NCBI GenBank assembly: GCA_913775715.1
Contig: CAJYMC010000007.1
Coordinates: 868,001 to 932,000 of the forward strand
Direction of reading: 5' to 3'
DNA: 64,000 nucleotides
Source: an uncultured Exiguobacterium sp.
GTDB taxonomy: Bacteria; Bacillota; Bacilli; Exiguobacteriales; Exiguobacteriaceae
Shown here: positions 1 through 64,000 of the stretch, piece by piece
Position numbering within the stretch: position 1 is the first letter of the stretch
Layout: each line of letters begins with the position of its first letter
Translations under genes and position numbers: made by a program
The notes under the pieces: model-generated
What the model saw: the letters and a program-made list of their open reading frames with translations, nothing else
The model's database searches: none
Told to the model about the DNA's origin: nothing

Positions 1-926
1 GGACTGACGGATTGACCATCCGGTTCTTCACTACTGACGGCATCATCGAGCATTTCGATGACAGCGTCACAAGTCTCACCGGAGGCAAGCAATCGCGTCG
101 AACCTTGTTGTAGAATCCGGTATCGCGTCAAGCCGTTCTCGAGCCACAAGCGCTGTGCGAATGGATTGACCGGAACACCGTGGAAAAATGTCTGTGTCCC
201 GCGCCAAGCAAAACCAAATGATGGGTCGTACGCCCGAATCGTCGCCGTTGCCCGCTCGTGAAACGCAGCAATCGTCTGTCGTTCGGTTTCGAGCAGGCTC
301 CGGATAGCATGGTCGTCCTCAAGCGGTGCCAACAGGGGTGTCATCGTGAACAGTTCCGATTCCGGTAACCGGTGCGGCGCAAGAATCGTTCCATCGAATC
401 GATAATCGTTTGCCGGACGTCCGGTACGTCCGACAGACAAACGCCACGTCCGATCTTCCGGCATGAAGGCGTAACTTTGATGGGCAAAAGGTGGTGCGAC
501 GAACAGTCCCGGAAACGGATCAAACGTCTCGACTCGGAGGACGTCACCGTCATACCAGCACTCTTCGATCAGACGGACGAGCCGACCGGCAGGTGCGTTG
601 CGATCGGTCAGGTAACGACCTGTATTCGCGTGAAATCCGAGCAGGAACTCGCGATCTTCTTCTTGGAACGTCACCATTAAGAGTTGGAACAACGAAGCAA
701 TCTGCTGCTCGACGAGTTGCGGCTCCTCCTCCGTCTTCGCCTCAAAGGCGACCATCTTCCAGCCGGACCGCTCATACAGATGGATCGTCACCGGAAAGAA
801 CAGGAAAGCACCATGTGTCGCTTCGATCTTGACCATGTCCTGCGATGCTAAGCGTTCCGTCAACAAGGAAAAGCCCATTCGTTCGAAATGATCTTGCAGT
901 CGTCGTTTCCAATGTGTGAACTCCAC
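1..926 (-). CDS. Hypothetical protein, C-terminus cut by the window edge
   Basis: This minus-strand frame is open from a GTG at 926 to the window edge, giving at least 308 residues. The GTG is preceded by AGGGGG about nine bases upstream; an ATG at 934 is in another frame and soon meets a stop, so GTG is the start. The product begins MEFTHWKRRLQDHFERMGFS and is rich in Phe, Arg and Glu, with no signal peptide or membrane segment. I do not recognise the family. Base usage matches the neighbouring genes, which supports real coding. The stop codon lies outside the window. Confidence 0.75.
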   Translation of the reverse strand, partial: MEFTHWKRRLQDHFERMGFSLLTERLASQDMVKIEATHGAFLFFPVTIHLYERSGWKMVAFEAKTEEEPQLVEQQIASLFQLLMVTFQEEDREFLLGFHANTGRYLTDRNAPAGRLVRLIEECWYDGDVLRVETFDPFPGLFVAPPFAHQSYAFMPEDRTWRLSVGRTGRPANDYRFDGTILAPHRLPESELFTMTPLLAPLEDDHAIRSLLETERQTIAAFHERATATIRAYDPSFGFAWRGTQTFFHGVPVNPFAQRLWLENGLTRYRILQQGSTRLLASGETCDAVIEMLDDAVSSEEPDGQSVS

Positions 927-948
927 GCAACCATCCCCCTCTCGCGAA

Positions 949-1545
949 TTACGCGCCGCGTTTTCGTAACGGATTCTTCGACCAGTAGATATAGAGACCG
1001 ACGAGTCCCGCAATGCCAATGATATAGGACGGCAATCCACTAACTTGCATCAAGACGTCCGGTGCCGGGAAGACCGTCACGAGTAGTGCCTTGTAGGTTG
1101 AAAATAAAATGAAGCTGATGACGAATTGAATCCAAACCCGCGGCTTGACTTGTTTAAGCTTCGGTGCCGTGATGACTTGGGACATCGCGTCGATCAAGAA
1201 CAAGGAGATTATCGAGAAAAACAAGTAATCGATTAAGGCGAATTGGAACAGTCCGTCAATTCCTTCGATGAAGAGAAACATCAGGATCGACGAGACGTAG
1301 TTGCGTGTCCAGCGTTTCTGCGTCTCCATCCGGTGCCGCTGCGGTAACTCGGCAATCATCTGATCGAGACGTGCCTCGACGGATAGACCATGAACCTCTT
1401 CGAATGGTCGTTGTTTCCGTTGGGCTTCGTAGATGTCTGCCCGCAGACGGTCTTCGATCTCCGTCCGGTCCGGTTCTGCGACATTCAGATTCAATCGTGG
1501 TAAAACGGTTTCTAATAGACGTGTGTTAGCTTTCGTTAATTTCAA
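949..1545 (-). CDS. DUF1129-like integral membrane protein
   Basis: The 198-residue product has a soluble charged N-terminal third (about residues 1-80, predicted helical) followed by four hydrophobic segments near residues 84-105, 106-125, 138-158 and 170-190, and it ends in a basic tail. This layout resembles DUF1129-type membrane proteins of Firmicutes, an assignment made by shape only. The start is a TTG with AAAGGGGG seven bases upstream. It lies 22 bp upstream of the gene starting at 926 on the same strand, so the two may be co-transcribed. The function is unknown. Confidence 0.7.
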   Translation of the reverse strand: MKLTKANTRLLETVLPRLNLNVAEPDRTEIEDRLRADIYEAQRKQRPFEEVHGLSVEARLDQMIAELPQRHRMETQKRWTRNYVSSILMFLFIEGIDGLFQFALIDYLFFSIISLFLIDAMSQVITAPKLKQVKPRVWIQFVISFILFSTYKALLVTVFPAPDVLMQVSGLPSYIIGIAGLVGLYIYWSKNPLRKRGA

Positions 1546-1693
1546 TCGATTTCCCCCTTTTTCATGTTTAAGTATACTGGGTTTTTGGGAAAAATACGTA
1601 GTGGAAGTAAAAGATTGCTTGACGAAACGATGAAAAATGTTCAGAATTATTAAAATATAGTGTCGGAATCAGACAGAAAGGACGTGTCGGACC

Positions 1694-1840
1694 ATGCGTC
1701 AAACATTGACGAGCGCCGCCTTGATCACCTTGCTGACAAGTGTGGGCATCGCCTTCCCGTTGGCTGAAGCGAAGCCACCCGTTGACCAAGAACCGGTCGA
1801 ACTCGATCAGCAACAGCAGCAACCAACTGAAATAGAATGA
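1694..1840 (+). CDS. Small secreted or membrane-anchored peptide, 48 aa
   Basis: A 48-residue product starts MRQTLTSAALITLLTSVGIAF, a short basic N-end plus a hydrophobic core that looks like a signal peptide with a possible cut after LAEA. The remaining tail, about 22 residues, is acidic and Gln-rich. AAAGGA lies about 12 bases before the ATG. The gene ends exactly at the strong terminator at 1841-1876. The family is unknown; the fit of signal peptide, ribosome site and terminator argues that it is real despite its size. Confidence 0.6.
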   Translation: MRQTLTSAALITLLTSVGIAFPLAEAKPPVDQEPVELDQQQQQPTEIE

Positions 1841-1876
1841 ACACACCCCGCGTTCCTCTTGGAGCGCGGGGTGTGT
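1841..1876. terminator. Bidirectional hairpin terminator
   Basis: The 12-bp arms ACACACCCCGCG and CGCGGGGTGTGT pair perfectly around a 12-base loop. The hairpin directly follows the stop of the small peptide gene and abuts the stop of the convergent phosphatase gene, so it probably ends both transcripts. Confidence 0.8.
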
Positions 1877-2667
1877 TATGTATCGCTTGGTTGTGTGACG
1901 CGTTCGTCAATTGTGACGGTCCATGTAACGACCGTCGTGCTGTCGCGCACGCGATTCGCTTCAATCGTCGAAAGGAGTTCTTTGACTCCGCCTGATTGTA
2001 AGGCTTGACCGATTTGCGTCGCGTCGACATACGGAGCGCCCGGACACTCAAGCAATCCATCCGTCGTCACGAACAATCGGTTGTCCCCCTGCCGCAACTC
2101 GCGGACGCCACGCGTATAACTCGGGACCGGTAACGCAAAGGTGTTCGCGCGTCCAATCCATTCATAGAATTGACGCTGGTTCAAGGCCGCTTGTCCCATC
2201 TTCATCAACTCCGGGTGAAACAGATACAAGACGACGTCACCGACGGAGAACCACCAGATGAAACGTCCTTTGCGGACGGCGATCAAACAAGCCGTTTCCC
2301 CTTGCAACGTCGCACACGCCGCTAAAAAGTCCGGATCTTGAAATAGATCCAGCACGGTCGTCTCGATTCGTTGGAATGCGTCCGTAAGTGGGGCATCAAG
2401 AACAGTCCGAATGCGTGACTCGTGTTGTGCCAACTGCTGTAAGACAAGTGCCGCACTATCCGCTGTCTTATGAGCGTCTAAGACGACGGTCATCTCCCAA
2501 TCGTCGCCGATCAAGATGGCAGCCCCGTCTTCGTTTTTATATTGACCGCTTCTTGAGCAGCCTCCGAATTGTCCGAGCGTTACCCGACCAATTTGGTCGA
2601 TCTGCTGTGTATCGACGAATGGTTCGTCGGATCCGACCCAGTAATAGGATGATTGTGTCGTCTGCAT
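1876..2667 (-). CDS. PP2C-like serine/threonine phosphatase domain protein
   Basis: The 263-residue cytosolic product carries degenerate but ordered PP2C signatures: GQYKNEDGA (usually RxxNEDx) near residue 40, VVLDAH (usually DGxGG) near 60, SVGDVVLYLF (usually VGDSR) near 140, VTTDGLLE (usually SDGL) near 203 and a C-terminal DSTTVV (usually DNxT). The metal-binding aspartates are largely kept, so metal-dependent phosphatase activity is plausible; the substrate is unknown. RBS AAGGGAAG precedes the ATG. The upstream hydrolase gene ends 18 bp before it, and the two probably form an operon. Confidence 0.75.
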   Translation of the reverse strand: MQTTQSSYYWVGSDEPFVDTQQIDQIGRVTLGQFGGCSRSGQYKNEDGAAILIGDDWEMTVVLDAHKTADSAALVLQQLAQHESRIRTVLDAPLTDAFQRIETTVLDLFQDPDFLAACATLQGETACLIAVRKGRFIWWFSVGDVVLYLFHPELMKMGQAALNQRQFYEWIGRANTFALPVPSYTRGVRELRQGDNRLFVTTDGLLECPGAPYVDATQIGQALQSGGVKELLSTIEANRVRDSTTVVTWTVTIDERVTQPSDT

Positions 2668-2685
2668 GCTTCACTCTTCCCTTCT

Positions 2686-3603
2686 TTACGTCTCCCGCAA
2701 GTATGGTTGCAAGAATAAGCGTAATCGTTTTTCGTAGTTGCCCGGGTCCATCGTATATGTCTCGTCATGCCCGGCATCGCGAACCGGATACAATTGCTTT
2801 AATCCCGTTTTCGCTTGATACAGTTCATACATCATCCGGACCGGGACAAAGTCGTCCTTTAGTCCGTGAATGAACATCGTCGGAACCCGACTCTTCGTTG
2901 CTTGGCGAGTCACCGAGACGTCGCCATAAAAGAAATCTTGCTCGCCCTTGTTCCACATGCTTGCGACCGTCAAAGACGGCAATGCCGGGTAACGGATCTG
3001 TTCATCCGCGAGTAGGCTGAACCAATCGTCGAGCCGGGCGTAAGCTCCTTCAGCGACGATCGCCCGGACTTGTGTCGGTATGGTCTCTCCAGAAGCGAGT
3101 AAGACAGTCGCTGCGCCGACACCGAGTCCGTGATAGACGATTCGTGTATCGTTTCCATTTTCAGCAAGCAAGCGCTTCGTCCATTCCAAGACATCCAGTC
3201 GATCGAGCCAACCGTAGTTCCGGACGCCACCGCTTCGATCCTGCCCGCGCCGTTCGATAAGTAAGACATTAAAATCATTCTCATGGTAATAGCGGGCAAG
3301 CGCATAAACACCGATCTGTGAAAACATTATCTCATCCGGGACGAGGAGGACTGTCTGTTTACTACCGTCAACCGGAAGATAACGTCCGAAGCGGACGACC
3401 CCGTCCTTCGACCATTGCTGTGTCTCGCTTGTCTCTTTAAACCATGTTTCGTCTTTCGTCACTTGTCCGTTTCTCGTCGTCTTCAGAATCGGAGAAGCGT
3501 CTGACTGACCAATCAATGTTTCTTGCATCCGGTATCCGTCATAGACGATAAACAGTAGTAGGATCGTAACGAGCAACACGATGCCGATTCCCCATTTGCG
3601 CAT
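2686..3603 (-). CDS. Alpha/beta hydrolase family protein, nucleophile position altered
   Basis: The 305-residue product has an N-terminal membrane anchor (about residues 5-22) followed by an alpha/beta hydrolase domain resembling Bacillus YqkD. The acid motif HGLKDDFVP and the histidine motif DAGHDE are present near residues 245 and 278. The nucleophile elbow, normally GxSxG, reads YHGLGVGAAT near residue 160, so glycine occupies the serine position. It may be catalytically inactive, or a single A-to-G error may be present. RBS AAGGAAG supports the ATG. It lies upstream of, and probably in an operon with, the PP2C-like gene. Confidence 0.8.
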   Translation of the reverse strand: MRKWGIGIVLLVTILLLFIVYDGYRMQETLIGQSDASPILKTTRNGQVTKDETWFKETSETQQWSKDGVVRFGRYLPVDGSKQTVLLVPDEIMFSQIGVYALARYYHENDFNVLLIERRGQDRSGGVRNYGWLDRLDVLEWTKRLLAENGNDTRIVYHGLGVGAATVLLASGETIPTQVRAIVAEGAYARLDDWFSLLADEQIRYPALPSLTVASMWNKGEQDFFYGDVSVTRQATKSRVPTMFIHGLKDDFVPVRMMYELYQAKTGLKQLYPVRDAGHDETYTMDPGNYEKRLRLFLQPYLRET

Positions 3604-3637
3604 GCACTTCGCTTCCTTTCCGACAGTGAGTCTTTCC

Positions 3638-5083
3638 TTATTCGTCGTCGGTTTCAGCTTCCCCTGCTAGCGGCGTTGAAAGGAACGATTGTTTATACCA
3701 GCGTTGTAAGGTATCAATATCCGTTCGTTCGAAATAGAGCGCATTGAAGGCGGTATTGCCTCGTAGTTGAATCTCAATTCGGGCAATCTCCTTTGCTTCG
3801 AGCCAACGTGAGACAGACCAAGTCAACTCCTCGATCTTCAGTCGTGGTGTGTAGACGGTCTCTTTTTGGACCCATTGTTTACGTAACATCAAGAGATCGT
3901 GTCCGGTGCCGAATCGTGTTTTTCGATAGCCGCTGCGGACAGCGAAGTAGTAGACCGGTAACCAAAGGAACAAAAGCAAAATCAAGAAACGCCACGAGGA
4001 ATCAAGAACGATGATGACGACACTACTTAGTGCAGTAAACAACAGTGTATAACCGAGCAACGGCCAACGAACCCGGTAGCGGAAGCCGCTCGGTGCGACT
4101 TCATGTTGCGGACTGAACTGGCGAAAGCGTGGCAGATACGTCGTAAGGAACGCATCGACCTCGTTCGTTCGGATGAATGGGTGCAGTAGGAGTCGCTCCT
4201 TCTCGCCTGATGCCGAAATGATATGCAAAGACAGGCTCGCCCGACCGATCAACCGCTGAATCCAGCTTTCCTGAATGACGAGCGCTTGAATCTTATCAGC
4301 ATGGAACGCGACCTCGGTTCGGTTTAACATCCCGTATCCGATCAACAATCGCCGGTCTTGCAAAACGGCACGATACGAACCGTACTTCAAAATATAGACG
4401 ATGATTGAACCGATATAAACGATTAGCAGGACAAGGAGTCCAAGTGTCGTTAAGACGAGTAAGGAAAAATGCGACAGTTCCTGAAACAAACGATTGATGT
4501 ATCGATCGATGAACCGGTCGACGAACTGATAGGCAGTCCAGATACCGACGAGTGCTAGTCCGACGCGTCCCGATAAGGCTCCGGCTAAAGCTAAATCGCG
4601 GATGGGAATCGTATAGGCGACTTCCTTCTGTTGCTCCTCGGTGATCTGCTCCTCATTTTTGATCGACGACTTCAGCTGTTTCGCGAAATCAAGCCGGATT
4701 CCTTTTAGTTCGACTTCCGGTGATCCACTCTCAGACGACGTTTCGACAGTCAACGTCGCAAGACGCAGTAGTCGTTCGATGACGTTTTGTTGGATGCCGA
4801 TTGACTCGATCCGTTTGCGTTGCGTCGTCCGCTCACTTTTTTGGAAAATCCCTTTGCGGACGCGAATCGTCTCGGTATCGATCGTGAACGTATAGAAATA
4901 CCAGGAAGCGATCCCGTATAAAAGAACGAATAGAATGCCGACACTAACACCGATCCATGTATAGGTGTTGATCTCGCCTTTGCGGATCGCATTTAAAATC
5001 AAAGCGGCGAACGGAATCAGGAGGGAACGGATGATTGAGATACTCGACATGACGATAAACAGCGGGTGGACGCGCCGTGTCAT
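3638..5083 (-). CDS. ydbT: Bacterial PH domain membrane protein, YdbT-like
   Basis: The 481-residue membrane protein has repeated units of paired transmembrane helices followed by a bacterial PH domain (bPH_2, DUF304). Typical motifs are FTIDTETIRVRKGIF, a region starting RIESIGIQQNVIERL, and later the second copy IGYGMLNRTEVAFHADKIQ. This is the YdbT family, which always pairs with YdbS. In Bacillus, ydbST confers resistance to some bacteriocins (established knowledge, recalled). Its start overlaps the end of the upstream ydbS-like gene by 4 bp, a sign of translational coupling. Confidence 0.85.
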   Translation of the reverse strand: MTRRVHPLFIVMSSISIIRSLLIPFAALILNAIRKGEINTYTWIGVSVGILFVLLYGIASWYFYTFTIDTETIRVRKGIFQKSERTTQRKRIESIGIQQNVIERLLRLATLTVETSSESGSPEVELKGIRLDFAKQLKSSIKNEEQITEEQQKEVAYTIPIRDLALAGALSGRVGLALVGIWTAYQFVDRFIDRYINRLFQELSHFSLLVLTTLGLLVLLIVYIGSIIVYILKYGSYRAVLQDRRLLIGYGMLNRTEVAFHADKIQALVIQESWIQRLIGRASLSLHIISASGEKERLLLHPFIRTNEVDAFLTTYLPRFRQFSPQHEVAPSGFRYRVRWPLLGYTLLFTALSSVVIIVLDSSWRFLILLLFLWLPVYYFAVRSGYRKTRFGTGHDLLMLRKQWVQKETVYTPRLKIEELTWSVSRWLEAKEIARIEIQLRGNTAFNALYFERTDIDTLQRWYKQSFLSTPLAGEAETDDE

Positions 5084-5574
5084 AATGATTCCTCCTCCCG
5101 CTCCTCGAGTTTCGCGAAGCGTTCGACTTGGATTCGCAGTTCCTCCCCTTGCGCACGATCGAGTCGTGTCAACGTGGCGAAGCCGGAAGCAGTCCGGATA
5201 TCGAGTGTGATCAAATCATAGCGACGCAGGATCGGTCCCGTTTGACTATCAATCAATTGTACCTTGACGAGGGGTACGGTGACTTCTCGACGGAAAAAGA
5301 TGCCGTGGCGGACGACGAGAAATTCCTCATCGATGCGATAACGCATATACTTCAAACGAAGAACGGGTATGTAGACGATACGGGGAATGAAATAGATCAG
5401 CCAAAGCAGACCGACGACGCCCATCCACCAGGGTGTCAGGTCGAGCCACATCACTTGGGTGATCGTCGTTCCGATCAAAATGACGGCGATCAATGCGTGT
5501 AACGGCAACAACCCGAGTCGTTCTGCGCGAATCGATCGCTCTGGCAATGCATGCCATTGTACAGTAGACATCAA
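5080..5574 (-). CDS. ydbS: Bacterial PH domain membrane protein, YdbS-like
   Basis: The 164-residue product has two hydrophobic segments (about residues 22-43 and 48-66) followed by one bPH_2 domain with the signature RIDEEFLVVRHGIFFRREV and PLVKVQLIDSQTGPILRRY. This is the short partner of the two-gene ydbS-ydbT unit. It starts at an ATG preceded by AAGGAAGTG and overlaps ydbT by 4 bp. It is expected to sit in the cytoplasmic membrane with the PH domain inside. The family assignment is firm; the exact role is not. Confidence 0.85.
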   Translation of the reverse strand: MMSTVQWHALPERSIRAERLGLLPLHALIAVILIGTTITQVMWLDLTPWWMGVVGLLWLIYFIPRIVYIPVLRLKYMRYRIDEEFLVVRHGIFFRREVTVPLVKVQLIDSQTGPILRRYDLITLDIRTASGFATLTRLDRAQGEELRIQVERFAKLEEREEESL

Positions 5575-5633
5575 AAAACACTTCCTTTCGTTTCCATTTA
5601 CGGTTAAATACGTCGCTTGGTTTCAGACAGCGG

Positions 5634-5663
5634 TTGACATTTTGTTTGATTTCATCGCATATA
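5634..5663 (+). promoter_or_regulatory. Sigma-A-like promoter of the gene at 5698
   Basis: A consensus -35 TTGACA at 5634-5639 is followed after about 18 bases by CATATA/TATATA. It lies 35-60 bp before the ATG at 5698, which has its own AAGGAGG site. Confidence 0.6.
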
Positions 5664-5697
5664 TAGAAGTGAAGAACTGTAACACCAAGGAGGAACC

Positions 5698-6153
5698 ATG
5701 TTAACTTTTGAAGAAAAACTACGAATCATTGAGACCTTCCCACAACTCGTCCGAAAAGATGTCTCACTGAAGCGCGTCAATTTCCAATTCCCGGACAGTC
5801 AGTATGAGAAGAAGAATCTCGTCTATCATTTGCATCCGAACGGAAACGGCTTCGTTTATGCCGCTGGTCTACCAGGTTATGAAACGGACGAAAAAGGGTT
5901 CGTCAACATCCGTGAATTCTCAGAACCTGCTTTAATCCTTTTATTAGAAGATGCAATCAAAGCACTCTCGACGGTCCAATCGGTCGAAACACTCGAAGAA
6001 ACATGGGTCAACGATAACCAGTTCGAATTGACGTTACTCAATGAAGATATCGACACATGGCTCGTCTATGCTGGTGACCTTTTAGATGGTGCATTCAACT
6101 CGTATAAGGAAGCAGCGAACTATCTTGAAGAAGAAGGCTTCCGCCGTAAATAA
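5698..6153 (+). CDS. Conserved hypothetical cytosolic protein
   Basis: The 151-residue acidic product begins MLTFEEKLRIIETFPQLVR and contains VNFQFPDSQYEKKNLVYHLH. No signal peptide, membrane segment or catalytic motif is visible. A strong AAGGAGGAACC site before the ATG and a good promoter suggest a well-expressed monocistronic gene. It ends just before a hairpin shared with ohrR. I do not recognise the family; it looks like a conserved Bacillales hypothetical protein. Confidence 0.7.
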   Translation: MLTFEEKLRIIETFPQLVRKDVSLKRVNFQFPDSQYEKKNLVYHLHPNGNGFVYAAGLPGYETDEKGFVNIREFSEPALILLLEDAIKALSTVQSVETLEETWVNDNQFELTLLNEDIDTWLVYAGDLLDGAFNSYKEAANYLEEEGFRRK

Positions 6154-6156
6154 GAC

Positions 6157-6192
6157 AATGAGCGATCCGGTTAATCCGGGTCGCTCATTTTC
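6157..6192. terminator. Hairpin terminator between converging genes
   Basis: AATGAGCGATCCGG pairs with CCGGGTCGCTCATT with one mismatch, followed by TTTTC on the plus strand. It covers the ohrR stop codon and probably ends transcription from the left gene and from ohrR. Confidence 0.65.
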
Positions 6193-6602
6193 ATGACCAG
6201 CCGATTCAGTGCCGCTTTGACGACTTGAAGATCTTCTTCATCGACGTCGAGTGTTCGGACGAGATCAAGCGGAACAGTCTCTGCTTGTTTCCGTAACGCT
6301 CGGCCGGCATCCGTCAAAAAGATTTGGATGTGCCGTTCATCTTCCGGCTTACGGACACGTCGCAACAAATCTGCTGCTTCAAGTTTCTTCAGTAATGGCG
6401 TCAGTGTTCCCGAATCGAGGTGGAGACGTTCGCCGATGGCTTTAAGCGACTGTCCCTCCTCTTCCCAGACGACGAGCATGACGAGATATTGCGGATACGT
6501 CAAACCGAGTGGTTCAAGTAATGGACGGTAACGACGCGTGATTTCACGCGAAATCGCATAGAACGGAAAACAGAGTTGTTCGTCTAACGCTAACGGGTTC
6601 AT
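6171..6602 (-). CDS. ohrR: OhrR, MarR-family organic peroxide sensor repressor
   Basis: The 143-residue winged-helix regulator has the OhrR signature LDEQLCFPFYAISRE; its single reactive cysteine near residue 11 corresponds to the peroxide-sensing Cys15 of Bacillus OhrR. The DNA-binding region follows (LHLDSGTLTPLLKKLEAADL), with the wing VRKPEDERHIQI. Oxidation of the cysteine by organic hydroperoxides releases DNA in the family. It is divergent from ohr, with an OhrR-type operator between them, which fixes the assignment. No second peroxidatic cysteine is seen, as in the one-Cys OhrR class. Confidence 0.93.
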   Translation of the reverse strand: MNPLALDEQLCFPFYAISREITRRYRPLLEPLGLTYPQYLVMLVVWEEEGQSLKAIGERLHLDSGTLTPLLKKLEAADLLRRVRKPEDERHIQIFLTDAGRALRKQAETVPLDLVRTLDVDEEDLQVVKAALNRLVMKMSDPD

Positions 6603-6643
6603 AAAAAAATTCCTCCTATCATGAGCAAACGAGTTGCATTTCG

Positions 6644-6670
6644 ATTTAAATTGTATACAATCTAATTGTA
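6644..6670. promoter_or_regulatory. OhrR operator between ohrR and ohr
   Basis: The stretch contains AAATTGTATACAATCTAATTGTA, read here as a perfect TTGTATACAA palindrome plus an ATTGTA half-site. It matches the known Bacillus OhrR site built from TACAAT/ATTGTA repeats. It sits in the 109-bp divergent intergenic region and would repress both genes until peroxide stress. Confidence 0.85.
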
Positions 6671-6711
6671 AGCTACTTATTTGAATTCAACAACGAAAGG
6701 GAGTTACACAC

Positions 6712-7134
6712 ATGAAACCAATGTTCACATCATCTGCAACAGCTGTCGGAGGTCGCGACGGACGCGTCGTATCGGAGGACGGAATCCTTGACGTCGCTCT
6801 CGCAATGCCGGTACCAGGATCGAAAAAACAAGCAACAAACCCAGAACAACTCTTTGCTGCAGGATATTCTGCTTGCTTCGACTCTGCTTTAAACATGGTC
6901 GCTCGTAAACAAGGCATCAAACATGATGGCAGTGAAGTCACAGCACACGTGACATTAAACGAAGCAGCTGACGGATTCATGCTTTCTGTCGAACTCGATG
7001 TTCTCGTCCGCGGAATCTCGGAAGAAGCAGCAGCTGAACTCGCGAAAGTCGCGCATACAGTCTGCCCTTACTCACGTGCAACTGCTGGAAACATCCAAGT
7101 CGACGTCTACACACGTACGACTGACGCAGAATAA
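6712..7134 (+). CDS. ohr: Ohr, organic hydroperoxide reductase
   Basis: The 140-residue OsmC/Ohr family enzyme starts MKPMFTSSATAVGGRDGRV. It has both redox cysteines in the usual contexts: SACFDSALNMVARKQG near residue 60 and HTVCPYSRATAGN near 125. The conserved acidic and basic partners (GGRDGRV, PEQLFAAGYSACF) are also present. It reduces organic hydroperoxides to alcohols, using lipoylated proteins as reductant in characterised members. It is divergent from ohrR and controlled through the operator at 6644-6670. Confidence 0.94.
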   Translation: MKPMFTSSATAVGGRDGRVVSEDGILDVALAMPVPGSKKQATNPEQLFAAGYSACFDSALNMVARKQGIKHDGSEVTAHVTLNEAADGFMLSVELDVLVRGISEEAAAELAKVAHTVCPYSRATAGNIQVDVYTRTTDAE

Positions 7135-7147
7135 GTGTAGCATTTAT

Positions 7148-7180
7148 AACCAGCCTGAGGTTTACTCTCGGCTGGTTTTT
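7148..7180 (+). terminator. Terminator of ohr
   Basis: AACCAGCC and GGCTGGTT form the stem 14 bases downstream of the ohr stop, followed by a T-rich tail. Confidence 0.8.
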
Positions 7181-7230
7181 ATTTTTTATGGTTAATTTGG
7201 TAATTGAAATAATTATGTTTTTTTAATGAT

Positions 7231-7269
7231 GAACGGTTGCTCTCACGAAAAGAACAACCGTTCTTTTTT
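7231..7269. terminator. Terminator of the minus-strand gene ending at 7269
   Basis: GAACGGTTG pairs with CAACCGTTC. T-runs occur on both sides, so it can act on both strands; it directly follows the minus-strand stop. Confidence 0.7.
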
Positions 7270-8405
7270 CATAGTTGATGAACCGATAAGATGACGAGCT
7301 CCCCAGACACGGTGACATAATAAGCATCCTCAAAACGATACCGTTCATTGTGTTCTGCGTCATAAACTGTGACCATTGGTTCCGCGTCTTCTCCAATCGC
7401 TTCGTGTAGATAAAAACGTCCACGTAAGACACGTTCGAATGGTTCCTTATCGAGGAATCGGGCACCGTTGCGTAAGTTGATTACTTCATGATGGTGTTCG
7501 GACCGGTCATTGACGATGAAGATCGTCGACTCGACGTCATCATAGGTAAAATCAAGCGGTTCATAGTCACTCCACTGAATCCGAGCAACCTCTTCGACAC
7601 TCGCTTCCGTGTCAATCCGGTAAAAAATTTCTTCGTTCAAACGATCGGTATAGGCACTAAATATGAGATGCCCTTCTTGTTCTCCGAGATACTGGACGGT
7701 ATCCCCTTCCCCTTCTAACTTCAACAAGGTTGCGAACGATAAGTGCTCAACACCCCGTTCGATCTCTTCAATCAAAGTCGGCAGTGGGGCAATCAAGAGA
7801 CTTTCCGAGTGGTCGATCGGATCTTCTGGTGAGATGACACCACTTTCAAGAGCGTCATAAAACGAGAACTCATCAAGCCGTGCGTTACAGACGATGTACT
7901 CTTTCTCTTCAAGCGTCACGAGAAAGAAATAGAGTTCTCGGTAATTCTCCGTCATCCCGTAGAGCCGTGGATCACGAATCGTTTGTCGCGATTCGTCCTT
8001 GACGTCATACAGAAACGCAGACGTTGTTTCCGTCGTCTGTAAAAATACAAGATAGTTCTCATTGAGCACCCAGTAGAGGGTCAAATCTCCTTCAACATAA
8101 AACGACGCAATCTGCTCCCGTTTACCGGACAAGAGATCGATCACGAGCACTTCCGTCTCCCCGCCCTGTTCTTGCGTATGTTCGTTCAAGCAATAGACTC
8201 TTCCGTTCCGTACGAACGGTCGGGTTGGTCCATGATCCGTCAAAACCTGTGGCGTCAGATCGACTTGTTCTTGATCTTCAAGATCATACCGGCTGATGTG
8301 GTAACGGGCGTCATCAATACGACGTCGAAAATAGATCGACGATGGTGTGACATGCAAGACATCCATATGATCGGCGGGTAAAGCACGGGCATCCACTATT
8401 TCCAT
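7269..8405 (-). CDS. Hypothetical protein, possible beta-propeller-like fold
   Basis: The start is set at the ATG at 8405 because AGGAGA lies six bases before it; an in-frame ATG seven codons upstream has no such site. The 378-residue product is acidic, lacks membrane segments and is built of repeated short beta-strand-like stretches (ESTIFIVNDRSEH, GDTVQYLGEQEGHLIFSAYTD), reminiscent of beta-propellers by texture only. I cannot name a family. It stands alone between two terminated plus-strand genes. Confidence 0.7.
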   Translation of the reverse strand: MEIVDARALPADHMDVLHVTPSSIYFRRRIDDARYHISRYDLEDQEQVDLTPQVLTDHGPTRPFVRNGRVYCLNEHTQEQGGETEVLVIDLLSGKREQIASFYVEGDLTLYWVLNENYLVFLQTTETTSAFLYDVKDESRQTIRDPRLYGMTENYRELYFFLVTLEEKEYIVCNARLDEFSFYDALESGVISPEDPIDHSESLLIAPLPTLIEEIERGVEHLSFATLLKLEGEGDTVQYLGEQEGHLIFSAYTDRLNEEIFYRIDTEASVEEVARIQWSDYEPLDFTYDDVESTIFIVNDRSEHHHEVINLRNGARFLDKEPFERVLRGRFYLHEAIGEDAEPMVTVYDAEHNERYRFEDAYYVTVSGELVILSVHQL

Positions 8406-8545
8406 GATTAATCTCCTCCCGGACACGTACTACTTGTCTTTTTCCCACGAATCGTATTGCTTCAAACAGGGTCTTGCTGTGCGTTTAACGAAGCAGAGTG
8501 CTACAATATGGCTAGATAACTACAGGATGAGGAAGGTGCGAAACG

Positions 8546-9622
8546 GTGCAATCACAAGATTTGAATACGATGATGCTTGAATATGTCAACGATAAGGAAG
8601 AATACGATGCGTACGCCTACAAGTTGAAGATGCTCCTGTCCGAGCTGCTCGACGCGGCAGGCATCAAATATCACTCGATCGTCGCCCGGACGAAGGACTC
8701 CGAGAGTCTATATCAAAAAGTCTTACGACAACCGAACAAATACCGTTCACTTAAGGACGTCCATGACTTAACCGGAATCCGGATCGTCACCTATTTCCAT
8801 GACGACGTCCGGGAAGCGGCACGTATCATCGAGAATGAGTTCGCGATCGATCGCGATCAATCCGTCGACAAATCGACGTTGCTTGATACGACCGAGTTCG
8901 GCTACCTCTCGGTTCACTTCGTCGCATCACTCAGCGATCAGCGACTTGCCTTGAGTGAGTATGGTCGTTTCAAGGACTATACGGCTGAAATCCAAATCCG
9001 TTCGATCCTCCAGCACGCGTGGGCAGAGATCGAGCATGACCTCGGATATAAAAATCCAAACAGTGTTCCAGCAGAAGTCCGGCGTAGTTTCAGTCGGGTG
9101 GCAGGATTACTCGAGATCGCCGATCAGGAATTCGTCAATATTAAGAAACAATTGAAACAATTCGAAGACGAGACCGTCCAGCAAATCTTGTCTGATCCGC
9201 ATCAAGTCCGGATCACAGCAGATAACTTGAACTACTTCATCGATCACTCCCCGGTCATCAACGAACTCGACAAACGACTCGTCACGTCACAGATGATGCT
9301 CGATTCCGATCAACAACTGATCAACGAACTCATCCGCATGTTCCATTATGTCGATATCCGGACGTACGGGGAACTGATCGAAGCGGTCTCGACACACAGT
9401 CCGCTCGCCTTACGTTGTGCGAAGGTCATGCCGAATCCATTCCTGCCCCGTCAAGGAATCGGAATCGCCTATGTTTGTATGGCATTGACGATCGCTGGCG
9501 AGGACACACACCGAATCGACTACTTCTTCCGCCGTTTCTATCCGGAGTTACGCAACGTCGAAGAAATCGTCGCCCAAGTCGCCCGCGTTGTCGAAACAGA
9601 TGATTCAAGAGAAAAATATTGA
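8546..9622 (+). CDS. RelA/SpoT-domain nucleotide pyrophosphokinase-like protein
   Basis: The 358-residue protein has a RelA/SpoT synthetase-type domain in its first half: the region starting KYRSLKDVHDLTGIRIVTYF, then EFGYLSVHF where classical enzymes have NGYQSLH, then AEIQIRSILQHAWAEIEHD, the conserved EIQIR block. The C-terminal 150 residues are a separate mostly helical region of unknown role. It lacks HD hydrolase and TGS/ACT domains, so it is a stand-alone synthetase-like protein. Whether it makes (p)ppGpp or modifies another substrate is not decided by sequence. The start is GTG behind GAGGAAGG. Confidence 0.8.
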   Translation: MQSQDLNTMMLEYVNDKEEYDAYAYKLKMLLSELLDAAGIKYHSIVARTKDSESLYQKVLRQPNKYRSLKDVHDLTGIRIVTYFHDDVREAARIIENEFAIDRDQSVDKSTLLDTTEFGYLSVHFVASLSDQRLALSEYGRFKDYTAEIQIRSILQHAWAEIEHDLGYKNPNSVPAEVRRSFSRVAGLLEIADQEFVNIKKQLKQFEDETVQQILSDPHQVRITADNLNYFIDHSPVINELDKRLVTSQMMLDSDQQLINELIRMFHYVDIRTYGELIEAVSTHSPLALRCAKVMPNPFLPRQGIGIAYVCMALTIAGEDTHRIDYFFRRFYPELRNVEEIVAQVARVVETDDSREKY

Positions 9623-9647
9623 TTAAACTAAAATTTTTCACTATACT
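9619..9647 (+). promoter_or_regulatory. Promoter of the MarR-family gene
   Basis: TTGATT, a 17-base spacer and TATACT give a near-consensus sigma-A promoter. It begins inside the stop codon region of the RelA/SpoT gene and lies 47 bp before the ATG at 9694. Confidence 0.75.
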
Positions 9648-9693
9648 AAATCACGAGTGAAAGAAACTACGGTATAGAAAGAGTGAAGGATAC

Positions 9694-10137
9694 ATGGCAA
9701 CTACACTAGAAGTAGCACAACGCGATCAGTTGATCGTTGATACAGAAAAAGGATTACGGATGAATTACCGCGCGATCAAGAAGGACGTGCGTAGCATGTT
9801 CACGACGTACTTGACACGCAATGAGTTCTTTATCTTGAAGTCCCTTTGTGCGAACAGTCCGCAAATCGCCTCTGCCCTCTCGCAAGAGTTCCAATTCTCA
9901 GCGAGCATGATCACGGCATTAGCAGACGAATTGACGAAAAAAGAGTTGATCTCGCGTGAGCGGAGTGAACTCGATCGTCGTGTCGTCGAACTCCGTGCCA
10001 CACCAAAAGGTATCGAGCTCTACGAAAAACTCGAATCGATGAAGATGGATTACCTTGCAGACGTCTTCGAGGATTTCTCGGATCAGGAACTGGAACTGTT
10101 CCGCTCGCTCTTAACGAAGCTCGAAAAAACAGTCTAA
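9694..10137 (+). CDS. MarR-family transcriptional regulator
   Basis: The 147-residue winged-helix protein has the MarR order: helices including YLTRNEFFILKSLC, the HTH region FSASMITALADELTKKELI and the wing SRERSELDRRVVELRATPKG, ending in a dimerisation helix. No cysteine switch like OhrR is present (its one Cys is in SLCANSP). Its target is unknown; the next gene, a TPR protein, is behind a terminator. It has its own promoter at 9619. Confidence 0.85.
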   Translation: MATTLEVAQRDQLIVDTEKGLRMNYRAIKKDVRSMFTTYLTRNEFFILKSLCANSPQIASALSQEFQFSASMITALADELTKKELISRERSELDRRVVELRATPKGIELYEKLESMKMDYLADVFEDFSDQELELFRSLLTKLEKTV

Positions 10138-10150
10138 GCTGTTCAATGGA

Positions 10151-10184
10151 ACGGATCCGGTCAGGACGACCGGGTCCGTTTTTT
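10151..10184 (+). terminator. Terminator after the MarR gene
   Basis: ACGGATCCGGTC pairs with GACCGGGTCCGT (one mismatch) around AGGAC and is followed by TTTTTT. It directly follows the stop at 10137. Confidence 0.85.
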
Positions 10185-10209
10185 AATGCATGCAAAAGGA
10201 GGAAACGAT

Positions 10210-10695
10210 ATGTTTGATTTTGAATCGGTGCAACACTTACGGCAGACGGGGCAATATGAAGCAGCAAAGGCAGTCGTTCTTCAATATGTCGAGATGGCAC
10301 CTAACGACCCGACCGTTCTCTATCAGATGGCATGGTGTCATGATAGTCTCGGTGAGGAGCACGCTGCAGTTCCTTATTATGAACAAGCCCTAGCGCTCGG
10401 TCTTGCCGGTGAGGACCGCTTGCAGGCATATATCGGACTCGGCAGTACATATCGCGTCATCGGTCAGTTCGAAGCAGCGTCAGACGTGTTCCACCGCGCA
10501 TTGCTTGAATTCCCGGAAGTTCACGCCCTGCAAGCCTTCCTCGCGATGACGGAGTACAATCTCGGTCAAGCCGATCAGGCTGTCGGTCGGTTGCTAAAGA
10601 GTCTTGCTACGACGTCGTCGGACGCCTCGATCCAGACATTTGACCGGGCAATCCGTTATTATGCCGATCATTTGGACGAGATCGTCAAAGAATGA
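10210..10695 (+). CDS. Tetratricopeptide-repeat protein
   Basis: AAAGGAGG seven to eight bases before the ATG at 10210 decides the start over an in-frame ATG eight codons upstream. The 161-residue product is made of TPR units, for example DPTVLYQMAWCHDSLGEEHA, then YIGLGSTYRVIGQFEAASDV and HALQAFLAMTEYNLGQADQ. These form helical hairpins used for protein binding. No enzyme domain is attached. It resembles small Bacillales TPR proteins. The partner is unknown. Confidence 0.8.
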   Translation: MFDFESVQHLRQTGQYEAAKAVVLQYVEMAPNDPTVLYQMAWCHDSLGEEHAAVPYYEQALALGLAGEDRLQAYIGLGSTYRVIGQFEAASDVFHRALLEFPEVHALQAFLAMTEYNLGQADQAVGRLLKSLATTSSDASIQTFDRAIRYYADHLDEIVKE

Positions 10696-10780
10696 ACAGC
10701 AACGGTTGACGAGTGCTCGTTTTGCACAGCATAATGTAACAGCCAAGCGGACTCGCTTTTGGCAGGAAAGGAAGTTAATG

Positions 10781-11026
10781 ATGTCATCAAAAAAAGTATG
10801 GACCGTAGAAGGTTACGAAGAGCAAGGGCAAGAAAAACATGGCAAGGCAAGTAAGTCAGAGACATATACGAATGAAACCGATGCTAAGAAAGCCGCTAAA
10901 AAGATGGCGGATCAGAATGATCATCTCGACGTCTACGTCATTTATACGAGTACGGTAAACGGTAAGACAGAAGAACGATTCTTCAATTCGAACGGCAAGT
11001 ATAGTGAAGAAGGCTTCGAGTGGTAA
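10781..11026 (+). CDS. Small hypothetical protein, 81 aa
   Basis: The product begins MSSKKVWTVEGYEEQGQEKH and ends NSNGKYSEEGFEW. It is very hydrophilic, with a Lys/Ala helix in the middle (DAKKAAKKMADQND) and beta-like ends; it might be a DUF2188-like fold, but that is a guess. AAAGGAAG lies seven bases before the ATG at 10781; an ATG one codon earlier is also possible. It is followed by a long hairpin terminator. The preceding TPR gene ends 85 bp upstream. Confidence 0.65.
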   Translation: MSSKKVWTVEGYEEQGQEKHGKASKSETYTNETDAKKAAKKMADQNDHLDVYVIYTSTVNGKTEERFFNSNGKYSEEGFEW

Positions 11027-11047
11027 TCCGCGTTTTCATTTAATGAT

Positions 11048-11106
11048 TCACAAAAAGCAACGGGTTCGTTTCTCTTCGAGTGAGAGACGGACCCGTTGCT
11101 TTTGTG
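11048..11106. terminator. Long hairpin terminator between convergent genes
   Basis: TCACAAAAAGCAACGGGTTC pairs with the reverse complement ending ACCCGTTGCTTTTGTGA over more than 20 bp, with a mismatch. Inner arms CTCTC/GAGAG extend the stem. It lies between the gene ending at 11026 and the convergent gene ending at 11116. Confidence 0.8.
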
Positions 11107-11115
11107 ATGACTTCT

Positions 11116-11991
11116 TTAAGTCTCGTACCAAAGCGGCATTTCACGCTGAAATCCATCGTGGTCCCGAATGATTCGCTGAACGCGTCGTTGCATCGCCTCC
11201 AACCCGTCTGCATCGAAACGCTTCGCCCAGACGATTGCCGAAAAGACCACCATCGCCATGTAAAGACTATACATTCGCCAAAAGTCGGACGGTACATCGT
11301 TCTCGAAATACCCTTCGATCATGTGACGGACAAATACTGGACTCGTCTCGACCTGAAACAGACCACATTTAACGAAATCATGCCACGGATCGCCATAATC
11401 ATGATTCCCGTAATCAAGGAAGGCGGAAAGATGCCCATCCTCGACAAGGAGATTATCGAGATGAACATCATCATGTTGCAACCGGTTCGGACGTGTCTGA
11501 AGTAACGGAATCCGCTCGCTAATGAATCGATCAAGACGCTCGATCCACATTGGCTCAAGCAACCCATCAATCGCTGCGCGGTAGCGGTCATGTTTCGCCT
11601 GGCAACGTTCGCTCCAAGACGTCATCACGCTGGGAGCAGGTACCTCATGGATATGTTTCAATGCTTTTCCTGTCTCCTGACCGAGTCGGGCTGCTAATTC
11701 CGGCGACTCGAGAAGCACACTTTGGACGGGTTGTCCGGGTAGGAACGGATAGATGCCGTACGCGGTCGTTGCAGTCCGCCCGGTCGCAAGCGGTAAGGCA
11801 TGAGCAATCCCCTGTTGTTCTGGGATCACCAAGGTTGCCTCTCGTTCATATTGAAGATTTGACGGGTTCGTCACGACCTTGACGATGTAGTGTGTTGTTG
11901 TCGTCTTGACGGACCAGACGGCTTGATGCGAGCGTCCGGCAAGACGTTTAACGCTATCAATACCGATTAGTAACGGATGATCAGGTAGCAT
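11116..11991 (-). CDS. APH-family phosphotransferase
   Basis: The 291-residue product has a kinase fold of the aminoglycoside/choline phosphotransferase type. The ATP-binding lysine region is HYIVKVVTNPS, the catalytic loop is LQHDDVHLDNLLVEDG with HxDxxxxN spacing, and the metal-binding motif is FLDYGNHDYGDPWHD. Such proteins phosphorylate small hydroxylated molecules; the substrate cannot be told here and resistance should not be assumed. RBS AAAGGAG is six bases before the ATG. A terminator separates it from the upstream guanylate-kinase-like gene. Confidence 0.85.
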   Translation of the reverse strand: MLPDHPLLIGIDSVKRLAGRSHQAVWSVKTTTTHYIVKVVTNPSNLQYEREATLVIPEQQGIAHALPLATGRTATTAYGIYPFLPGQPVQSVLLESPELAARLGQETGKALKHIHEVPAPSVMTSWSERCQAKHDRYRAAIDGLLEPMWIERLDRFISERIPLLQTRPNRLQHDDVHLDNLLVEDGHLSAFLDYGNHDYGDPWHDFVKCGLFQVETSPVFVRHMIEGYFENDVPSDFWRMYSLYMAMVVFSAIVWAKRFDADGLEAMQRRVQRIIRDHDGFQREMPLWYET

Positions 11992-12013
11992 AAAGACTCC
12001 TTTCTGACATCAA

Positions 12014-12041
12014 AAAGAGGACGCATCTTGCGTCCTCTTTG
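12014..12041 (-). terminator. Terminator after the guanylate-kinase-like gene
   Basis: AAAGAGGACGCA and TGCGTCCTCTTT form a perfect 12-bp stem with a 3-base loop, next to an A-run (T-run on the minus transcript). It immediately follows the minus-strand stop at 12042. Confidence 0.8.
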
Positions 12042-12599
12042 TCATGCCTGTGGAATGTAGACAGCAATGATCTCAAGCAGATCAGCATACGCCGTCTCAA
12101 AATCGATGTTTTCAATCATATAATCGTAGTGATCGCGCTCTTTCCACGCCTCCTCGTAATCAACGAGTCGCGCTTCGAACTCCGGTGTATCCCCGCGCAT
12201 CAATAGTCGTTCCTTCATCAAATCAGGCGGAACCGAGACGAATATCGTGATCACCTGATCTCCAAATAGACGCTTGAAGTTCGCCGCCCCTTTTGGATCA
12301 ATATCCTTGATGACGATTTGATCCTGTTCGAGGACATCGATATACGCTTGACGCGGTGTTCCGTACCACGCCCGGTGGACATGCGCGTATTCGATGAAGC
12401 CGTCGTCTTGGATCAGTTGCTGGAACGTCTTGACGTCGACGAAGTGATAACTTGCTCCATCAATCTCCGTCGGACGTTTCGGTCGGGTCGTCACGGACGG
12501 GATGAACCGGACATGTGCATATTCCGTCCGTAGACGTTTGATCAGGGAAGACTTTCCGCTGCCCGATCCACCAATCAAGAGAATGATTTTACCTGACAT
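12042..12599 (-). CDS. Guanylate kinase-like P-loop protein
   Basis: With the ATG at 12599 (AGGGGG upstream) the product has 185 residues and begins MSGKIILLIGGSGSGKSSL, a Walker A motif. SVTTRPKRPTEIDGASYHFV matches the GMP-binding region of guanylate kinases (SVTTRxPRxGEvdGxdYhF). It is a second, Gmk-like NMP kinase rather than clearly the essential Gmk. Its start overlaps the preceding gene by 11 bp, so the genes from 15273 down to 12042 probably form one operon with GDPD and the M32 peptidase. Confidence 0.82.
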   Translation of the reverse strand: MSGKIILLIGGSGSGKSSLIKRLRTEYAHVRFIPSVTTRPKRPTEIDGASYHFVDVKTFQQLIQDDGFIEYAHVHRAWYGTPRQAYIDVLEQDQIVIKDIDPKGAANFKRLFGDQVITIFVSVPPDLMKERLLMRGDTPEFEARLVDYEEAWKERDHYDYMIENIDFETAYADLLEIIAVYIPQA

Positions 12600-13059
12600 C
12601 GTTTTCCCCCTGTTGTTGTGTCGTGAAGTAACCCGTAAAACGGAGTGCGAATTGTTCGAGTTCACTATCGACGACCGTCCCGTATATCGGTCGGATGACG
12701 ATTAAATAACGCTCATACGAGATGATTCGGGACGTCTCGTTTCGCGTCATCTGGACTTGGGCTTCCGGATAACTCTCGACGTAGTACCAATCAACCGCAA
12801 TCCGTTCATTGGACGGTGTCTCATAGATCCAGGTCACCGTCGTTCCATTCGCAGGAAGGGTGCTTTTCAAGGTGAAGCGTTGAATCTGCTTCAATTCCCG
12901 TTTCGCTGACGCAAGTCCTGCTTGATAATCCGCAGGACGCATCGGTGTCGTCGTCACTTGCTTCGGTTTTGGTTCCGGCAAACGGGCAAAGCCAAGCTGG
13001 AGACCGACGAATAAAGCAACGAGCGACAAACTGATGACGAATACGTATTCCTTGCGCAT
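12589..13059 (-). CDS. Hypothetical membrane-anchored protein
   Basis: GGAGGAGGAAGGG directly before the ATG at 13059 sets the start, giving 156 residues. The N-terminus MRKEYVFVISLSLVALFVGL is one membrane anchor, and the rest is a soluble extracytoplasmic domain with mixed beta character (TVTWIYETPSNERIAVDWYY). No family is recognised. It lies 13 bp downstream of the GDPD gene and overlaps the kinase-like gene, placing it in the middle of the operon. Confidence 0.7.
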   Translation of the reverse strand: MRKEYVFVISLSLVALFVGLQLGFARLPEPKPKQVTTTPMRPADYQAGLASAKRELKQIQRFTLKSTLPANGTTVTWIYETPSNERIAVDWYYVESYPEAQVQMTRNETSRIISYERYLIVIRPIYGTVVDSELEQFALRFTGYFTTQQQGENDVR

Positions 13060-13072
13060 CCCTTCCTCCTCC

Positions 13073-13795
13073 TCATCCTTCGAGTGTATCGCGCATTCCT
13101 TTTGGATCATTGACGATGACAGCGTCGACACCGATCGCTTGCATCTGACGGACATCGTCGACCGTCTTCGGAGTGTAGACTCGGACCGTGACGTCTTGCG
13201 CGTGAGCGAACGCGACGTCCGCCTCCGTCACGCGTCGGTAATCGGGATGGATCCCGGTCGCTCCGATCCGGAGGGCCTGTTCTTCCGGATGATAAATCGG
13301 ATATGGATACAGAATCGCCGTCTCGATGCGTGGATCGAGCTTGCGGATCAAGGCAACCGAATAATGGTTGAACGAACTGAATAACAGACGGTCGGTTGCG
13401 ATGCCGTGCGCGGCGCAACGTTCAAGAACATATGCTTCAAGCCCGTCATAGCGGATCGTATCCGTCTTCAGCTCGATGTTGAGCCGCAGCGTCGCTGGTG
13501 CGAGGATTTCTAGCACTTCGTCAAGCGTCGGAATCTTCGTCTCGATCGGTTCCCCTTTGAAACGTGCTCCGGCATCCAGTGCCTGAAGTTCAGCGACCGT
13601 CATGTCAATCACACGTCCTGTCCCGTTCGTCGTCCGGTTGACGGTCTCATCGTGAATGATGACACCGACACCGTCCTTTGAGAAATGGACATCGAACTCG
13701 ACCCCATCAACGTCGTCTTCGATCGCAGCAGCGATGGCTTCGAGCGTGTTCTCCGGAAAACGGTCACTGACACCGCGGTGTGCGAACCATAACAT
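13073..13795 (-). CDS. Glycerophosphodiester phosphodiesterase
   Basis: The 240-residue enzyme is of the GDPD family. FAHRGVSDRFPENTLEA holds the first catalytic His and the HRG-ENT motif, VEFDVHFSKDGVGVIIHDET holds the metal-binding E-x-D and second His, and the C-terminal end VYTPKTVDDVRQM replaces the usual VWTVN. It hydrolyses glycerophosphodiesters to glycerol-3-phosphate and an alcohol. No signal peptide is present, so it acts in the cytosol. Its ATG overlaps the stop of the M32 peptidase gene (TGATG), a coupling signal. Confidence 0.92.
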   Translation of the reverse strand: MLWFAHRGVSDRFPENTLEAIAAAIEDDVDGVEFDVHFSKDGVGVIIHDETVNRTTNGTGRVIDMTVAELQALDAGARFKGEPIETKIPTLDEVLEILAPATLRLNIELKTDTIRYDGLEAYVLERCAAHGIATDRLLFSSFNHYSVALIRKLDPRIETAILYPYPIYHPEEQALRIGATGIHPDYRRVTEADVAFAHAQDVTVRVYTPKTVDDVRQMQAIGVDAVIVNDPKGMRDTLEG

Positions 13796-15273
13796 CAGAG
13801 TGCCTCGACGACACGCGTGTATTTCTTCGTCAAGTAGTTGACGAGCGGTGTGACTGAGATCGATTGACCCGTTGCTGCTTCGATCAATTCAGCCGGTGTC
13901 TTCGATTTCCCGTGACGGTGGATGTTTTCTTTCAGCCAGCCTTTGATCGGGGCAAGTGTTCCGGCTGCGATTAGACCATCGACGTTGTCGACGTCACGAC
14001 GAAGTGCTTCGTTCAGCTGTGCCGCATAAACGAGACCGAGCGCGTAACTTGGGAAGTAACCGAACGAACCACCTGACCAATGGACATCTTGTAAGACCCC
14101 TTTAGCGTCACTCGGCACATCCACACCGAGATACTCTTTATAGAGACGGTTCCATTCTTGCGGGAGATCCTTGACTTCAAGTTCTTTCGTCATCAGACGC
14201 TTTTCTAGCTCATAGCGGATGATGATATGAAGGGCATACGTCAATTCATCGGCTTCAATCCGAATCAGTGACGGCTTGACTTCATTGACCGCGGCATAGA
14301 ACCGTTCGAACGGGACGTCAGCCAGTGATGGGATTGCTTGTTGTAAACCATGATACCGTGCTTCGAGGAAACCTTGGTTACGTCCGATAAAGTTCTCAAA
14401 GAACAGTGACTGTGATTCGTGGATCCCCATCGATGCGCCGTCACCAAGACCGAGTGAATCGAGTTCCGGTTCGATGCCTTGCTCATATGTCGCGTGTCCG
14501 GCTTCGTGCATCGTGCCAAAAACCGAGTTCCGGTAATCGTTCTCATCGTATTTCGTCGTGATGCGTGCGTCCTTCCGGTTGATCGTCGTCTGGAACGGAT
14601 GAACCGTCTCATCCAAACGACCAGATGTGAAGTCGTAACCGATATCGCGTAACCATTCTTGGTTCAAGGCGATCTGTGTCTCGCGGTCCGCGGACCAGTC
14701 AAGCGTCGGGAAGTCTTTTCCTTCGAGTTGACCGAGCAGACCGATGATCGCTTGGCGGAGTTCTGCGAACAATGGATCAAGTGTCGCAACCGTCATCCCC
14801 GGCTCATAATCATGGAGCAGTGCGTCATATGGGTGCGCGTCATAGCCCCAGTACTCGACGAATTGGCGTTCCATCGCGACGATTTTCTCGAGATATGGTT
14901 CGAACATCGACCAATCGTTCGCGTCCTTCGCCTTCTCCCAGACGCTCTCCGCTTCTGAGATCAACGTGATGAACGTTTGGTACTCGGCTTCTGGAATCTT
15001 TGAATCACGATCGAAGGCTTCTTTTGCTTTCGCGAACGAAATCGCTTCGATACCCGTCAGCGTCTCTTGCTCCATTGCTGCCAATAATTGTTGATATGTT
15101 TCGCCTGTCCGGCGACGGAAGCTCTCTGTCGAGAGGAATCCGATCGACGCGGAACGGTTCGCTGCGCCTTGATCCGGCATGTATGTCCGCATATCCCAAT
15201 AAAGTAATGCGACGGCTTCTTCGTATGCGCGAAGACCATCGAAATGGTCGCGCCATTGTTGTGTTGTTGACAT
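13795..15273 (-). CDS. Carboxypeptidase Taq, M32 metallopeptidase
   Basis: The 492-residue product has the M32 signatures. The zinc motif HEAGH lies near residue 258 (GTMHEAGHATYEQG), followed by GIHESQSLFFENFIGR with the third zinc ligand Glu, and DVHWSGGSFGYFPSYALG near 400. Length is normal for the family (about 500). It removes C-terminal residues from peptides in the cytosol; B. subtilis YpwA is a homologue. RBS AAGGGGG supports the ATG. It is the first gene of a probable four-gene operon running to 12042. Confidence 0.93.
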   Translation of the reverse strand: MSTTQQWRDHFDGLRAYEEAVALLYWDMRTYMPDQGAANRSASIGFLSTESFRRRTGETYQQLLAAMEQETLTGIEAISFAKAKEAFDRDSKIPEAEYQTFITLISEAESVWEKAKDANDWSMFEPYLEKIVAMERQFVEYWGYDAHPYDALLHDYEPGMTVATLDPLFAELRQAIIGLLGQLEGKDFPTLDWSADRETQIALNQEWLRDIGYDFTSGRLDETVHPFQTTINRKDARITTKYDENDYRNSVFGTMHEAGHATYEQGIEPELDSLGLGDGASMGIHESQSLFFENFIGRNQGFLEARYHGLQQAIPSLADVPFERFYAAVNEVKPSLIRIEADELTYALHIIIRYELEKRLMTKELEVKDLPQEWNRLYKEYLGVDVPSDAKGVLQDVHWSGGSFGYFPSYALGLVYAAQLNEALRRDVDNVDGLIAAGTLAPIKGWLKENIHRHGKSKTPAELIEAATGQSISVTPLVNYLTKKYTRVVEAL

Positions 15274-15428
15274 GATTATAGACCCCCTTGAAGTATGTAA
15301 CGGTGTAGCATTTTTAGCATATCACATAATGTTCAAAACTTTCACACACAAGTGATTTTTGAAACTTTTCCTGTCAGATGAGCGTATAATGAACATAAGA
15401 TCAAAGAGAGCGAAAGGAAGTGGCAACT

Positions 15429-16046
15429 TTGAAGACAGACGCTGAGTTAGCCGAGTTGATTCAGTTGAAGGAGGGATCGGTCTGTACGATCGAGTATCTC
15501 CCAGAAGAGCTGGACTGGATTGGTACTGGTCGTAGTGCCTATGTGTTCCGGATTCGTGATACCGATCGCGTCATCAAGAAATTCTATCCGTCATTGCGTC
15601 CTCTCGCTGAGTTAGAAGGCAGTATTTATGAACAACTGACGACGTTTTCGACATATGCGAAGATGTTCGCTTATGGTTCCGATTATATCGTGCTCGAATA
15701 CATCGAGGGACAGACGTTGTTCGAATGCCTTGTCAGCGGAACCTATATCCCGGAATCCGTCTTGACGACGGTCGATGCAGCGCTAGCAGACGCACGCGCC
15801 GTTGGACTCAATCCGTCAGACATTCATCTACGCAATATCCTTTTGACGGCAAACGGAACCCGCATCATCGACGTCGCTCGATTCCGTCAAACGGAACCGT
15901 GTACACAATGGGATGATTTAAAGAAGGCGTATCACTATGTATATGTAAAACCGTTCTTCCCGAAAAAGTTGAGCGAGACGTTCCTTAATACGATTGCTGA
16001 CGTCTATAAAGGACGCTTATTCGAATCGATCCGAAAGACTGGTTAA
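15429..16046 (+). CDS. Degenerate protein kinase-like protein
   Basis: The product of about 205 residues is a small kinase-fold protein. GTGRSAYVFRIRD resembles a glycine-rich loop, VIKKFYPS carries the ATP-binding lysine, VLEYIEGQTLFE is the hinge, NPSDIHLRNILL is a reduced catalytic loop with D and N, and IIDVARFRQ replaces DFG. It resembles RIO/Bud32-like or YrzF-type bacterial kinases; activity is uncertain. TTG at 15429 is 10 bases after AAAGGA; a GTG at 15420 is too close to that site. A TATAAT lies at 15385-15390. Confidence 0.72.
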   Translation: MKTDAELAELIQLKEGSVCTIEYLPEELDWIGTGRSAYVFRIRDTDRVIKKFYPSLRPLAELEGSIYEQLTTFSTYAKMFAYGSDYIVLEYIEGQTLFECLVSGTYIPESVLTTVDAALADARAVGLNPSDIHLRNILLTANGTRIIDVARFRQTEPCTQWDDLKKAYHYVYVKPFFPKKLSETFLNTIADVYKGRLFESIRKTG

Positions 16047-16049
16047 CGT

Positions 16050-16091
16050 AAAACGCGATGCGCCTCTATGTGAGGAAACATCGCGTTTTTT
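16050..16091. terminator. Terminator between convergent genes
   Basis: AAAACGCGATG pairs with CATCGCGTTTT, followed by a T-run on the plus strand and, by symmetry, on the minus strand. It lies between the stops at 16046 and 16098. Confidence 0.8.
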
Positions 16092-16097
16092 CGTTGG

Positions 16098-17048
16098 TTA
16101 TTGGACGACGAATGAGACAGCCTCCGCAAAGCGAAACGTATTCTTACCGGCTCCTTTTGCGGCATATAGCGCATGATCCGCCTGTTGAATGATTGATTTA
16201 AGCTCAACGGTTTCATCATCGAACAGCACAATCCCGATACTGGTCGAAACAGCATATGGCGTCTGCCATGTTCCAAGTTGTTGTAAAATCTGCTGCGCAA
16301 TCCCTTCGTACTCCCATCGTGTCATCTGTTGAGTGAAGCGAATCAAGAACTCGTCTCCCCCGATCCGGACAGAAAACGCGTCATCATGCGCGCGTGTACA
16401 GTATTGTAACCGTTTTGCGACATCGATCAAGACTTGGTCGCCGGTCTCATGTCCATACACGTCATTCACTTGCTTGAATCCGTCGAGATCAAGATAAAAC
16501 AACGCACCGGAATGTTGCTGTTCTATATCCCAATGCCTCGTCAAATAACGTCGGTTATACAACTGTGTTAGCGTGTCCTTCCAAGCAAACTGTTCGAGCT
16601 CTAAGTAATACGAGAACAGTTTTGCGATCCGTTGGAGAAGTTGAATGCTCTTCTCCTCGAACTGACTTGCTTCATCATGGACAGCGCACAACGTACCAAA
16701 GGTTTGACCATTCGTTAAGCTGATCGGAATCCCGAGATAGGACTCGATCTGTAACGCTTTTAATGTGTCCTGTATATCTTCTAAGCGCTCGTCATCGCTG
16801 ACGGATTCATACCAGATGGGCTCGTTCTGTTCAAAATTGATGTGACGACATAGTGTCTGTTCCATCTCGAACACTTGTCCTGCCCGAATCTCGATTCGTC
16901 GATGATTGTTCGAGAGCCGTAAAATCATTTGTTGGTCTTCTTCGATTGTCGTTAAATACAACAATTGATCAGGTAGAATCTCTTTCGCTAATTCCAATAC
17001 ATCATCTGCCAGTTCGTCAAAATTTCGATACAATGTCATTTCTTGCAA
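16098..17048 (-). CDS. GAF-GGDEF diguanylate cyclase
   Basis: This soluble protein of about 316 residues has an N-terminal GAF-like domain (to about residue 150, with GIPISLTNGQTFGTLCAVHD) and a C-terminal GGDEF domain with intact RIGGDEFLIRF and DTLTQLYNRRYL. It should make cyclic di-GMP from two GTP. No clear RxxD inhibitory site precedes the active site. GAGGTG is seven bases before the TTG chosen as start; an ATG at 17063 overlaps the upstream stop as ATGA but lacks its own site. It is coupled to the GNAT gene above it. Confidence 0.87.
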   Translation of the reverse strand: MQEMTLYRNFDELADDVLELAKEILPDQLLYLTTIEEDQQMILRLSNNHRRIEIRAGQVFEMEQTLCRHINFEQNEPIWYESVSDDERLEDIQDTLKALQIESYLGIPISLTNGQTFGTLCAVHDEASQFEEKSIQLLQRIAKLFSYYLELEQFAWKDTLTQLYNRRYLTRHWDIEQQHSGALFYLDLDGFKQVNDVYGHETGDQVLIDVAKRLQYCTRAHDDAFSVRIGGDEFLIRFTQQMTRWEYEGIAQQILQQLGTWQTPYAVSTSIGIVLFDDETVELKSIIQQADHALYAAKGAGKNTFRFAEAVSFVVQ

Positions 17049-17059
17049 CGTATCACACC

Positions 17060-17629
17060 TCATTTGTTATGTAAGTCATATGTTTCACGAAGCAACCCAT
17101 AGATCGCACAATCCTTATACTCCCCTGCCGCGTTGCGGATCATCGCCCGTACCGTTCCTTCTTGAATCATGCCAACCTTCTGCATGATCCGTCCGGAAGC
17201 TGGATTGTCGATATTATGGGCGGCAGAAATCTTATGGATGTGCATCTCTTGAAAACCGAAGGCAAGGACGGCAGCTAACGCCTCACTACCGTATCCGTTG
17301 TTCCACCAGTCGAATCCGATGCAATAGCCGACCTCACAGTGATCCGTCGCCGCATCAAAAGCGAATAGATCGATGACACCGATCAACGTCCCACTGCGCT
17401 TCTCTTCCATCCCCCAGTAGCAAAAGGTGTCCTCTTCGTAAGAAGCGAGGATTTCCATTACGCGTGCCTTCGTTTGCGTCATCGTCTCATGTGGTCCCTT
17501 GATCAAATGTCGCATGACACGATCGTCCGATAACCAGTTCTGAAACATAGATTCTGTGTCAGCCAGTTGGATCTTCCGTAATCGTAGTCGTTCAGTCTCT
17601 AATACTGGACTTCCTTGAAATTGAATCAT
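17060..17629 (-). CDS. GNAT acetyltransferase, RimJ/RimL type
   Basis: The 189-residue product starts MIQFQGSPVLETERLRLRKI, the usual N-terminus of RimJ/RimL-type N-acetyltransferases. The acetyl-CoA site is EVGYCIGFDWWNNGYGSEAL, and the late motif HNIDNPASGRIMQKVGMIQEG is typical. Targets in this group are protein N-termini or small amines; none can be inferred. AAAGGA is six bases before the ATG, and its end overlaps a possible start of the GGDEF gene by 4 bp. Confidence 0.88.
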   Translation of the reverse strand: MIQFQGSPVLETERLRLRKIQLADTESMFQNWLSDDRVMRHLIKGPHETMTQTKARVMEILASYEEDTFCYWGMEEKRSGTLIGVIDLFAFDAATDHCEVGYCIGFDWWNNGYGSEALAAVLAFGFQEMHIHKISAAHNIDNPASGRIMQKVGMIQEGTVRAMIRNAAGEYKDCAIYGLLRETYDLHNK

Positions 17630-17665
17630 AATAGTTCCTTTCTAAATTAGGTATTTGAAATAAAA

Positions 17666-18361
17666 TCACTTCGAATAAACAAGTCGAAAGACGATCATAC
17701 TGGCGACGGCTAAGAGACGTTCGTTCGTATTACAGTCAAAGACGAGTTGCGCCCCATGTCGTGACCCTGTTGCGATGCAGACGTCGTTTTGATAGACGCC
17801 GATTTTTCTCGTGACTGTCGAGGACCTAATCTGATACTCTTGACCGGCGTACGCGACGAGTAATACTTCTCGTAGCCGTAATTGTTGCTGGAGTGCCGCA
17901 TCGGTGCGAATCGTTCCGATATCGCGTCCGTCTTTGCGTATCACAAAATGTGTCGTATTACGGAGCCACTCTGTTTTCGTCTCTTTAATTTGTAATTGTT
18001 CCCCGTCTCCTTCGAACGTCACGTCGAGAAAAAATGATTCGAACTTTTCGAAGCGCGCAAGGATTGCCTGCCACCATGTGGCATAACATCGTGAGAACGT
18101 CAGCCATCGTTCATGCGCGAGAAAGACCGTATTCGTCTTTCGGCTCGCCCGGTCCGCTAAGCGAACGGATACTCCCTCTTCTATTCCCCGATAATGCAAA
18201 TCACGCCGGATTTGCCACCATTCGACTCCACCGATCACGAAAGCGACGCCCGTTAAACCGAGTAATCCATACAACTCACGTGGGGCGAGTTCCCCTGTCG
18301 TCAGATAATGTCCAATCAATGCGAAAAAGCATAAAATAATCAATAGTAGACTCTGAATCAT
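17666..18361 (-). CDS. Membrane-anchored hypothetical protein, perhaps Tubby/LURP-like
   Basis: The 231-residue protein has two N-terminal hydrophobic segments (about residues 3-22 and 30-48) and a cytosolic-looking beta-rich domain with alternating strands (FVIRKDGRDIGTIRTD, then YQIRSSTVTRKIGVYQNDV). The texture resembles LURP-one/Tubby C-terminal-like domains, but this is only an inference. GGAGGTG lies upstream of the ATG. It follows the hemAT terminator region and precedes the GNAT gene by 36 bp on the same strand. Confidence 0.65.
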   Translation of the reverse strand: MIQSLLLIILCFFALIGHYLTTGELAPRELYGLLGLTGVAFVIGGVEWWQIRRDLHYRGIEEGVSVRLADRASRKTNTVFLAHERWLTFSRCYATWWQAILARFEKFESFFLDVTFEGDGEQLQIKETKTEWLRNTTHFVIRKDGRDIGTIRTDAALQQQLRLREVLLVAYAGQEYQIRSSTVTRKIGVYQNDVCIATGSRHGAQLVFDCNTNERLLAVASMIVFRLVYSK

Positions 18362-18402
18362 AACCCTTCCACACCTCCACTTTCATTTTTCCATAAAGCG
18401 CC

Positions 18403-18433
18403 AAAAAAATCCTCCTTTCCCGTAGAAAGGAGG
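18403..18433 (-). terminator. Terminator of hemAT
   Basis: On the minus transcript the stem CCTCCTTTC / GAAAGGAGG has a 5-base loop and is followed by seven T. It lies seven bases after the hemAT stop. Its stem also contains a Shine-Dalgarno-like GGAGG, which would be masked. Confidence 0.85.
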
Positions 18434-18439
18434 AATAAC

Positions 18440-19732
18440 TTATAGAGTTGCTGCGACTTCTTGTAAGTCATCCGCTGTCTCGGCAATCGCTTCTGCAATC
18501 TTACGCATGCCTTCGATCGTTCCGGCGACATCCTTCGTATCGGTCGATAATTCATGAATTTGCCGCGAGACATTGTCGGTTTGTTCCGAAATCCGTGAGA
18601 AGGCACGGACGACTTGTTGCATCTCTATCGTCGTCCGGACGACCGCCGTCTCCGTCGTTCCCATCCGCTCTGAGACGACGAGCATCTTTTGCGTGATTTC
18701 TTGGGCGATGCGCGACGTCTCAGCTGCCGACTGTTTACTCTCTTCTGCGAGTTTCCGAATTTCTTGCGCAACGACGGTAAACCCGCGCCCCATCTCCCCA
18801 GCACGCGCCGCTTCGATCGAGGCGTTCAAGCTGAGTAAGTTCGTCTGATCAGAAATCGTCGTCACCATCCCAGCGATTCGCTCGATTTCCTGCGACAGAC
18901 GAGACAGTTCAGCGACTTGTTCGGTCGTCCGCGATAAATCCGCGACAACATCCTGGAAGCGTCGTGTCTCCTCTTCGACAAGAACGACACCTGCTTCTGC
19001 CTCACCGACCGCTTCTGTCAACTGGATCGATATCGCGTCGGTCGTCGTCGAGACGTGTTTGGCGTGCCGTTCAATCTCCTGAAAGTTCGCTGACGACTCC
19101 TCACTCATCGCAGCAAGTTCTTCGGTCGATTTTTGAACGCCATCTCCGACGTGCCGTTTTGCTGTCGCGATCGCTTGGCGCTCCTCATCGATTTGATCCT
19201 CATACATCGTCATGACGATCTGTTGCTCGAGGTTGAAGAGTTTCCCGGCTGCCCGCATGATCCGGACACGTTCTGCTTCCGGCCAGTCACTGCCATCAAT
19301 CTTTTCACTGAGGACATTCCAGACTTTCTGAAAGGCAGCGATGTACCATTTATTATGCAACCCAATTTGAACATGCCGTTCAGCAATTCGGCGTCGGGCT
19401 TCGATGTAGTCCATCGTCACCTGACCATCGAACATTTGTAAGATGTGCCGAGCGAGAGTACCTTTCAATCGTTCAAGCGTTGAATGCTGTTCAATCAAAT
19501 GTCGGAGAGACGGAACACGAACCAGTTCCTCATAGAACGCGTCGACCATGCTCGGCATCCAACGGGATACATCTTCGCGGATGACCCGGACAATTTGTAA
19601 ATCGACTGCTTCTAGTCCGATTAAACGTAATTGTTCATGTAAGGATGTCGGAACATGCAACACGACATGAGCGCGTTCGCCTTCGATGCGCGCATCGAAG
19701 GACGGTGATGTTGATTTCGCGAACCATTTCAT
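18440..19732 (-). CDS. hemAT: HemAT-type globin-coupled chemoreceptor
   Basis: With the ATG at 19732 (GGGAGAG upstream) the product has 430 residues and no membrane segment. Residues about 25-190 form a sensor globin; H120 in [16 protein letters not shown] fits the proximal haem ligand of HemAT. The C-terminal half is an MCP signalling domain with the hairpin motif [21 protein letters not shown], which binds CheW/CheA. HemAT mediates aerotaxis by sensing oxygen. The gene is monocistronic, ending at a strong terminator. Confidence 0.93.
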
Positions 19733-19982
19733 ATGCTTCTCTCCCTCATTCATAGATGGACTTCATTCTCTTTATCGTCATCTATAAATGACATTTGAAT
19801 GGCTATCATTCGAAAATCCAACAATTTCATATGGAACATCCCGTCATGATTGATATTTTTAATGTGCGACACTCCTTGATTTCTTCAGGCCTTCTAGATA
19901 AGCACCCTTCAAAAAATGGAAAATTTGACCGATACCTATATAACACTTCTCGCTTTTTAACTTAAGGAGGTCCGTTCAACTC

Positions 19983-22241
19983 ATGTGGCGTTACTTCTCT
20001 TTCATCGTCTTTCCTATATTCCTCGTTTTCTATGGTTGGATTCGTTTTGGACCTGCTGAAGAGTGGGCACACTTGATTGGAATCAACGTCTTTCATATGA
20101 TGGCGGGTCTGATTGCCGCCTATTGGATGATTCGCGCACGCATTGAACAGCGCAATCCACACCTCCGTTTTCTAAGTTTTTTGTTCGCGGGTCTTTTATT
20201 ACACGTTCTCGGGAGTGGTCTATGGCTGTTCCTTCAATTAACAGACGGACGGGTCGATGCACCGATTGCCTCGACCATTCTTTGGTGTTCGTCTTATTTC
20301 AGCTATGTTTTAGCGCTAATCACGAAGATGCGTAGCATCGGATTGAACTTCACGAATAAGAACTACATCTTCAATTTGGTCGTGTTCATGACGACGGCTT
20401 TCGTCATGAGCGACTATTATTTATTGCAACCCTATTTTGAGATCCTGAATCCCTCGCTCGAGCGAACGATCTCCACCTTCGGATTTCTCATTGCTGATGT
20501 GTTACTCCTCTTTTTCAGTGCAATTTTGTATTACCATGTTCGTTATAACCAAGGAAAACCGCATCACCGTTTTCTCGTCGTTGGTTTTTTGTTTCAAGTG
20601 TGCGGTGATGTCATGCTTACCGTATTTACGTTTAACAATAGTCCGTTTCTTGAACATCTCGTCGATGTTTTCTGGGTCATCGCGCTTTTGTCCATCGGAT
20701 GGAGTGGTCATTTAGAAGGAAGACAGCATCCGCAACAAGAACGACTCTTTCGTTCTCAACGAACGGTAACGGAACGCGATTTCATCTTGCCTTATGTCAG
20801 CATCGGTTTACTGACAGGGTTCGTCTTATCGACTTATGACTGGTACCTCAATATTCTATCGAGCGGTTGGCTGCTCTTGTTCTTTCTTGTTCTCGGTCGG
20901 CAAATCTTTACGTTACGGAGCAACAATCGATTGCTAAACGAAGTCTCATTCATCGCTTACCACGATTCGCTGACACAGCTCGCGAATCGGCAACACTTCA
21001 TCGAACGGCTTACGAACGACTTACCGCGTTCTTTTGCGGCCGTCTCGCTGGATTTACATCGTTTGACGATCGTCAATGATACGATGGGGCATGCGACGGG
21101 TGACCATGTCTTGATTGAGACGGCGAATCGACTTCGGCTGTTGCGTCACGATGACCTGGAAATCTACCGAATCGGTGGGGATGAGTTCGCGCTCATCCTT
21201 CCATACGCGACAAATGATTCGTTGACCGCTCTTGAACAGGCTTTATTACACCAATTCGAGCGCCCGTTCCGAATTCGCGGTTATTCGATTCAAGTCACCG
21301 TCCATGCTGGTAGTTGTCTCGTCGAAGACACTTCTTTGCACCAGAACATTCTTTCTTGTCTTGATACGGCACTTCTTCAAGCGAAACAACAAGGACCGAT
21401 GCACTGCGTCCGGTATGATGAACGACTCCACCAATGGTTCAATCGGAAGATCCAGCTAGAAATGGATCTGCCCGCAGCGATCGAGAACAATCAATTCCAA
21501 CTGGTCTATCAGCCAAAAGTCGATCTGATGACAAACCGTCCAATCGGTATGGAAGCACTCGTTCGCTGGCATCATCCAGTCTTTGGTTTGATTTCTCCCG
21601 TCGAATTCATCTCGATTGCTGAAGAGAGCGGTCACATCATCGCTCTTGGACGCTGGATTCTAAAGACGGCATGCCGCAGGACATTTGACTGGCATGAGCA
21701 AGGCTATCCGCTAATCGTCGCCGTCAACATCTCCGTTCCCCAGTTCAAGGATCAACATTTCCTGAACATGATCGAGGAAACCTTGTCTGAGACGAACTTA
21801 TCTCCAGCTTATCTGGAACTCGAAATTACCGAGAGCGTCTTACAAGACGTCACAGATAGCAGCAAGATGTTACATTCGTTGCGCGATCAGGGAATTCACT
21901 GTGCCATCGATGACTTCGGAACCGGTTTCTCTTCTTTATCCATCCTGCATCAACTGCCAGTTCATGCACTGAAGATTGATAAATCATTCGTCGACGATTG
22001 TCCGGAAACAACTGGTGGAGCTGCTTTACTCCCACATATCATCTCAATGGGACAAACGATTGGTCTGACGATGATCGCAGAAGGTGTCGAAAACGAGGCG
22101 CAGCACTCGTATCTTAAATCCGTCGGCTGTCACATCGGTCAGGGATATTACTATGCGCGTCCTTTATCGGAAGATGCTTTTTCTCTGTATTTGAAGGAAC
22201 AGTTACCGTTAACCGAATCCAATCTCCCTTCCGCGCAATAA
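19983..22241 (+). CDS. GGDEF-EAL membrane protein (c-di-GMP turnover)
   Basis: The 752-residue protein has about eight N-terminal hydrophobic segments (residues 5-310), then GGDEF (RIGGDEFALI intact near 400) and EAL (MEALVRWHHP, then ITESVLQD, DDFGTGFSSL, KIDKSFV and AEGVEN). All usual EAL metal and catalytic motifs are present, so phosphodiesterase activity is likely; the GGDEF part could also be active or act as a GTP sensor. AAGGAGGT lies 10 bases before the ATG. The gene stands alone and ends at a strong terminator. Confidence 0.92.
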   Translation: MWRYFSFIVFPIFLVFYGWIRFGPAEEWAHLIGINVFHMMAGLIAAYWMIRARIEQRNPHLRFLSFLFAGLLLHVLGSGLWLFLQLTDGRVDAPIASTILWCSSYFSYVLALITKMRSIGLNFTNKNYIFNLVVFMTTAFVMSDYYLLQPYFEILNPSLERTISTFGFLIADVLLLFFSAILYYHVRYNQGKPHHRFLVVGFLFQVCGDVMLTVFTFNNSPFLEHLVDVFWVIALLSIGWSGHLEGRQHPQQERLFRSQRTVTERDFILPYVSIGLLTGFVLSTYDWYLNILSSGWLLLFFLVLGRQIFTLRSNNRLLNEVSFIAYHDSLTQLANRQHFIERLTNDLPRSFAAVSLDLHRLTIVNDTMGHATGDHVLIETANRLRLLRHDDLEIYRIGGDEFALILPYATNDSLTALEQALLHQFERPFRIRGYSIQVTVHAGSCLVEDTSLHQNILSCLDTALLQAKQQGPMHCVRYDERLHQWFNRKIQLEMDLPAAIENNQFQLVYQPKVDLMTNRPIGMEALVRWHHPVFGLISPVEFISIAEESGHIIALGRWILKTACRRTFDWHEQGYPLIVAVNISVPQFKDQHFLNMIEETLSETNLSPAYLELEITESVLQDVTDSSKMLHSLRDQGIHCAIDDFGTGFSSLSILHQLPVHALKIDKSFVDDCPETTGGAALLPHIISMGQTIGLTMIAEGVENEAQHSYLKSVGCHIGQGYYYARPLSEDAFSLYLKEQLPLTESNLPSAQ

Positions 22242-22243
22242 AG

Positions 22244-22293
22244 AAGACCCGTCTGCTTAGTAGATTGAACTACTAAGCAAAACGGGTCTTTCT
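22244..22293. terminator. Terminator between convergent genes
   Basis: AAGACCCGT pairs with ACGGGTCTT and an inner CTTAGTAG pairs with CTACTAAG, giving a long stem between the GGDEF-EAL stop and the convergent CBS-protein stop at 22295. Confidence 0.85.
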
Positions 22294-22294
22294 G

Positions 22295-23596
22295 TTAGCT
22301 TGACGGCAAGGTCAACTTGACATCCTGAATCTGATATTGGGCAGAACGCAAGATTTCAAGCGTAAACGCCTCATCTGTGACGATCGTTCCCTCTTCAAAA
22401 GCAGCCGTCCGTGATTGGATATACCCACCGATCGTGTCGACCGCCTCTGCTTCAGTGAACCGAAGACCAAATCGTTCTTCGATCTCAACTAATAGGACAG
22501 TACCCGCTAATCGATACGAGCCGTCCGGTAACTGTTCGATCTCGGCTTGCTCCGCTTCATCGAATTCATCGCGGATGTCACCGACGATTTCCTCCAAAAT
22601 ATCCTCCATCGTGATCAAACCGGACGTCCCACCATACTCGTCGATGACGAGAGCGATGTGTGACCGTGTCTGCTTCATCTTCAAGAGTGTTTCTTGCAGT
22701 GGTGTCAATTCCGAGACGACCGGCAACGGTTTAAGGAACGATGCAAGTTCTCGTTCGTCTTGTACCGCGTGATGGGCGAGCACTTCCTTGACGTTAATAT
22801 AACCACTAATCCGGTCCTTATCCGTTCCTTCACTGACCGGGTAACGCGTATACGGATTGTCAGACATCGTCTGTAATAGATTTTCCCAACTCATCTCGTC
22901 CGAAATGACCATCATGTTCATCCGTGGCACCATGATGTCGCGCGTGACACGCTCATCAAACGCAAAGACGTTTTGCATCAAAGCGAGTTCCGATTGATTG
23001 ATCTCACCACTTTTAAAACTTTGTGCCATGATGATCTTCAACTCTTCTTCCGAATGGGCTTGTTCGTGACCGGCTGGTTTCACACCGAACGTCCGCAAGA
23101 GGACACGGGCCGAACCGTTCATGATCCAGATGAACGGATACATGATCTTACCGAATACATAGAGTGAAGGAGCTAGCAGTAACGTCATCCGTTCCGCATA
23201 CTGGATCGCAAGAGTCTTCGGTGCGAGCTCTCCGATGACGACGTGGAGAAACGTCACGAAGATGAAAGCGATACTGTATGAGAGAATCGTTGATAGCGCA
23301 ACCGCGACACCGAGTTCATCAAAGATCGGTGTCAACAATTTCTCGACCGTCGGTTTCCCGAGTGCACCCAGACCAAGTGCAGTGATCGTGATACCGAGCT
23401 GACAGGCCGACAAGTAATAATCGAGATCTCCTGCGACCTTCTTCGCAAGTACTGCTCCCTTTTTTCCTTCTTGCACCATCTGGTCGAGACGTGACATCCG
23501 GACTTTGACGACAGCAAATTCCGAACCGACGAAAAACGCGGTCAAACCAATCAATACGACGAGCAACAACAAATTCAGTGTTAAGACGATGTCCAA
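22295..23596 (-). CDS. CNNM/CorC (HlyC/TlyC) family membrane protein with CBS pair
   Basis: The protein of about 433 residues has a DUF21/CNNM membrane domain in its first 200 residues (beginning MDIVLTLNLLLLVVLIGLTA), then a CBS pair (TRDIMVPRMNMMVI, and IALVIDEYGGTSGLITMEDI) and a C-terminal CorC_HlyC domain (GSYRLAGTVLLVEIEERFGL). The family is linked to magnesium or other divalent cation export. The TTG at 23596 is chosen because AGGGGGAT lies just before it and the length then matches the family; the reading frame continues upstream without membrane-like sequence. An unusual leader precedes it. Confidence 0.85.
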   Translation of the reverse strand: MDIVLTLNLLLLVVLIGLTAFFVGSEFAVVKVRMSRLDQMVQEGKKGAVLAKKVAGDLDYYLSACQLGITITALGLGALGKPTVEKLLTPIFDELGVAVALSTILSYSIAFIFVTFLHVVIGELAPKTLAIQYAERMTLLLAPSLYVFGKIMYPFIWIMNGSARVLLRTFGVKPAGHEQAHSEEELKIIMAQSFKSGEINQSELALMQNVFAFDERVTRDIMVPRMNMMVISDEMSWENLLQTMSDNPYTRYPVSEGTDKDRISGYINVKEVLAHHAVQDERELASFLKPLPVVSELTPLQETLLKMKQTRSHIALVIDEYGGTSGLITMEDILEEIVGDIRDEFDEAEQAEIEQLPDGSYRLAGTVLLVEIEERFGLRFTEAEAVDTIGGYIQSRTAAFEEGTIVTDEAFTLEILRSAQYQIQDVKLTLPSS

Positions 23597-23640
23597 CTTG
23601 TATCCCCCTAAAAGCGGGGGATCACCTCCTTTTGATTTTA
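23597..23640 (-). promoter_or_regulatory. Hairpin leader with extended Shine-Dalgarno upstream of the CNNM gene
   Basis: The minus transcript reads AAAAGGAGGTGATCC, complementary to about 14 bases of the 16S rRNA 3' end. It runs straight into a hairpin with arms ATCCCCC (23602-23608) and GGGGGAT (23616-23622) and a 7-base loop, and only then reaches the TTG start. The strong site is about 28 bases from the start in linear distance and shares GATCC with the stem. A second weaker site, AGGGGGAT, is the other arm. Confidence 0.5.
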
Positions 23641-23878
23641 AACTGTACAGTATAACGTGACACTTGATAAAAGTGTACGATGCTTTTTCTTCAAACGCAA
23701 CCAATATCACTTCGTTGAAGTTCAGACGACCATTAATCATGTACCTGTAATACTAGGTTTCTCTTATTTAGTTACCGGCTATATAAGAGCTATGCGCGTA
23801 AGAAACTTGAGATGAAGCTTTTACATTCATGAACATCTCGAACTTGAAAGACCAATTTGGGGAGAGGTAGTGCTTATT

Positions 23879-24931
23879 ATGGAAAAGACAAACAGAGGCT
23901 TTTCGTCGCATTTCCGAGCGGAAGCGGACGGAGCAGGTCGTAACATCTCATGGAGCTCGATTTTTGCAGGTGTGGTATCATTTCTATCTTTATTGATCTT
24001 ATTTAGTTTAATCGGTTCAGCGATCGGACTCGGCGTCACGGACGTCACGTCAAATAACCCATTCGATGGTGTTGGAACTGGCTTAATCATCTGGGCAATC
24101 CTTTCATTGCTCATCTCGCTGTTCGTTGCCGGATTCGTCTCCGGTGTGACGTCGGCACGTGCCGGTCTCGTCCACGGTTTCTTGACATGGTCGACGAGCG
24201 TCATCCTCTTGTTCGCCCTCTTGACGTTCACGACAGTCAACACGTTACAATCGGTCGGTTCATTACTCGGAACGGTCGGTGGAGCTGCTGGTAGCGGCAT
24301 CGGATCTGTCGCGTCGACGGCGACGGATGCAGCGACGAAAGGGTTCGACTCCGTCACGAAGAACGTCTCAAATATCGATACGAAGGAACTCGATGGAAAC
24401 GTCGAAGAAATTCTCAAGGATACAGACATCAAGGAATTACAACCAAACTATCTGCAAGGTCAGCTTGATGCCGTCAAAGATGACGTCACGGCTGCCGGTA
24501 AAGACGCCATCACAAAACCAGAAGACTTCGACAAAATCGTTCAAGATCTTGGTGATTCGTTGACAGCACGTGCTGAAAAGATCGAGAAATCCGTCGATGA
24601 AAAGAAAATCGCTGATGCTGTCGCGAAGAACACGGATTTGACAGGTGCTGAGGCAGATCAAGCGACGCAAAATATCGTCGATGGTTTAAACACGGCAACA
24701 AAAGAAACGACGCAACAAATCAACAATGCGAAACAAACGCTTGACGAGACATCCGCTGACCTCAAGAAAACGGTTCAAGATGTTCGCAAGCAGACGGAAC
24801 AAGCGACACAAACGGCATCGAAAATCTCGATCTGGGCGTTCGTCGGTCTCCTTCTGACACTCATCTTCACATCGTTCGCTGGGATCGTCGGCTCACGCGT
24901 CGCAACACGCGGTCGTGTCATGAATAAATAA
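23879..24931 (+). CDS. Membrane protein with long helical extramembrane domain
   Basis: The 350-residue product has three hydrophobic segments in its first 130 residues, a long Lys/Asp/Thr-rich helical region (about 140-310, coiled-coil texture, for example NAKQTLDETSADLKKTVQDV) and a last transmembrane helix (ISIWAFVGLLLTLIFTS). The N-terminal part resembles CAP/TIGR04086-like small Gly-rich membrane domains; no function is known. GAGAGG lies 10 bases before the ATG; a GTG three codons earlier is too close. A region loosely like a sigma-B promoter precedes it, which I do not call. Confidence 0.7.
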   Translation: MEKTNRGFSSHFRAEADGAGRNISWSSIFAGVVSFLSLLILFSLIGSAIGLGVTDVTSNNPFDGVGTGLIIWAILSLLISLFVAGFVSGVTSARAGLVHGFLTWSTSVILLFALLTFTTVNTLQSVGSLLGTVGGAAGSGIGSVASTATDAATKGFDSVTKNVSNIDTKELDGNVEEILKDTDIKELQPNYLQGQLDAVKDDVTAAGKDAITKPEDFDKIVQDLGDSLTARAEKIEKSVDEKKIADAVAKNTDLTGAEADQATQNIVDGLNTATKETTQQINNAKQTLDETSADLKKTVQDVRKQTEQATQTASKISIWAFVGLLLTLIFTSFAGIVGSRVATRGRVMNK

Positions 24932-24944
24932 TGATTTCTCACTC

Positions 24945-24976
24945 ACTGATTCCGCCATCGCGGAGTCAGTTTTTTG
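24945..24976 (+). terminator. Terminator
   Basis: ACTGATTCCGC pairs with GCGGAGTCAGT (one mismatch) around CATC, followed by six T. It lies 14 bases after the stop at 24931. Confidence 0.85.
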
Positions 24977-25028
24977 TGCGGTAAGACCATCTGATTGACT
25001 CTATTTGAAATTTACTGTTACACTGTTA

Positions 25029-25044
25029 CCTAACGACCGTTAGG
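25029..25044. promoter_or_regulatory. Palindromic TetR-type operator
   Basis: CCTAACGACCGTTAGG has perfect 7-base arms CCTAACG/CGTTAGG. It lies 13 bases before the TetR gene start and overlaps its ribosome binding site, fitting autorepression of the tetR-MFS unit. Confidence 0.75.
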
Positions 25045-25056
25045 AAGGTGATTTAT

Positions 25057-25641
25057 GTGAAAGCCCAACAATTGTTACTGACGAGCATCCATCATTTTGC
25101 CGCACACGGCTATGAAGGGGCATCGCTGCAAGAGATCGCAACAGAAGTTGGTATCAAAAAACCGTCCATCTATGCGCATTATAAAGGGAAGGACGACCTG
25201 TTCCTGCAAGCGACGACGTATGCCTTGCAAGAACAAAAGCGCCGCTTCGCGACATATTTCACGAATACGCGGCAACAGCCGCTCGAGCAATCGCTGCACG
25301 GCTTCTTCGATTGGTTCATTTCGGAGCAGCAGGATGATATCCTGATGCGGTTCATTCTTCGAGCCGCTTATTTCCCACCGGAGAAGCTCGAACAAGAGAT
25401 GACAGACCGCTTCAATCCGTTCTTCGACTCACTGCACGATCTATTGACGCGTCTACTACGGGAACGAGACCGAACGGAGCAAATTCTCTATTCGACGAAC
25501 TACAAAAGTGCCGCGCTCGCCTATCTGACGGTAGCTGAAGGCACGTTGACGGAACTCGTCTACAACGGTGTCGACGCGTTTCACGCTCGTCAACAAGCCG
25601 TCTGGCCGATCGTCTGGCGCGGTATGTCAAAAACGATTTAA
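25057..25641 (+). CDS. TetR/AcrR-family transcriptional regulator
   Basis: The 194-residue product begins with a TetR HTH: LLTSIHHFAAHGYEGASLQE, then IATEVGIKKPSIYAHYKGKDDLF. The remaining helical domain is the ligand pocket and dimer surface. GTG at 25057 is chosen because AGGAAGG is eight bases upstream; a GTG at 25048 overlaps that site. The palindrome at 25029 is its likely operator, and the downstream efflux gene 17 bp away is its likely target. Confidence 0.88.
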   Translation: MKAQQLLLTSIHHFAAHGYEGASLQEIATEVGIKKPSIYAHYKGKDDLFLQATTYALQEQKRRFATYFTNTRQQPLEQSLHGFFDWFISEQQDDILMRFILRAAYFPPEKLEQEMTDRFNPFFDSLHDLLTRLLRERDRTEQILYSTNYKSAALAYLTVAEGTLTELVYNGVDAFHARQQAVWPIVWRGMSKTI

Positions 25642-25658
25642 TTCTATTGAGGTGAACT

Positions 25659-26840
25659 ATGCAAAACAATACATTGATTTTAAGTACACTCCTGCTCAAC
25701 TTATTCATCGCCTTTTTAGGTATCGGACTCGTCATTCCCGTCACACCGACGATCATGAACGAGTTGAACATCTCCGGGGCGACAGTCGGTTACATGGTTT
25801 CCGCCTTCGCCTTTGCGCAACTAATTCTTTCACCACTCGCGGGACGTGCCGTCGACAAGTACGGACGTAAACCGATGATCATCATCGGTTTATTCATCTT
25901 CAGCATGTCCGAGCTCTTATTCGGTCTCGGTCAAAGCGTCGAAGTCCTGTTCGCGTCACGGATTCTCGGTGGTGTCAGCGCTGCTTTCATCATGCCAGCC
26001 GTCACGGCATTCATCGCTGATATCACGACGAACGAGACTCGTCCGAAAGCGCTCGGATATATGTCTGCTGCCATCTCGACCGGTTTCATCATCGGACCAG
26101 GGATTGGTGGGTTCCTCGCTGACCTCGGCTCGCGGACACCGTTCTTCTTTGCTGCTGCGTTCGGTTTAACAGCGATGGTGTTATCCGTCTTTACGCTTAA
26201 GGAACCGGAACGTCATTACGAGACAACGACTGTCAAACAACAGACCGGTTTCCGGAAAATCTTCAGTCCGCTCTATTTCATCGCTTTTCTTGTCTTATTG
26301 ATCTCATCGTTCGGTCTCGCCTCGTTTGAGTCGTTGTTCGCCTTGTTCGTCGACCGGAAGTTCGGCTTCACGGCGAAGGACATTGCGCTCGCGATTTCTC
26401 TCGGTGCGATCGTCGGCGTCATCGTCCAAGTTGGACTGTTCGATCGTTTGACGCGCTGGTTCGGTGAGATTCGCTTAATTCGATACAGCTTGATCGGTTC
26501 GACACTGCTCGTCGTCTTGATGACGTTCGTGACGAACTATATCTCGATCATTCTCGTGACGATGGTCGTCTTCGTCGGTTTCGACTTGATGCGACCTGCC
26601 GTCACGACCTATCTCTCGAAGATTGCCGGAGATGAACAGGGTTTCGTCGGCGGGATGAACTCGATGTTTACGAGTATCGGGAACATCCTCGGACCGATCG
26701 TTGGCGGATTATTGTTCGACGTCAATTTGAACTATCCGTTTTATTTCGCGACAGTGATGCTTGCGATCGGTATTTTACTGACGTACTTCTGGCGCGCCCC
26801 ACGCACGGAAGCAACCGAATCGGATCGATTATCCTCTTAA
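25659..26840 (+). CDS. MFS drug efflux transporter
   Basis: The 393-residue protein has 12 predicted transmembrane segments and the MFS motif A in GRAVDKYGRKPMIIIGLF. The sequence GYMSAAISTGFIIGPGIGGF is motif C of drug:H+ antiporters. It resembles NorA/Bmr-type multidrug exporters. It lies 17 bp behind a TetR gene with a palindromic operator, so induction by a ligand of that regulator is likely. Substrates are unknown. Confidence 0.9.
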   Translation: MQNNTLILSTLLLNLFIAFLGIGLVIPVTPTIMNELNISGATVGYMVSAFAFAQLILSPLAGRAVDKYGRKPMIIIGLFIFSMSELLFGLGQSVEVLFASRILGGVSAAFIMPAVTAFIADITTNETRPKALGYMSAAISTGFIIGPGIGGFLADLGSRTPFFFAAAFGLTAMVLSVFTLKEPERHYETTTVKQQTGFRKIFSPLYFIAFLVLLISSFGLASFESLFALFVDRKFGFTAKDIALAISLGAIVGVIVQVGLFDRLTRWFGEIRLIRYSLIGSTLLVVLMTFVTNYISIILVTMVVFVGFDLMRPAVTTYLSKIAGDEQGFVGGMNSMFTSIGNILGPIVGGLLFDVNLNYPFYFATVMLAIGILLTYFWRAPRTEATESDRLSS

Positions 26841-26842
26841 AC

Positions 26843-26880
26843 AAACAGCCCCGTTTCCAACACTGGAAGCGGGGCTGTTT
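26843..26880. terminator. Terminator after the MFS gene
   Basis: AAACAGCCCCG and CGGGGCTGTTT form a perfect 11-bp stem between the MFS stop and the convergent HAD pseudogene. Confidence 0.88.
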
Positions 26881-26881
26881 G

Positions 26882-27486
26882 TTATGTCAACAAGAGTTCG
26901 TGTAATCGATTTGGCGACGATACAGTATAGGTCGCAACCATCTCATTGGATTGTTCGCTAATCAAGCACGTCTTGATTCCGGCACGATGTCCGGCTAAGA
27001 CGTCGAGTTCCCGATCGCCGATCATGATCGTCTCGTCTAGAGCCAATTGGTATCGATGAATCAAGTACGTGACAGCTTCCGGATCCGGCTTCCGAGCAAA
27101 GCCATGTTCTCCGGTCAGGATGTCTTGAAAATGATGCGTCAGCTCATACTTTGCAAGTAACGCATGAATCGATCTTCCGCGATGGGTGACGATATGATGC
27201 GTCGCACCCTTGCCGATAGCGACTCTAGCAGTTCGTAGATTCCGGGAAACGGTTCAGATTGTTCTTGTTCGATCATTTTCTTTTGTTGCTTGTAGTTCAG
27301 AATGAATGCTTCAGACACATCAAACGTCTCATACGTCGTTTTTGCCGAGATTGCCATCAATTCAGCGACTCGTTCTCGATCGACCTTTCGTCCTTCGTCC
27401 TTAAGTAACTCTACAAAAACATCAATCAGCACCGGATATGTATCGAACAGGGTCCCGTCAAAATCCCAAATGAAGTGTTTCAACAT
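26882..27486 (-). pseudogene. HAD-family phosphatase (phosphoglycolate phosphatase-like), single frameshift
   Basis: The frame starting MLKHFIWDFDGTLFDTYPVL at 27486 carries HAD motif I and runs to SLSAR. The conserved continuation GATHHIVTHRGRSIHALLAK, later GFARKPDPEAV and MIGDRELDVLAGHRAG (motifs III-IV), is in another frame. The switch lies near 27208, at GGCAAGGGTGCG on the minus strand; one extra A would restore GGCAAAGGGTGCG and the full frame of about 200 residues. It may be a recent pseudogene or a sequencing error. AGAGGAAG is before the ATG, which overlaps the phzF-like gene by 29 bp. Confidence 0.8.
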
Positions 27487-28369
27487 CTGTCTCTTCCTCT
27501 CCCACTCGCTTGACGCCGACAAAGACGGCTTCTCCGTCCATCTCGACCTTCCAGTCGTTGTGATCAAGTCCTTCGCCTGAGATACGAATTCCTACCTGTC
27601 CTGGACGTCCCATCTCATGACCTTGCTCGACGATGATCGCTGTTTCCGCTTCAAGTGGCTGGATGAACTTTCGGTAATAGACACCCATTACACCACTCGC
27701 CGTACCCGTGACCGGATCTTCAATACTACCTGCTCCCGTTGCGGAGAAGTGACGCCCGTGTAAAGTTGCCTCCGCATCATATGTATTAAGACAAATGGGA
27801 TGAATCGATGCTTGAGGATAGTCAGTCAACACGGTGGCAAATCGTTGATTATCTGGCATCATCCGATGAAAGTCCTCAAGTCGACGAATTGGGAGGAGCA
27901 GTGTCCAGTTCCCAGTACTGCCGTATTCAATTGGCCATCGGTCATCAAGGTGTTTCAATTCGAGACCAATCACTGCCAGAACTTTCTTTACGTCACCGTT
28001 AAACCGGTGTAATCGAGGTTGCCCTTGTCGTAAGCGAAACATACCGTTCGCTAAACGTATCACAGGCAAGATGCCTGACTTTGTCACGATTTGACATGTA
28101 GCAGGTAAACCTATGCTTGAATCAATTGCCGTCAATGCAGCAATCGTGCCATGTCCACATAAGTCCATTTCCCGTTCCGGTGCAAAGTAGCGCATGCGAT
28201 AGTCCGCTTGCTCTGAAGACAGGACGAACGTAGTCTCGGTAAAGCCATTCTTACGAGCGATTCGTTGCATTTCCGGCTCAGTCAATTGATCGGCGTTTAA
28301 GACGACTCCAGCTGGATTACCTGCTCCAGGAGTCATCGTGAACACATCATAATGTAGCGTCTCGATCAT
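27458..28369 (-). CDS. PhzF-family isomerase-like protein
   Basis: The 303-residue product has PhzF features: the N-terminal DVFTMTPGAGNPAGVVLNAD, the catalytic-glutamate region NGFTETTFVL near residue 45, and MDLCGHGTIAALTAI (usually CGHATLAxA). The second-lobe motif is EDPVTGTASGVMGVYY (usually DPxTGSA). These enzymes are diaminopimelate-epimerase-fold isomerases; most family members have unknown substrates. Its ATG overlaps the amine oxidase gene by 4 bp, and the HAD pseudogene overlaps its end, so the three form one operon. Confidence 0.88.
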   Translation of the reverse strand: MIETLHYDVFTMTPGAGNPAGVVLNADQLTEPEMQRIARKNGFTETTFVLSSEQADYRMRYFAPEREMDLCGHGTIAALTAIDSSIGLPATCQIVTKSGILPVIRLANGMFRLRQGQPRLHRFNGDVKKVLAVIGLELKHLDDRWPIEYGSTGNWTLLLPIRRLEDFHRMMPDNQRFATVLTDYPQASIHPICLNTYDAEATLHGRHFSATGAGSIEDPVTGTASGVMGVYYRKFIQPLEAETAIIVEQGHEMGRPGQVGIRISGEGLDHNDWKVEMDGEAVFVGVKRVGEEETDVETLHLGF

Positions 28370-29418
28370 TTTTCTCTTCCTCCTTTTTCTAAATAAATTT
28401 CAACGGATCGTAAAGCACCTTCCAAGTGCCCACCGTGACTTGAATCGGTTTCTGTTCCAATCAAGGAAATCGTCGTATGTTCCGCACCGAAATCAACGGA
28501 ATGATACGCGGGGAACTCTAAGAGCGGTGCTGCATCGGCTCGTGTTGCTGTCCACATATCCGTCGACCAGTCTTTATACAACCAGCCAATCGGTTGACGT
28601 GCTTGTTCACCGAATAATCGAGCTAACTGCTCAAAGACGGATTCCTTGATTTCAACCTCGGTTAATTCCTGTCGTTCACGTGCTGGCGTCCGGAAAAAAC
28701 CGAACAACGCTCCTGGTCCGTCTAGTGGGGAAGCATCATGAATTTCCTGCACCATCCCGGTCCAACTGATTGCCTGACCGGACCAACCTGAATCACGCCA
28801 AAACGGTCTTTCGTAGAGAACAAGACATTTGGCTTGTTGCGCCATCCAGGTCGGTAATGCAACGAGTTCATCCAGGACTGCTTCAGGTAAAGCTGGTGTA
28901 TACAATAGCTTTGCCGCTAGACGCGGTGGTAATGCGAGGATAATCTCGTCGAACGGTTGACTCTTCCTTCCTGAACTGACGACAATCCGGTTCGTGACAT
29001 CAATCTGGTTGATGGGAGTCTTGAGTCGAATCGTTCCCGGTCTGAGTTGTGCAGCAAGTGCCGTAGCAACGGAGCGGATTCCGTCACGAAGACGAAACGC
29101 CGTCGGTTGATTCGAAACCAAATGCGACTCGATTCCGCCAGCCCGTTCCAGTCGAAGCGCTCCCGTCGCATATTGTTCCAGTGTCGGTAAGTCTAACCGA
29201 TGAATCAAATCAACCATCAGTGGTTCGCTGTCCGGCCAAAACCAAGTCGGTCCAAGATCAAACGCATATGTTCGACTATTAACTTCAAATTCGACCGTCT
29301 CGATTCTCCCACCGATTCGGTCACGTGCTTCATAGATCGTCACGTCGTGTCCAAGCTCCTGCAAACGCGTCGCGACAAACAGTCCACTAATTCCCGCCCC
29401 AATGATGGCGATGTTCAT
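28366..29418 (-). CDS. Flavin-containing amine oxidase-like protein
   Basis: The 350-residue FAD enzyme begins MNIAIIGAGISGLFVATRLQ (dinucleotide-binding GxGxxG), then YEARDRIGGRIETVEF, the RxGGR motif of amine oxidases. It is shorter than typical monoamine oxidases (about 450), and the C-terminal FAD site is seen as the region ending DSSHGGHLEGALRSVE. It should oxidise an amine with oxygen or another acceptor; the substrate is unknown. It leads the three-gene operon ending in the HAD pseudogene. Confidence 0.85.
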   Translation of the reverse strand: MNIAIIGAGISGLFVATRLQELGHDVTIYEARDRIGGRIETVEFEVNSRTYAFDLGPTWFWPDSEPLMVDLIHRLDLPTLEQYATGALRLERAGGIESHLVSNQPTAFRLRDGIRSVATALAAQLRPGTIRLKTPINQIDVTNRIVVSSGRKSQPFDEIILALPPRLAAKLLYTPALPEAVLDELVALPTWMAQQAKCLVLYERPFWRDSGWSGQAISWTGMVQEIHDASPLDGPGALFGFFRTPARERQELTEVEIKESVFEQLARLFGEQARQPIGWLYKDWSTDMWTATRADAAPLLEFPAYHSVDFGAEHTTISLIGTETDSSHGGHLEGALRSVEIYLEKGGREK

Positions 29419-29471
29419 TTCGATTCAACCTCTCTATTCGTGATGTTTGTTTTAGTATACCGGAACACGCG

Positions 29472-29496
29472 AAAAAACAAGGACGAAACGTCCTTG
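29472..29496 (-). terminator. Terminator of the small gene ending at 29499
   Basis: CAAGGACG pairs with CGTCCTTG around AAA; the minus transcript continues into six T. It lies between the small gene and the amine oxidase gene. Confidence 0.8.
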
Positions 29497-29498
29497 CC

Positions 29499-29675
29499 TT
29501 AGGATGATTGCACCTGCTGCCAGTTGTCTTCTTCATAAATCGATTGAACCCATTCGACCGGTACATACAAGGATCGGGCGATCGCTTCGTCCGTCTTACC
29601 CATTTTTCGCAACAGATGGACAATCCGAATCCTTCGTTCGAGCTCCCGGTCATCCGGTATCAGTTCAGGCATCAT
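29499..29675 (-). CDS. Small putative HTH protein, 58 aa
   Basis: GAGGAG lies just before two adjacent ATG codons at 29675 and 29672, setting the start at MMPELIPDDRELERRI. The short acidic-basic helical product contains LRKMGKTDEAIARSLYVPVEWVQSI, which reads like a helix-turn-helix of a sigma-70 region 4 or resolvase type. No other domain is attached. It may be a DNA-binding adaptor; the target is unknown. It has its own terminator. Confidence 0.65.
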   Translation of the reverse strand: MMPELIPDDRELERRIRIVHLLRKMGKTDEAIARSLYVPVEWVQSIYEEDNWQQVQSS

Positions 29676-29889
29676 CTTCTCTTCTCCTCTCCACTGAATC
29701 GGCGATGGTGTTTTCATGATGATACCCGATAATTATCTGAATATTCCGTTTGATATGCAGAAGCAAGGATTTTTGATAAAGTTCAGGGATAGATAACAGA
29801 AAGGAATTCATCGCTTTTTTGTAGAAATATATTGAATAGGCGCAACAGTAGGATTTCTTGCGTCAACCAAACAGATTAGGAGCATGTAT

Positions 29890-30171
29890 ATGATTAAACG
29901 TAAAGCACTATTTCGTCTGTCGATCGGCTTACTGCTGATTGGTGTCTTTGGCGGTATCCTGTTAGATGCCATCGGCTTCTTTCCGCACGCGACAGCTTAC
30001 TTATTGAGCATTCCAGTCGCTTCTCCTGACTCGGAATTTCTTTTAGGGTGGATCTTATCTGGTGTAACAATCGCAGGGCTGATTTCGCTTCCCTTGTCCT
30101 TACGTCGTCATCACACCATTACGACGTTCGCTTGTCTTCTAGCTGTCATTATAACTCCGCATGTCATGTGA
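29890..30171 (+). CDS. Small membrane protein, 93 aa
   Basis: AGGAG lies seven bases before the ATG at 29890; an ATG at 29884 is too close. The product has three hydrophobic segments (about residues 8-28, 50-70 and 76-92) joined by short loops with few charges. No family is recognised. It precedes a terminator and the HTH-membrane-protein module, but it is not part of it. Confidence 0.6.
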   Translation: MIKRKALFRLSIGLLLIGVFGGILLDAIGFFPHATAYLLSIPVASPDSEFLLGWILSGVTIAGLISLPLSLRRHHTITTFACLLAVIITPHVM

Positions 30172-30232
30172 TGTTCGCTGGTGACGCATCCTTTTAATAA
30201 GATAGAGCGAATGTCCATCGTGAACGACGACA

Positions 30233-30264
30233 CCAATGCATCGAATCGACGCATTGGTTTTTTT
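30233..30264 (+). terminator. Terminator
   Basis: CCAATGC and GCATTGG form the stem with an 11-base loop, followed by seven T. It separates the 93-residue membrane protein gene from the HTH operon. Confidence 0.8.
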
Positions 30265-30275
30265 ACGTCTAAAAA

Positions 30276-30315
30276 GTAAAGTCTACTTTACAAAATGTAA
30301 AACAGACTTTACAAT
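30276..30315 (+). promoter_or_regulatory. Promoter overlapped by two palindromes, HTH operon
   Basis: TTTACA (30287-30292), 17 bases and TACAAT (30310-30315) form a promoter. It is overlapped by the palindromes GTAAAGTCTACTTTAC (30276-30291) and TGTAAAACAGACTTTACA (30296-30313), which share TGTAAA/TTTACA half-sites. This layout fits autoregulation by the XRE repressor that follows. Confidence 0.8.
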
Positions 30316-30342
30316 GTAAACAACTGGAAAGGAGGTCGTCAG

Positions 30343-30552
30343 ATGCAACTGACGAACCATGTCCGCCTATATCGTCAACAGCATAAGTGGACACAAGAGC
30401 AGTTCGCTGAACGTATTGGCGTGACACGCCAAACCGTCATCTCGCTTGAAAAAGGAAGCTATACCCCATCGCTATTACTCGCGATGCAGATTGCCCGCGT
30501 CTTCGATCGACCGGTGGAGGAACTATTTCAATTAGAGGAGGATTCCAAATGA
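30343..30552 (+). CDS. XRE-family HTH regulator, 69 aa
   Basis: The 69-residue single-domain regulator has the Cro/CI helix-turn-helix WTQEQFAERIGVTRQTVISL and the end PVEELFQLEEDSK, typical of stand-alone YozG/YvaO-type regulators. AAAGGAGGT precedes the ATG. It overlaps the next gene by 4 bp, and such HTH genes commonly pair with a DUF2178-like membrane protein. The palindromes at 30276-30313 are its likely binding sites. Confidence 0.9.
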   Translation: MQLTNHVRLYRQQHKWTQEQFAERIGVTRQTVISLEKGSYTPSLLLAMQIARVFDRPVEELFQLEEDSK

Positions 30553-31025
30553 AACGTGTCGTCACTCAATCTTTACTTAATTGTTGTCTCTACTTTTTAG
30601 CTGCTTATCTCATTAGTGCGATTCATGCTAATCTGAAACTATTTCAAGATGATCCTGTATCCGGTACCGGTCTGTCGCTCAAGCTCGACCTCCGTATCAT
30701 TCTGCCACTGATCATCATCGCCATCATCGTCTCAGGCATCGGCTATCTCTCACGAACGGATCGTTCCCGTTCACTTTCTAAATGGTCGACATCAACTGCA
30801 GAATTCTCTGACTCGGATGAGCGGGAAGCACAAATCACTGGTAAGGCGACCCGCGCAGCGTACGTCGCTTTTATGATCAGCCTTCCTGTCCTGATGATTG
30901 CCTTTTTGTTTGAACAACCGTTACTTGAACGGTACCCAGCATTTCCGTTCTATGCGATCGCTCTCATTCTCTCGGTTGGAACAATCACGTATATGACGGC
31001 ATGGATTGTCCATATCCGTCGTTAA
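30549..31025 (+). CDS. DUF2178-like membrane protein
   Basis: The 158-residue protein has four hydrophobic segments (about residues 8-27, 50-66, 103-122 and 133-153). Between the second and third lies the cytosolic motif SDSDEREAQITGKATRAAYV, which matches the DERE-x-IxxKA pattern of DUF2178-type proteins that accompany small XRE regulators. It overlaps the HTH gene by 4 bp. Its biochemical role is not known. Confidence 0.78.
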   Translation: MKRVVTQSLLNCCLYFLAAYLISAIHANLKLFQDDPVSGTGLSLKLDLRIILPLIIIAIIVSGIGYLSRTDRSRSLSKWSTSTAEFSDSDEREAQITGKATRAAYVAFMISLPVLMIAFLFEQPLLERYPAFPFYAIALILSVGTITYMTAWIVHIRR

Positions 31026-31437
31026 AGCCGTTTGACGAAAAAATATTGAGTTTGTCCAACAGCGGGATGATCAGTTAGACGTCCATACACCTCATAACCA
31101 TGTTTGCGGTAAAAGTCTGGTGCTTGAAAATCAAACGTATCGAGAAGGATTTTCGTACACCTTACTTTCTTGGCATATGCTTCGATTGTCTGCAGCAGGC
31201 GGGTGCCGATACCTGCCTGTCGCGCTGACTCACTCACCAAAAAAACTGGACATGTATATGTTGCCAGCTATAAATATCGGTAATCCCACCGATGCGATCG
31301 CCGGCTGCATTATACGCTCTGTAACACAAGTCTCCAGATTGTTCATATAGAGCTTTCGGAACGTATTGCCGATTATAGACAATCAGCTGCTCGCGGACGA
31401 ATGCCCTGTCCTCTTTCGTTCCCGACTAGATATCCAC
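31022..31437 (-). pseudogene. GNAT acetyltransferase, nonsense codon plus frameshift
   Basis: AAGGAGGGG sits seven bases before a GTG at 31437, but codon 4 is TAG (GTG GAT ATC TAG). The frame then reads SGTKEDRAFVREQLIVYNRQ and further good GNAT sequence to HVQFFW, where it stops. The rest (VSESARQAGIGTRLLQTIEA, the acetyl-CoA motif, to the end VKRL) lies in another frame; one extra T in the T7 run near 31240 would join them. Two independent lesions make a true pseudogene more likely than a sequencing error. Confidence 0.82.
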
Positions 31438-31518
31438 ATTGTTCCCCTCCTTAATTTTACAAATGATACCATTCCTGCCATAATGATAGCATATTCTATC
31501 TAAATCGGAGGCTTACAT

Positions 31519-32049
31519 ATGCAGACGATGCACCACTCGTTCGATACGCAACGGTACAACATACGACCCGCTCGTCCTAGTGATGCCGAGGCACTTGCTG
31601 CTCTCCGCGAAGCACTTGACGCGGAAACAGAATACTTCGACCGGATGCCCGGTGAGGAGGTAATGACAGCAAACAATTTCGTCGATCAGTTACGAGATTC
31701 ACCAGTTTTGGACCGGATTCTCGTCGTCGAACGAGAGGAACAAATCATTGCCTACGCCAGGTGTCGCGGATTCGAATTGAAACGCTTTGCCCATAAAGCA
31801 TCATTCGGCTTAGGTGTCCTTCGCTCGGATTGGGGACAGGGGATCGGTACCCAGTTGACAATCCGGATGATCGCCTGGGCGAAGGCGCAGTCGCTTCTGA
31901 AAATCCAACTTGAAGTCGTCGAGACGAATCACGGGGCGATCCGACTCTACCAACGCCATGGATTCCAAGAGGAAGGACGATTGAGACATGACCGGTTGCT
32001 GTCGGATGGCTGTTATTATGATACTGTCCTGATGGGCTTAGCATTATGA
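31519..32049 (+). CDS. GNAT acetyltransferase
   Basis: The 176-residue product begins with IRPARPSDAEALAALREALD and has the acetyl-CoA-binding region FGLGVLRSDWGQGIGTQLTI, followed by VVETNHGAIRLYQRHGFQEEG. It resembles YhhY/PhnO-like N-acetyltransferases. GGAGG is before the ATG. It overlaps the following endonuclease/phosphatase gene by 4 bp, so the two are co-translated; the substrate is unknown. Confidence 0.88.
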   Translation: MQTMHHSFDTQRYNIRPARPSDAEALAALREALDAETEYFDRMPGEEVMTANNFVDQLRDSPVLDRILVVEREEQIIAYARCRGFELKRFAHKASFGLGVLRSDWGQGIGTQLTIRMIAWAKAQSLLKIQLEVVETNHGAIRLYQRHGFQEEGRLRHDRLLSDGCYYDTVLMGLAL

Positions 32050-32831
32050 GTCTCTCCTTATCGATCGCGACATACAACATTTGGCATCATCCACACAAAC
32101 GTCAGGAACGATTTGCGGCGTTGTGCGCGGAAATCAATCGACATCAACCAGATGTCCTCCTGCTGCAAGAGGTCATGTCGACGTTTCATCCGGATGAACC
32201 GTTCGTCTCGATTGCCGAACATCTTGCTCAAGCGACCGGATATCCGTACTTGATTTTCAATGATTATCCCGATTCTCCTGACGAAGGACTCGCTATCTTA
32301 TCACGTTTTCCTCATGATCATCATGAGGTGAGTTGTGCAACTACTTCTGTCGTACAACACCATTGTGCGGCTCGAACCCTTTTCGTAATCAACGAGAAAC
32401 GTATCGCAGTGACGAACATTCACTTCAACTGGCGAACTTCAGACATTCGACTCGATCAACTTCAATTCGTCAACGAATGGATTGCCTCACAGACCGACGA
32501 GGCGACAATCGAGTTCTTAGCCGGTGACTTCAATGACTTTCCGGAGTCTCCCTTGCATCGAGTCGCATTACACGAGTGGGTCGATCTTGCTGACAGTTTC
32601 GCGACGCGAACCGGTCAACTCGCTGCAACGACTTTAGATCCCGTGACGAATCCGTATGCCAAAAAGAATGACGGTATCACGACACCCGCCCGGTACGATT
32701 GGTTACTGTGTCGACGCTCACCGGCACCGGTCACTTTACAACACGTTCAATTGATCGGGCATGAACGATTGACGCATCACGTCATACCGAGCGACCACTA
32801 TGGTGTTCTTGCCCATCTGACGATTCACTAA
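32046..32831 (+). CDS. Endonuclease/exonuclease/phosphatase (EEP) family protein
   Basis: The 261-residue product has the EEP fold motifs: SIATYNIWHH with the first Asn near residue 10, VLLLQEV with the metal-binding Glu near residue 41, LAGDFNDFP near 158 and the terminal IPSDHYGVLAHL with the catalytic Asp-His. No signal peptide is present, so the substrate is intracellular, perhaps a nucleic acid, a phosphoester or a sugar phosphate. It overlaps the GNAT gene by 4 bp and ends at a terminator. Confidence 0.88.
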   Translation: MSLSLSIATYNIWHHPHKRQERFAALCAEINRHQPDVLLLQEVMSTFHPDEPFVSIAEHLAQATGYPYLIFNDYPDSPDEGLAILSRFPHDHHEVSCATTSVVQHHCAARTLFVINEKRIAVTNIHFNWRTSDIRLDQLQFVNEWIASQTDEATIEFLAGDFNDFPESPLHRVALHEWVDLADSFATRTGQLAATTLDPVTNPYAKKNDGITTPARYDWLLCRRSPAPVTLQHVQLIGHERLTHHVIPSDHYGVLAHLTIH

Positions 32832-32874
32832 AACGACAGGTCTACGCTCTTTGTAAGCGCAGACCCGTCGTTTA
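32831..32874. terminator. Terminator between convergent genes
   Basis: AAACGACAGGTCT pairs with AGACCCGTCGTTT (one mismatch) and an inner GC pair, followed by TTTATTTTTT. It overlaps the stop of the minus-strand lipoprotein gene. Confidence 0.82.
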
Positions 32875-33357
32875 TTTTTTATACTCTTTTTCGGTACCAT
32901 CCGAGAAGTCGATCTCTACTTCTAAACGGGATGCATTTTGAATCGCAAAAACCCGCTCCACTTCTGCAATGACTTCTTTCTCAGATGTGTCCGCATCGAC
33001 TTTCAAGTTCTTGAACTTCGCGTCGAGTTCCGTCATCGCCGCGTCTCCACGCTTGTTTTCACCCTTATACTGATATTCCGCTTCTGTACCGTTTTTTTCC
33101 CGATCATAGCTGATGTCGATCGCGTCCTGATCCCCATCGACGTCTGCTTCGATTGATAGGCTAGTGAACCCATAATCCGTCTCCGCGTTTTTCGTGACGG
33201 TATCTTTGTCTTTCATCGTATCATCGGTCGTATTCGAGTTCGTCGCTCCTTCCTCGACCTTGTCCGTCGACGTTTCGTCGTTCCCACATCCTGCTAGCAT
33301 TAGACTCATCGCAAATAACGTCGCAACACCGTATCCTGTGATATGACGTACCTTCAT
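32872..33357 (-). CDS. YusW-like lipoprotein
   Basis: The 161-residue product has a lipoprotein signal with the lipobox LAGC at about residues 21-24 and a linker rich in Thr, Asp and Asn. The folded domain has the YusW pattern (YGFTSLSIEADVDGDQDAI, and SRLEVEIDFSDGTEKEYKK). It should be anchored on the outer face of the membrane. Its start overlaps the flavodoxin-like gene by 4 bp (ATGA). The role is unknown. Confidence 0.8.
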   Translation of the reverse strand: MKVRHITGYGVATLFAMSLMLAGCGNDETSTDKVEEGATNSNTTDDTMKDKDTVTKNAETDYGFTSLSIEADVDGDQDAIDISYDREKNGTEAEYQYKGENKRGDAAMTELDAKFKNLKVDADTSEKEVIAEVERVFAIQNASRLEVEIDFSDGTEKEYKK

Positions 33358-33971
33358 TCCATCACGTTCCCTTCTGCAGGGATCGGATGTGCTTTCAAGA
33401 GTCGGGCAAGATGCAACAAATTGGCAGCTAAAAACTGGGCATGTCGTTTCGTGAAGTCATTGTCGCGTCCGGCTTCGATGTAAGAAGGTCCCGGTCCTGC
33501 TTCACCGACCCAGTACGCATCGACATTGGGCGGAATCGTGAATCCGATGTGTGACAGACCGTATAAGATGGACGCGGACGCGTGTTTTGCTCCATCCTCG
33601 TTGCCGGTAACGATGACACCACCGACCTTGTTATAATAGATGGCTTGTCCAAGGTCGTTCGTCAAACCACTTCCCCCATATAACCGTTCGATGACTTGTG
33701 TCGCGACACTACTTTTTTCACCGAGCCACAGCGGTGTCCCGATGACGACGATATCTGCCTGTTTGACCTTATCGAAGAGTGCCGGCCATTCGTCGCCGTT
33801 CCCTTCATCTTCCGTCACACCGAATGCAACTCGATGGTCGACGACTCGAACGATTTCTGAATCGACGTCCTCATGCTCCCAGTACGCAATCACGTCACGA
33901 ATCAACGCTTCCGTGTTCGATGGTTCTAGTGATGCTTTTAATGTGCAGTTCAAAAATAAGGCGCGTACCAT
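33354..33971 (-). CDS. NAD(P)H-dependent FMN reductase / flavodoxin-like protein
   Basis: The ATG at 33971 with GGGGAGGA eight bases upstream gives 205 residues; the frame is open further upstream, but without coding character. MVRALFLNCTLKASLEPSNT is the phosphate-binding loop of flavodoxin-like reductases, VVIGTPLWLGEKSSVATQV is the second FMN loop, and GVIVTGNEDGAKHASASILY is the third. The enzyme should bind FMN and reduce quinones or other acceptors. It is coupled to the lipoprotein gene. Confidence 0.85.
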   Translation of the reverse strand: MVRALFLNCTLKASLEPSNTEALIRDVIAYWEHEDVDSEIVRVVDHRVAFGVTEDEGNGDEWPALFDKVKQADIVVIGTPLWLGEKSSVATQVIERLYGGSGLTNDLGQAIYYNKVGGVIVTGNEDGAKHASASILYGLSHIGFTIPPNVDAYWVGEAGPGPSYIEAGRDNDFTKRHAQFLAANLLHLARLLKAHPIPAEGNVME

Positions 33972-34045
33972 CCGTTCATCCTCCCCTTTTGAATTGACCA
34001 TGTTCCTCGTCCTTAATCCTTTCCTGATTCTAATCCGAAGTAAAC

Positions 34046-34072
34046 AAAAAAAGCCTCCGCTTTCGCGAAGAC
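34046..34072 (-). terminator. Terminator of the ars-type operon
   Basis: On the minus transcript GTCTTCGC pairs with GCGGAGGC through a GAAA tetraloop, followed by seven T. It lies just after the stop at 34081. Confidence 0.82.
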
Positions 34073-34080
34073 TTTCCTTG

Positions 34081-35739
34081 TCAGAGACAAGACTTGATGT
34101 GTTGATAGTTTTGATTGCCACCGGATAAGTTACAGACGTCCCTGAACCCAAGATTCTTCAAGACGTTCTGTGCCGCGTTTCCAGTGACACCTTTATTGCA
34201 GTAAACGATTGTCGGTACCGTCGGATCAAGTTCCTGCGCCCGCTCACGTAACTCACCGAGCGGAATATGGATTGCCCCGTCGACATGACTCTTCTCGAAC
34301 TGAGCGCGCGATCGCGTATCGATGATTTGGAAGATCTTACCCGCAGCGACCTCTTCTATTAAAGCGTTCGGTGTTTTCAGGCGGGCCGTTCGTTTAATCG
34401 CGTTATCAAGGGCCATTCCGGTATAGAGAACGGGATCCTTCGTCGTCGAGAACGGTGGCGCATAGGCTAGATCAAGATGGAACAAGTCTTCCGCTTTTGC
34501 CTTGAAGCTGATCGCGGTCGCAAGGACATCGATCCGTTTATCGACCCCTTGCGGACCAACGATTTGAGCACCGAGGACACGACCGCCGTTCCGGTCTGCG
34601 ATCGCCTTGATCACCATCTCCTTACCACCGAGATATTCCGGGCGATCCGGCTTGATGTTGTGTAACACTTCGATATCATACCCGGCGTCGCGGGCTTCTT
34701 TTTCAGTCAATCCGGTCTGGGCGACCGTCAGATCGAATGCTTTGAAAATACCCGTTCCGAGGATTCCGCGGTGTTCAATTGCTTCACCAGTGATGACCAT
34801 CCCAGCAATCCGCCCCATCTTGTTCGCTGTCGAACCGAGCGGGCGGTAAAGAGGTTGACCAGTGATGAGCGAAAAGCTCTCGGCGACATCGCCGACCGCA
34901 TAAACGCCTTCGATGTTCGTCTGCATCTGTTGATTGACGGCGATCGCACCCGTCTGTCCAATCGTCACACCGATCTCTTGCGCGAGTTGCGTGTTCGGTT
35001 TGACACCGACCGACAGGATGACGAAATCCGTCTCGATCGTCTCACCAGTTGCAAGAACGACTTCGCGAGCCGTCTTCTCCCCTTCGAACGAAGCAACGGA
35101 CTCACCGAGTCGCAAGGTGACACCGTTCGCTTCGAGATGGTCACTGACGCGTTTTGCCATATCGACGTCTAGCGGTGGCATGACTTGCGTCAACCGTTCG
35201 ACGAGCGTCACTTCGATTCCGCGATATGTCAACTGTTCCGCCATCTCGAGTCCGATGAATCCGCCGCCGACGATGACAGCACGTTTTGGCGCATGCACGT
35301 CGACGTAACGACGAATCGCTTCCGCATTGCGGATGTTACGGACCGGGAAGACGTTTTCGAGATCGACGCCTGGTAGCGGCGGAATGATGCTAGAGGCACC
35401 AGTCGCGAAAACGAGCGTATCGTACGTATCCGTGAATGTCTCACCCGAATCCAGATGACGGATCGTTGCCGTCTTCGTCTCATGATCAATCGCCTCGACG
35501 TTATGACGCGTCTTGACGTCGATGTTATATCGTTTCTTGAAGAACGCCGCGTCGCGTGGCGTCAATTCATCAAGTTCAGCGATCTCTCCACCGACGAAAT
35601 AGGGAATGCCACAACCGGAATAGGAGATGTCCTCGTCCCGGTCGTAGATTGTAATCTCTAATTCTTCATTGTTACGGCGCGCCTTCGCCCCGACCGATGT
35701 GCCGGCAGCGACCGAACCGATGATAAGTAGTTTTTTCAT
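34081..35739 (-). CDS. cdr: CoA-disulfide reductase with C-terminal rhodanese domain
   Basis: The 552-residue flavoprotein has an FAD-binding start (LLIIGSVAAGTSVGAKARR), the single active cysteine C43 in SYSGCGIPYF, an NAD(P)H site (AVIVGGGFIGLEMAEQLTYR) and a C-terminal rhodanese domain with the loop Cys in IVYCNKGVTGN. It reduces CoA disulfide or per/polysulfides, as shown for Bacillus CoADR-RHD proteins of the same size. It lies 15 bp downstream of arsB, so it may keep thiols reduced or handle thiol-bound arsenic; that link is inference. Confidence 0.9.
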   Translation of the reverse strand: MKKLLIIGSVAAGTSVGAKARRNNEELEITIYDRDEDISYSGCGIPYFVGGEIAELDELTPRDAAFFKKRYNIDVKTRHNVEAIDHETKTATIRHLDSGETFTDTYDTLVFATGASSIIPPLPGVDLENVFPVRNIRNAEAIRRYVDVHAPKRAVIVGGGFIGLEMAEQLTYRGIEVTLVERLTQVMPPLDVDMAKRVSDHLEANGVTLRLGESVASFEGEKTAREVVLATGETIETDFVILSVGVKPNTQLAQEIGVTIGQTGAIAVNQQMQTNIEGVYAVGDVAESFSLITGQPLYRPLGSTANKMGRIAGMVITGEAIEHRGILGTGIFKAFDLTVAQTGLTEKEARDAGYDIEVLHNIKPDRPEYLGGKEMVIKAIADRNGGRVLGAQIVGPQGVDKRIDVLATAISFKAKAEDLFHLDLAYAPPFSTTKDPVLYTGMALDNAIKRTARLKTPNALIEEVAAGKIFQIIDTRSRAQFEKSHVDGAIHIPLGELRERAQELDPTVPTIVYCNKGVTGNAAQNVLKNLGFRDVCNLSGGNQNYQHIKSCL

Positions 35740-35754
35740 AGAAACGTCCTCCTT

Positions 35755-37059
35755 TTAATAGAGCAGTAAACTGATATAGAGCCCAAGCAACGCGATGGCG
35801 AGCGTCGGAATCGTCAAAACGGTACCGATTTTGAAATATTGTCCCCAACCGATCCGGACCCCTTTCGAGCGCAAGACATGGAGCCACAGTAAGGTTGCAA
35901 GACTTCCGATCGGCGTGATCTTTGGTCCGAGATCGCTTCCGATGACATTTGCGAAAATCAAGGCGTCACGAATCGCTCCCGTCGTTGCCGTATGCTCGAT
36001 CGACAACGCATTGATCATGACGGTCGGCATATTGTTCATGACAGAGGACAATAGAGCGGCAAGGAAGCCCATTCCAAACGTCGCCGATGCGAGGTTCGTC
36101 GCCATCCACTCGATCAACTCCGCAAGGACTTGGGTCAGTCCAGCATTGCGCAGACCGTAGACGACGATATACATACCGAGCGAGAAGAAGACGATCGCCC
36201 ACGGGGCACCGGCAAGGACCTTCTTCGTCGGGACGCTCGGTGATTTTTGCGCCAGGAATAAGAAGAAGACGGCGATGATACCAGCAACGAGACTGACCGG
36301 AATGCCGATCGCATCACTCGTGAAATACCCGATGAGCAACAAACTAAGAACAATCCACGAAGCACGGAACATCCGCATATCGCGAATCGCAGACGTCGGT
36401 TGCGCCAAATCCTCGACAGCATAGAGTTTTGGGATCTGTTTCTTGAAATAGAGATACAAGACGAGCAGACTTCCCGCGACTGAAAAGACGTTGACGAAGA
36501 CCATCCGCGCCGCATACGCCGTAAAGCCGATGTGAAAGAAGTCCGCCGAGACGATGTTGACAAGGTTCGAGATGACGAACGGAAGACTCGCCGTGTCGGC
36601 GATGAAGCCGGAGGCGAAGACATACGCCAGGACGACCGCATCCGGTAACTTCAAGTGACGGACCATCGCGAGGACGATCGGTGTCAGGATCAAGGCAGCT
36701 CCATCATTCGCGAACAAGGCCGAAACAAGGGCACCGAGTAACGTCATGTAGATAAAGAGTTTCAGACCACCACCACGGGCGATCCGGGCCATATGTAATG
36801 CGGCCCATTCAAAGAATCCGATCTCATCTAAGATCAACGAGATGACGATCAAGGCGATGAAGGTAAACGTCGCGTTCCAGATGATCCCCCAGACGGTCGC
36901 GACGTCTCCCAGTTCGACGACGCCCGTTAAAAGCGCGACAATCGCCATCCCGATCGCTGAGTATCCGATACCTAGCCCTTTCGGTTGTTTAATGATCAAA
37001 AATAAGGTGATCAGAAATATTCCGATCGCAAGCCATTGTGATGCTGTCAATTGATTCAC
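35755..37059 (-). CDS. arsB: ArsB-type arsenite efflux permease
   Basis: The 434-residue protein has about 11-12 transmembrane segments and the ArsB/NhaD signatures ALFANDGAALILTPIVLA, then SGFIADTASLPFVISNLVNI, SSVMNNMPTVMI and NVIGSDLGPKITPIGSLATL. It exports arsenite or antimonite using the proton gradient. It lies 10 bp downstream of arsR in one operon with the CoA-disulfide reductase. No arsC arsenate reductase is in this operon. Confidence 0.93.
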   Translation of the reverse strand: MNQLTASQWLAIGIFLITLFLIIKQPKGLGIGYSAIGMAIVALLTGVVELGDVATVWGIIWNATFTFIALIVISLILDEIGFFEWAALHMARIARGGGLKLFIYMTLLGALVSALFANDGAALILTPIVLAMVRHLKLPDAVVLAYVFASGFIADTASLPFVISNLVNIVSADFFHIGFTAYAARMVFVNVFSVAGSLLVLYLYFKKQIPKLYAVEDLAQPTSAIRDMRMFRASWIVLSLLLIGYFTSDAIGIPVSLVAGIIAVFFLFLAQKSPSVPTKKVLAGAPWAIVFFSLGMYIVVYGLRNAGLTQVLAELIEWMATNLASATFGMGFLAALLSSVMNNMPTVMINALSIEHTATTGAIRDALIFANVIGSDLGPKITPIGSLATLLWLHVLRSKGVRIGWGQYFKIGTVLTIPTLAIALLGLYISLLLY

Positions 37060-37069
37060 TTCATTTCTG

Positions 37070-37399
37070 TTAGATTTCTAATACGGTACAGGAACTGGAG
37101 CGCACATCTGCTGTATCCAGCCGTCTTAGCATCCATTCCAGTTGACCGTAATAAGGATGTTCCCGATTTAAACGATAATAGATCCATTGCCGATCGCGGC
37201 GTTCGGAAATGATCGATTGTTCTCGAAGTCGTTTTAAATGTCGACTGATCGCGGGTTGTGAAATATCGAATGCCGCGGTCAAATCACAGACACAGTGTTC
37301 GCGCACCTGTAATCGACGTAAGATGTCGAGCCGTACCGGATCACTTAACCCTTTGAGATACTGACTCATCGTTTCTATTTCTGGATCAATTCGTGTCAT
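37070..37399 (-). CDS. arsR: ArsR-family arsenic-responsive repressor
   Basis: The 109-residue winged-helix repressor has the metal site REHCVCDL (C36 and C38), matching the ELCVCDL arsenite site of ArsR. The recognition helix is FDISQPAISRHLKRLREQSI, and the wing is SERRDRQWIYYRL. As(III) or Sb(III) binding releases the operator. A perfect-armed palindrome at 37432-37449 lies 33 bp upstream. It heads the arsR-arsB-cdr operon. An extra Ser-Ser-Cys near the C-terminus could add a third ligand. Confidence 0.93.
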   Translation of the reverse strand: MTRIDPEIETMSQYLKGLSDPVRLDILRRLQVREHCVCDLTAAFDISQPAISRHLKRLREQSIISERRDRQWIYYRLNREHPYYGQLEWMLRRLDTADVRSSSCTVLEI

Positions 37400-37431
37400 G
37401 AGATTCCCGTCCTTTCTTAATCAGGATATAA

Positions 37432-37449
37432 TATAACCATTTGGTTATA
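37432..37449 (-). promoter_or_regulatory. ArsR operator
   Basis: TATAACCATTTGGTTATA has perfect 8-base arms around TT. It lies upstream of arsR within its promoter region and is the expected autoregulatory site. Confidence 0.85.
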
Positions 37450-37460
37450 CAATAAGAAAT

Positions 37461-37498
37461 AAAAAATCGATCCCGTGTTTATACGGAATCGATTTTTT
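37461..37498. terminator. Terminator downstream of the VOC gene
   Basis: AAAAAATCGAT-CCGT pairs with ACGG-ATCGATTTTTT in a long A/T-flanked stem that can work in both directions. It contains the VOC stop codon and insulates arsR from it. Confidence 0.8.
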
Positions 37499-37919
37499 CT
37501 GCTAGCTCTATGATCACGCCTTCTGGTCCTCTTACGTAACATAGGCGATACTCATTTTCGTAATTTGCGACGTCCCCCATCGGTTGATACCCATGATCTG
37601 CTAACCGTTCGAGGAGTGCATCGAACTCTTTTACTTCAAAACAGAGATGACGCAATCCGCTGGCATAAACGGACTGGACGATAGTGGACGTCTCAACTGG
37701 TCGTTTAAAACGAACGAGTTCGAGCCAGATTGCTTCACCTGGTAATCCAAAAGCGACACATTCCGTCTTTGCTCCGTCTAGATTCAACAAACGATCGAGC
37801 AACTCCCCCTCCATTTCCCATCGTCCACGTACTTCGAGTCCGCAAAGCGAAAAAAAATGAATCGCTTCTTCTAAATTCACGACGTTCAGACTGATATGAT
37901 CCGTTCGTTTAATCATCAT
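37479..37919 (-). CDS. VOC/glyoxalase superfamily protein
   Basis: The 146-residue product begins IKRTDHISLNVVNLEEAIHF with the first VOC metal-ligand position (His) and has ASGLRHLCFEVKEFDALLER with the central His and GPEGVIIELAEKI with the terminal Glu. This matches single-module vicinal-oxygen-chelate enzymes (glyoxalase-, dioxygenase- or resistance-type). GAGGAGG lies upstream of the ATG. It stands alone between a terminator and the rhodopsin gene, which is divergent. Confidence 0.85.
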   Translation of the reverse strand: MMIKRTDHISLNVVNLEEAIHFFSLCGLEVRGRWEMEGELLDRLLNLDGAKTECVAFGLPGEAIWLELVRFKRPVETSTIVQSVYASGLRHLCFEVKEFDALLERLADHGYQPMGDVANYENEYRLCYVRGPEGVIIELAEKIDSV

Positions 37920-38070
37920 CCTTTATTCCTCCTCAAGTGTGTCAAAATGTTGTCAAACCGTTGCTAGAAAGCACATCTAGAGCGTTTCGACGTGGTGTCT
38001 GCAGTTTGTATCGTCAGTAAAATATAAGTATGAAAGGTCGTGTCCACTTACGAAAAGGAGTCGAAACAAC

Positions 38071-38817
38071 ATGGAAGACGTCAATCTTCTCGTCCTTGCG
38101 ACCCAGTACATGTTTTGGGTCGGATTCGTCGGAATGGCCGCCGGTACGCTCTATTTTCTCGTCGAACGGAGTTCGCTCGCCCCCGAGTACCGCTCGACTG
38201 CAACAGTCGCCGCCCTTGTCACGTTCGTCGCCGCGATCCATTACTATTTCATGAAGCAAGCCGTTGGTGACTCCGGATTATTGTCGGAAATCGATGGCTT
38301 TCCGACTGAAATCCGTTACATCGACTGGCTCGTGACGACCCCCCTCCTCTTGATCAAGTTTCCGTTATTGCTTGGTTTAAAAGAAGGAAAAGGACGCGCA
38401 TTGTTAACGAAACTCGTCATCGCCGACATCATCATGATCATCGGTGGCTACATCGGCGAGTCGTCCATCAATCTAGCGGGTGGCTTCACACCACTTGGTC
38501 TTTGGGCATACGTCGTCGGTTGTATCGCTTGGTTTTATATTATTTTTCTCTTGTTCACGAACGTCACGAAAGCTGCGCAAGATAAACCTGCACCGATTCG
38601 TAAAGCCTTGCTACAGATGCGCTTATTCATCTTGATCGGGTGGGCGATCTATCCGGTCGGTTACGCCGTTACCTTGTTTGCACCCGGCATCGAGGTGCAA
38701 CTCGTCCGCGAATTGCTCTATAACTTTGCTGACTTGATCAACAAGGTCGGATTCGGTCTGATTGCCTTCTTCGCTGTCAAGACGATGTCTACTACGAAAA
38801 ATTTGAAATCCTCTTAA
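38071..38817 (+). CDS. Proton-pumping bacterial rhodopsin, ESR-like
   Basis: The 248-residue seven-helix retinal protein has H57 in AAIHYYFMK, R82 and D85 in EIRYIDWLVTTPLLL, K96 at the proton-donor position (LLLIKFPLLL), D221 in the last helix and the retinal Schiff-base lysine K225 in ADLINKVGFGLI. These positions match ESR of Exiguobacterium sibiricum, a light-driven proton pump with a His57-Asp85 acceptor pair and an unusual lysine donor (established knowledge, recalled). AAAAGGAG precedes the ATG. It is monocistronic, and no carotenoid or retinal genes lie nearby. Confidence 0.96.
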   Translation: MEDVNLLVLATQYMFWVGFVGMAAGTLYFLVERSSLAPEYRSTATVAALVTFVAAIHYYFMKQAVGDSGLLSEIDGFPTEIRYIDWLVTTPLLLIKFPLLLGLKEGKGRALLTKLVIADIIMIIGGYIGESSINLAGGFTPLGLWAYVVGCIAWFYIIFLLFTNVTKAAQDKPAPIRKALLQMRLFILIGWAIYPVGYAVTLFAPGIEVQLVRELLYNFADLINKVGFGLIAFFAVKTMSTTKNLKSS

Positions 38818-38824
38818 TCAAAAA

Positions 38825-38853
38825 ACCGGATGTTTTGAGCATCCGGTCTTTAT
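38825..38853. terminator. Terminator of the rhodopsin gene
   Basis: ACCGGATG and CATCCGGT form a perfect 8-bp stem just downstream of the stop, with A-run and T-rich flanks, shared with the convergent gene ending at 38850. Confidence 0.85.
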
Positions 38854-39281
38854 TTGAACTGATGTTGTTGTTCATAGGAGATATCTTCATTTTTGATGAC
38901 ATAACCCGCTAACTCGATATCTTTTTCACGGAATTTCAACATATAAATCATGTTCGGTTCATTCGCGAATTCAACTTCAATCATATATGGATTTGCTGAC
39001 GATTCATACGAAAACTTCTGTGGTCTCATCGTGTATGCTTCCCCTGGAAACTGGCGTGCTAGTTCTACTTTTGCGAGCTTTGTATTCTCAGCAATCTGTT
39101 GATTGACGAGCGTCGGTCGGATGTACCAAAAGGTACTGCACCCGATTGCCACCAAACCAAGTAAAATTAATCCATACCGCTTCCATCGCGGTGGAAGGAG
39201 TACCACACCACAGCCGATTACAAGTAGTGTAAAAACGATCGTCATCCCTTCCAGTATGAAACGAGGTACCATCTCATTCAC
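38850..39281 (-). CDS. Small membrane-anchored protein, DUF3139-like
   Basis: The 143-residue product has two N-terminal hydrophobic segments (about residues 12-30 and 36-54) and an extracytoplasmic domain ending in short strands (EVEFANEPNMIYMLKFREKD). The pattern resembles DUF3139-type Bacillales proteins, but this is a weak guess. No operon partner is close. It is convergent with the rhodopsin gene and shares its terminator. Confidence 0.6.
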   Translation of the reverse strand: MNEMVPRFILEGMTIVFTLLVIGCGVVLLPPRWKRYGLILLGLVAIGCSTFWYIRPTLVNQQIAENTKLAKVELARQFPGEAYTMRPQKFSYESSANPYMIEVEFANEPNMIYMLKFREKDIELAGYVIKNEDISYEQQHQFK

Positions 39282-39353
39282 TTCTTTTCTTCTATGATTG
39301 GATAGAAAACCATGATATCATCAACTCCTATGACAAAAAATAGGAGGTATTGC

Positions 39354-39863
39354 ATGCGAAAGATCATCCTGATCGGTTCCGGTGGATCCGGTAAATCGAC
39401 ACTTGCCCGCTCGCTTGGAGAAAAACTCGGGTATCCCGTTGATCACCTTGACGTCTTGTTGTGGCGTTCGAACTGGGAGGCGGTTTCGCGTGAGGAGCAA
39501 CTCCAGATTCAACACACGCTGACGTCACGCGATACGTGGATCATTGACGGCAACTACGGTGGAACACTTGATTTACGAGTCAATGCCGCCGATACGATCA
39601 TCTTCCTTGATCTACCACGGACACTCTGTCTGTACCGGGCACTGAGACGAACGTGGCGCTACCGCAAGATCGGTCGACCGGATATGGCAGTAGACTGTCC
39701 GGAGAAACTATCGTTTGATTTTTTGAAATGGATTTGGCGGTTCCCGATCGATAAGCGACCGAGTATCCTTTCAAAGCTTACAGCGCTGTCCGATAAACAA
39801 ATCATTCATTTGACGTCCCGTCGTGCTGTCAAACAGTTTCTTCAATCTTTACCTGAGACGTGA
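39354..39863 (+). CDS. P-loop adenylate-kinase-like / topology modulation protein
   Basis: AGGAGGT seven bases before the ATG at 39354 sets the start, giving 169 residues. MRKIILIGSGGSGKSTLARS is Walker A, IIFLDLPRTLCLYRALRR is the strand-loop of the FlaR/AAA_18 group and WRYRKIGRPDMA forms the lid-like basic region. Such proteins are often called DNA topology modulation proteins or adenylate-kinase-like; the substrate is unclear. The end overlaps the convergent GNAT gene by 35 bp. Confidence 0.82.
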   Translation: MRKIILIGSGGSGKSTLARSLGEKLGYPVDHLDVLLWRSNWEAVSREEQLQIQHTLTSRDTWIIDGNYGGTLDLRVNAADTIIFLDLPRTLCLYRALRRTWRYRKIGRPDMAVDCPEKLSFDFLKWIWRFPIDKRPSILSKLTALSDKQIIHLTSRRAVKQFLQSLPET

Positions 39864-40398
39864 TAACGTCCGTTCGTAACCGACCGTACATCCGTGCATC
39901 ATGCGACCTTTCGCTTTGATAGAGATAGCCGCGTAAGATGCCTTCAAACGTAAACCCAAGTTTTTCAAGTAAGCGATAGGACGCTTCGTTCTCAAGAAAT
40001 GTCACCGCACCTAACCGATGAAGCGCCAATTCTTCGAACGAAAACCGGATGACTTCTTGAACAGCTTCCGATACATAGCCTCGTCGCCAAAAATCTGGAT
40101 GTAATTCGAATCCAAGTTCGGCTTTTTTTGCATACGGACTCCAGTTATTGAGTCCGACCGTTCCAATGAATTGTCCCGTCGAACGATCGATCATTCCCCA
40201 TCGGATTCCCCGTTTCATAGAAAACGTTTGATCAAAAGAATGGATGATCTGACTTGCTTCCTCAAGAGACGTGAGCGGATCAATACCATAATATTGAGTC
40301 ACGCGGGAATCAGATAAGATCGTATACAAAGCATCGACGTGACTTTCCGTAACGCGAATCAAATCCAGTCTATTTGTCGATAACGATTGAAAGTTCAT
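39829..40398 (-). CDS. GNAT acetyltransferase, RimJ/RimL type
   Basis: The 189-residue product starts MNFQSLSTNRLDLIRVTESH. It has the acetyl-CoA region ELGFELHPDFWRRGYVSEAV and the following FLENEASYRLLEKLGFTFEG, both diagnostic of RimJ/RimL-like enzymes. AGGAGG is just upstream of the ATG. The coding region overlaps the end of the convergent P-loop gene by 35 bp. The substrate is unknown. Confidence 0.88.
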   Translation of the reverse strand: MNFQSLSTNRLDLIRVTESHVDALYTILSDSRVTQYYGIDPLTSLEEASQIIHSFDQTFSMKRGIRWGMIDRSTGQFIGTVGLNNWSPYAKKAELGFELHPDFWRRGYVSEAVQEVIRFSFEELALHRLGAVTFLENEASYRLLEKLGFTFEGILRGYLYQSERSHDARMYGRLRTDVITSQVKIEETV

Positions 40399-40478
40399 AT
40401 GTATGCCTCCTAAAATATAGTATTCAGATACATACGACGCGTTTCCATGAATCCCCTTCTTTTCTCATTTATTCCTAC

Positions 40479-40515
40479 AAAAAAACGACCTCGATCATAT
40501 CTCCATCGAGGCCGT
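40479..40515 (-). terminator. Terminator of the chemoreceptor gene
   Basis: On the minus transcript ACGGCCTCGAT pairs with ATCGAGGTCGT (one mismatch), followed by a T-run. It lies 13 bases after the stop at 40528. Confidence 0.8.
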
Positions 40516-40527
40516 CACTTTTTAATT

Positions 40528-42234
40528 TTACACGGTAAATCGTCCGGTAACGTGTTTCAAATCATCCGCCATCGTTGCGAGTGATTGGGACGCGGACGCA
40601 ATCTCTTCCATCGACGCCATCTGTTCCTCGGTCGAAGCGGAGATGTTTTGCGTTCCGGCAGCAGTTCCTTCCGTCACTGCTTGAATCGTGCGCATGACTG
40701 AAGCAATCTGTTCACTTGCCGCGGCCATTTCCTGAACGGCACCGGATACCTCCTCGACGTGCCCTGTCACGTCGGTAATGGCTGTCTCGATTTGCGCAAA
40801 CGAGTCGCCCGCCTGATCGACGACAGCAATCCCACTCGTCATCTCGGTTGAGACTTTTTCCATCGAGACCACCGATGCTTCCGTCTCTTGTTGGATGACA
40901 CGAATCAACGACTCGATCTGTTTTGCCGAAATCGCAGATTGTTCAGCAAGTGTTTTGACTTCCGCTGCGACAACCGCGAATCCGCGTCCTTGTTCGCCTG
41001 CGCGCGCTGCTTCGATTGCTGCGTTTAACGCGAGCAAATTCGTTTGCGCCGCGACACCTTTGATCGAGTCCGTGATTTGACCAATTTCCTGCGATCGGTT
41101 ACCAAGACCATCGATGACGTGGCTGAGACGCGAGACGTCTTCTTGAATCCGTCCCATCTGTGTACCAAGTGTTCCGACGACCTGACCACCGAGTGCGACT
41201 TTTTCCATCGCATCTGCCGTGCGTTCCGTCATCTGTTGCGCATTTCCGGCGACATAACGGACAGACGTCGTCAACTCTTCAATCGTCCGTGATGCATCGG
41301 ACACTTGGTGCAGTTGCTGACTCGCACCACTTGCCATCTCTTCCATCGTCACAGCGACCATCTCGGTTGCTTTCGTCGTCGATTCCGCATTGACGCTGAG
41401 TTCATCTGAAGCGACAGCGACACGCTCTGCTGTTCCCGTTAATTCTAAAACGACTTGTTGTTGTGACGCGATCATCTCATTAAAGGACGTCGTCAATTGT
41501 CCCAGTTCATCTTTTGAGTCATAATCGCCACGGACCGTCAAATCACCGTTACCCGATTGATCCATCCAGCCTTGCAATCGACGAATCGGACGGGTAATCA
41601 GATGCGTGATATATAAGGCAAGTCCTACGAATAGAACGACACCTAACAAGATAATCCCGAGCATTAAGTAAAAGGCTGTCTGTTTTTCTGACTGATTTTG
41701 AGCATTCAGATCCTTCGCCTGTCTCGTCATCGAAGCCATCAACGACTTCGCTGAACGTGCAACATTATCCCGAACTTGCTCCAAACTCTCCGAATAGGCT
41801 TTGTAGGCCTCTTCGTTCTCATTTCGCGTCGCGGCATCTTGAACGATGCTCATCCCGTTATCATAGGCTAGGACGTTATCCTTTAAGTCTTCTAATTGTT
41901 TTTTTGACTGTACAGTAAATCGTCCTGTATCTTCTACCTTATTGAGCGATGAACGGATCTGCGCCTGCCGCGTATCGATATCCGCCTGCAGCTCACCAAT
42001 TCGAGTCTCGTCCTTCGTTAAAATCATCTCGACTAAAAAGGAATCAAGTGCCCTTGTATCGATTCGGATCTGTGCCACCTCTTGAATCGGTATCAGATTT
42101 TCTTGATACATCGTTCGTGAAGCATTTGACATCTGATTCAAGAAATATAACGCGGCTCCTGCGATTAAGAGCATCGCGACAATCGCCGTCGCAATCAATA
42201 CTTGAATCTTCCGTCTGACTGACATGTGTTTCAT
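40528..42234 (-). CDS. Methyl-accepting chemotaxis protein with 4HB sensor
   Basis: The ATG at 42234, with GGGAGGGG upstream, gives 568 residues. A transmembrane helix (about 8-30) precedes a periplasmic four-helix-bundle sensor (4HB_MCP) to about 185, a second helix follows near 190-212, then HAMP ([15 protein letters not shown]) and the MCP signalling domain with the tip [21 protein letters not shown]. No C-terminal CheR-binding pentapeptide is seen. The ligand is unknown. The gene is monocistronic with its own terminator. Confidence 0.93.
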
Positions 42235-42394
42235 TCCATCCCCTCCCATTTTTTTATCGGTTCAGGATGAAAATAGTTGACTGATTTTTCAATATTCCTT
42301 CATTTTGATGTGCTCAAGCAAAGCCCTGCCATACGACTTTCTCTCTCATGTTCGATATAATCAGCATACAGCAGGTGAAGAAAGGATGTATTCC

Positions 42395-43447
42395 ATGCAA
42401 CGTGTAGCCAATGAAATTACGCAATTTCGCGGCAGTCATTATGAGTTCGGTCGCGAACAAGGACGTTACGTCAAACGAAACCAGTTGCTCCATAACCGGG
42501 AGGACAACTGGAAGATCCGTGTTCCGCGCTTTCAAGTCGATCCGGTCGAGACGAAAGAGATGTTCCTTCGCTACGCCCCGCATATTTGGGATGAGTTACT
42601 TGGACTCCAGGACGAACTTGAACTATCATTGCCAGATACGTTACTGCATTTCGGGCATTACCGGGTCGAAGGACCGAAAAGTGGTTGTTCGATCATGACC
42701 GGTGATAATTTCCTCGTCCGCAACTATGATTACCATCCGATGACGTATGACGGTCGATTTTCCGTCTTTCAACCGAATGATGGCGGTTCAGCAATCATCG
42801 GTCCTGCCTCTCGGGTGACCGGTCGAATGGACGGGATGAATGAGCATGGGCTTGCGATGGGCTATAACTTCATCAACCGTCGCCGTCCGGGAGATGGGTT
42901 CGTCAGCTTCATGATTGGGCGGATCATCCTCGAGATGTGTACGTCGGTCGACGACGCGATCTCACTCGTCAAGGAGATTCCGCATCGCGGATCGTTCACG
43001 TATGTCGTCCACGATAAATCGGCGCGTTCGTTCGTCATCGAGGCGACGGCACGCGACGTCCAAGTGCGGGAATCGAACATGTGCACCAATCACTTCGATT
43101 TGCTGCAACACGAAAACCGCTATCATCTGGATGACTCAAAACGTCGGATGATGGAGTTGAAGACGCATCAACATATGATTCAAGATGCCGAGTCCGCATT
43201 TCGACTCTTGAACGATACCGATAAAGGTGTCTTCGCTGATTTATATGCCCAGTGGGCAGGAACGATTCATACATCCGCCTACTTCCCGGAAGAGTTGAAG
43301 GTCTGGTTCGCGCTCGGTGGTGATCAGGAGCCGGTCACGTTCGACTTTGCCGACTGGCTCGCTGGCAATGACTTCACAGCAAACGAAATCACGGGAGAAC
43401 TGGAGACGAACATCCAGTTCGCGAATACCTTACAGACATGGCGTTAA
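42395..43447 (+). CDS. C45-family / acyl-CoA:6-APA acyltransferase-like amidohydrolase
   Basis: The ATG at 42395 is nine bases after AAAGG; an ATG three codons earlier is too near. The 350-residue product is an Ntn-hydrolase of the C45/choloylglycine-like clan: GPKSGCSIM supplies the nucleophile Cys, then VRNYDYHPMTYDGRFSV, RMDGMNEHGLAMGYNF and SNMCTNHFD. Known relatives cleave linear amides or transfer acyl groups. The N-terminal block before Cys is long (about 115 residues) and may be a propeptide removed by self-cleavage, as in the family. Confidence 0.85.
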   Translation: MQRVANEITQFRGSHYEFGREQGRYVKRNQLLHNREDNWKIRVPRFQVDPVETKEMFLRYAPHIWDELLGLQDELELSLPDTLLHFGHYRVEGPKSGCSIMTGDNFLVRNYDYHPMTYDGRFSVFQPNDGGSAIIGPASRVTGRMDGMNEHGLAMGYNFINRRRPGDGFVSFMIGRIILEMCTSVDDAISLVKEIPHRGSFTYVVHDKSARSFVIEATARDVQVRESNMCTNHFDLLQHENRYHLDDSKRRMMELKTHQHMIQDAESAFRLLNDTDKGVFADLYAQWAGTIHTSAYFPEELKVWFALGGDQEPVTFDFADWLAGNDFTANEITGELETNIQFANTLQTWR

Positions 43448-43450
43448 ACG

Positions 43451-43488
43451 AAAACGTTCCTCCTGCTCGCGCAAGAGGAACGTTTTTT
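43451..43488. terminator. Terminator between convergent genes
   Basis: AAAACGTTCCTC pairs perfectly with GAGGAACGTTTT and is followed by TTT on the plus strand. It lies just after the C45-like gene stop. Confidence 0.88.
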
Positions 43489-43964
43489 TAATGGCTGTCA
43501 TCGAGACGTTTCGACATATGATAATCCGTCTTCTCGTACCCAAGCGATTCATACACATGAATCGCCCGTTCGTTATGCGCGAAGACATGTAGCGAAATCT
43601 TCTTGACGTTCATCCGTTTCAACATCACTTCTAGTAAGCGGAGCGCTTCCTTGCCATAGCCCTGATTTTGTTTTTCAGACGTAATCTTGACATCGAAGAT
43701 GAAAGCACAACGTCCGCGTGATTCTTCTGTCACATGGACCCAGACCATTCCAAGATCGTTCCCTGTCTCGTCACGAAACGTAAATAAGTAGTGATCCTTC
43801 GTCTTCAGACCTTCTGGCAACAATGTTGCGAATTCTTGTGTTGCCTTCTCGAGCGACTCGTTCTCCGACCACGTACCGGCACGACACTTCTCTGCCGCGT
43901 ATTCTTCAATCGCGACTGGTAAGTAGGTCTCATACGTCGCTTGACTCATTTGCTCGATGCGCAT
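43488..43964 (-). CDS. GNAT acetyltransferase
   Basis: The 158-residue product contains the GNAT core FIFDVKITSEKQNQGYGKEA (acetyl-CoA loop) and the C-terminal KISLHVFAHNERAIHVYESL. AGGAGG sits before the ATG. It overlaps the preceding GNAT gene by 19 bp, so these two are co-translated. The substrate is unknown. Confidence 0.88.
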   Translation of the reverse strand: MRIEQMSQATYETYLPVAIEEYAAEKCRAGTWSENESLEKATQEFATLLPEGLKTKDHYLFTFRDETGNDLGMVWVHVTEESRGRCAFIFDVKITSEKQNQGYGKEALRLLEVMLKRMNVKKISLHVFAHNERAIHVYESLGYEKTDYHMSKRLDDSH

Positions 43965-44524
43965 GCTGCCACCTCCTGCGTTTTCGACCAGTCCCGTCGT
44001 AACATCGCATAGACCTGGAGGTCGTGATAAGTTCCGTACAATTTCTCAGCGTCCCGTAAGACGCCTTCTTTCGTGAACCCGAGTCGTTCCGGGATCCGTC
44101 TGCTCCGGATGTTTCCGGTCGCACACTCGATGACGACGCGGTTCAAACCGAGCGTCTCGAAACAATAGTTCGTGACGAACCGGACGACGTCCGTCATGAC
44201 GCCTTTTCGAAGTCCCTTTTCTCCTAAGTAATAGCCAATCGACGTTTGTCCGAGATGCCGATTAATTTCATGTAAACTGATCGTTCCAACGAGCTCGTCC
44301 TGAAGATAGATGCCGCATGTAAAACCGTTACCATCGGCGAACTGTTGCAGCCATGCCGGAATGACGCTCTCCTGATATGTACTTGCCTCTGTTGCACCAT
44401 CGACCCAACCGAGCCATTCGCGGAGATGTGCGCGATTGGCATCGACGAGGGCGAACAATCCTTCCGCATGGTGCCGTTCGATCAATTGAAGCGATACGTG
44501 ATCGGATACTTGTAATCTGAACAT
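43946..44524 (-). CDS. GNAT acetyltransferase, RimL/YdaF type
   Basis: The 192-residue product is of the RimJ/RimL class: MFRLQVSDHVSLQLIERHHA, then TSIGYYLGEKGLRKGVMTDV (acetyl-CoA loop), and NIRSRRIPERLGFTKEGVL. It resembles B. subtilis YdaF. GGGGAGAGG precedes the ATG. It overlaps the downstream GNAT gene by 19 bp. The tail has a short Ala/Ser/Cys stretch without known function. Confidence 0.88.
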   Translation of the reverse strand: MFRLQVSDHVSLQLIERHHAEGLFALVDANRAHLREWLGWVDGATEASTYQESVIPAWLQQFADGNGFTCGIYLQDELVGTISLHEINRHLGQTSIGYYLGEKGLRKGVMTDVVRFVTNYCFETLGLNRVVIECATGNIRSRRIPERLGFTKEGVLRDAEKLYGTYHDLQVYAMLRRDWSKTQEVAACASSK

Positions 44525-44558
44525 GACCTCTCCCCTTTCTAGTACCTGTTGTTTGACG

Positions 44559-45047
44559 TTAAGTCGTCGTTTCCCTGCTTGACGTCACGTTCCATTCCAT
44601 TCGTCTCGAGCGGACAGCCATTCCGAGTGCCTCGTAAAAGGCGATCGCTTCCTGATTAGCGTCATCGACGCCGAGTTCGATTTTGTCACAGCCAATCGTT
44701 TCCGCATGCGCGTAAGCGGCTTGCATCAATCGTCTCCCGACGCCTTGTTTTTGATGCGTATCCGCAACGACGAGACTGATGACGCGTAAGTAATGCTTAT
44801 CGAAGACGAAGCCGCTTCCTTCGACGAAGTCTTCCTTTAGGACGATCACACCGGCAAGCCCATCTTGTTCCGCAACGAGTAATGCATAATTCGGATTCTC
44901 GAGTTGCGACAGAAATAAGTCTTCCGGGACCGGCATCTCGTGCGGACGGTAATGATCAGGTCGTAAGGCGACGTGTTGATCGTGGATTTGCTGAAACAAT
45001 GGAATCAAGGCCTGAAAATCGTCAGGACGAGCAGTGCGGATATTCAT
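44559..45047 (-). CDS. GNAT acetyltransferase
   Basis: The 162-residue product starts MNIRTARPDDFQALIPLFQQ and has LRVISLVVADTHQKQGVGRR as the acetyl-CoA loop and DDANQEAIAFYEALGMAVRS as the C-terminal motif. AAGGGAG lies about 10 bases before the ATG. It is the first of three tandem minus-strand GNAT genes. The substrate is unknown; it resembles the AAC(6')/PhnO-like group. Confidence 0.88.
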   Translation of the reverse strand: MNIRTARPDDFQALIPLFQQIHDQHVALRPDHYRPHEMPVPEDLFLSQLENPNYALLVAEQDGLAGVIVLKEDFVEGSGFVFDKHYLRVISLVVADTHQKQGVGRRLMQAAYAHAETIGCDKIELGVDDANQEAIAFYEALGMAVRSRRMEWNVTSSRETTT

Positions 45048-45118
45048 CAGAAGTTCGCTCCCTTTTCGTTTTGTAGTATATTAACATATTATTCCAAGGT
45101 AAAGGGATACTTTTTATA

Positions 45119-45149
45119 CAAAACGGCACTCCGTTTATCGGAATGCCGT
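45119..45149 (-). terminator. Terminator of the PAS-MCP gene
   Basis: ACGGCACTCCG and CGGAATGCCGT pair with one mismatch; the minus transcript runs on into TTTT. It follows the stop at 45157. Confidence 0.78.
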
Positions 45150-45156
45150 CTCTCAC

Positions 45157-46062
45157 TTAAATGGCTTTTGTAAAGTCTCGCGCTGTCTTCGTTAACGTCG
45201 ATGCCGCACTCTGAACGTCATGGAAGCGATCGACCGTTTCCGAGACGACGGTGACACTTGCTTGTGCATCCGACGTTGCTTGCGTCATCGCACGGGCAAT
45301 CCGCTGCAGTTCATCATTCATTCGCTGCGTCGTTTGCCGGACATCGACGACGGCTTGTTCGACGAGCTTTGAGAGATTTCGGACTTCTGTTGCAACGACG
45401 TTGAATCCTTTTCCATGTTCACCAGCTCGCGCTGCCTCGATCGATGCATTCAGTGACAAGAGATTCGTCTGTGACGCAATTGTTTTGATCGTCTCGGTCA
45501 CTTGAGTGATGTCCTGTGCCTGGCGTTGCAGCCGTTCAATCGTCTGATGGTTATCACGGGTCGTCTCGGCCATCTGTTCGATTGTTCGTCGTAACGCTTC
45601 GCTTTCCTGCTCACCATGCGTCGATCGCGTATTCAAATCACTAGCAATCGTGTCAAACGAAGTCGCGAATTGTTGAATCGTCTGCTGGCGATCCGTAATA
45701 TCGGAGGCAATTTTCAAAACACCGGTCACTTCCGTTCCATCGTAAATCGGCATATAGGTTGCTTCTAACCAAATCGATTGACCATGCGCATCGATGCGTT
45801 CAATTTTATCTGCCGTACTGAAGCCACTAAACAGCTTTTGCCAAAATGCTTGGTAACTGTCACTCATTGCAAACTCCGTCGTGCAGAAAAGGTGATGTTG
45901 CATCCCGATCATCTCTTCTCGTTTATACTTCATCGTCTTTGCGAATAAACCATTGACGTCGACGACACGACGTTGCCGGTCGAATCGAATCATTGCGACA
46001 TTATCTTGCAGGGAGGCTAAAATATCTTGAGATCCTAGGTTGGTTGAAAGTTGGGTGGTCAT
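45157..46062 (-). CDS. Soluble PAS-MCP chemoreceptor-like protein
   Basis: The 301-residue protein has an N-terminal PAS domain (about residues 15-125: [39 protein letters not shown]) directly joined to a short MCP signalling hairpin with the CheW/CheA-contact tip [20 protein letters not shown]. It has no membrane segment and no HAMP, and the signalling region is only about 150 residues, like B. subtilis YfmS. The PAS may bind a cofactor or ligand. GAGGAG lies upstream of the ATG. The gene is monocistronic. Confidence 0.88.
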
Positions 46063-46244
46063 GATTACAAACTCCTCTCGTCATCTACCTCCCGTTGCAG
46101 GCTATCCAAGATATTACAAATCGGAATAGTATGAATTAAAGATATATGACTAAAATTTTTTTATCTTCTTTACATATAGCCAGACAGCGATGGAATGAAA
46201 CGTGATTTTTCTAAATATTCATATCCTACACCTCTTTTTTAAAC

Positions 46245-46272
46245 TTGTCTTTTTCTTCCGACCTGATATACT
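46245..46272 (+). promoter_or_regulatory. Promoter of the ROK regulator operon
   Basis: TTGTCT, a 16-base spacer and TATACT form a sigma-A-like promoter 56 bp before the TTG start at 46328. The 24-bp palindrome follows it immediately. Confidence 0.7.
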
Positions 46273-46281
46273 CAAATCAAA

Positions 46282-46305
46282 ACTTATTAAACTTTTTTAA
46301 TAAGT
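46282..46305 (+). promoter_or_regulatory. 24-bp palindromic operator of the ROK regulator
   Basis: Arms ACTTATTAAA and TTTAATAAGT are perfect inverted repeats separated by four bases. The site lies just downstream of the -10 element, in the position of an XylR/NagC-type operator, so autorepression is likely. Confidence 0.75.
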
Positions 46306-46327
46306 AAACTAGTTTGGAGGTCTTTGT

Positions 46328-47311
46328 TTGACTGAACTCATTTCACGTACACGTCACGCTTTTTTAGTTGACCATCTCGATACGATCCCTGCGATTCGTC
46401 ACGTTTTGGATGTCAGTTTTCCGACTGCGAGCAAACAAATCGATCAGATGATCGCTGCTCGAGAAATTGAAGAGACACCACTTGAATTGGTTCGCGGAGG
46501 GCGTCCGGCAAAACGGTATCGCTATCGCACGGATCGCTTCCAAGGACTTGCTCTTTATCTTGAACGCACGTATCTGCAGTATCGCATCCACGACGTCGGT
46601 GGACATCTGATCGCAACAGATCGGTTGACGTTCGATTCGTCGGATCATGGATCTCATTTATTGAAAACGCTATCAACATTACTCGACGATCATCCAGATG
46701 TTCAAACGCTTGCGATTGGTGTTGCCGGTGCCGTTGATACCACCGGCACGATCCTGTTCGCCCCGGATTATGCGACGTTAGACGGTCGCCCCTTGCAACA
46801 AGAACTGACGGAACGGTTCGGGCGACCCGTCGTCATCGAAAATGATATGAACGCTGCGGTCCGTGCCCAAGCTTCTGATAACGAGACGACTGTCTATGTG
46901 TATCTCGGAACGAACGGACCGGGATCCGGCGTCGCCGTTTCCGGTCATGTCATCCGCGGAGCGCATCACTTCGCTGGAGAGATCTCGTTCATCCCGTTTG
47001 ACGACAAGCGAAATGTCGGACAAGTCCTCGCGACGACTACACCACACTCTGACGACTGGTATGAAGCGTTAAGTCGAATCATTCTCTCGTTTAGCGTCAC
47101 CTTGAATCCGGATGCCATCTTATTTACGTCGTCCGATGTCTCAGATGACGGATTAGCTCGGCTGACGGAACGATGCGCCAAGCGCTTTCCGCTCGACAAA
47201 TTACCTCAGTTGCGGCAAGGCGACTGGGAAACCGATTATTTAGATGGTTTGATGCAACTGAGCATCCAGTCATTCATTGAACAAATTCCGTTAGGAGGTC
47301 TCGCCCGATGA
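46328..47311 (+). CDS. ROK-family transcriptional regulator
   Basis: The 327-residue product starts at a TTG with TGGAGG upstream. An N-terminal winged HTH (LDVSFPTASKQIDQMIAARE) precedes a ROK kinase-like domain: TLAIGVAGAVDTTGTILFAP, VVIENDMNAAVRAQASD and VYLGTNGPGSGVAVSGHVI. The cysteine-rich zinc motif and the classic E-x-G-H of ROK kinases are not evident (HHFAGEISFIPF is similar), so a sensor rather than a kinase is likely. It overlaps the MFS gene by 4 bp; a sugar-like ligand is probable. Confidence 0.88.
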   Translation: MTELISRTRHAFLVDHLDTIPAIRHVLDVSFPTASKQIDQMIAAREIEETPLELVRGGRPAKRYRYRTDRFQGLALYLERTYLQYRIHDVGGHLIATDRLTFDSSDHGSHLLKTLSTLLDDHPDVQTLAIGVAGAVDTTGTILFAPDYATLDGRPLQQELTERFGRPVVIENDMNAAVRAQASDNETTVYVYLGTNGPGSGVAVSGHVIRGAHHFAGEISFIPFDDKRNVGQVLATTTPHSDDWYEALSRIILSFSVTLNPDAILFTSSDVSDDGLARLTERCAKRFPLDKLPQLRQGDWETDYLDGLMQLSIQSFIEQIPLGGLAR

Positions 47312-48471
47312 CCCGTCTACTATTACCTTTGATTTATCTCGCTTTTATCAGTCTCGGTCTGCCGGATGCGTTACTCGGTACGGCGTGGCCCGTGATGCGG
47401 CTCGATCTCGACGCACCGCTCGACATGGCAGGTTGGCTCTTTATGACGATTGCTGCCGGAACGATCGTTTCGAGTCTGTTTAGCGGTCGCTTGATCGAAC
47501 GTTATTCAACGGGTCCGATCACGGCAGCTTCTGCTGGTTTGACGGCACTGGCATTGATCGGTTTTTTCGTTGCTCCGTCCTTGATTTGGCTCTTCGTCCT
47601 TGCGATCCCGCTTGGACTCGGTGCTGGAGTCGTCGACGCGGCGCTCAATCACTTCGTTGCCACCCATTATCAAGCGCATCATATGAACTGGCTCCATTGC
47701 TTTTGGGGCATCGGTGCGACGGCTGGTCCGCTCATCATGGCTGGTGTATTGCTCGATTCCGGCTGGCGTGTTGGTTACCTCGTCGTCGGCGCACTACAAC
47801 TCGTTTTAATGATCGTCTTGATCGTCAGCTTACCGCTTTGGAAGCGGGCTCCGAAACAGGTGTCTGAACAGGGTCAGACCGTGAATACGTCGTCCGGAAA
47901 ACCACGCGGATTGATTGCCGCTCTCGCAGCGTTTTGTTTTTATTGTGGCGTCGAAGCGGTCGTTGGTCTGTGGGGCAGTAGTTATCTTGTCCAAGTCCGG
48001 TCCTTTTCCGTAACATCAGCAGCGACGTGGATTTCCGTCTATTACGGAAGCATCACCGCGGGGCGATTCATTAGTGGTTTTCTATCGCTACGCTGGTCGA
48101 ATCGTCGTTTGATTCGTGTCGGTCAATGGACGGCATTCGTCGGAGCCGCCTGTTTCATCCTCGCACCCGCTGCCTGGATGCCGCTTGGTTTCGTACTTGT
48201 CGGGCTTGGTCTCGCACCGATTTACCCGGCAATGCTCCATGAGACGCCGGTTCGCTTCGGGGAGGCCGCGGCGCAACGGCTGATGGGGGTGCAAATGGCA
48301 TTCGCCTATACCGGTAGTACCTTCATGCCGCCATTATTCGGATGGCTGGCGACGTCCTATTCCTTATCATTGTTCCATTGGTTTACGATCAGTCTCATCT
48401 TCTTGATGCTGGTCGCTACGGAAGGCTTGAACCGGATGTTATTTAGACAGCGATTGGCAAAAGCGTCTTGA
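47308..48471 (+). CDS. MFS transporter, fucose-permease-like group
   Basis: The 387-residue protein has 12 predicted transmembrane helices. AFISLGLPDALLGTAWPVM is the first-helix signature of the YfkF/FucP-like MFS group, and GLGAGVVDAALNHFVATHYQ with NWLHCFWGIGATAGPLIM is typical of it. It is translationally coupled to the ROK regulator (4-bp overlap) and followed by a VOC gene 17 bp downstream. Sugar or small-metabolite transport is plausible; the direction and substrate are unknown. Confidence 0.88.
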   Translation: MTRLLLPLIYLAFISLGLPDALLGTAWPVMRLDLDAPLDMAGWLFMTIAAGTIVSSLFSGRLIERYSTGPITAASAGLTALALIGFFVAPSLIWLFVLAIPLGLGAGVVDAALNHFVATHYQAHHMNWLHCFWGIGATAGPLIMAGVLLDSGWRVGYLVVGALQLVLMIVLIVSLPLWKRAPKQVSEQGQTVNTSSGKPRGLIAALAAFCFYCGVEAVVGLWGSSYLVQVRSFSVTSAATWISVYYGSITAGRFISGFLSLRWSNRRLIRVGQWTAFVGAACFILAPAAWMPLGFVLVGLGLAPIYPAMLHETPVRFGEAAAQRLMGVQMAFAYTGSTFMPPLFGWLATSYSLSLFHWFTISLIFLMLVATEGLNRMLFRQRLAKAS

Positions 48472-48488
48472 AAAAAGGAGGAATGGAG

Positions 48489-48866
48489 ATGAAGATTGAA
48501 CATGTCGCCCTCTGGGTGGCAGACCTGGACGGGATGCGTCAATTCTACGAAACACATTTTGATGCTACGGCAGGCGAGCGGTATCATAATCCGGCGAAAG
48601 GGTTCACATCGTATTTCCTGACGTTCTCGAGTGGTGCGCGTCTTGAGTTGATGCAACGGACGGACATCACAGAACGAACAACGAACATGCTTGGATATGC
48701 CCACCTCGCCTTTTCGCTCGGCAGCAAACAAGCAGTCGATGACTGGACGGCTCGGTTACAGAACGCAGGTGTACAACATCTAGACGGTCCGCGGACGACG
48801 GGTGATGGATATTACGAGAGTACATTCAATGATCTAGAAGGAAATATACTCGAACTGACGGTCTAA
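48489..48866 (+). CDS. VOC/glyoxalase family protein
   Basis: AAAAGGAGG eight bases before the ATG at 48489 sets the start over an in-frame ATG seven codons earlier. The 125-residue product has MKIEHVALWVADLDGMRQFY (first metal His), NMLGYAHLAFSLGSKQAVDD (second His) and FNDLEGNILELTV (terminal Glu). It is a VOC protein of the lactoylglutathione-lyase-like class and the last gene of the ROK-MFS-VOC operon. Confidence 0.88.
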   Translation: MKIEHVALWVADLDGMRQFYETHFDATAGERYHNPAKGFTSYFLTFSSGARLELMQRTDITERTTNMLGYAHLAFSLGSKQAVDDWTARLQNAGVQHLDGPRTTGDGYYESTFNDLEGNILELTV

Positions 48867-48908
48867 TAAACAATCCCTCATTCTGACTAGAATGAGGGAT
48901 TGTTTATT
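48865..48908. terminator. Perfect 20-bp hairpin terminator
   Basis: AATAAACAATCCCTCATTCT is the exact reverse complement of 48889-48908, with the loop GACT. It directly ends the ROK operon and includes its stop codon. Confidence 0.9.
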
Positions 48909-49097
48909 GGTCGATGACTGTTCTATCGTTTTCTGCTTGTTAGTGTATCTCTTGACGAGCAGGTGTATGAGACACATTTCATTCAGACTATCATTAGGCT
49001 ACTTTTACAAAACTCTTTCGCTGTAAACATTTGTAATGATAAGCTAAAAAAGAACCAAATTATGACTATGCGCATTCTTTTGACGAGGAGGTAGTTT

Positions 49098-49337
49098 ATG
49101 CGAAAGTATTTAGGATGGATCTCGATTGGCATCGTGGTTTTTACTTTTTTGACGGTTAAGCTCTTACCGTTCAATGGTTTTTGGGGTACGAATTATATGT
49201 TGGCGGGCATCGCGCTCGCTCTAGTTACCGCCATTCTTAGTCTAAAAAATATAGGAAAAATTCTTGCGCTAACACTTCTCACTTCTCTCTTGGTACTTTT
49301 TATTTTTTCAGTGATCGGTTTTTTAGCACTAGCTTGA
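49098..49337 (+). CDS. Small membrane protein, paralogue of the 58065 gene
   Basis: The 79-residue product has three hydrophobic segments: YLGWISIGIVVFTFLTVKLL, YMLAGIALALVTAILSL and LALTLLTSLLVLFIFSVIGF. A GAGGAGG site precedes the ATG. It aligns along its length with the 80-residue product of 58065-58307 (shared GWISIG, FNGFWG versus INGFWG, and IGK). Nothing is known about it; the family looks like a small Exiguobacterium or Bacillales membrane protein. Confidence 0.8.
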   Translation: MRKYLGWISIGIVVFTFLTVKLLPFNGFWGTNYMLAGIALALVTAILSLKNIGKILALTLLTSLLVLFIFSVIGFLALA

Positions 49338-49370
49338 TTGTTTCACGAAACGATGAAAAACGGTTGACGA

Positions 49371-49982
49371 TTAACTGATATCATTGCGATATTTATTCTT
49401 GAACACGTCATACGTTGCTGTATCACCGAACAAAAAGAAACAACCGCGATCATCATAGATATTCATGACGATATTTCGATCTATGTTTACGAAAAAGACT
49501 TCCGGATAGTATGTATATGTTTGACGAAATCTTGGTAGCAGCGTTGGGAAATCCTGATGGCAGATCGCTTTGATTAAACGCTTATAATCTAACGCGTTTT
49601 TGTTCGATAATAAAACGGTATATTCGGATACCTGATCTTCTTCATCAATCACTTTCTCTACGAATTTTATGTTGTATTTATCTTCTCTACGTCTTAAATG
49701 ACGAAACACTTTCGTCGCTGACTTTTGATATTTACCGCGCTCCCTTCTCACATGCACGACGAAGTAAAAAGACTCCTCTTCTCGGAATAGATCCTCAAAC
49801 AATTCGTTTGATTTATTGTACGCCTGTTTGAAGTATTCCTCGTTGATTTCATCGGAATTTTTCTTTAACTGATACAGGTCCTTTACTAAATCTACGTGGA
49901 ATACTAAATCCTTCTCGACAAAGGAACGATCAAATAAGTTCACATTCCCGAAATGTTGTTGTAAGTATTGTTCGAAGTTCAT
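49371..49982 (-). CDS. DUF3885-like protein
   Basis: The 203-residue product begins MNFEQYLQQHFGNVNLFDRS and contains FYFVVHVRRERGKYQKSATK, and FFVNIDRNIVMNIYDDRGCF followed by the C-terminal DTATYDVFKNKYRNDIS. This matches the DUF3885 pattern (R-x-F, NID...IYDDRG) that I recall from Bacillus, where many such genes sit near polymorphic-toxin or immunity genes. AAAGGAG is eight bases before the ATG. Its function is unknown. Confidence 0.75.
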   Translation of the reverse strand: MNFEQYLQQHFGNVNLFDRSFVEKDLVFHVDLVKDLYQLKKNSDEINEEYFKQAYNKSNELFEDLFREEESFYFVVHVRRERGKYQKSATKVFRHLRRREDKYNIKFVEKVIDEEDQVSEYTVLLSNKNALDYKRLIKAICHQDFPTLLPRFRQTYTYYPEVFFVNIDRNIVMNIYDDRGCFFLFGDTATYDVFKNKYRNDIS

Positions 49983-50091
49983 TCCAAAGCTCCTTTATTC
50001 TGATGAGGACAGATGTATTGTTTTGAATAACTGTTGCAGGATGGATTAATTTAATGATCGATACAACAAATCTAGAAAGGAGGATGCGAAG

Positions 50092-50559
50092 ATGATCATT
50101 GATACATTATCGAATCATCCTGAACACTTAGAAGTAGTTGCCATAATGATTCATTCCGAATTCGTTCAAAAGAAAAAAGGGACGGCACGCTATGATCAAG
50201 TAAAAGCCTTTTTAGACAAAAAACCAAGTGAACCGTATCCTATGACGTTCGTTGCCTTAGATGATGTCACGTGTATCGGAACCGTTTCCCTATTTGAAAA
50301 TGACTTGAATGAACGACCAGCCTATACGCCTTGGCTCGCTTCTTTATTCGTTGAAACAGTTTATCGGAATCAAGGAATCGCTCAGCAACTCATCAATCAA
50401 TTAATTATCTACGCTAAATCACGACAGATCCCAACAATTTATTTAAAAACAGACAACGCTTCAGCATATTATAAAAAATTCGGATGGATACTGATCGAAA
50501 CGATCGAGACGACCGATTTACCATTACATATTTTTTCTTACAATGTTCAAGAATCATAG
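50092..50559 (+). CDS. GNAT acetyltransferase
   Basis: The 155-residue product has IGTVSLFENDLNERPAYTPW and then LASLFVETVYRNQGIAQQL as the acetyl-CoA loop and IYLKTDNASAYYKKFGWILI as the C-terminal part. It matches YitH/YhjR-like GNATs found in Bacillales. AAAGGAGG before the ATG gives a strong start. Codon usage is more AT-rich than in earlier GNATs. The substrate is unknown. Confidence 0.87.
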   Translation: MIIDTLSNHPEHLEVVAIMIHSEFVQKKKGTARYDQVKAFLDKKPSEPYPMTFVALDDVTCIGTVSLFENDLNERPAYTPWLASLFVETVYRNQGIAQQLINQLIIYAKSRQIPTIYLKTDNASAYYKKFGWILIETIETTDLPLHIFSYNVQES

Positions 50560-50633
50560 TACGTTTTAGTGACCGACGACAGCAATTTTGTATAAATGAT
50601 CTACCGCAATGAAATACCAGAAAGGATGTTTTG

Positions 50634-51311
50634 ATGGATCTTAAAATTAAAAGCTATATTACAATTCCGCCTGAAACCAAAGAGTTAGATGTGCATCAAA
50701 CCTATCCGGGCTACATAAAGATGACTGATCTCATCAAAAACGATGTCTTTAATTATGCTTTTGGTCGAGCTGGCGGATATCCTGCAGGAATAGTCACTTT
50801 TTGTATTGAGGGAATGCCCCTTCCTTTTAACGCACACGTGAGCGAGCTATTCCAATTTTGGCATGCGTTGATAAAAAGTGTTGCCACGAATGATTTGCAT
50901 GACATTGAAAAGTTCGATTGGTCACTTCCATATGAAAATGAAGAAATTTCTACGCATTTCATTCTTCGATTTTTCTATCGAAAAAAACGAGTAGAATTTC
51001 ATTATCAAAAACAACACTTGGCTACTGTTTCACTAGACGTTTATAAAAGAGCAGTCGTACAGGGATTTTTAGACTTTATGTGGCATACGAATCTCGAGTT
51101 TGAGACGATCATGTATGATTCGCTAGGTGAGGAGATTGATTACGCAGCGATGCGAGAAGATGGAGGAGACGATTTATATACATGTCGCTACATCTTTTTA
51201 CAATTCATGAAAGAACTCTATCGACAAAAAAATGATGTACAACCGTTGATAAACTTCGATGTTAAGATTAGCCGTACGTTTTCTAATTTACATTATGATT
51301 TAAAGGATTAA
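50634..51311 (+). CDS. Hypothetical protein, 225 aa
   Basis: AAAGGA is seven bases before the ATG at 50634; a TTG one codon upstream is closer. The product, beginning MDLKIKSYITIPPETKELDV, is soluble and AT-rich in codon use, with aromatic-rich blocks (YAFGRAGGYPAGIVTFCIEG, HFILRFFYRKKRVEFHYQKQ). The region around residues 70-90 (LFQFWHALIKSVATNDLHD) is predicted helical. I do not recognise it; its style is like single-domain immunity or small accessory proteins in this region. Confidence 0.6.
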   Translation: MDLKIKSYITIPPETKELDVHQTYPGYIKMTDLIKNDVFNYAFGRAGGYPAGIVTFCIEGMPLPFNAHVSELFQFWHALIKSVATNDLHDIEKFDWSLPYENEEISTHFILRFFYRKKRVEFHYQKQHLATVSLDVYKRAVVQGFLDFMWHTNLEFETIMYDSLGEEIDYAAMREDGGDDLYTCRYIFLQFMKELYRQKNDVQPLINFDVKISRTFSNLHYDLKD

Positions 51312-51333
51312 GAACTTACTGGTGTGAAAGCAG

Positions 51334-51663
51334 TTATACATCTTTTTTAAATCGATCCTTCGTATTCGCGTACACACCTGCAAAAACTATAAAAAATAAG
51401 AGTAGCACGAATCCTACTATGACGAAAAATGAAGATCCAAACATCTCACTGAATGCAATCAATAATAAGCTAAAGCTGATCCCATACATGATCTTACCCA
51501 TAAATTTACATAAGGCGACTTCGTCATATGTTTCCTTTTTACTTTCTGACATCGTATTATATCCTGCAAGTAATGAGGCACCCTTTCCACGAGATAACAT
51601 GACAGCAAACACTACCATGGGAACAAAGATTACGAAATAAACGATGGATTCGTTCAAGACCAT
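51334..51663 (-). CDS. DUF3784-like membrane protein
   Basis: The 109-residue product has an N-terminal membrane helix (about 8-24), then GKGASLLAGYNTMSESKKETYD, the motif of DUF3784, and two further membrane segments (about 56-74 and 80-98). AGGAGTGC lies before the ATG. This family is common in Firmicutes, often near toxin or lantibiotic genes; its function is unknown. Confidence 0.85.
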   Translation of the reverse strand: MVLNESIVYFVIFVPMVVFAVMLSRGKGASLLAGYNTMSESKKETYDEVALCKFMGKIMYGISFSLLLIAFSEMFGSSFFVIVGFVLLLFFIVFAGVYANTKDRFKKDV

Positions 51664-51779
51664 GCACTCCTAACTCTTGTTTTAATAGATGTCGTGTTAC
51701 TTATCCATCTACGTTCTACGATCAAACTGAGTTTCATTCAAATATCATATGCACAATTTGTTGATTTTATTCACATGTA

Positions 51780-52048
51780 ATGAATAACGTACTGGATTCC
51801 ATCAGTACTGAAGATGTCTTTACTGAGCGCATCATCAAAAGTATGGATACAAATTAACGAAGCTGCTTATGAAGATATGGTAGTTGATAATACTGAAAAA
51901 AGCTTCCTCTCTGGAGTAACTATAGTCTCTGTCGAGACATCATCGATCATTACATTTCATACTATCCGAAGCTACGACAAAAGATTGAACGTTCGTAACG
52001 GAAGACGATTTCTTAGAAAGTTACATCTATCAAAAGTTTCTAGAATAA
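51780..52048 (+). pseudogene. Decayed coding remnant, family unknown
   Basis: An ATG at 51780 opens MNNVLDSISTEDVFTERIIK and stops after 25 codons. The next frame carries NEAAYEDMVVDNTEKSFLSG, a return to the first frame gives DIIDHYISYYPKLRQKIER, and a third frame gives VTEDDFLESYIYQKFLE followed by TAA. The pieces read as one acidic protein of about 85-90 residues with at least three frame changes. No ribosome site is obvious. This is a plausible but unproven pseudogene. Confidence 0.4.
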
Positions 52049-52125
52049 TAAAAAAATAAACAACGTTATTTCAATACGATTAGTGAGAATATATTGCTTG
52101 TTTCAATTATATAAAATGATTTATT

Positions 52126-52506
52126 TTACCTCTCCTCATAGATACCTTTTCTAAAGTCGTAAACCTGGCTCCATATCTTGATCTTAGTACCATTGATCGA
52201 CACCATATCCTTCGTCCACTTCACGTCTTTTATTTCGCGACAAGGATACTCCCAGTACATTCTACGTTTTTCTCCGTTCTTATTCTCCATGATACCAAGC
52301 ATCGCATAATCCACCGTCGCGCCACCATTCGCGCGGTAAAAGCGAATCGTGTACGTCTGATCGGGCGAGCTACTTTTTGAGATATACTCTTCTTTTGGTA
52401 CAACGTTGATATCAACCAAGAAAAATAGTCGATAGATCGTCCACACGACATATATCGAAAGACCCACGCCTGCTATGATTCCAGTTATCTTTAACTTTTT
52501 TCTCAC
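52126..52506 (-). CDS. DUF5412-like membrane-anchored protein
   Basis: The 126-residue product has one N-terminal membrane helix (about residues 6-30) and a beta-rich outside domain. The latter contains SSPDQTYTIRFYRANGGATV and then VKWTKDMVSINGTKIKIWSQ, matching DUF5412 (SPxxxYTxxxYxxNGGAT and INGxxI). The start is GTG with GGAG about 11 bases before. The gene is monocistronic; its function is unknown. Confidence 0.78.
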   Translation of the reverse strand: MRKKLKITGIIAGVGLSIYVVWTIYRLFFLVDINVVPKEEYISKSSSPDQTYTIRFYRANGGATVDYAMLGIMENKNGEKRRMYWEYPCREIKDVKWTKDMVSINGTKIKIWSQVYDFRKGIYEER

Positions 52507-52677
52507 TTTTCAAAACTCCAATTTTTATATATTCTTCACCATTCAAATAATTAGTCTACCCAACGCGTTCTGATAGACGGTCGTGATGCATATCTGCTTC
52601 AACACTTCTAAAAATTGAAGTAATTTATTCATACGCTTATCTGACTGATGCATCATCCAAGTTTCCTTCGATGTGCA

Positions 52678-53361
52678 CTAGCGTTGAATAAGCAGCTCGC
52701 AAATTCCAATCAACTCGTTCACTTCTCTCGCTAACAACAACTTATCGCCGTATGAATCGAGTTGAATCAAAAGATCGCAACGATTGGACGCACTTGCGAA
52801 GTCTTCTCTTAAAAAGCGTCGGACTTGTCTCGGAAATGAAACACCGTATAAGATCAACTCTTCAGTAAAACGCACACCGTTACAGACTCTCAAAATACCT
52901 TATACCACTCCAGAATCGCTAAATGATTGGTCATGGATGCTTAGATACGCGCTTCTAGACAAGGACTCTCCACGGACACTTGATAGTTTTGGATGGAGGA
53001 TGAATTTTCATAAAAATTTAGCTTGTACTCCACCTTCTGACCTTCGATTGGAATACTGTACTTCATGGATTTTTGATCGTTCACATCAAATAATCGCATC
53101 GCCTAAAGGATATATCTTTTAAGGATGTTACATCTTCCTCTATTTCTACTAAATACAAATTTTCATCGAGATGATGGAAGGAATACCATAAATCGCACAA
53201 ATGATGCTCAATCACCCTCATGATCGCTAACTGCTCACGTCTTCCTCCACGCGCGCTTCTTGTAATTAGATAAACAGTCATCTTCATCAAAGAAGAACAC
53301 TATATAAAGGCGGTGCCTCAGAAACGGAAGGGTCTTGCAGTAACTTATCTAGAAGCGACAT
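52678..53361 (-). pseudogene. Multiply broken gene, about 220 aa when rejoined; last of decayed operon
   Basis: AAAAGGAG precedes ATG at 53361 (MSLLDKLLQDPSVSEAPPLY). Good coding sequence then moves between frames: FFDEDDCLSNYKKRAWRKT, EQLAIMRVIEHHLCDLWYSF, MRLFDVNDQKSMKYSIPIEG, SLSRSAYLSIHDQSFSDSGV, then a TAA near 52907 and VCNGVRFTEELILYGVSFPR to the end at 52678. At least five lesions (four frame changes, one stop) separate these blocks, so the gene is dead. The rejoined protein is soluble; I do not recognise the family. It is 25 bp downstream of the intact WGR-like gene. Confidence 0.72.
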
Positions 53362-53386
53362 GTTTCGACTCCTTTTAATTAAAATG

Positions 53387-53965
53387 TCATTGCTCCATTT
53401 TCTCTTTTTGTCTCGTTTTCCGAAGATGAAACCATAGGAGTGTACCCATTCCAATCGACAGAATTGGAAAAAGATACGAGATGTACGATTCCTGCTGATG
53501 AATCACATGCATGAAAAAGTAACCAATAAAGCAAATAGTTCTAAGCCAAATAGGGAGGTGATCTTTACTGAGAAACGCTAAAAGCATCAGGGAAATACCC
53601 GTTCCAAATACTACAATTGGTAATACAGAGAACGGTGTCACGAACTGAAACAGACCAAGTGCCACAAGAAGATAGGCGAGCCTTGACGTCCAGCGTCGAA
53701 ACTTCTCGCGTTCCTCTCGTCCGGGTTGCATCCCGTAGATATCATCTTGTCTGTATCCTTCCGCTTTCTTCTCGGCAACTAGTTCCTCCATCCGTCGTTT
53801 CGCTTGGCGCCTAGTCGTGTACTGTTCTTCCTTCTCATCGCTGAAATCTTGATCCAGCTTCCATTGTTCGGTGACACCTTGATAGATCTGTATCGTTCGA
53901 CCATCACGATACAAGTACCAGAAATATGTAATGCCATCCACCTGTTTTCTGAGTGTTTGAATCAT
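53387..53965 (-). CDS. WGR-like domain plus membrane segments, intact member of decayed operon
   Basis: The 192-residue product starts MIQTLRKQVDGITYFWYLYR, continues with a WGR-like module (GRTIQIYQGVTEQWKLDQDF, then EELVAEKKAEGYRQDDIYG), and then has four hydrophobic segments after residue 95. The WGR resemblance (aromatic start, G-x-W, A-x-x-x-x-x-x-L-x-x-EK-x-x-GY) is my inference. GGAGG before ATG. This is the only undamaged gene among five in the operon, which suggests it may still be useful. Confidence 0.65.
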   Translation of the reverse strand: MIQTLRKQVDGITYFWYLYRDGRTIQIYQGVTEQWKLDQDFSDEKEEQYTTRRQAKRRMEELVAEKKAEGYRQDDIYGMQPGREEREKFRRWTSRLAYLLVALGLFQFVTPFSVLPIVVFGTGISLMLLAFLSKDHLPIWLRTICFIGYFFMHVIHQQESYISYLFPILSIGMGTLLWFHLRKTRQKEKMEQ

Positions 53966-53966
53966 G

Positions 53967-54271
53967 TTAACCCTCCAAATCTGCTATGGCATCTTTTGGA
54001 TCCAGCTCAAGTCCGACGAGCTCTTGTCCCCAGTTCAATCCACAGTACAGTCCATCGTCGATCATGTTCGGTAACCAGCCATCTATGAATAAATCCAAAT
54101 CCAAGCGAATCAAGTGATAGTCCGCCCATTCCTTCGTCTGTAACGCCTTCGCCGCTGCTTCCGTCGATAAGAATAACAGGACGTCTGTCTCGTCTTGAGA
54201 TCTGTCTGTAAGAAGTCTATCTCTTGTAGTTTTTCTTCTGTGACGCCAGGTAATCCGATTTGAACCGTCAT
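53967..54271 (-). pseudogene. DUF2750-like gene, one frameshift
   Basis: AAGGAG lies eight bases before ATG at 54271; the product starts MTVQIGLPGVTEEKLQEIDF. Near 54190 the frame changes and continues with LLFLSTEAAAKALQTKEWAD, LDLFIDGWLPNMIDDGLYCG and ELVGLELDPKDAIADLEG, ending TAA. The rejoined protein of about 100 residues resembles DUF2750 (inferred from the layout of aromatic and Leu/Asp positions). It could be a single deletion or insertion. The stop is 1 bp before the next ATG, so translation was coupled. Confidence 0.68.
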
Positions 54272-54302
54272 CTATATGACTCCTTCTTATACATTTTTAA
54301 TT

Positions 54303-54821
54303 TTAATTTTTGTGATTAAAGTTCTTTCCTTCAGGATAGAGTCCGGTTAAACGTCTCCCGTCATGAACTTTAACCTGCCCCATCCGAAGCCGCGTCACGC
54401 CATGCTGCTTTTTAAAATATTCAATGACGGGTTCAACGATATTAGACGGCTCCTAGATATGAAGGACGAATTCGATCGCTCCTGGACCATATTCATCTTC
54501 AACAAAATACCCGCTACCGATTTCACAAAGAAATCCGTTGAGGTCTTCTTCAATGTTCGAACGCTGCTCAAAGATGACGTTATACTCTATATCCTGACAA
54601 AAGATCTCGACGACAACTTCGTGGTAATCGATTTCTTTTTCTTTCTCAGCTACGAGCTCTCGAATGTAGGCATCTAAATTAAAAAAGCGCGAGAACTTTT
54701 GCTCGCTCAGTGGTTTTTCCAAGCGTTCTCCCATGATTCCTTGAAACGTATAGAGTGTCCGTCCATCCTTCTCGAACAGTAAAAAATGATTCTGACCGTC
54801 GAATTGATTAATGAGTTACAT
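54303..54821 (-). pseudogene. WGR-like gene interrupted by two nonsense codons
   Basis: One continuous frame from ATG 54821 encodes LINQFDGQNHFLLFEKDGRT, MGERLEKPLSEQKFSRFFNL, LVAEKEKEIDYHEVVVEIFC and on to VKVHDGRRLTGLYPEGKNFN, but codon 2 is TAA and a TAG follows FVLHI near 54455. Both could be Gln codons (CAA, CAG) changed by C to T. Rejoined length is about 172 residues. The N-terminal half resembles the WGR-like part of the intact gene at 53387. An internal ATG at 54734 gives a shorter open piece that could still be translated. Confidence 0.68.
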
Positions 54822-54837
54822 GACGTTCCTACCGTTT

Positions 54838-55121
54838 TTATAGATACGCGAACCATTGTCCATTGAGCTGGCGAATCACAGTATCGCTTGGTAACTGTCG
54901 TCGTAGTCGATTTGCCCAGTCCGCCCAAAGATCATAGGCGAAGTGTTCTTCGTTCGAGAGCAGATAAATCGTTGTACCATCATGGCCGACAATCACGATG
55001 GTCGTCTCTCTTCCGGATAAACGAATCGATCCTCTAAGACACGTGCTTTTCGGTGCGTCGTTTCGACCTCTCGTTGAATCGACAGATGATCGGAATACGA
55101 AAACATGAGCAGTTCGTTCAT
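54838..55121 (-). pseudogene. Small hypothetical gene with frameshift, first of decayed operon
   Basis: ATG at 55121 behind GGGGAAA begins MNELLMFSYSDHLSIQREVE and loses frame near 55030. The other frame continues GSIRLSGRETTIVIVGHDGT, IYLLSNEEHFAYDLWADWAN and RQLPSDTVIRQLNGQWFAYL then TAA at 54838. Rejoined it is about 93 residues of soluble protein; the family is unknown. The stop lies 16 bp before the next gene start, and no terminator is seen between the five genes. Confidence 0.65.
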
Positions 55122-55280
55122 TTTATATTTCCCCATTTCATGACATAAAGGAAATGCCCTTTTCAAAAATCACTCCATACCATATATTATATGTTTCATA
55201 ATACATTTTTAGGAATTTTTATTTTTTATTTCTTCTATTGCTTTGTTAAGAAGTTTTGATATGAAAGAAGCGATCCATAC

Positions 55281-55312
55281 AAAAAACCCTTCTTTTTAGA
55301 CTCAAAAAGAAG
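55281..55312 (-). terminator. Terminator of the ankyrin gene
   Basis: CTTCTTTTT and AAAAAGAAG pair with a 6-base loop; the minus transcript ends in GGTTTTTT. It lies 19 bases after the ankyrin gene stop at 55331. Confidence 0.75.
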
Positions 55313-55330
55313 AGAACGACAATCGATCCA

Positions 55331-56113
55331 TCAATGCACTCCATTGAAGAGCTTGAGGATTTTTTTATTTTTATACGTCTTCGCATAATCAATGGCCGTT
55401 TTTCCATTGGCATCCTGATGATTCAGATCTGCTCCATGTTGTAGTAATTCGTGAACGACCTTAGCATGATCATAACTAACTGCTAACATCAGCGGCGTCG
55501 TGTGACTATCAAGCGGGTTTTCAGCTTCCACTTCCGCCTGTCCCTCAATCAGTGCTTTAACAGCTTTGGCATTTCCTTCTCCCGCCGCAATGTGTAATGG
55601 GGTGAATCCATGTACCGTGCGCAAATTCACATCTGCCCCGGCTTGAAGTAATACGTTGATACACTTCACTTTATTTTCTTGTGCCGCATAGTGGAGAGGC
55701 GCGTATCCATCTCCATCCCCATCGAATTGATTGATGTATTGTGTTTCACGAGCGAGCGCCTTAAGAATTTTTGAATTGCCAGTTTTACTCGTAACCACGT
55801 GCAACGCATTATACCCATCCGTATTAATCTCGAATGATACTCCTTGCTGAATGATTTCAATCGCAATCTCCGTTTGATTATCTAAAAGCGCGATATGTAA
55901 GGGCGAGAACCCTTCCCGATTCTGTTTTTCAAGATCAGCACCGCTCTCAATCAAAAGCCGGACAATATCCAGGTATCCTTCTTGAATCGCCCAGTGTAGC
56001 GGACTGTATCCTTCCTCATCCAGCATATCAATATCTGCTCCGCTTCTGATCGCTTTTCGGACCTTCTTTAGCTCCCCTTGAAAAGCATAGTCATTCAATG
56101 CATATTTTGACAT
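55331..56113 (-). CDS. Ankyrin-repeat protein
   Basis: The 260-residue product (ATG at 56113, AGGAGGAG upstream) is almost wholly ankyrin repeats. About seven units of the form GYSPLHWAIQEGYLDIVRLL-ESGADLE, GYAPLHYAAQENKVKCINVL and GFTPLHIAAGEGNAKAVKAL are visible from residue 30 on. Repeats of this kind bind proteins. There is no signal peptide or enzyme domain, so it is probably an intracellular adaptor or immunity-like protein. AT-rich codon use fits the accessory region. Confidence 0.9.
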   Translation of the reverse strand: MSKYALNDYAFQGELKKVRKAIRSGADIDMLDEEGYSPLHWAIQEGYLDIVRLLIESGADLEKQNREGFSPLHIALLDNQTEIAIEIIQQGVSFEINTDGYNALHVVTSKTGNSKILKALARETQYINQFDGDGDGYAPLHYAAQENKVKCINVLLQAGADVNLRTVHGFTPLHIAAGEGNAKAVKALIEGQAEVEAENPLDSHTTPLMLAVSYDHAKVVHELLQHGADLNHQDANGKTAIDYAKTYKNKKILKLFNGVH

Positions 56114-56204
56114 ATGTAACGCTCCTCCTAACACAACTAAAGAATGATATACCCATATCTCCTATTACCTCTTACATTTATAGTTTTTACAAATTAACCT
56201 TTTA

Positions 56205-56750
56205 CTATGAACTGCTTGTTCCGTCTGAAGCAGGGTGATCTACTGTAAGGATCGTCTTATAGATTTCTTTAAAAATGCTCTCTCTTTCTTGTCGGTTCGG
56301 TTTCGGGTTATGCACACTATATTCCCAACTCTTCTCAAATTTTCCCTTTCTATAATAGACCGCTGTGATATAGCTATTACTACCGGTTTCAATCTCATCC
56401 TTATATGACATATCCGGATTAACAAAAGGTTCGTACGATTTTTTACTCCCGATAAAGAAAAAAGGAACTCCGGCTTTTTTGTAGACAGCAGCATATTCTT
56501 TTTTAGATGCTGCTTGTAAATTCTTCTTGTCTATGAAAACGGCGTCATACTTTTTTAGATCACCTTTTAAATCAGACAGTGATATCTTTTCGACTTTCGG
56601 TTCAGTCGTGACTGTCGGAAAACGTCCTACAACAGCAACGTTTAGATCAATTATTTCATGTATTGGCTTATTCTGAAATTCGCTATGTTCGCTACATGCG
56701 GAGAGAAAAATACTTCCGAATAGGAACGAGCCGATTAAGGCTTTATTCAT
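56205..56750 (-). CDS. Putative lipoprotein
   Basis: The 181-residue product has a lipoprotein signal: MNKALIGSFLFGSIFLSACS, with lipobox LSAC ending at Cys19. The mature domain is basic and hydrophilic with a DUF-like strand pattern (LNVAVVGRFPTV, KKYDAVFIDKKNLQ, AGVPFFFIGSKKS), reminiscent of a Rossmann-like fold; no family name is safe. AAAGGAGA lies about 12 bases before the ATG. It is not in an obvious operon. Confidence 0.7.
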   Translation of the reverse strand: MNKALIGSFLFGSIFLSACSEHSEFQNKPIHEIIDLNVAVVGRFPTVTTEPKVEKISLSDLKGDLKKYDAVFIDKKNLQAASKKEYAAVYKKAGVPFFFIGSKKSYEPFVNPDMSYKDEIETGSNSYITAVYYRKGKFEKSWEYSVHNPKPNRQERESIFKEIYKTILTVDHPASDGTSSS

Positions 56751-56813
56751 TTCACTCTACATCTCCTTTATTCAAGAAACTATAAAACATCTCGCTTGAT
56801 TGATTTTAATCTA

Positions 56814-56842
56814 CAAAAAAGAATGCCTCTATAGACATTCTT
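56814..56842 (-). terminator. Terminator
   Basis: On the minus transcript AAGAATGTC pairs with GAGGCATTCTT around TATA, followed by TTTTTT. It lies just after the stop at 56849. Confidence 0.75.
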
Positions 56843-56848
56843 CGTGAT

Positions 56849-57349
56849 TCAAGACCATTTTTCTTCAGCATCCATCCAACAATTGTTTTTTAAATCAAGA
56901 GAGTCATCACTATCGTGCAAAGTAAAGTAAGATGGAAGATCTAGTGACGCTCCACCAGCTTTTTCCCAACATCTTTTAAACCACTGTGCAAAAACGTTCT
57001 GTTCTCTCGGAATTAATATTTCTTCATTTTTCTCATGAAAATCAAAAAAAGTATCGAGTTGACTGTCGTTGATTTGGTAATATTTGACTTCTTGTAATAC
57101 ATCTTCGCTCCCAGCAAAAACAGTTGAATCGTTTCCTTCGTTAAATACTTCATTTGCTTCTTTATCCATTGAGAACATGATGACCGAAAGTTCAAATCTA
57201 GTCGGTTCAATGAATGCTGTGAAGTCCAGTACTTCGATGTCCTTTGAGAACGGATAAGAAAAGATTTTCTTGAGTTGATCTACCACTAAACCTGACTGCT
57301 TTTCAAGATGGATCTCAATTGAATCAATATAGTTTTCGACTGTAAACAT
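56849..57349 (-). CDS. Hypothetical soluble protein, immunity-like style
   Basis: GGAGGT lies about eight bases before the ATG at 57349. The 166-residue acidic product begins MFTVENYIDSIEIHLEKQSG and ends with the block FAQWFKRCWEKAGGASLDLP and YFTLHDSDDSLDLKNNCWM. The W-F-x-x-CW-x-x-AGG pattern with HD recalls small conserved proteins found near toxin systems, but I cannot name a family. Codon use is AT-rich. Confidence 0.65.
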   Translation of the reverse strand: MFTVENYIDSIEIHLEKQSGLVVDQLKKIFSYPFSKDIEVLDFTAFIEPTRFELSVIMFSMDKEANEVFNEGNDSTVFAGSEDVLQEVKYYQINDSQLDTFFDFHEKNEEILIPREQNVFAQWFKRCWEKAGGASLDLPSYFTLHDSDDSLDLKNNCWMDAEEKWS

Positions 57350-57389
57350 GATAAGTACCTCCAAGCATGAATCTATCAATTTATGTTAT

Positions 57390-57578
57390 TTATTGCTTAA
57401 TATTTTCACTGTGTTTCTCTTGAAGTCGTCTCTCTAGAACTAATACATATAGTACAGCAACCAATACTCCTATTATTCCTGGCAAAACAGCAACGATGGG
57501 ATCCATCAAATATGCGAATGGAATTAAATACGTAAACAACATCTTGATTCCATATGAAACCAACACAGATGTCAGCAA
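57390..57578 (-). CDS. Small two-helix membrane protein, start uncertain
   Basis: The 62-residue product has two hydrophobic segments (about residues 4-22 and 29-47) and a charged tail (LERRLQEKHSENIKQ). The TTG at 57578 lacks a ribosome site. In the same frame the sequence extends upstream as EKRTTTLVL to TTTGGAG near 57610, but no ATG, GTG or TTG lies in frame there; one extra A after the TTG at 57604 would give a normal start (MKKRTTT). It may be an intact gene with an odd start or one with a small deletion. Confidence 0.45.
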   Translation of the reverse strand: MLTSVLVSYGIKMLFTYLIPFAYLMDPIVAVLPGIIGVLVAVLYVLVLERRLQEKHSENIKQ

Positions 57579-58064
57579 AACTAAGGTTGTAGTCCGCTTT
57601 TCAATACTCCAAAAAAATTGACGTCTTTATTTCTCTACCTATTGTATACCGAGCCAAGACAACATCTTCAAATCTCCCTTATTTGTAGCTAATACTTGAC
57701 CACCATCACTCTACCATACGACCTTCTATTTGTATTAAAAAGTAAGTTTATTTTAATGATTTTTACCAAAAACTCTTGTCATTATAAGAAGGATCAGTCT
57801 GATTAAAATTTACGAAGGATGTAAAAGGGGATAATCAAATTTAACGTGTTAAGTAACTGCAAAAGAATTTTTTTAAGCTGTTTATACAAATAATTTTCTT
57901 TTTTGTAAAAAGATTTCGACTGGCTAGAGGCAGTGATTCATTTCAAACTAGCACCAATAAATTTCTAATACATATAGATGGAAAGACAAACTTCTAATCA
58001 TTTTAGTATCACTCTTTTATGTATACTAATAATGGAATTTATACAAATAAAAGGAGGTATTTTC
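57579..58064. other. AT-rich non-coding stretch
   Basis: This interval holds no convincing gene. It is AT-rich with runs such as TTTTTT and AAATTTCT. Its right end carries AAGGAGG for the gene at 58065. The left end holds the possible lost start of the small membrane gene. No palindrome or strong hairpin longer than about 8 bp was found by eye. Confidence 0.5.
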
Positions 58065-58307
58065 TTGAGAGCAAAACTTGGCTGGATTTCTATCGGATTA
58101 ATGATTCTTACTTTCTTGGTACTTTTTACATTCCCGATCAACGGTTTTTGGGGCGATGCCATCCTCATTGGTGGTCTGGTCCTTGCATTATTAGCTGCTA
58201 TCTTTAGTAATCGAGGTATAGGTAAAGTGTTAGCCTTTATTTTAATGACAGTTCTTTTAATTTTGTTTGTACTATCTGTCTTGAATTTTTTAGGGATCTT
58301 CGCATAA
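58065..58307 (+). CDS. Small membrane protein, paralogue of the 49098 gene
   Basis: TTG at 58065 follows AAGGAGGT with six to seven bases spacing and gives 80 residues: RAKLGWISIGLMILTFLVLF, then FPINGFWGDAILIGG and LAFILMTVLLILFVLSVLNF. It aligns along its full length with the protein at 49098 (GWISIG, NGFWG, IGK near matching positions). The frame is open further upstream, but without a ribosome site. No family name or function is known. Confidence 0.78.
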   Translation: MRAKLGWISIGLMILTFLVLFTFPINGFWGDAILIGGLVLALLAAIFSNRGIGKVLAFILMTVLLILFVLSVLNFLGIFA

Positions 58308-58582
58308 AATCGAATCGATCGTACAGGGTATCGAATGTTTAACCTCTTACAAAGATATGACTGTCTAAGAAGAATGCTCCTCTAGAGTATATGCAAGAGA
58401 GAAAACGTTCTTATACATTCAGTAGATCGTCGCGCAACTTTTTCATCATAACTTTATCTGAGAGTATGCTCTTCACATCCTCCATTATATCTTCGGTCGC
58501 TTTTAGCGTTTTGACCTTTTAGGTTCAAAGTATTTACTTATTCACTGCAAAAGTCAGTTTTTTTAAATACACCTTCTCATTT

Positions 58583-59560
58583 TTACTCAAGAACCGACTT
58601 AAACTTTCCTTCATGAATGACATCTGAAACGGGTGTTAATGAAAACTCTTGCAGTGTCTGCCCATATTTTTTTTGTCGAAAATCTGCCATTAACTCCGTT
58701 CCTAAGCTATAAATCGTCAATCGAGGAATCTCCTTCACTTCATTTCCAATGCTAAGTTCATCATAGCTTAAGGAGTTGTTCTTAACCTGTTCGAGTATCT
58801 TCTTTTTATCGCTGGCAGCTATCTGCTCCGTTTTTATAAGGGGCGCTTTAGGATAAAGTTCTTGCGCAAACACCTCCGCTTTACCTTCGAATATGAGATA
58901 GTCGATAGAACTTGGTTGTCTGATTTCAGGATGTTCGTTCACTATGGAATGATTATACTCATGTGCAACAACGTACTTTAATATCTCATGCGTATACTCT
59001 TCGCCTAACATAATCACCATACTACCATCGCTCATCGCAAAACCCATCAGCCCGCTCGTCGCCTTTGCGGCGTATCGATGCTCTTCCGACAATGGTAGCA
59101 TCAGAATAATCTTATCTTTACCAGGAAGGTGGTCAGCTGATTTCTGGAGTGCCTCATGAACAGATTTCATATTTTCTTTCTCTTCATGCATCAAACGTTT
59201 CGTCAATCTTTTTAAATCATTCAAATAGGAAGTGGCGGTAAACACGTCTTTGAACCCATTAAAATCAAGAAAGATATCCTGCTCTTTCTGAATGCGATCC
59301 AGCTCCCGACGGACGGTTTTATCGAAGATTTGCTGGAGGTCCTCGTCCGTGACGTTTGTGTCCTTCATCTTTTTCTGAACTTTTGTGATGTAGTCGATAT
59401 AGGCTGGGTACAACGTAATGATTTTTGCATGCTGGTCTTTCGCTAGTTTAACTTCTCGAATAGTAGACTTTGGTTTCTCATTCGGCTGCGTCGATTCGGA
59501 TACACACCCTGATACACAACAAATGAACATTGAAAAAAAGAACGCTATACATATTCTCAA
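58583..59560 (-). CDS. DUF2268-like lipoprotein metalloprotease
   Basis: TTG at 59560 behind AAGGAGGT gives 325 residues. The N-terminus MRICIAFFFSMFICCVSGC is a lipoprotein signal with lipobox VSGC. The mature part has an HExxH zinc site VVAHEYNHSIVNEHPEI near residue 203 and then YLIFEGKAEVFAQEL, the third-ligand Glu of DUF2268-type metalloproteases. It is expected on the outer face of the membrane. Its substrate is unknown. Confidence 0.85.
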   Translation of the reverse strand: MRICIAFFFSMFICCVSGCVSESTQPNEKPKSTIREVKLAKDQHAKIITLYPAYIDYITKVQKKMKDTNVTDEDLQQIFDKTVRRELDRIQKEQDIFLDFNGFKDVFTATSYLNDLKRLTKRLMHEEKENMKSVHEALQKSADHLPGKDKIILMLPLSEEHRYAAKATSGLMGFAMSDGSMVIMLGEEYTHEILKYVVAHEYNHSIVNEHPEIRQPSSIDYLIFEGKAEVFAQELYPKAPLIKTEQIAASDKKKILEQVKNNSLSYDELSIGNEVKEIPRLTIYSLGTELMADFRQKKYGQTLQEFSLTPVSDVIHEGKFKSVLE

Positions 59561-59934
59561 AATTATTTACCTCCTTAAATATAGGTTTACTAGGAGTGTT
59601 CTCTAGTCGCTTTGACGCTCGTCAAGAAAATTCACTTTTATGTCATAAAAGTCATCGTCGTACTAAGATCAATTCACGTTATTTTTATTTACAGATCGTG
59701 CATTAAACATCATGAGGAAGTGATATCTCATTTTAGTCAGTAGTGGAATATTCCTACATTCCTAAAAACCTTATTATTTTATATATTGCTTACAAAAGGA
59801 TTATATAGATTTATTTTCCATATATCTATATAAAAAAAGGTCCACTTCATTTATAGCCCATTTCTTAAGAACCGATAGCAGTATCTACGTATGCATTTGT
59901 TTTTCTATAATTCACATCGTTTGGGGTGATAAAT
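59561..59934. other. AT-rich upstream region of the nuclease-helicase gene
   Basis: This 374-bp interval has no convincing gene. It is very AT-rich (TTATTATTTTATATATTGC, TATATCTATATAAAAAAAGG), consistent with a weakly defined promoter of the gene at 59935. TTTGGGGTGA just before the ATG is its ribosome site. I see no clear operator. Confidence 0.5.
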
Positions 59935-61749
59935 ATGACAGTTGGGTGGAGTGGTACGATTCAAGATTTTTTACAGATCGATCAACATCAATTTTTAAAG
60001 AGTTTACAGCATTCAATTCCAGATGCTTCAGATAGTCAATTACGCGCTTGGATCGATTCGTACCAATGCCTCGTTGACTTATTTCAAGAAGTACCTGAGT
60101 TGAATGCGCAACTTTTATTTGAGTACCAGCTATTTCGTGGTGGCGGTCGGCGACCTGATATTGTGCTACTGGTTAATGATCAAGTCCTTGTCATTGAATG
60201 TAAAAGTTATCATCAAATTTCGGATGGGGAATGCATCCAGACCTCACTTTACGTTCGCGACTTGGAACACTATCATTCAGCCATTCAACTGCAACCCGTA
60301 ACCGTCTCCGGTATATTATTTTTAACGAAGGACAGTCGTGATCATGTCCATTTTCATGAATCCTTTAATATTTTCATTGCAGCGAAATATGGCTTATTAA
60401 AAATCCTAAGGCGGTTAGCAGCTAAACAACAGTCACCTGTCTTAAGTATTCATGATATGTTACAAGGCTACTATTCTCCATCCCCTTCAATGCTCGAAGC
60501 AGCTAGTGCAATTATGAAAAACGAACCGTTACCCCGTGTTCGTGCATTAGATAGTAGTAATTTTGAAATAATTCATCACTCGCTTCAGCAGATTATTCAA
60601 CAAGCTAAGGATCATAACGAGCATCACCTTGTTCTCGTTACTGGGGAACCTGGTGCAGGGAAAACGTATTTAGGATTACGCTTAGCTCATGAGTATGAAT
60701 ATGCCGTATACCTTTCAGGAAACGGTCCGTTAGTTGATGTCTTGCAGCATTCCCTTCAAAACAGTACATTCGTTCAGCGGTTATATAACTACAAGATGGA
60801 CTACATCAAACACGGTCGTGTTCCGCATGAACATATTATAATCTTTGATGAAGCGCAACGTGCTTGGGATCAAAATCAAGTGAATACATCGTTTGAACGT
60901 TCTCCATATCCAGCACCGAATATGAGCGAACCGGATATCATTATGGAAATCGCAACAACAAATAAAAAGTGGAGTGTGACGATCGGATTGATCGGGGAAG
61001 GGCAAGAAATTTATAGAGGAGAAGAAGGCGGTATCGTATTATGGAATCACGCTTTAGAAAATAAGAATGTCATTGTTCATGGTAAGTTCGAAGCGACAAC
61101 TTTTAGACATGCACTGCACGTACGAACAACGGAGACATTACACCTCGATACGTCCCTGCGTACACATGCTGCGCAGACCTATAGTCAGTTTGTCATTCAA
61201 TTGATTCAAGGAGAGATAAAAGCGGCAGCTCGCCTTCTTGAAAACCTTGATTATTCTCGCTTCCATCTTCGGATTACACGTCATTTAGAAAAAGCAAAGT
61301 ATGTAGCGCGTCATCTCTATTCAGATGACTCTAAAACAGCCGGTGTCGTATGCGCAGGTGGAGCGGATCATCAAAAACAAACACCGGTCTTACCTAGAAA
61401 TGAGCGGTACGAACGACCTTCTAAAATCGCACAATATTTTACCGTTCCTACGTCTGACTACTACTGCAAAACATTACAGTATTCGATAACCGAGTTTCAA
61501 TCGCAAGGTCTTGAATTAGATTTTGCCATTTTAGAATGGGATAACGATTTTTATTTACAAAATGGGATATGGACTGGAAAGCATTTTCAACGATCTGTTA
61601 AAGATCCGCTTCAAATTAAGCGCAATGCTTATCGTGTCAATTTGACGAGAGGGCGAGATGGACTAATTATTTATATTCCTGAAAAACCTGAGTTAGAAGA
61701 AACATGGCATACACTTAAACACGTGTTACGTATTCAAGAACTGATATAG
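59935..61749 (+). CDS. PD-(D/E)XK nuclease fused to DUF2075-like P-loop helicase domain
   Basis: The product of 604 residues has an N-terminal nuclease-like domain: E63, then RRPDIVLLVN with D75, and VLVIECKSY with E88 and K90, the D-x(12)-E-x-K pattern. A helicase/ATPase domain follows: VTGEPGAGKTYLG near 240 (Walker A), IIIFDEAQRAWDQ near 303 (Walker B), and VNLTRGRDGLIIYIPEKP at the end. This layout matches DUF2075 proteins. Nuclease-helicase proteins of this kind are often antiviral (Nhi of staphylococci, as I recall). GGGGTGA is before the ATG; a GTG at 59926 lies inside that site. Confidence 0.88.
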   Translation: MTVGWSGTIQDFLQIDQHQFLKSLQHSIPDASDSQLRAWIDSYQCLVDLFQEVPELNAQLLFEYQLFRGGGRRPDIVLLVNDQVLVIECKSYHQISDGECIQTSLYVRDLEHYHSAIQLQPVTVSGILFLTKDSRDHVHFHESFNIFIAAKYGLLKILRRLAAKQQSPVLSIHDMLQGYYSPSPSMLEAASAIMKNEPLPRVRALDSSNFEIIHHSLQQIIQQAKDHNEHHLVLVTGEPGAGKTYLGLRLAHEYEYAVYLSGNGPLVDVLQHSLQNSTFVQRLYNYKMDYIKHGRVPHEHIIIFDEAQRAWDQNQVNTSFERSPYPAPNMSEPDIIMEIATTNKKWSVTIGLIGEGQEIYRGEEGGIVLWNHALENKNVIVHGKFEATTFRHALHVRTTETLHLDTSLRTHAAQTYSQFVIQLIQGEIKAAARLLENLDYSRFHLRITRHLEKAKYVARHLYSDDSKTAGVVCAGGADHQKQTPVLPRNERYERPSKIAQYFTVPTSDYYCKTLQYSITEFQSQGLELDFAILEWDNDFYLQNGIWTGKHFQRSVKDPLQIKRNAYRVNLTRGRDGLIIYIPEKPELEETWHTLKHVLRIQELI

Positions 61750-61751
61750 CA

Positions 61752-61800
61752 TTCATCAAAGAAGTCTACATCTGTACAAGATATAGACTTCTTTGATGAA
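61752..61800. terminator. Perfect 17-bp hairpin between convergent defence genes
   Basis: TTCATCAAAGAAGTCTA (61752-61768) is the exact reverse complement of 61784-61800, with a 15-base loop. It follows the nuclease-helicase stop directly and lies 60 bp before the stop of the convergent SRA-HNH gene. Confidence 0.85.
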
Positions 61801-61860
61801 CTTTAGAAGCCCATCAGGTTATTCGTTTCGTTTAAAATTATCTTAATAAATTCTTCTGAA

Positions 61861-62691
61861 TCAAAAAGGATTTTCCTTTGCATCAATTTTATCTATTAAT
61901 TCCTGATTATACGTACTACCATCTATTCCGCGATGAATGCGAGCATGACAGTTCGGACAAATTGCTGCGACATGTTCAGGATGATCCGGGCCACCATCCG
62001 ATAATTTATACATGTGATGTACTTCAAGTGATGATCCCGAACTCGCTTCAAATGGTTCAGGTTGTTCACATGCTTCGCATATTCCTGCTGCCCTCTTTCG
62101 CGCATATACTTTAATCGCTTCTGATCGTTTTCTGACCTTTATTTGTTTGACTTGAATCGACTCATCTCCTGTCGACGTATCTTGAAGAGCCAATGTTTTT
62201 AAATTTTCAAGCGAATCTTCAATTATTACACTACTCTCCAGATGATGTTCCGACTCGAGTTGATCCTGCTTCATAATCGTAGCTGATTCAAAAATAAATT
62301 GGATGATCTCCCGTGGATGCCCGTCTCGATCGAGCGCTTGTTTTAGTTCATAATCAATTAACGTTAGCTGATCATCAAATCGATATAAACCATTTTGTTC
62401 CCGATGAAAAAGTAAAACATCTTTTGAATGATTGACATGATCACGTATCGCTTTATTCCCCATTGTAAACGTTTGATCGCCAACTTGCCCTTCACCACTG
62501 TACATAAACAATGTCTTTTCTTCATTCCAACCGTCCGAATATCCATACTGTGTACCGCTTGCCCCGGAAAAGATAAAAATAATTGATTCTTTCGCTGAAG
62601 CACTAATGCCACGTTGTCGGTTTCCGCCAAACTGATCGTGTATTTCAGCACGTTTATAGTGCTTTCCTGGAGTAAATGAAATGGATAACAT
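61861..62691 (-). CDS. SRA-like domain fused to HNH endonuclease, type IV restriction-like
   Basis: The 276-residue product has an N-terminal SRA/YDG-like domain of the ScoMcrA type: IHDQFGGNRQRGISASAKES, IIFIFSGASGTQYGYSDGW, then MYSGEGQVGDQTFTMGNKAI and RDHVNHSKDVLLF. After a linker comes an HNH nuclease: AAGICEACEQPEPFE with CxxC, VHHMYKLSDGGPDHPEHVAA and CPNCHARIHRG, the H-N-H and second CxxC. Such fusions cut DNA carrying modified bases or phosphorothioates. AAGGGAG is upstream of the ATG. It is convergent with the nuclease-helicase gene. Confidence 0.9.
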   Translation of the reverse strand: MLSISFTPGKHYKRAEIHDQFGGNRQRGISASAKESIIFIFSGASGTQYGYSDGWNEEKTLFMYSGEGQVGDQTFTMGNKAIRDHVNHSKDVLLFHREQNGLYRFDDQLTLIDYELKQALDRDGHPREIIQFIFESATIMKQDQLESEHHLESSVIIEDSLENLKTLALQDTSTGDESIQVKQIKVRKRSEAIKVYARKRAAGICEACEQPEPFEASSGSSLEVHHMYKLSDGGPDHPEHVAAICPNCHARIHRGIDGSTYNQELIDKIDAKENPF

Positions 62692-62764
62692 AGACTGTCT
62701 CCCTTATTTTAAAAGTCTAAACATTTTAATCTTTATAATTCGATCTCATACAGATTAAATCTCA

Positions 62765-63493
62765 TCATCTGCCGATATGGACAGACGTAAAGACGAACTT
62801 ATCATAACGATGGCGTGAAAACGAATACTCGAATGGTTTTCCGTTACCAAGGAATACGACTTGTTCCACTTCGATGACGGGATCGGTCTCCTCGTTCCCG
62901 AGATATTCATGATCCCATTGATTCGGCTTGTCTGCCCGAATCATCTTATGCGAGCTCGTGATCGTGTAACCGAGTTCTTCTTGGATATACCGGTAAATCG
63001 AACTATCAAGAACTTCTCGCGTCACTCCGGTAATCAATGAAGACGGCATAAATGTATGTTCGATCACGTATGGTTCGTCGTCAACATATCGAACACGCCG
63101 TATCTCATAGACAGGATCGGTCTTCTCAATCATCAGATGGCGTGCGACCTCGGCTTCTGGAAAACGGACCTCGAACTGAAGCACTTCACTTCTGACGGCC
63201 CGCTCCCCGAGTAGCTTCGTCAACCCTTGTGACTCTTTGTTTAACACATTGATTCGTCCTTGGGAAAAGCTTGACGGTAAAATGAACGTCCCTTGTCCTC
63301 GTTGCCGATAGATAATCCCCTCAAGTACGAGGATTTCTAAAGCACGTTTCATTGTCATCCGGCTTACCTCAAACTCTTCTGCTAGTTGAATCTCGTCTGG
63401 CATCGCTTCTTCCACATTGTATCCGCCATGAAGAATCCGTTCTCGTAATTCATCTGCAATTTTTTCATACTTTGGTTTCTTTTTATTAGACAT
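62765..63493 (-). CDS. GntR/HutC-family regulator with UTRA domain
   Basis: The 242-residue repressor has an N-terminal GntR winged HTH (YEKIADELRERILHGGYNVE, and VSRMTMKRALEILVLEGIIY) and a UTRA ligand domain with YEIRRVRYVDDEPYVIEHTF. This class (TreR, BglR, YydK) senses phosphorylated sugars. Its 16-bp operator-like palindrome lies at 63506-63521. It is directly downstream of the GH1 gene on the same strand, so it probably controls beta-glucoside use. Confidence 0.9.
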   Translation of the reverse strand: MSNKKKPKYEKIADELRERILHGGYNVEEAMPDEIQLAEEFEVSRMTMKRALEILVLEGIIYRQRGQGTFILPSSFSQGRINVLNKESQGLTKLLGERAVRSEVLQFEVRFPEAEVARHLMIEKTDPVYEIRRVRYVDDEPYVIEHTFMPSSLITGVTREVLDSSIYRYIQEELGYTITSSHKMIRADKPNQWDHEYLGNEETDPVIEVEQVVFLGNGKPFEYSFSRHRYDKFVFTSVHIGR

Positions 63494-63505
63494 GACAACA
63501 CCCCA

Positions 63506-63521
63506 TGTATAGACATATACA
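63506..63521 (-). promoter_or_regulatory. GntR/TreR-like operator
   Basis: TGTATAGACATATACA has perfect arms TGTATA/TATACA around GACA. It lies 13 bp upstream of the regulator start, in a very AT-rich promoter stretch. Confidence 0.65.
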
Positions 63522-63575
63522 TATAATATAACAAAAAATAAGGATCAGGGCTAGATATACCCCGATCCTCTCTTC

Positions 63576-64000
63576 TTATCCTTCAAATCCATTTTCTTCG
63601 ATGAGATGCTTGAACCAGTAACCACTCTTTTTTACTGTACGCGTTTGATTCGTCAAATCGACACCTACGAAACCATATCGGTTCTTATAGGCATTACTCC
63701 ACGACCAATTGTCCATGAACGTCCAAAGGTGATACCCTTTGACGTTCGATCCTTCCTCTAGAGCTTGATGCACCCATTTCAGATGTTCCGCGATAAAATC
63801 AATCCGGTAATCATCCTGGATACTACCGTCCGCGTCTCGGTAGCGTTCTTCTCCTTCCACTCCCATCCCGTTTTCTGAAATGAAGCACTCGATGTTTCCA
63901 TAATTCTCACGTAAGTTCGTCAGAATGTCATATACACCCTTTTCGTAAATTTCCCAACCACGATGTCGATTCATTTTGCGTCCCGGCATCTCATAATAAT
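63576..64000 (-). CDS. GH1 6-phospho-beta-glucosidase-like enzyme, C-terminal part
   Basis: The frame is open to the window edge, so this is a C-terminal fragment of about 141 residues; an internal ATG at 63989 is not the start. The family-1 nucleophile motif appears as CFISENGMGVEGE (ITENG type), and WTFMDNWSWSNAYKNRYGFV is the aglycone-binding region near the end. The residues YWFKHLIEENGFEG close the protein. It hydrolyses phosphorylated beta-glucosides imported by a PTS in the family. The start lies outside. Confidence 0.88.
   Translation of the reverse strand, partial: YYEMPGRKMNRHRGWEIYEKGVYDILTNLRENYGNIECFISENGMGVEGEERYRDADGSIQDDYRIDFIAEHLKWVHQALEEGSNVKGYHLWTFMDNWSWSNAYKNRYGFVGVDLTNQTRTVKKSGYWFKHLIEENGFEG

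Follow-up and report, generated by a model that had tools for sequence, protein, structure and literature searches.

A gene in the window (the whole 64,000-nucleotide stretch of Exiguobacterium DNA analysed here, whose numbering is used throughout) encodes one polypeptide in which a nuclease precedes a P-loop helicase, and it adjoins a gene for a modification-dependent nuclease. An earlier note, made from the sequence, took the fusion for a known or suspected type of antiviral enzyme and the two neighbours for a possible two-gene system. The locus raises the question of what family the fusion protein belongs to, and whether it depends on its neighbour, merely shares an island with it, or can act in defence by itself.

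The nuclease-helicase protein

Gene calls were made with a simple longest-ORF script, and the features of the locus are collected in Table 1. The open reading frame given in the earlier note was confirmed, and its start is supported: an alternative GTG start at 59926 falls within the GGGGTG hexamer, and the spacing of that hexamer favours the ATG.

Table 1. Features of the nuclease-helicase locus and its flanks, in window positions
Feature	Position	Strand	Basis
Nuclease-helicase gene (604 aa), PDC-S41 family	59935..61749	+	ORF and profile match
Shine-Dalgarno-like GGGGTG	59923..59928	+	Sequence; 6 nt upstream of ATG 59935
PD-(D/E)XK nuclease domain, about residues 1-165	59935..60429	+	Structure model and structural matches
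Nuclease motifs E63, R73-x-D75, E88-x-K90	60121..60204	+	Alignment
Q102-x3-Y106, RecB-like QxxxY helix motif	60238..60252	+	Alignment
Walker A GEPGAGKT, residues 237-244	60643..60666	+	Sequence and alignment
Walker B / motif II DEAQRAW, residues 305-311	60847..60867	+	Sequence and alignment
SF1 motif V TEFQSQGLELD, residues 519-529	61489..61521	+	Sequence and alignment
SF1 motif VI NAYRVNLTRGRDG, residues 564-576	61624..61662	+	Sequence and alignment
17-bp perfect inverted repeat between convergent genes, probable two-way terminator	61752..61800	.	RNA fold
SRA-HNH modification-dependent (type IV) restriction enzyme, 276 aa	61861..62691	-	PDB sequence matches, PADLOC
Flank: GntR/UTRA regulator adjoining GH1 glucosidase gene	62765..63493	-	Pfam; same flank in G026, G029
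Flank: DUF2268 predicted protease gene	58583..59560	-	Pfam; same flank in G026, G029, G036

The conserved residues of the N-terminal half were assessed in an alignment of 95 rows, which includes five near-identical prophage copies. E63, D75, E88 and K90, the motif set that the earlier note had named, are identical in all 92 rows having the position (three are gapped), R73 is conserved in 91 of the 92, and Q102 and Y106 are identical in 93 of 93; we take the last two to form the RecB-like QxxxY helix motif. An AlphaFold2 model of the whole protein had a mean pLDDT of 86.5, and a model of residues 1-192 alone reached 94.6. In the latter, strands 58-62, 76-80 and 83-90 surround the motif residues and helix 97-113 holds Q102 and Y106. 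Its top PDB matches by Foldseek and VIA-align were mostly PD-(D/E)XK nucleases, among them Can2 (Z 8.2, 132 residues at 3.6 A), Cdn1, EndoMS, McrC (Z 6.9), Hjc (Z 5.8) and NucC. The Z scores are modest (8.2 at best), but the matches agree along the list and the motif is invariant, so there can be little doubt that the N-terminal domain is a PD-(D/E)XK nuclease by its modelled fold and its conserved E...D...ExK, with a predicted activity. The profile matches were below threshold: no Pfam nuclease family rose above its cut-off in the window protein (HSDR_N 18.8 against 25.1 bits, NERD 16.0 against 22.1), HSDR_N and NERD matched 13 and 17 of 53 family members, respectively (E up to 0.1), and a PDB sequence search returned no convincing match for the single protein or for the N-domain profile.

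The C-terminal half is a helicase of the kind the earlier note called DUF2075-type. Pfam SLFN-g3_helicase (PF09848), presumably the former DUF2075, covers residues 231-582 (E 5.2e-52; 177.7 bits against a cut-off of 24). The SF1 helicase motifs are complete and conserved in the 95-row alignment, with G237, K243 and T244 of Walker A present in 94 of 94 rows having the position. Walker A, DEAQRAW and the late arginine-rich motif are all in place as first described; the last, NxYRVxLTRxRxG, is one that we assume, as with the other motif names, to be SF1 motif VI. Human SLFN11 is the closest structural match of the helicase half (Z 14.7, 266 residues at 3.5 A), Foldseek also returned SLFN14, RecD, Dna2 and Pif1, and the full-family profile gave weak matches to SLFN5 (E 0.004) and SLFN11 (E 0.04) among PDB sequences.

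Since the helicase resembles SLFN11 and SLFN14 and the nuclease resembles Can2/Card1, which can also cut RNA, we considered whether the protein might be an RNA-targeting, Schlafen-like abortive-infection enzyme. We regard this as improbable, because the N-terminal domain is of the PD-(D/E)XK type with a RecB-like QxxxY motif and sub-threshold HSDR_N and NERD matches, and because the partner genes described below act on DNA. The helicase fold is common to SLFN11, SLFN14 and the window protein, whereas the N-terminal nuclease of the latter differs in being PD-(D/E)XK. No Schlafen-core family is among its Pfam matches, and its N-domain matches PD-(D/E)XK chains, although absence from such lists excludes nothing.

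By profile comparison the protein is a member of PDC-S41, a family of defence candidates. The PADLOC model of that name (PADLOC-DB 2.0.0, PDLC05014), a database candidate to which the window protein has full-length homology, was matched end to end (E 2.6e-115, residues 3-590 to model positions 4-632 of 657), and all 53 members of alignment A2 match it. The model carries a single-gene label, which would imply silence on type IV or NUDIX partners. PADLOC models for AbiO and Nhi reach only the part of the protein near Walker A and B. Nhi of Staphylococcus epidermidis, with which the earlier note had compared the fusion, is likewise a single-gene nuclease plus helicase, and a passage of PMC12904381 describes DNA nicking and unwinding by it, linked to the phage SSB. 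A place in a family of defence candidates is supported, while the likeness to Nhi itself is architectural only: membership of Nhi was rejected, as the Nhi model matches residues 219-318 alone (E 8e-6) with no sign of full-length homology.

Hachiman (HamAB) has a helicase of another family. Its helicase is reported to be the sensor and its nuclease the effector, in two proteins rather than the one seen here. An Evansella contig has, near its PD-(D/E)XK version, an apparently broken gene (L031:6772-8397) in which a helicase of this Schlafen-3 family is joined to a GIY-YIG domain that matched below threshold (E 9e-4), and related pieces lie near L036 and L098. The nuclease head of the Schlafen-3 helicase family seems exchangeable.

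The adjoining restriction gene and a variable site

The adjoining modification-dependent nuclease recognised in the earlier note is, from its sequence matches, a TagI/ScoMcrA-like SRA-HNH type IV enzyme. Residues 14-132 match ScoMcrA (PDB 5zmm) and 166-256 match TagI (PDB 6ghc); Pfam HNH scored 33.7 bits, above its cut-off, and SAD_SRA 17.7 bits, below its cut-off of 30.7; and PADLOC mREase_IV was matched at E 3e-17. Cutting of 5mC- and 5hmC-containing DNA is predicted for it. According to a passage of PMC12707154, TagI cuts 5mC and 5hmC DNA and restricts the hmC-containing phage T4gt. The window enzyme has the SRA and HNH domains in common with TagI and ScoMcrA, its specificity is predicted, and it is encoded by a gene separate from that of the nuclease-helicase. 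A PF00145 search of the window genome returned no C5-cytosine methylase match, against 10 of 14 control genomes with one, which is as expected if the adjoining 5mC-dependent nuclease is active.

The two genes converge on the inverted repeat between them (-27.9 kcal/mol, z -8.0 by RNA fold), which probably acts as a two-way terminator; it was absent from the output of a simple terminator scan. Genes converging on so strong a hairpin are expected to form no operon and to yield separate transcripts, and we ruled out an operon from the orientation. SRA-HNH genes were found in 25 of 348 Bacilli genomes (28 matches), and the helicase gene is adjacent in four of the 25 (G000, G081, G350 and, decayed, G026). 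Most of the SRA-HNH genes seen are thus without the helicase, and other helicase copies have a different type IV gene or none in that position, so the two genes do not form an obligate two-gene system.

The composition of the locus is that of its AT-rich surroundings, as first remarked: GC is 33-44% in 1-kb segments from 49 kb on, compared with 49% for 1-48.9 kb. Third-position GC is 0.33 in the nuclease-helicase gene and 0.28 in the SRA-HNH gene, where four genes at 44-48 kb have 0.54, and these low values are consistent with an origin of both genes elsewhere. Numerous small orphan genes lie in the AT-rich part (49000-64000), as does an ankyrin-repeat gene at 55331-56134. Several genes of this stretch are common to G026 and G036 at 81-93% identity, so it is not all recent.

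To place the pair within the genus, 19 genomes (the window's own included) were searched for the flanking DUF2268 gene, and four have a close copy, 86-100% identical. These four show a presence/absence polymorphism. The pair is intact in G000; both genes are decayed in G026, where the helicase is reduced to residues 1-30 and about 560-604 and the SRA-HNH gene has stops and a frame break; G036 retains a helicase-start scar of 19-20 residues; and in G029 the GntR-DUF2268 gap is 612 bp with neither gene between (tblastn, E up to 1). With intact, decayed, scarred and empty versions in four genomes, the two genes seem to be gained and lost together here. Among 38 genomes of the window's taxonomic family there are three intact copies (G000, G007 and G016). 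The G007 copy is carried by the Exiguobacterium aurantiacum plasmid pCXA and is convergent with McrC-McrB, 115 bp away; around the G016 copy no type IV query was matched within 10 kb. On another Exiguobacterium plasmid, pMC1, which also has resistance genes, there is a remnant of the helicase-gene end (L028:8001-8144, residues 556-603).

Distribution and neighbours of the family

The relatives compared were the best 80 of at least 179 confirmed on genome contigs, a selection that leans toward the window's side of the family, together with 11 viral contigs and plasmid and phage records. Identity to relatives is as low as 26%. They come from many bacterial phyla and include two archaeal records, and by eye the tree does not track taxonomy; its last version omits ten focal loci (near copies, fragments and long branches), and FastTree placement of L047 and L159 is unsure. 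Full-length copies are rare, occurring in 6 of 398 Bacilli genomes. Plasmid copies exist, and plasmid searches with two other family members gave no further full-length records. The 11 relatives on viral contigs were found by alignment search and none by single-protein search; on five of these contigs the copies, 56-57% identical, adjoin amidase and holin genes (by eye) with no type IV query match near. In the prophages L119-L123 a 155-aa gene follows the nuclease-helicase ahead of amidase-like and holin-like genes. Genes of 67-92 aa that by eye encode Xre-like regulators lie directly upstream on the same strand in L053, L058, L059, L070, L075 and L080, all of the larger clade. A further, unverified record labelled 'Bacteriophage sp.' (L029, MT836127.1) has the nuclease-helicase, a NUDIX gene and, by eye, a DNA methylase and a Vsr-like nuclease, so it may be a bacterial defence island.

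The RecB-like QxxxY and SF1 motifs, with the Foldseek matches to RecD, Dna2 and Pif1, could also belong to a RecB/Dna2-like nuclease-helicase of DNA repair or recombination with no specific defence role. Such a role is very unlikely for a gene that is rare, decayed or absent in relatives, carried on plasmids and prophages, placed beside restriction genes and matched in full by PDC-S41. The plasmid and prophage-like copies, the taxonomy-discordant tree, the variable site, the PDC-S41 match and the type IV neighbours lead us instead to a mobile defence gene. We favour, with moderate confidence, a mobile PDC-S41 anti-phage nuclease-helicase that is able to act alone and is often teamed with type IV restriction.

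Copies were then compared that had been sought without regard to context in three overlapping sets (398 Bacilli, 394 genomes of one family and 398 Bacillota). Nine had usable flanks, the window uncounted, eight being intact and that of G630 decayed. Five of the nine (G007, G081, G350, G477 and G630) have a type IV enzyme next to them, either SRA-HNH or McrBC, and four of these five also have a NUDIX gene; with the queries used, no type IV gene was found near G016, G366, G634 and G824. McrBC is next door in G007 and is followed by HNH and NUDIX genes 5-6 kb away in G477. In G081 (L155), NUDIX, SRA-HNH and helicase genes follow one another on the same strand, the two junctions being a 4-bp overlap and a 0-bp gap. 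G350 (L159) has SRA-HNH, NUDIX and a SauUSI-like gene (by eye, a PLD-like start plus helicase), and in G630 (L156) a transposase-like gene stands between NUDIX and SRA-HNH on one side and the decayed helicase on the other, and a phosphorothioate-DNA restriction enzyme is also present. At L159:4762-8036 the SauUSI-like gene, a small MazG-like pyrophosphohydrolase gene (by eye) and the NUDIX gene stand in a row beside the nuclease-helicase and SRA-HNH genes. Partial copies were seen on two contigs of about 3.5 kb, that of G830 with a fragment matching the phosphorothioate-DNA enzyme and that of G804 without.

The wider set of genome contigs, plasmids and phages adds other partners and orders. 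Evansella (L031) has SRA-HNH 112 bp downstream with NUDIX beyond; Niallia (L027) carries McrB and McrC together with an HNH-NUDIX fusion that overlaps the beginning of the helicase gene; on a Peptostreptococcaceae contig (L047) the genes are NUDIX, helicase, McrB and McrC; Methanobrevibacter (L042) has SauUSI-like genes, DUF3427 and NUDIX; and Phycicoccus (L086) has GmrSD 180 bp upstream. An adjacent NUDIX without a type IV gene was found in L041, L029 and L053, and a NUDIX-like gene lies 1.7 kb away in L074. The pairing with SRA-HNH that the earlier note proposed to look for in other genomes therefore recurs in part: it is present in L031, L155, L156, L159 and the decayed G026, but McrBC, SauUSI-like, GmrSD or no such gene stands in its place in others. 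PDC-S41 copies adjoining type IV enzymes in several Bacillota, often with NUDIX as well, suggest a partnership. The link with type IV enzymes is recurrent but not universal in the family, and other copies stand alone. In the 65-row clade that makes up the larger part of the family seen, one row has a type IV neighbour with the queries used, against 9 of 28 other rows (p 6e-5), a comparison that is biased toward the window's part, since the type IV queries were taken from the neighbourhoods found first, and that leaves out GmrSD (L086), HNH genes of unassigned kind beside L057 and L107, and an HNH gene 6.4 kb from L068, all in the larger clade.

The partners could form a true multi-gene system, with the type IV enzyme as sensor, the helicase-nuclease as effector and NUDIX in one functional unit. 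The tight one-strand array of L155, the same order in L156, the three kinds of gene in other orders in L159, L031, L153, L047 and L027, and the decay of both window genes in G026 would fit such a unit. We nevertheless consider it rather unlikely: copies without a type IV gene near are found in prophage, in G016, G366, G634 and G824 and, with the queries used, in nearly all of the larger clade, few SRA-HNH genomes have the helicase adjacent, and gene order varies.

A somewhat less doubtful alternative, which we hold possible without thinking it probable, is that these are independent defence genes sharing an island with no functional link. Defence genes cluster in islands anyway, and family members also have type I R-M, McrBC and a GIY-YIG helicase in their vicinity. 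PADLOC models, moreover, were matched no less often by distant genes than by the nearest ones (188 families for 104 distant proteins against 172 families for 150 nearest ones). Against this, SRA-HNH lies near three of the nine copies (the window uncounted), for which the chance, as a rough figure, is about 2e-10 from a background of 28 SRA-HNH matches in 348 genomes, and about 2e-4 if islands raise it 100-fold. NUDIX is also enriched at the nearest position: among nearest neighbours with Pfam results (150 of 156) it was commonest (5), followed among non-redundant ones by HNH (4), and both are outside the 25 families listed for 104 genes more than 5.5 kb away, so that each occurs at most once there. 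As PADLOC matches overall are not enriched near the gene, the excess concerns particular partners rather than defence genes at large.

NUDIX was seen in one of 31 SRA-HNH loci scanned (about 1.5 kb per side), that of G081, and thus seems tied to the nuclease-helicase and less to SRA-HNH. Matches of the NUDIX proteins to MutT and NudG models fall below the cut-offs; E. coli NudG acts on 5-methyl-dCTP. No NUDIX gene is adjacent in the window. The best NudG-like gene of the window genome has 48% identity to the Evansella NUDIX and is probably housekeeping, as no type IV query match lies within about 8 kb and metabolic genes surround it (by eye).

A possible mode of action

From these associations we infer an anti-phage action, a substrate, a synergy and a NUDIX role along the following lines. 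For the mobile nuclease-helicase that we favour, the Schlafen-3 SF1 motor would probably load where phage infection gives rise to a DNA end, a gap or a replication structure, and feed DNA to the N-terminal PD-(D/E)XK nuclease. Where a type IV enzyme (SRA-HNH or McrBC) is present, it would cut phage DNA with modified cytosines, its cuts could serve as entry points for the helicase-nuclease, and both together may degrade the genome. NUDIX, where present, would probably hydrolyse modified dNTPs, sparing the host's own DNA.

A more elaborate proposal, which we put forward tentatively and believe in less than in the single mobile gene, is a three-part system against modified bases. It would consist of an exchangeable type IV enzyme (SRA-HNH, McrBC, SauUSI-like or GmrSD), the nuclease-helicase and a MutT/NudG-like NUDIX. 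The type IV enzyme would cut modified DNA and the helicase-nuclease degrade it from the cuts, while NUDIX would clear modified dNTPs and keep host DNA unmodified, or else starve the phage of them.

A link between NUDIX and type IV enzymes has already been glimpsed, as a legend in PMC7641849 places MutT homologues beside SauUSI homologues; the passages of that paper that we consulted join a type IV enzyme with NUDIX and make no mention of a Schlafen-3 helicase-nuclease. The combination of a type IV enzyme with a Schlafen-3 nuclease-helicase was not found in titles and abstract beginnings or in passages of PMC11090510, PMC7641849 and PMC12707154, and terms for it were not found in the portion of the CoCoNuTs census (PMC11090510) searched. 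An earlier description elsewhere is possible, for example in a bacterial Schlafen preprint cited in an excerpt of PMC12839542. CMoRE (PMC12923530), a single-gene type IV enzyme, was compared and set aside as distinct from the window protein, being a GIY-YIG protein whose text makes no mention of 'helicase'. In a literature text search, DUF2075 was not found together with 'defence' or 'GIY-YIG'. The name PDC-S41 was not found in the literature searched, which was mostly without subscription papers and preprints, and the family may have been tested under a different name.

PDC-S41 has a wide distribution among bacteria and occurs in archaeal records as well, yet it is unnamed in that literature. 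The company of type IV enzymes and nucleotide hydrolases hints at what may trigger PDC-S41 and at how the host may protect itself. If this is true, the restriction of modified DNA would be linked with control of the nucleotide pool.
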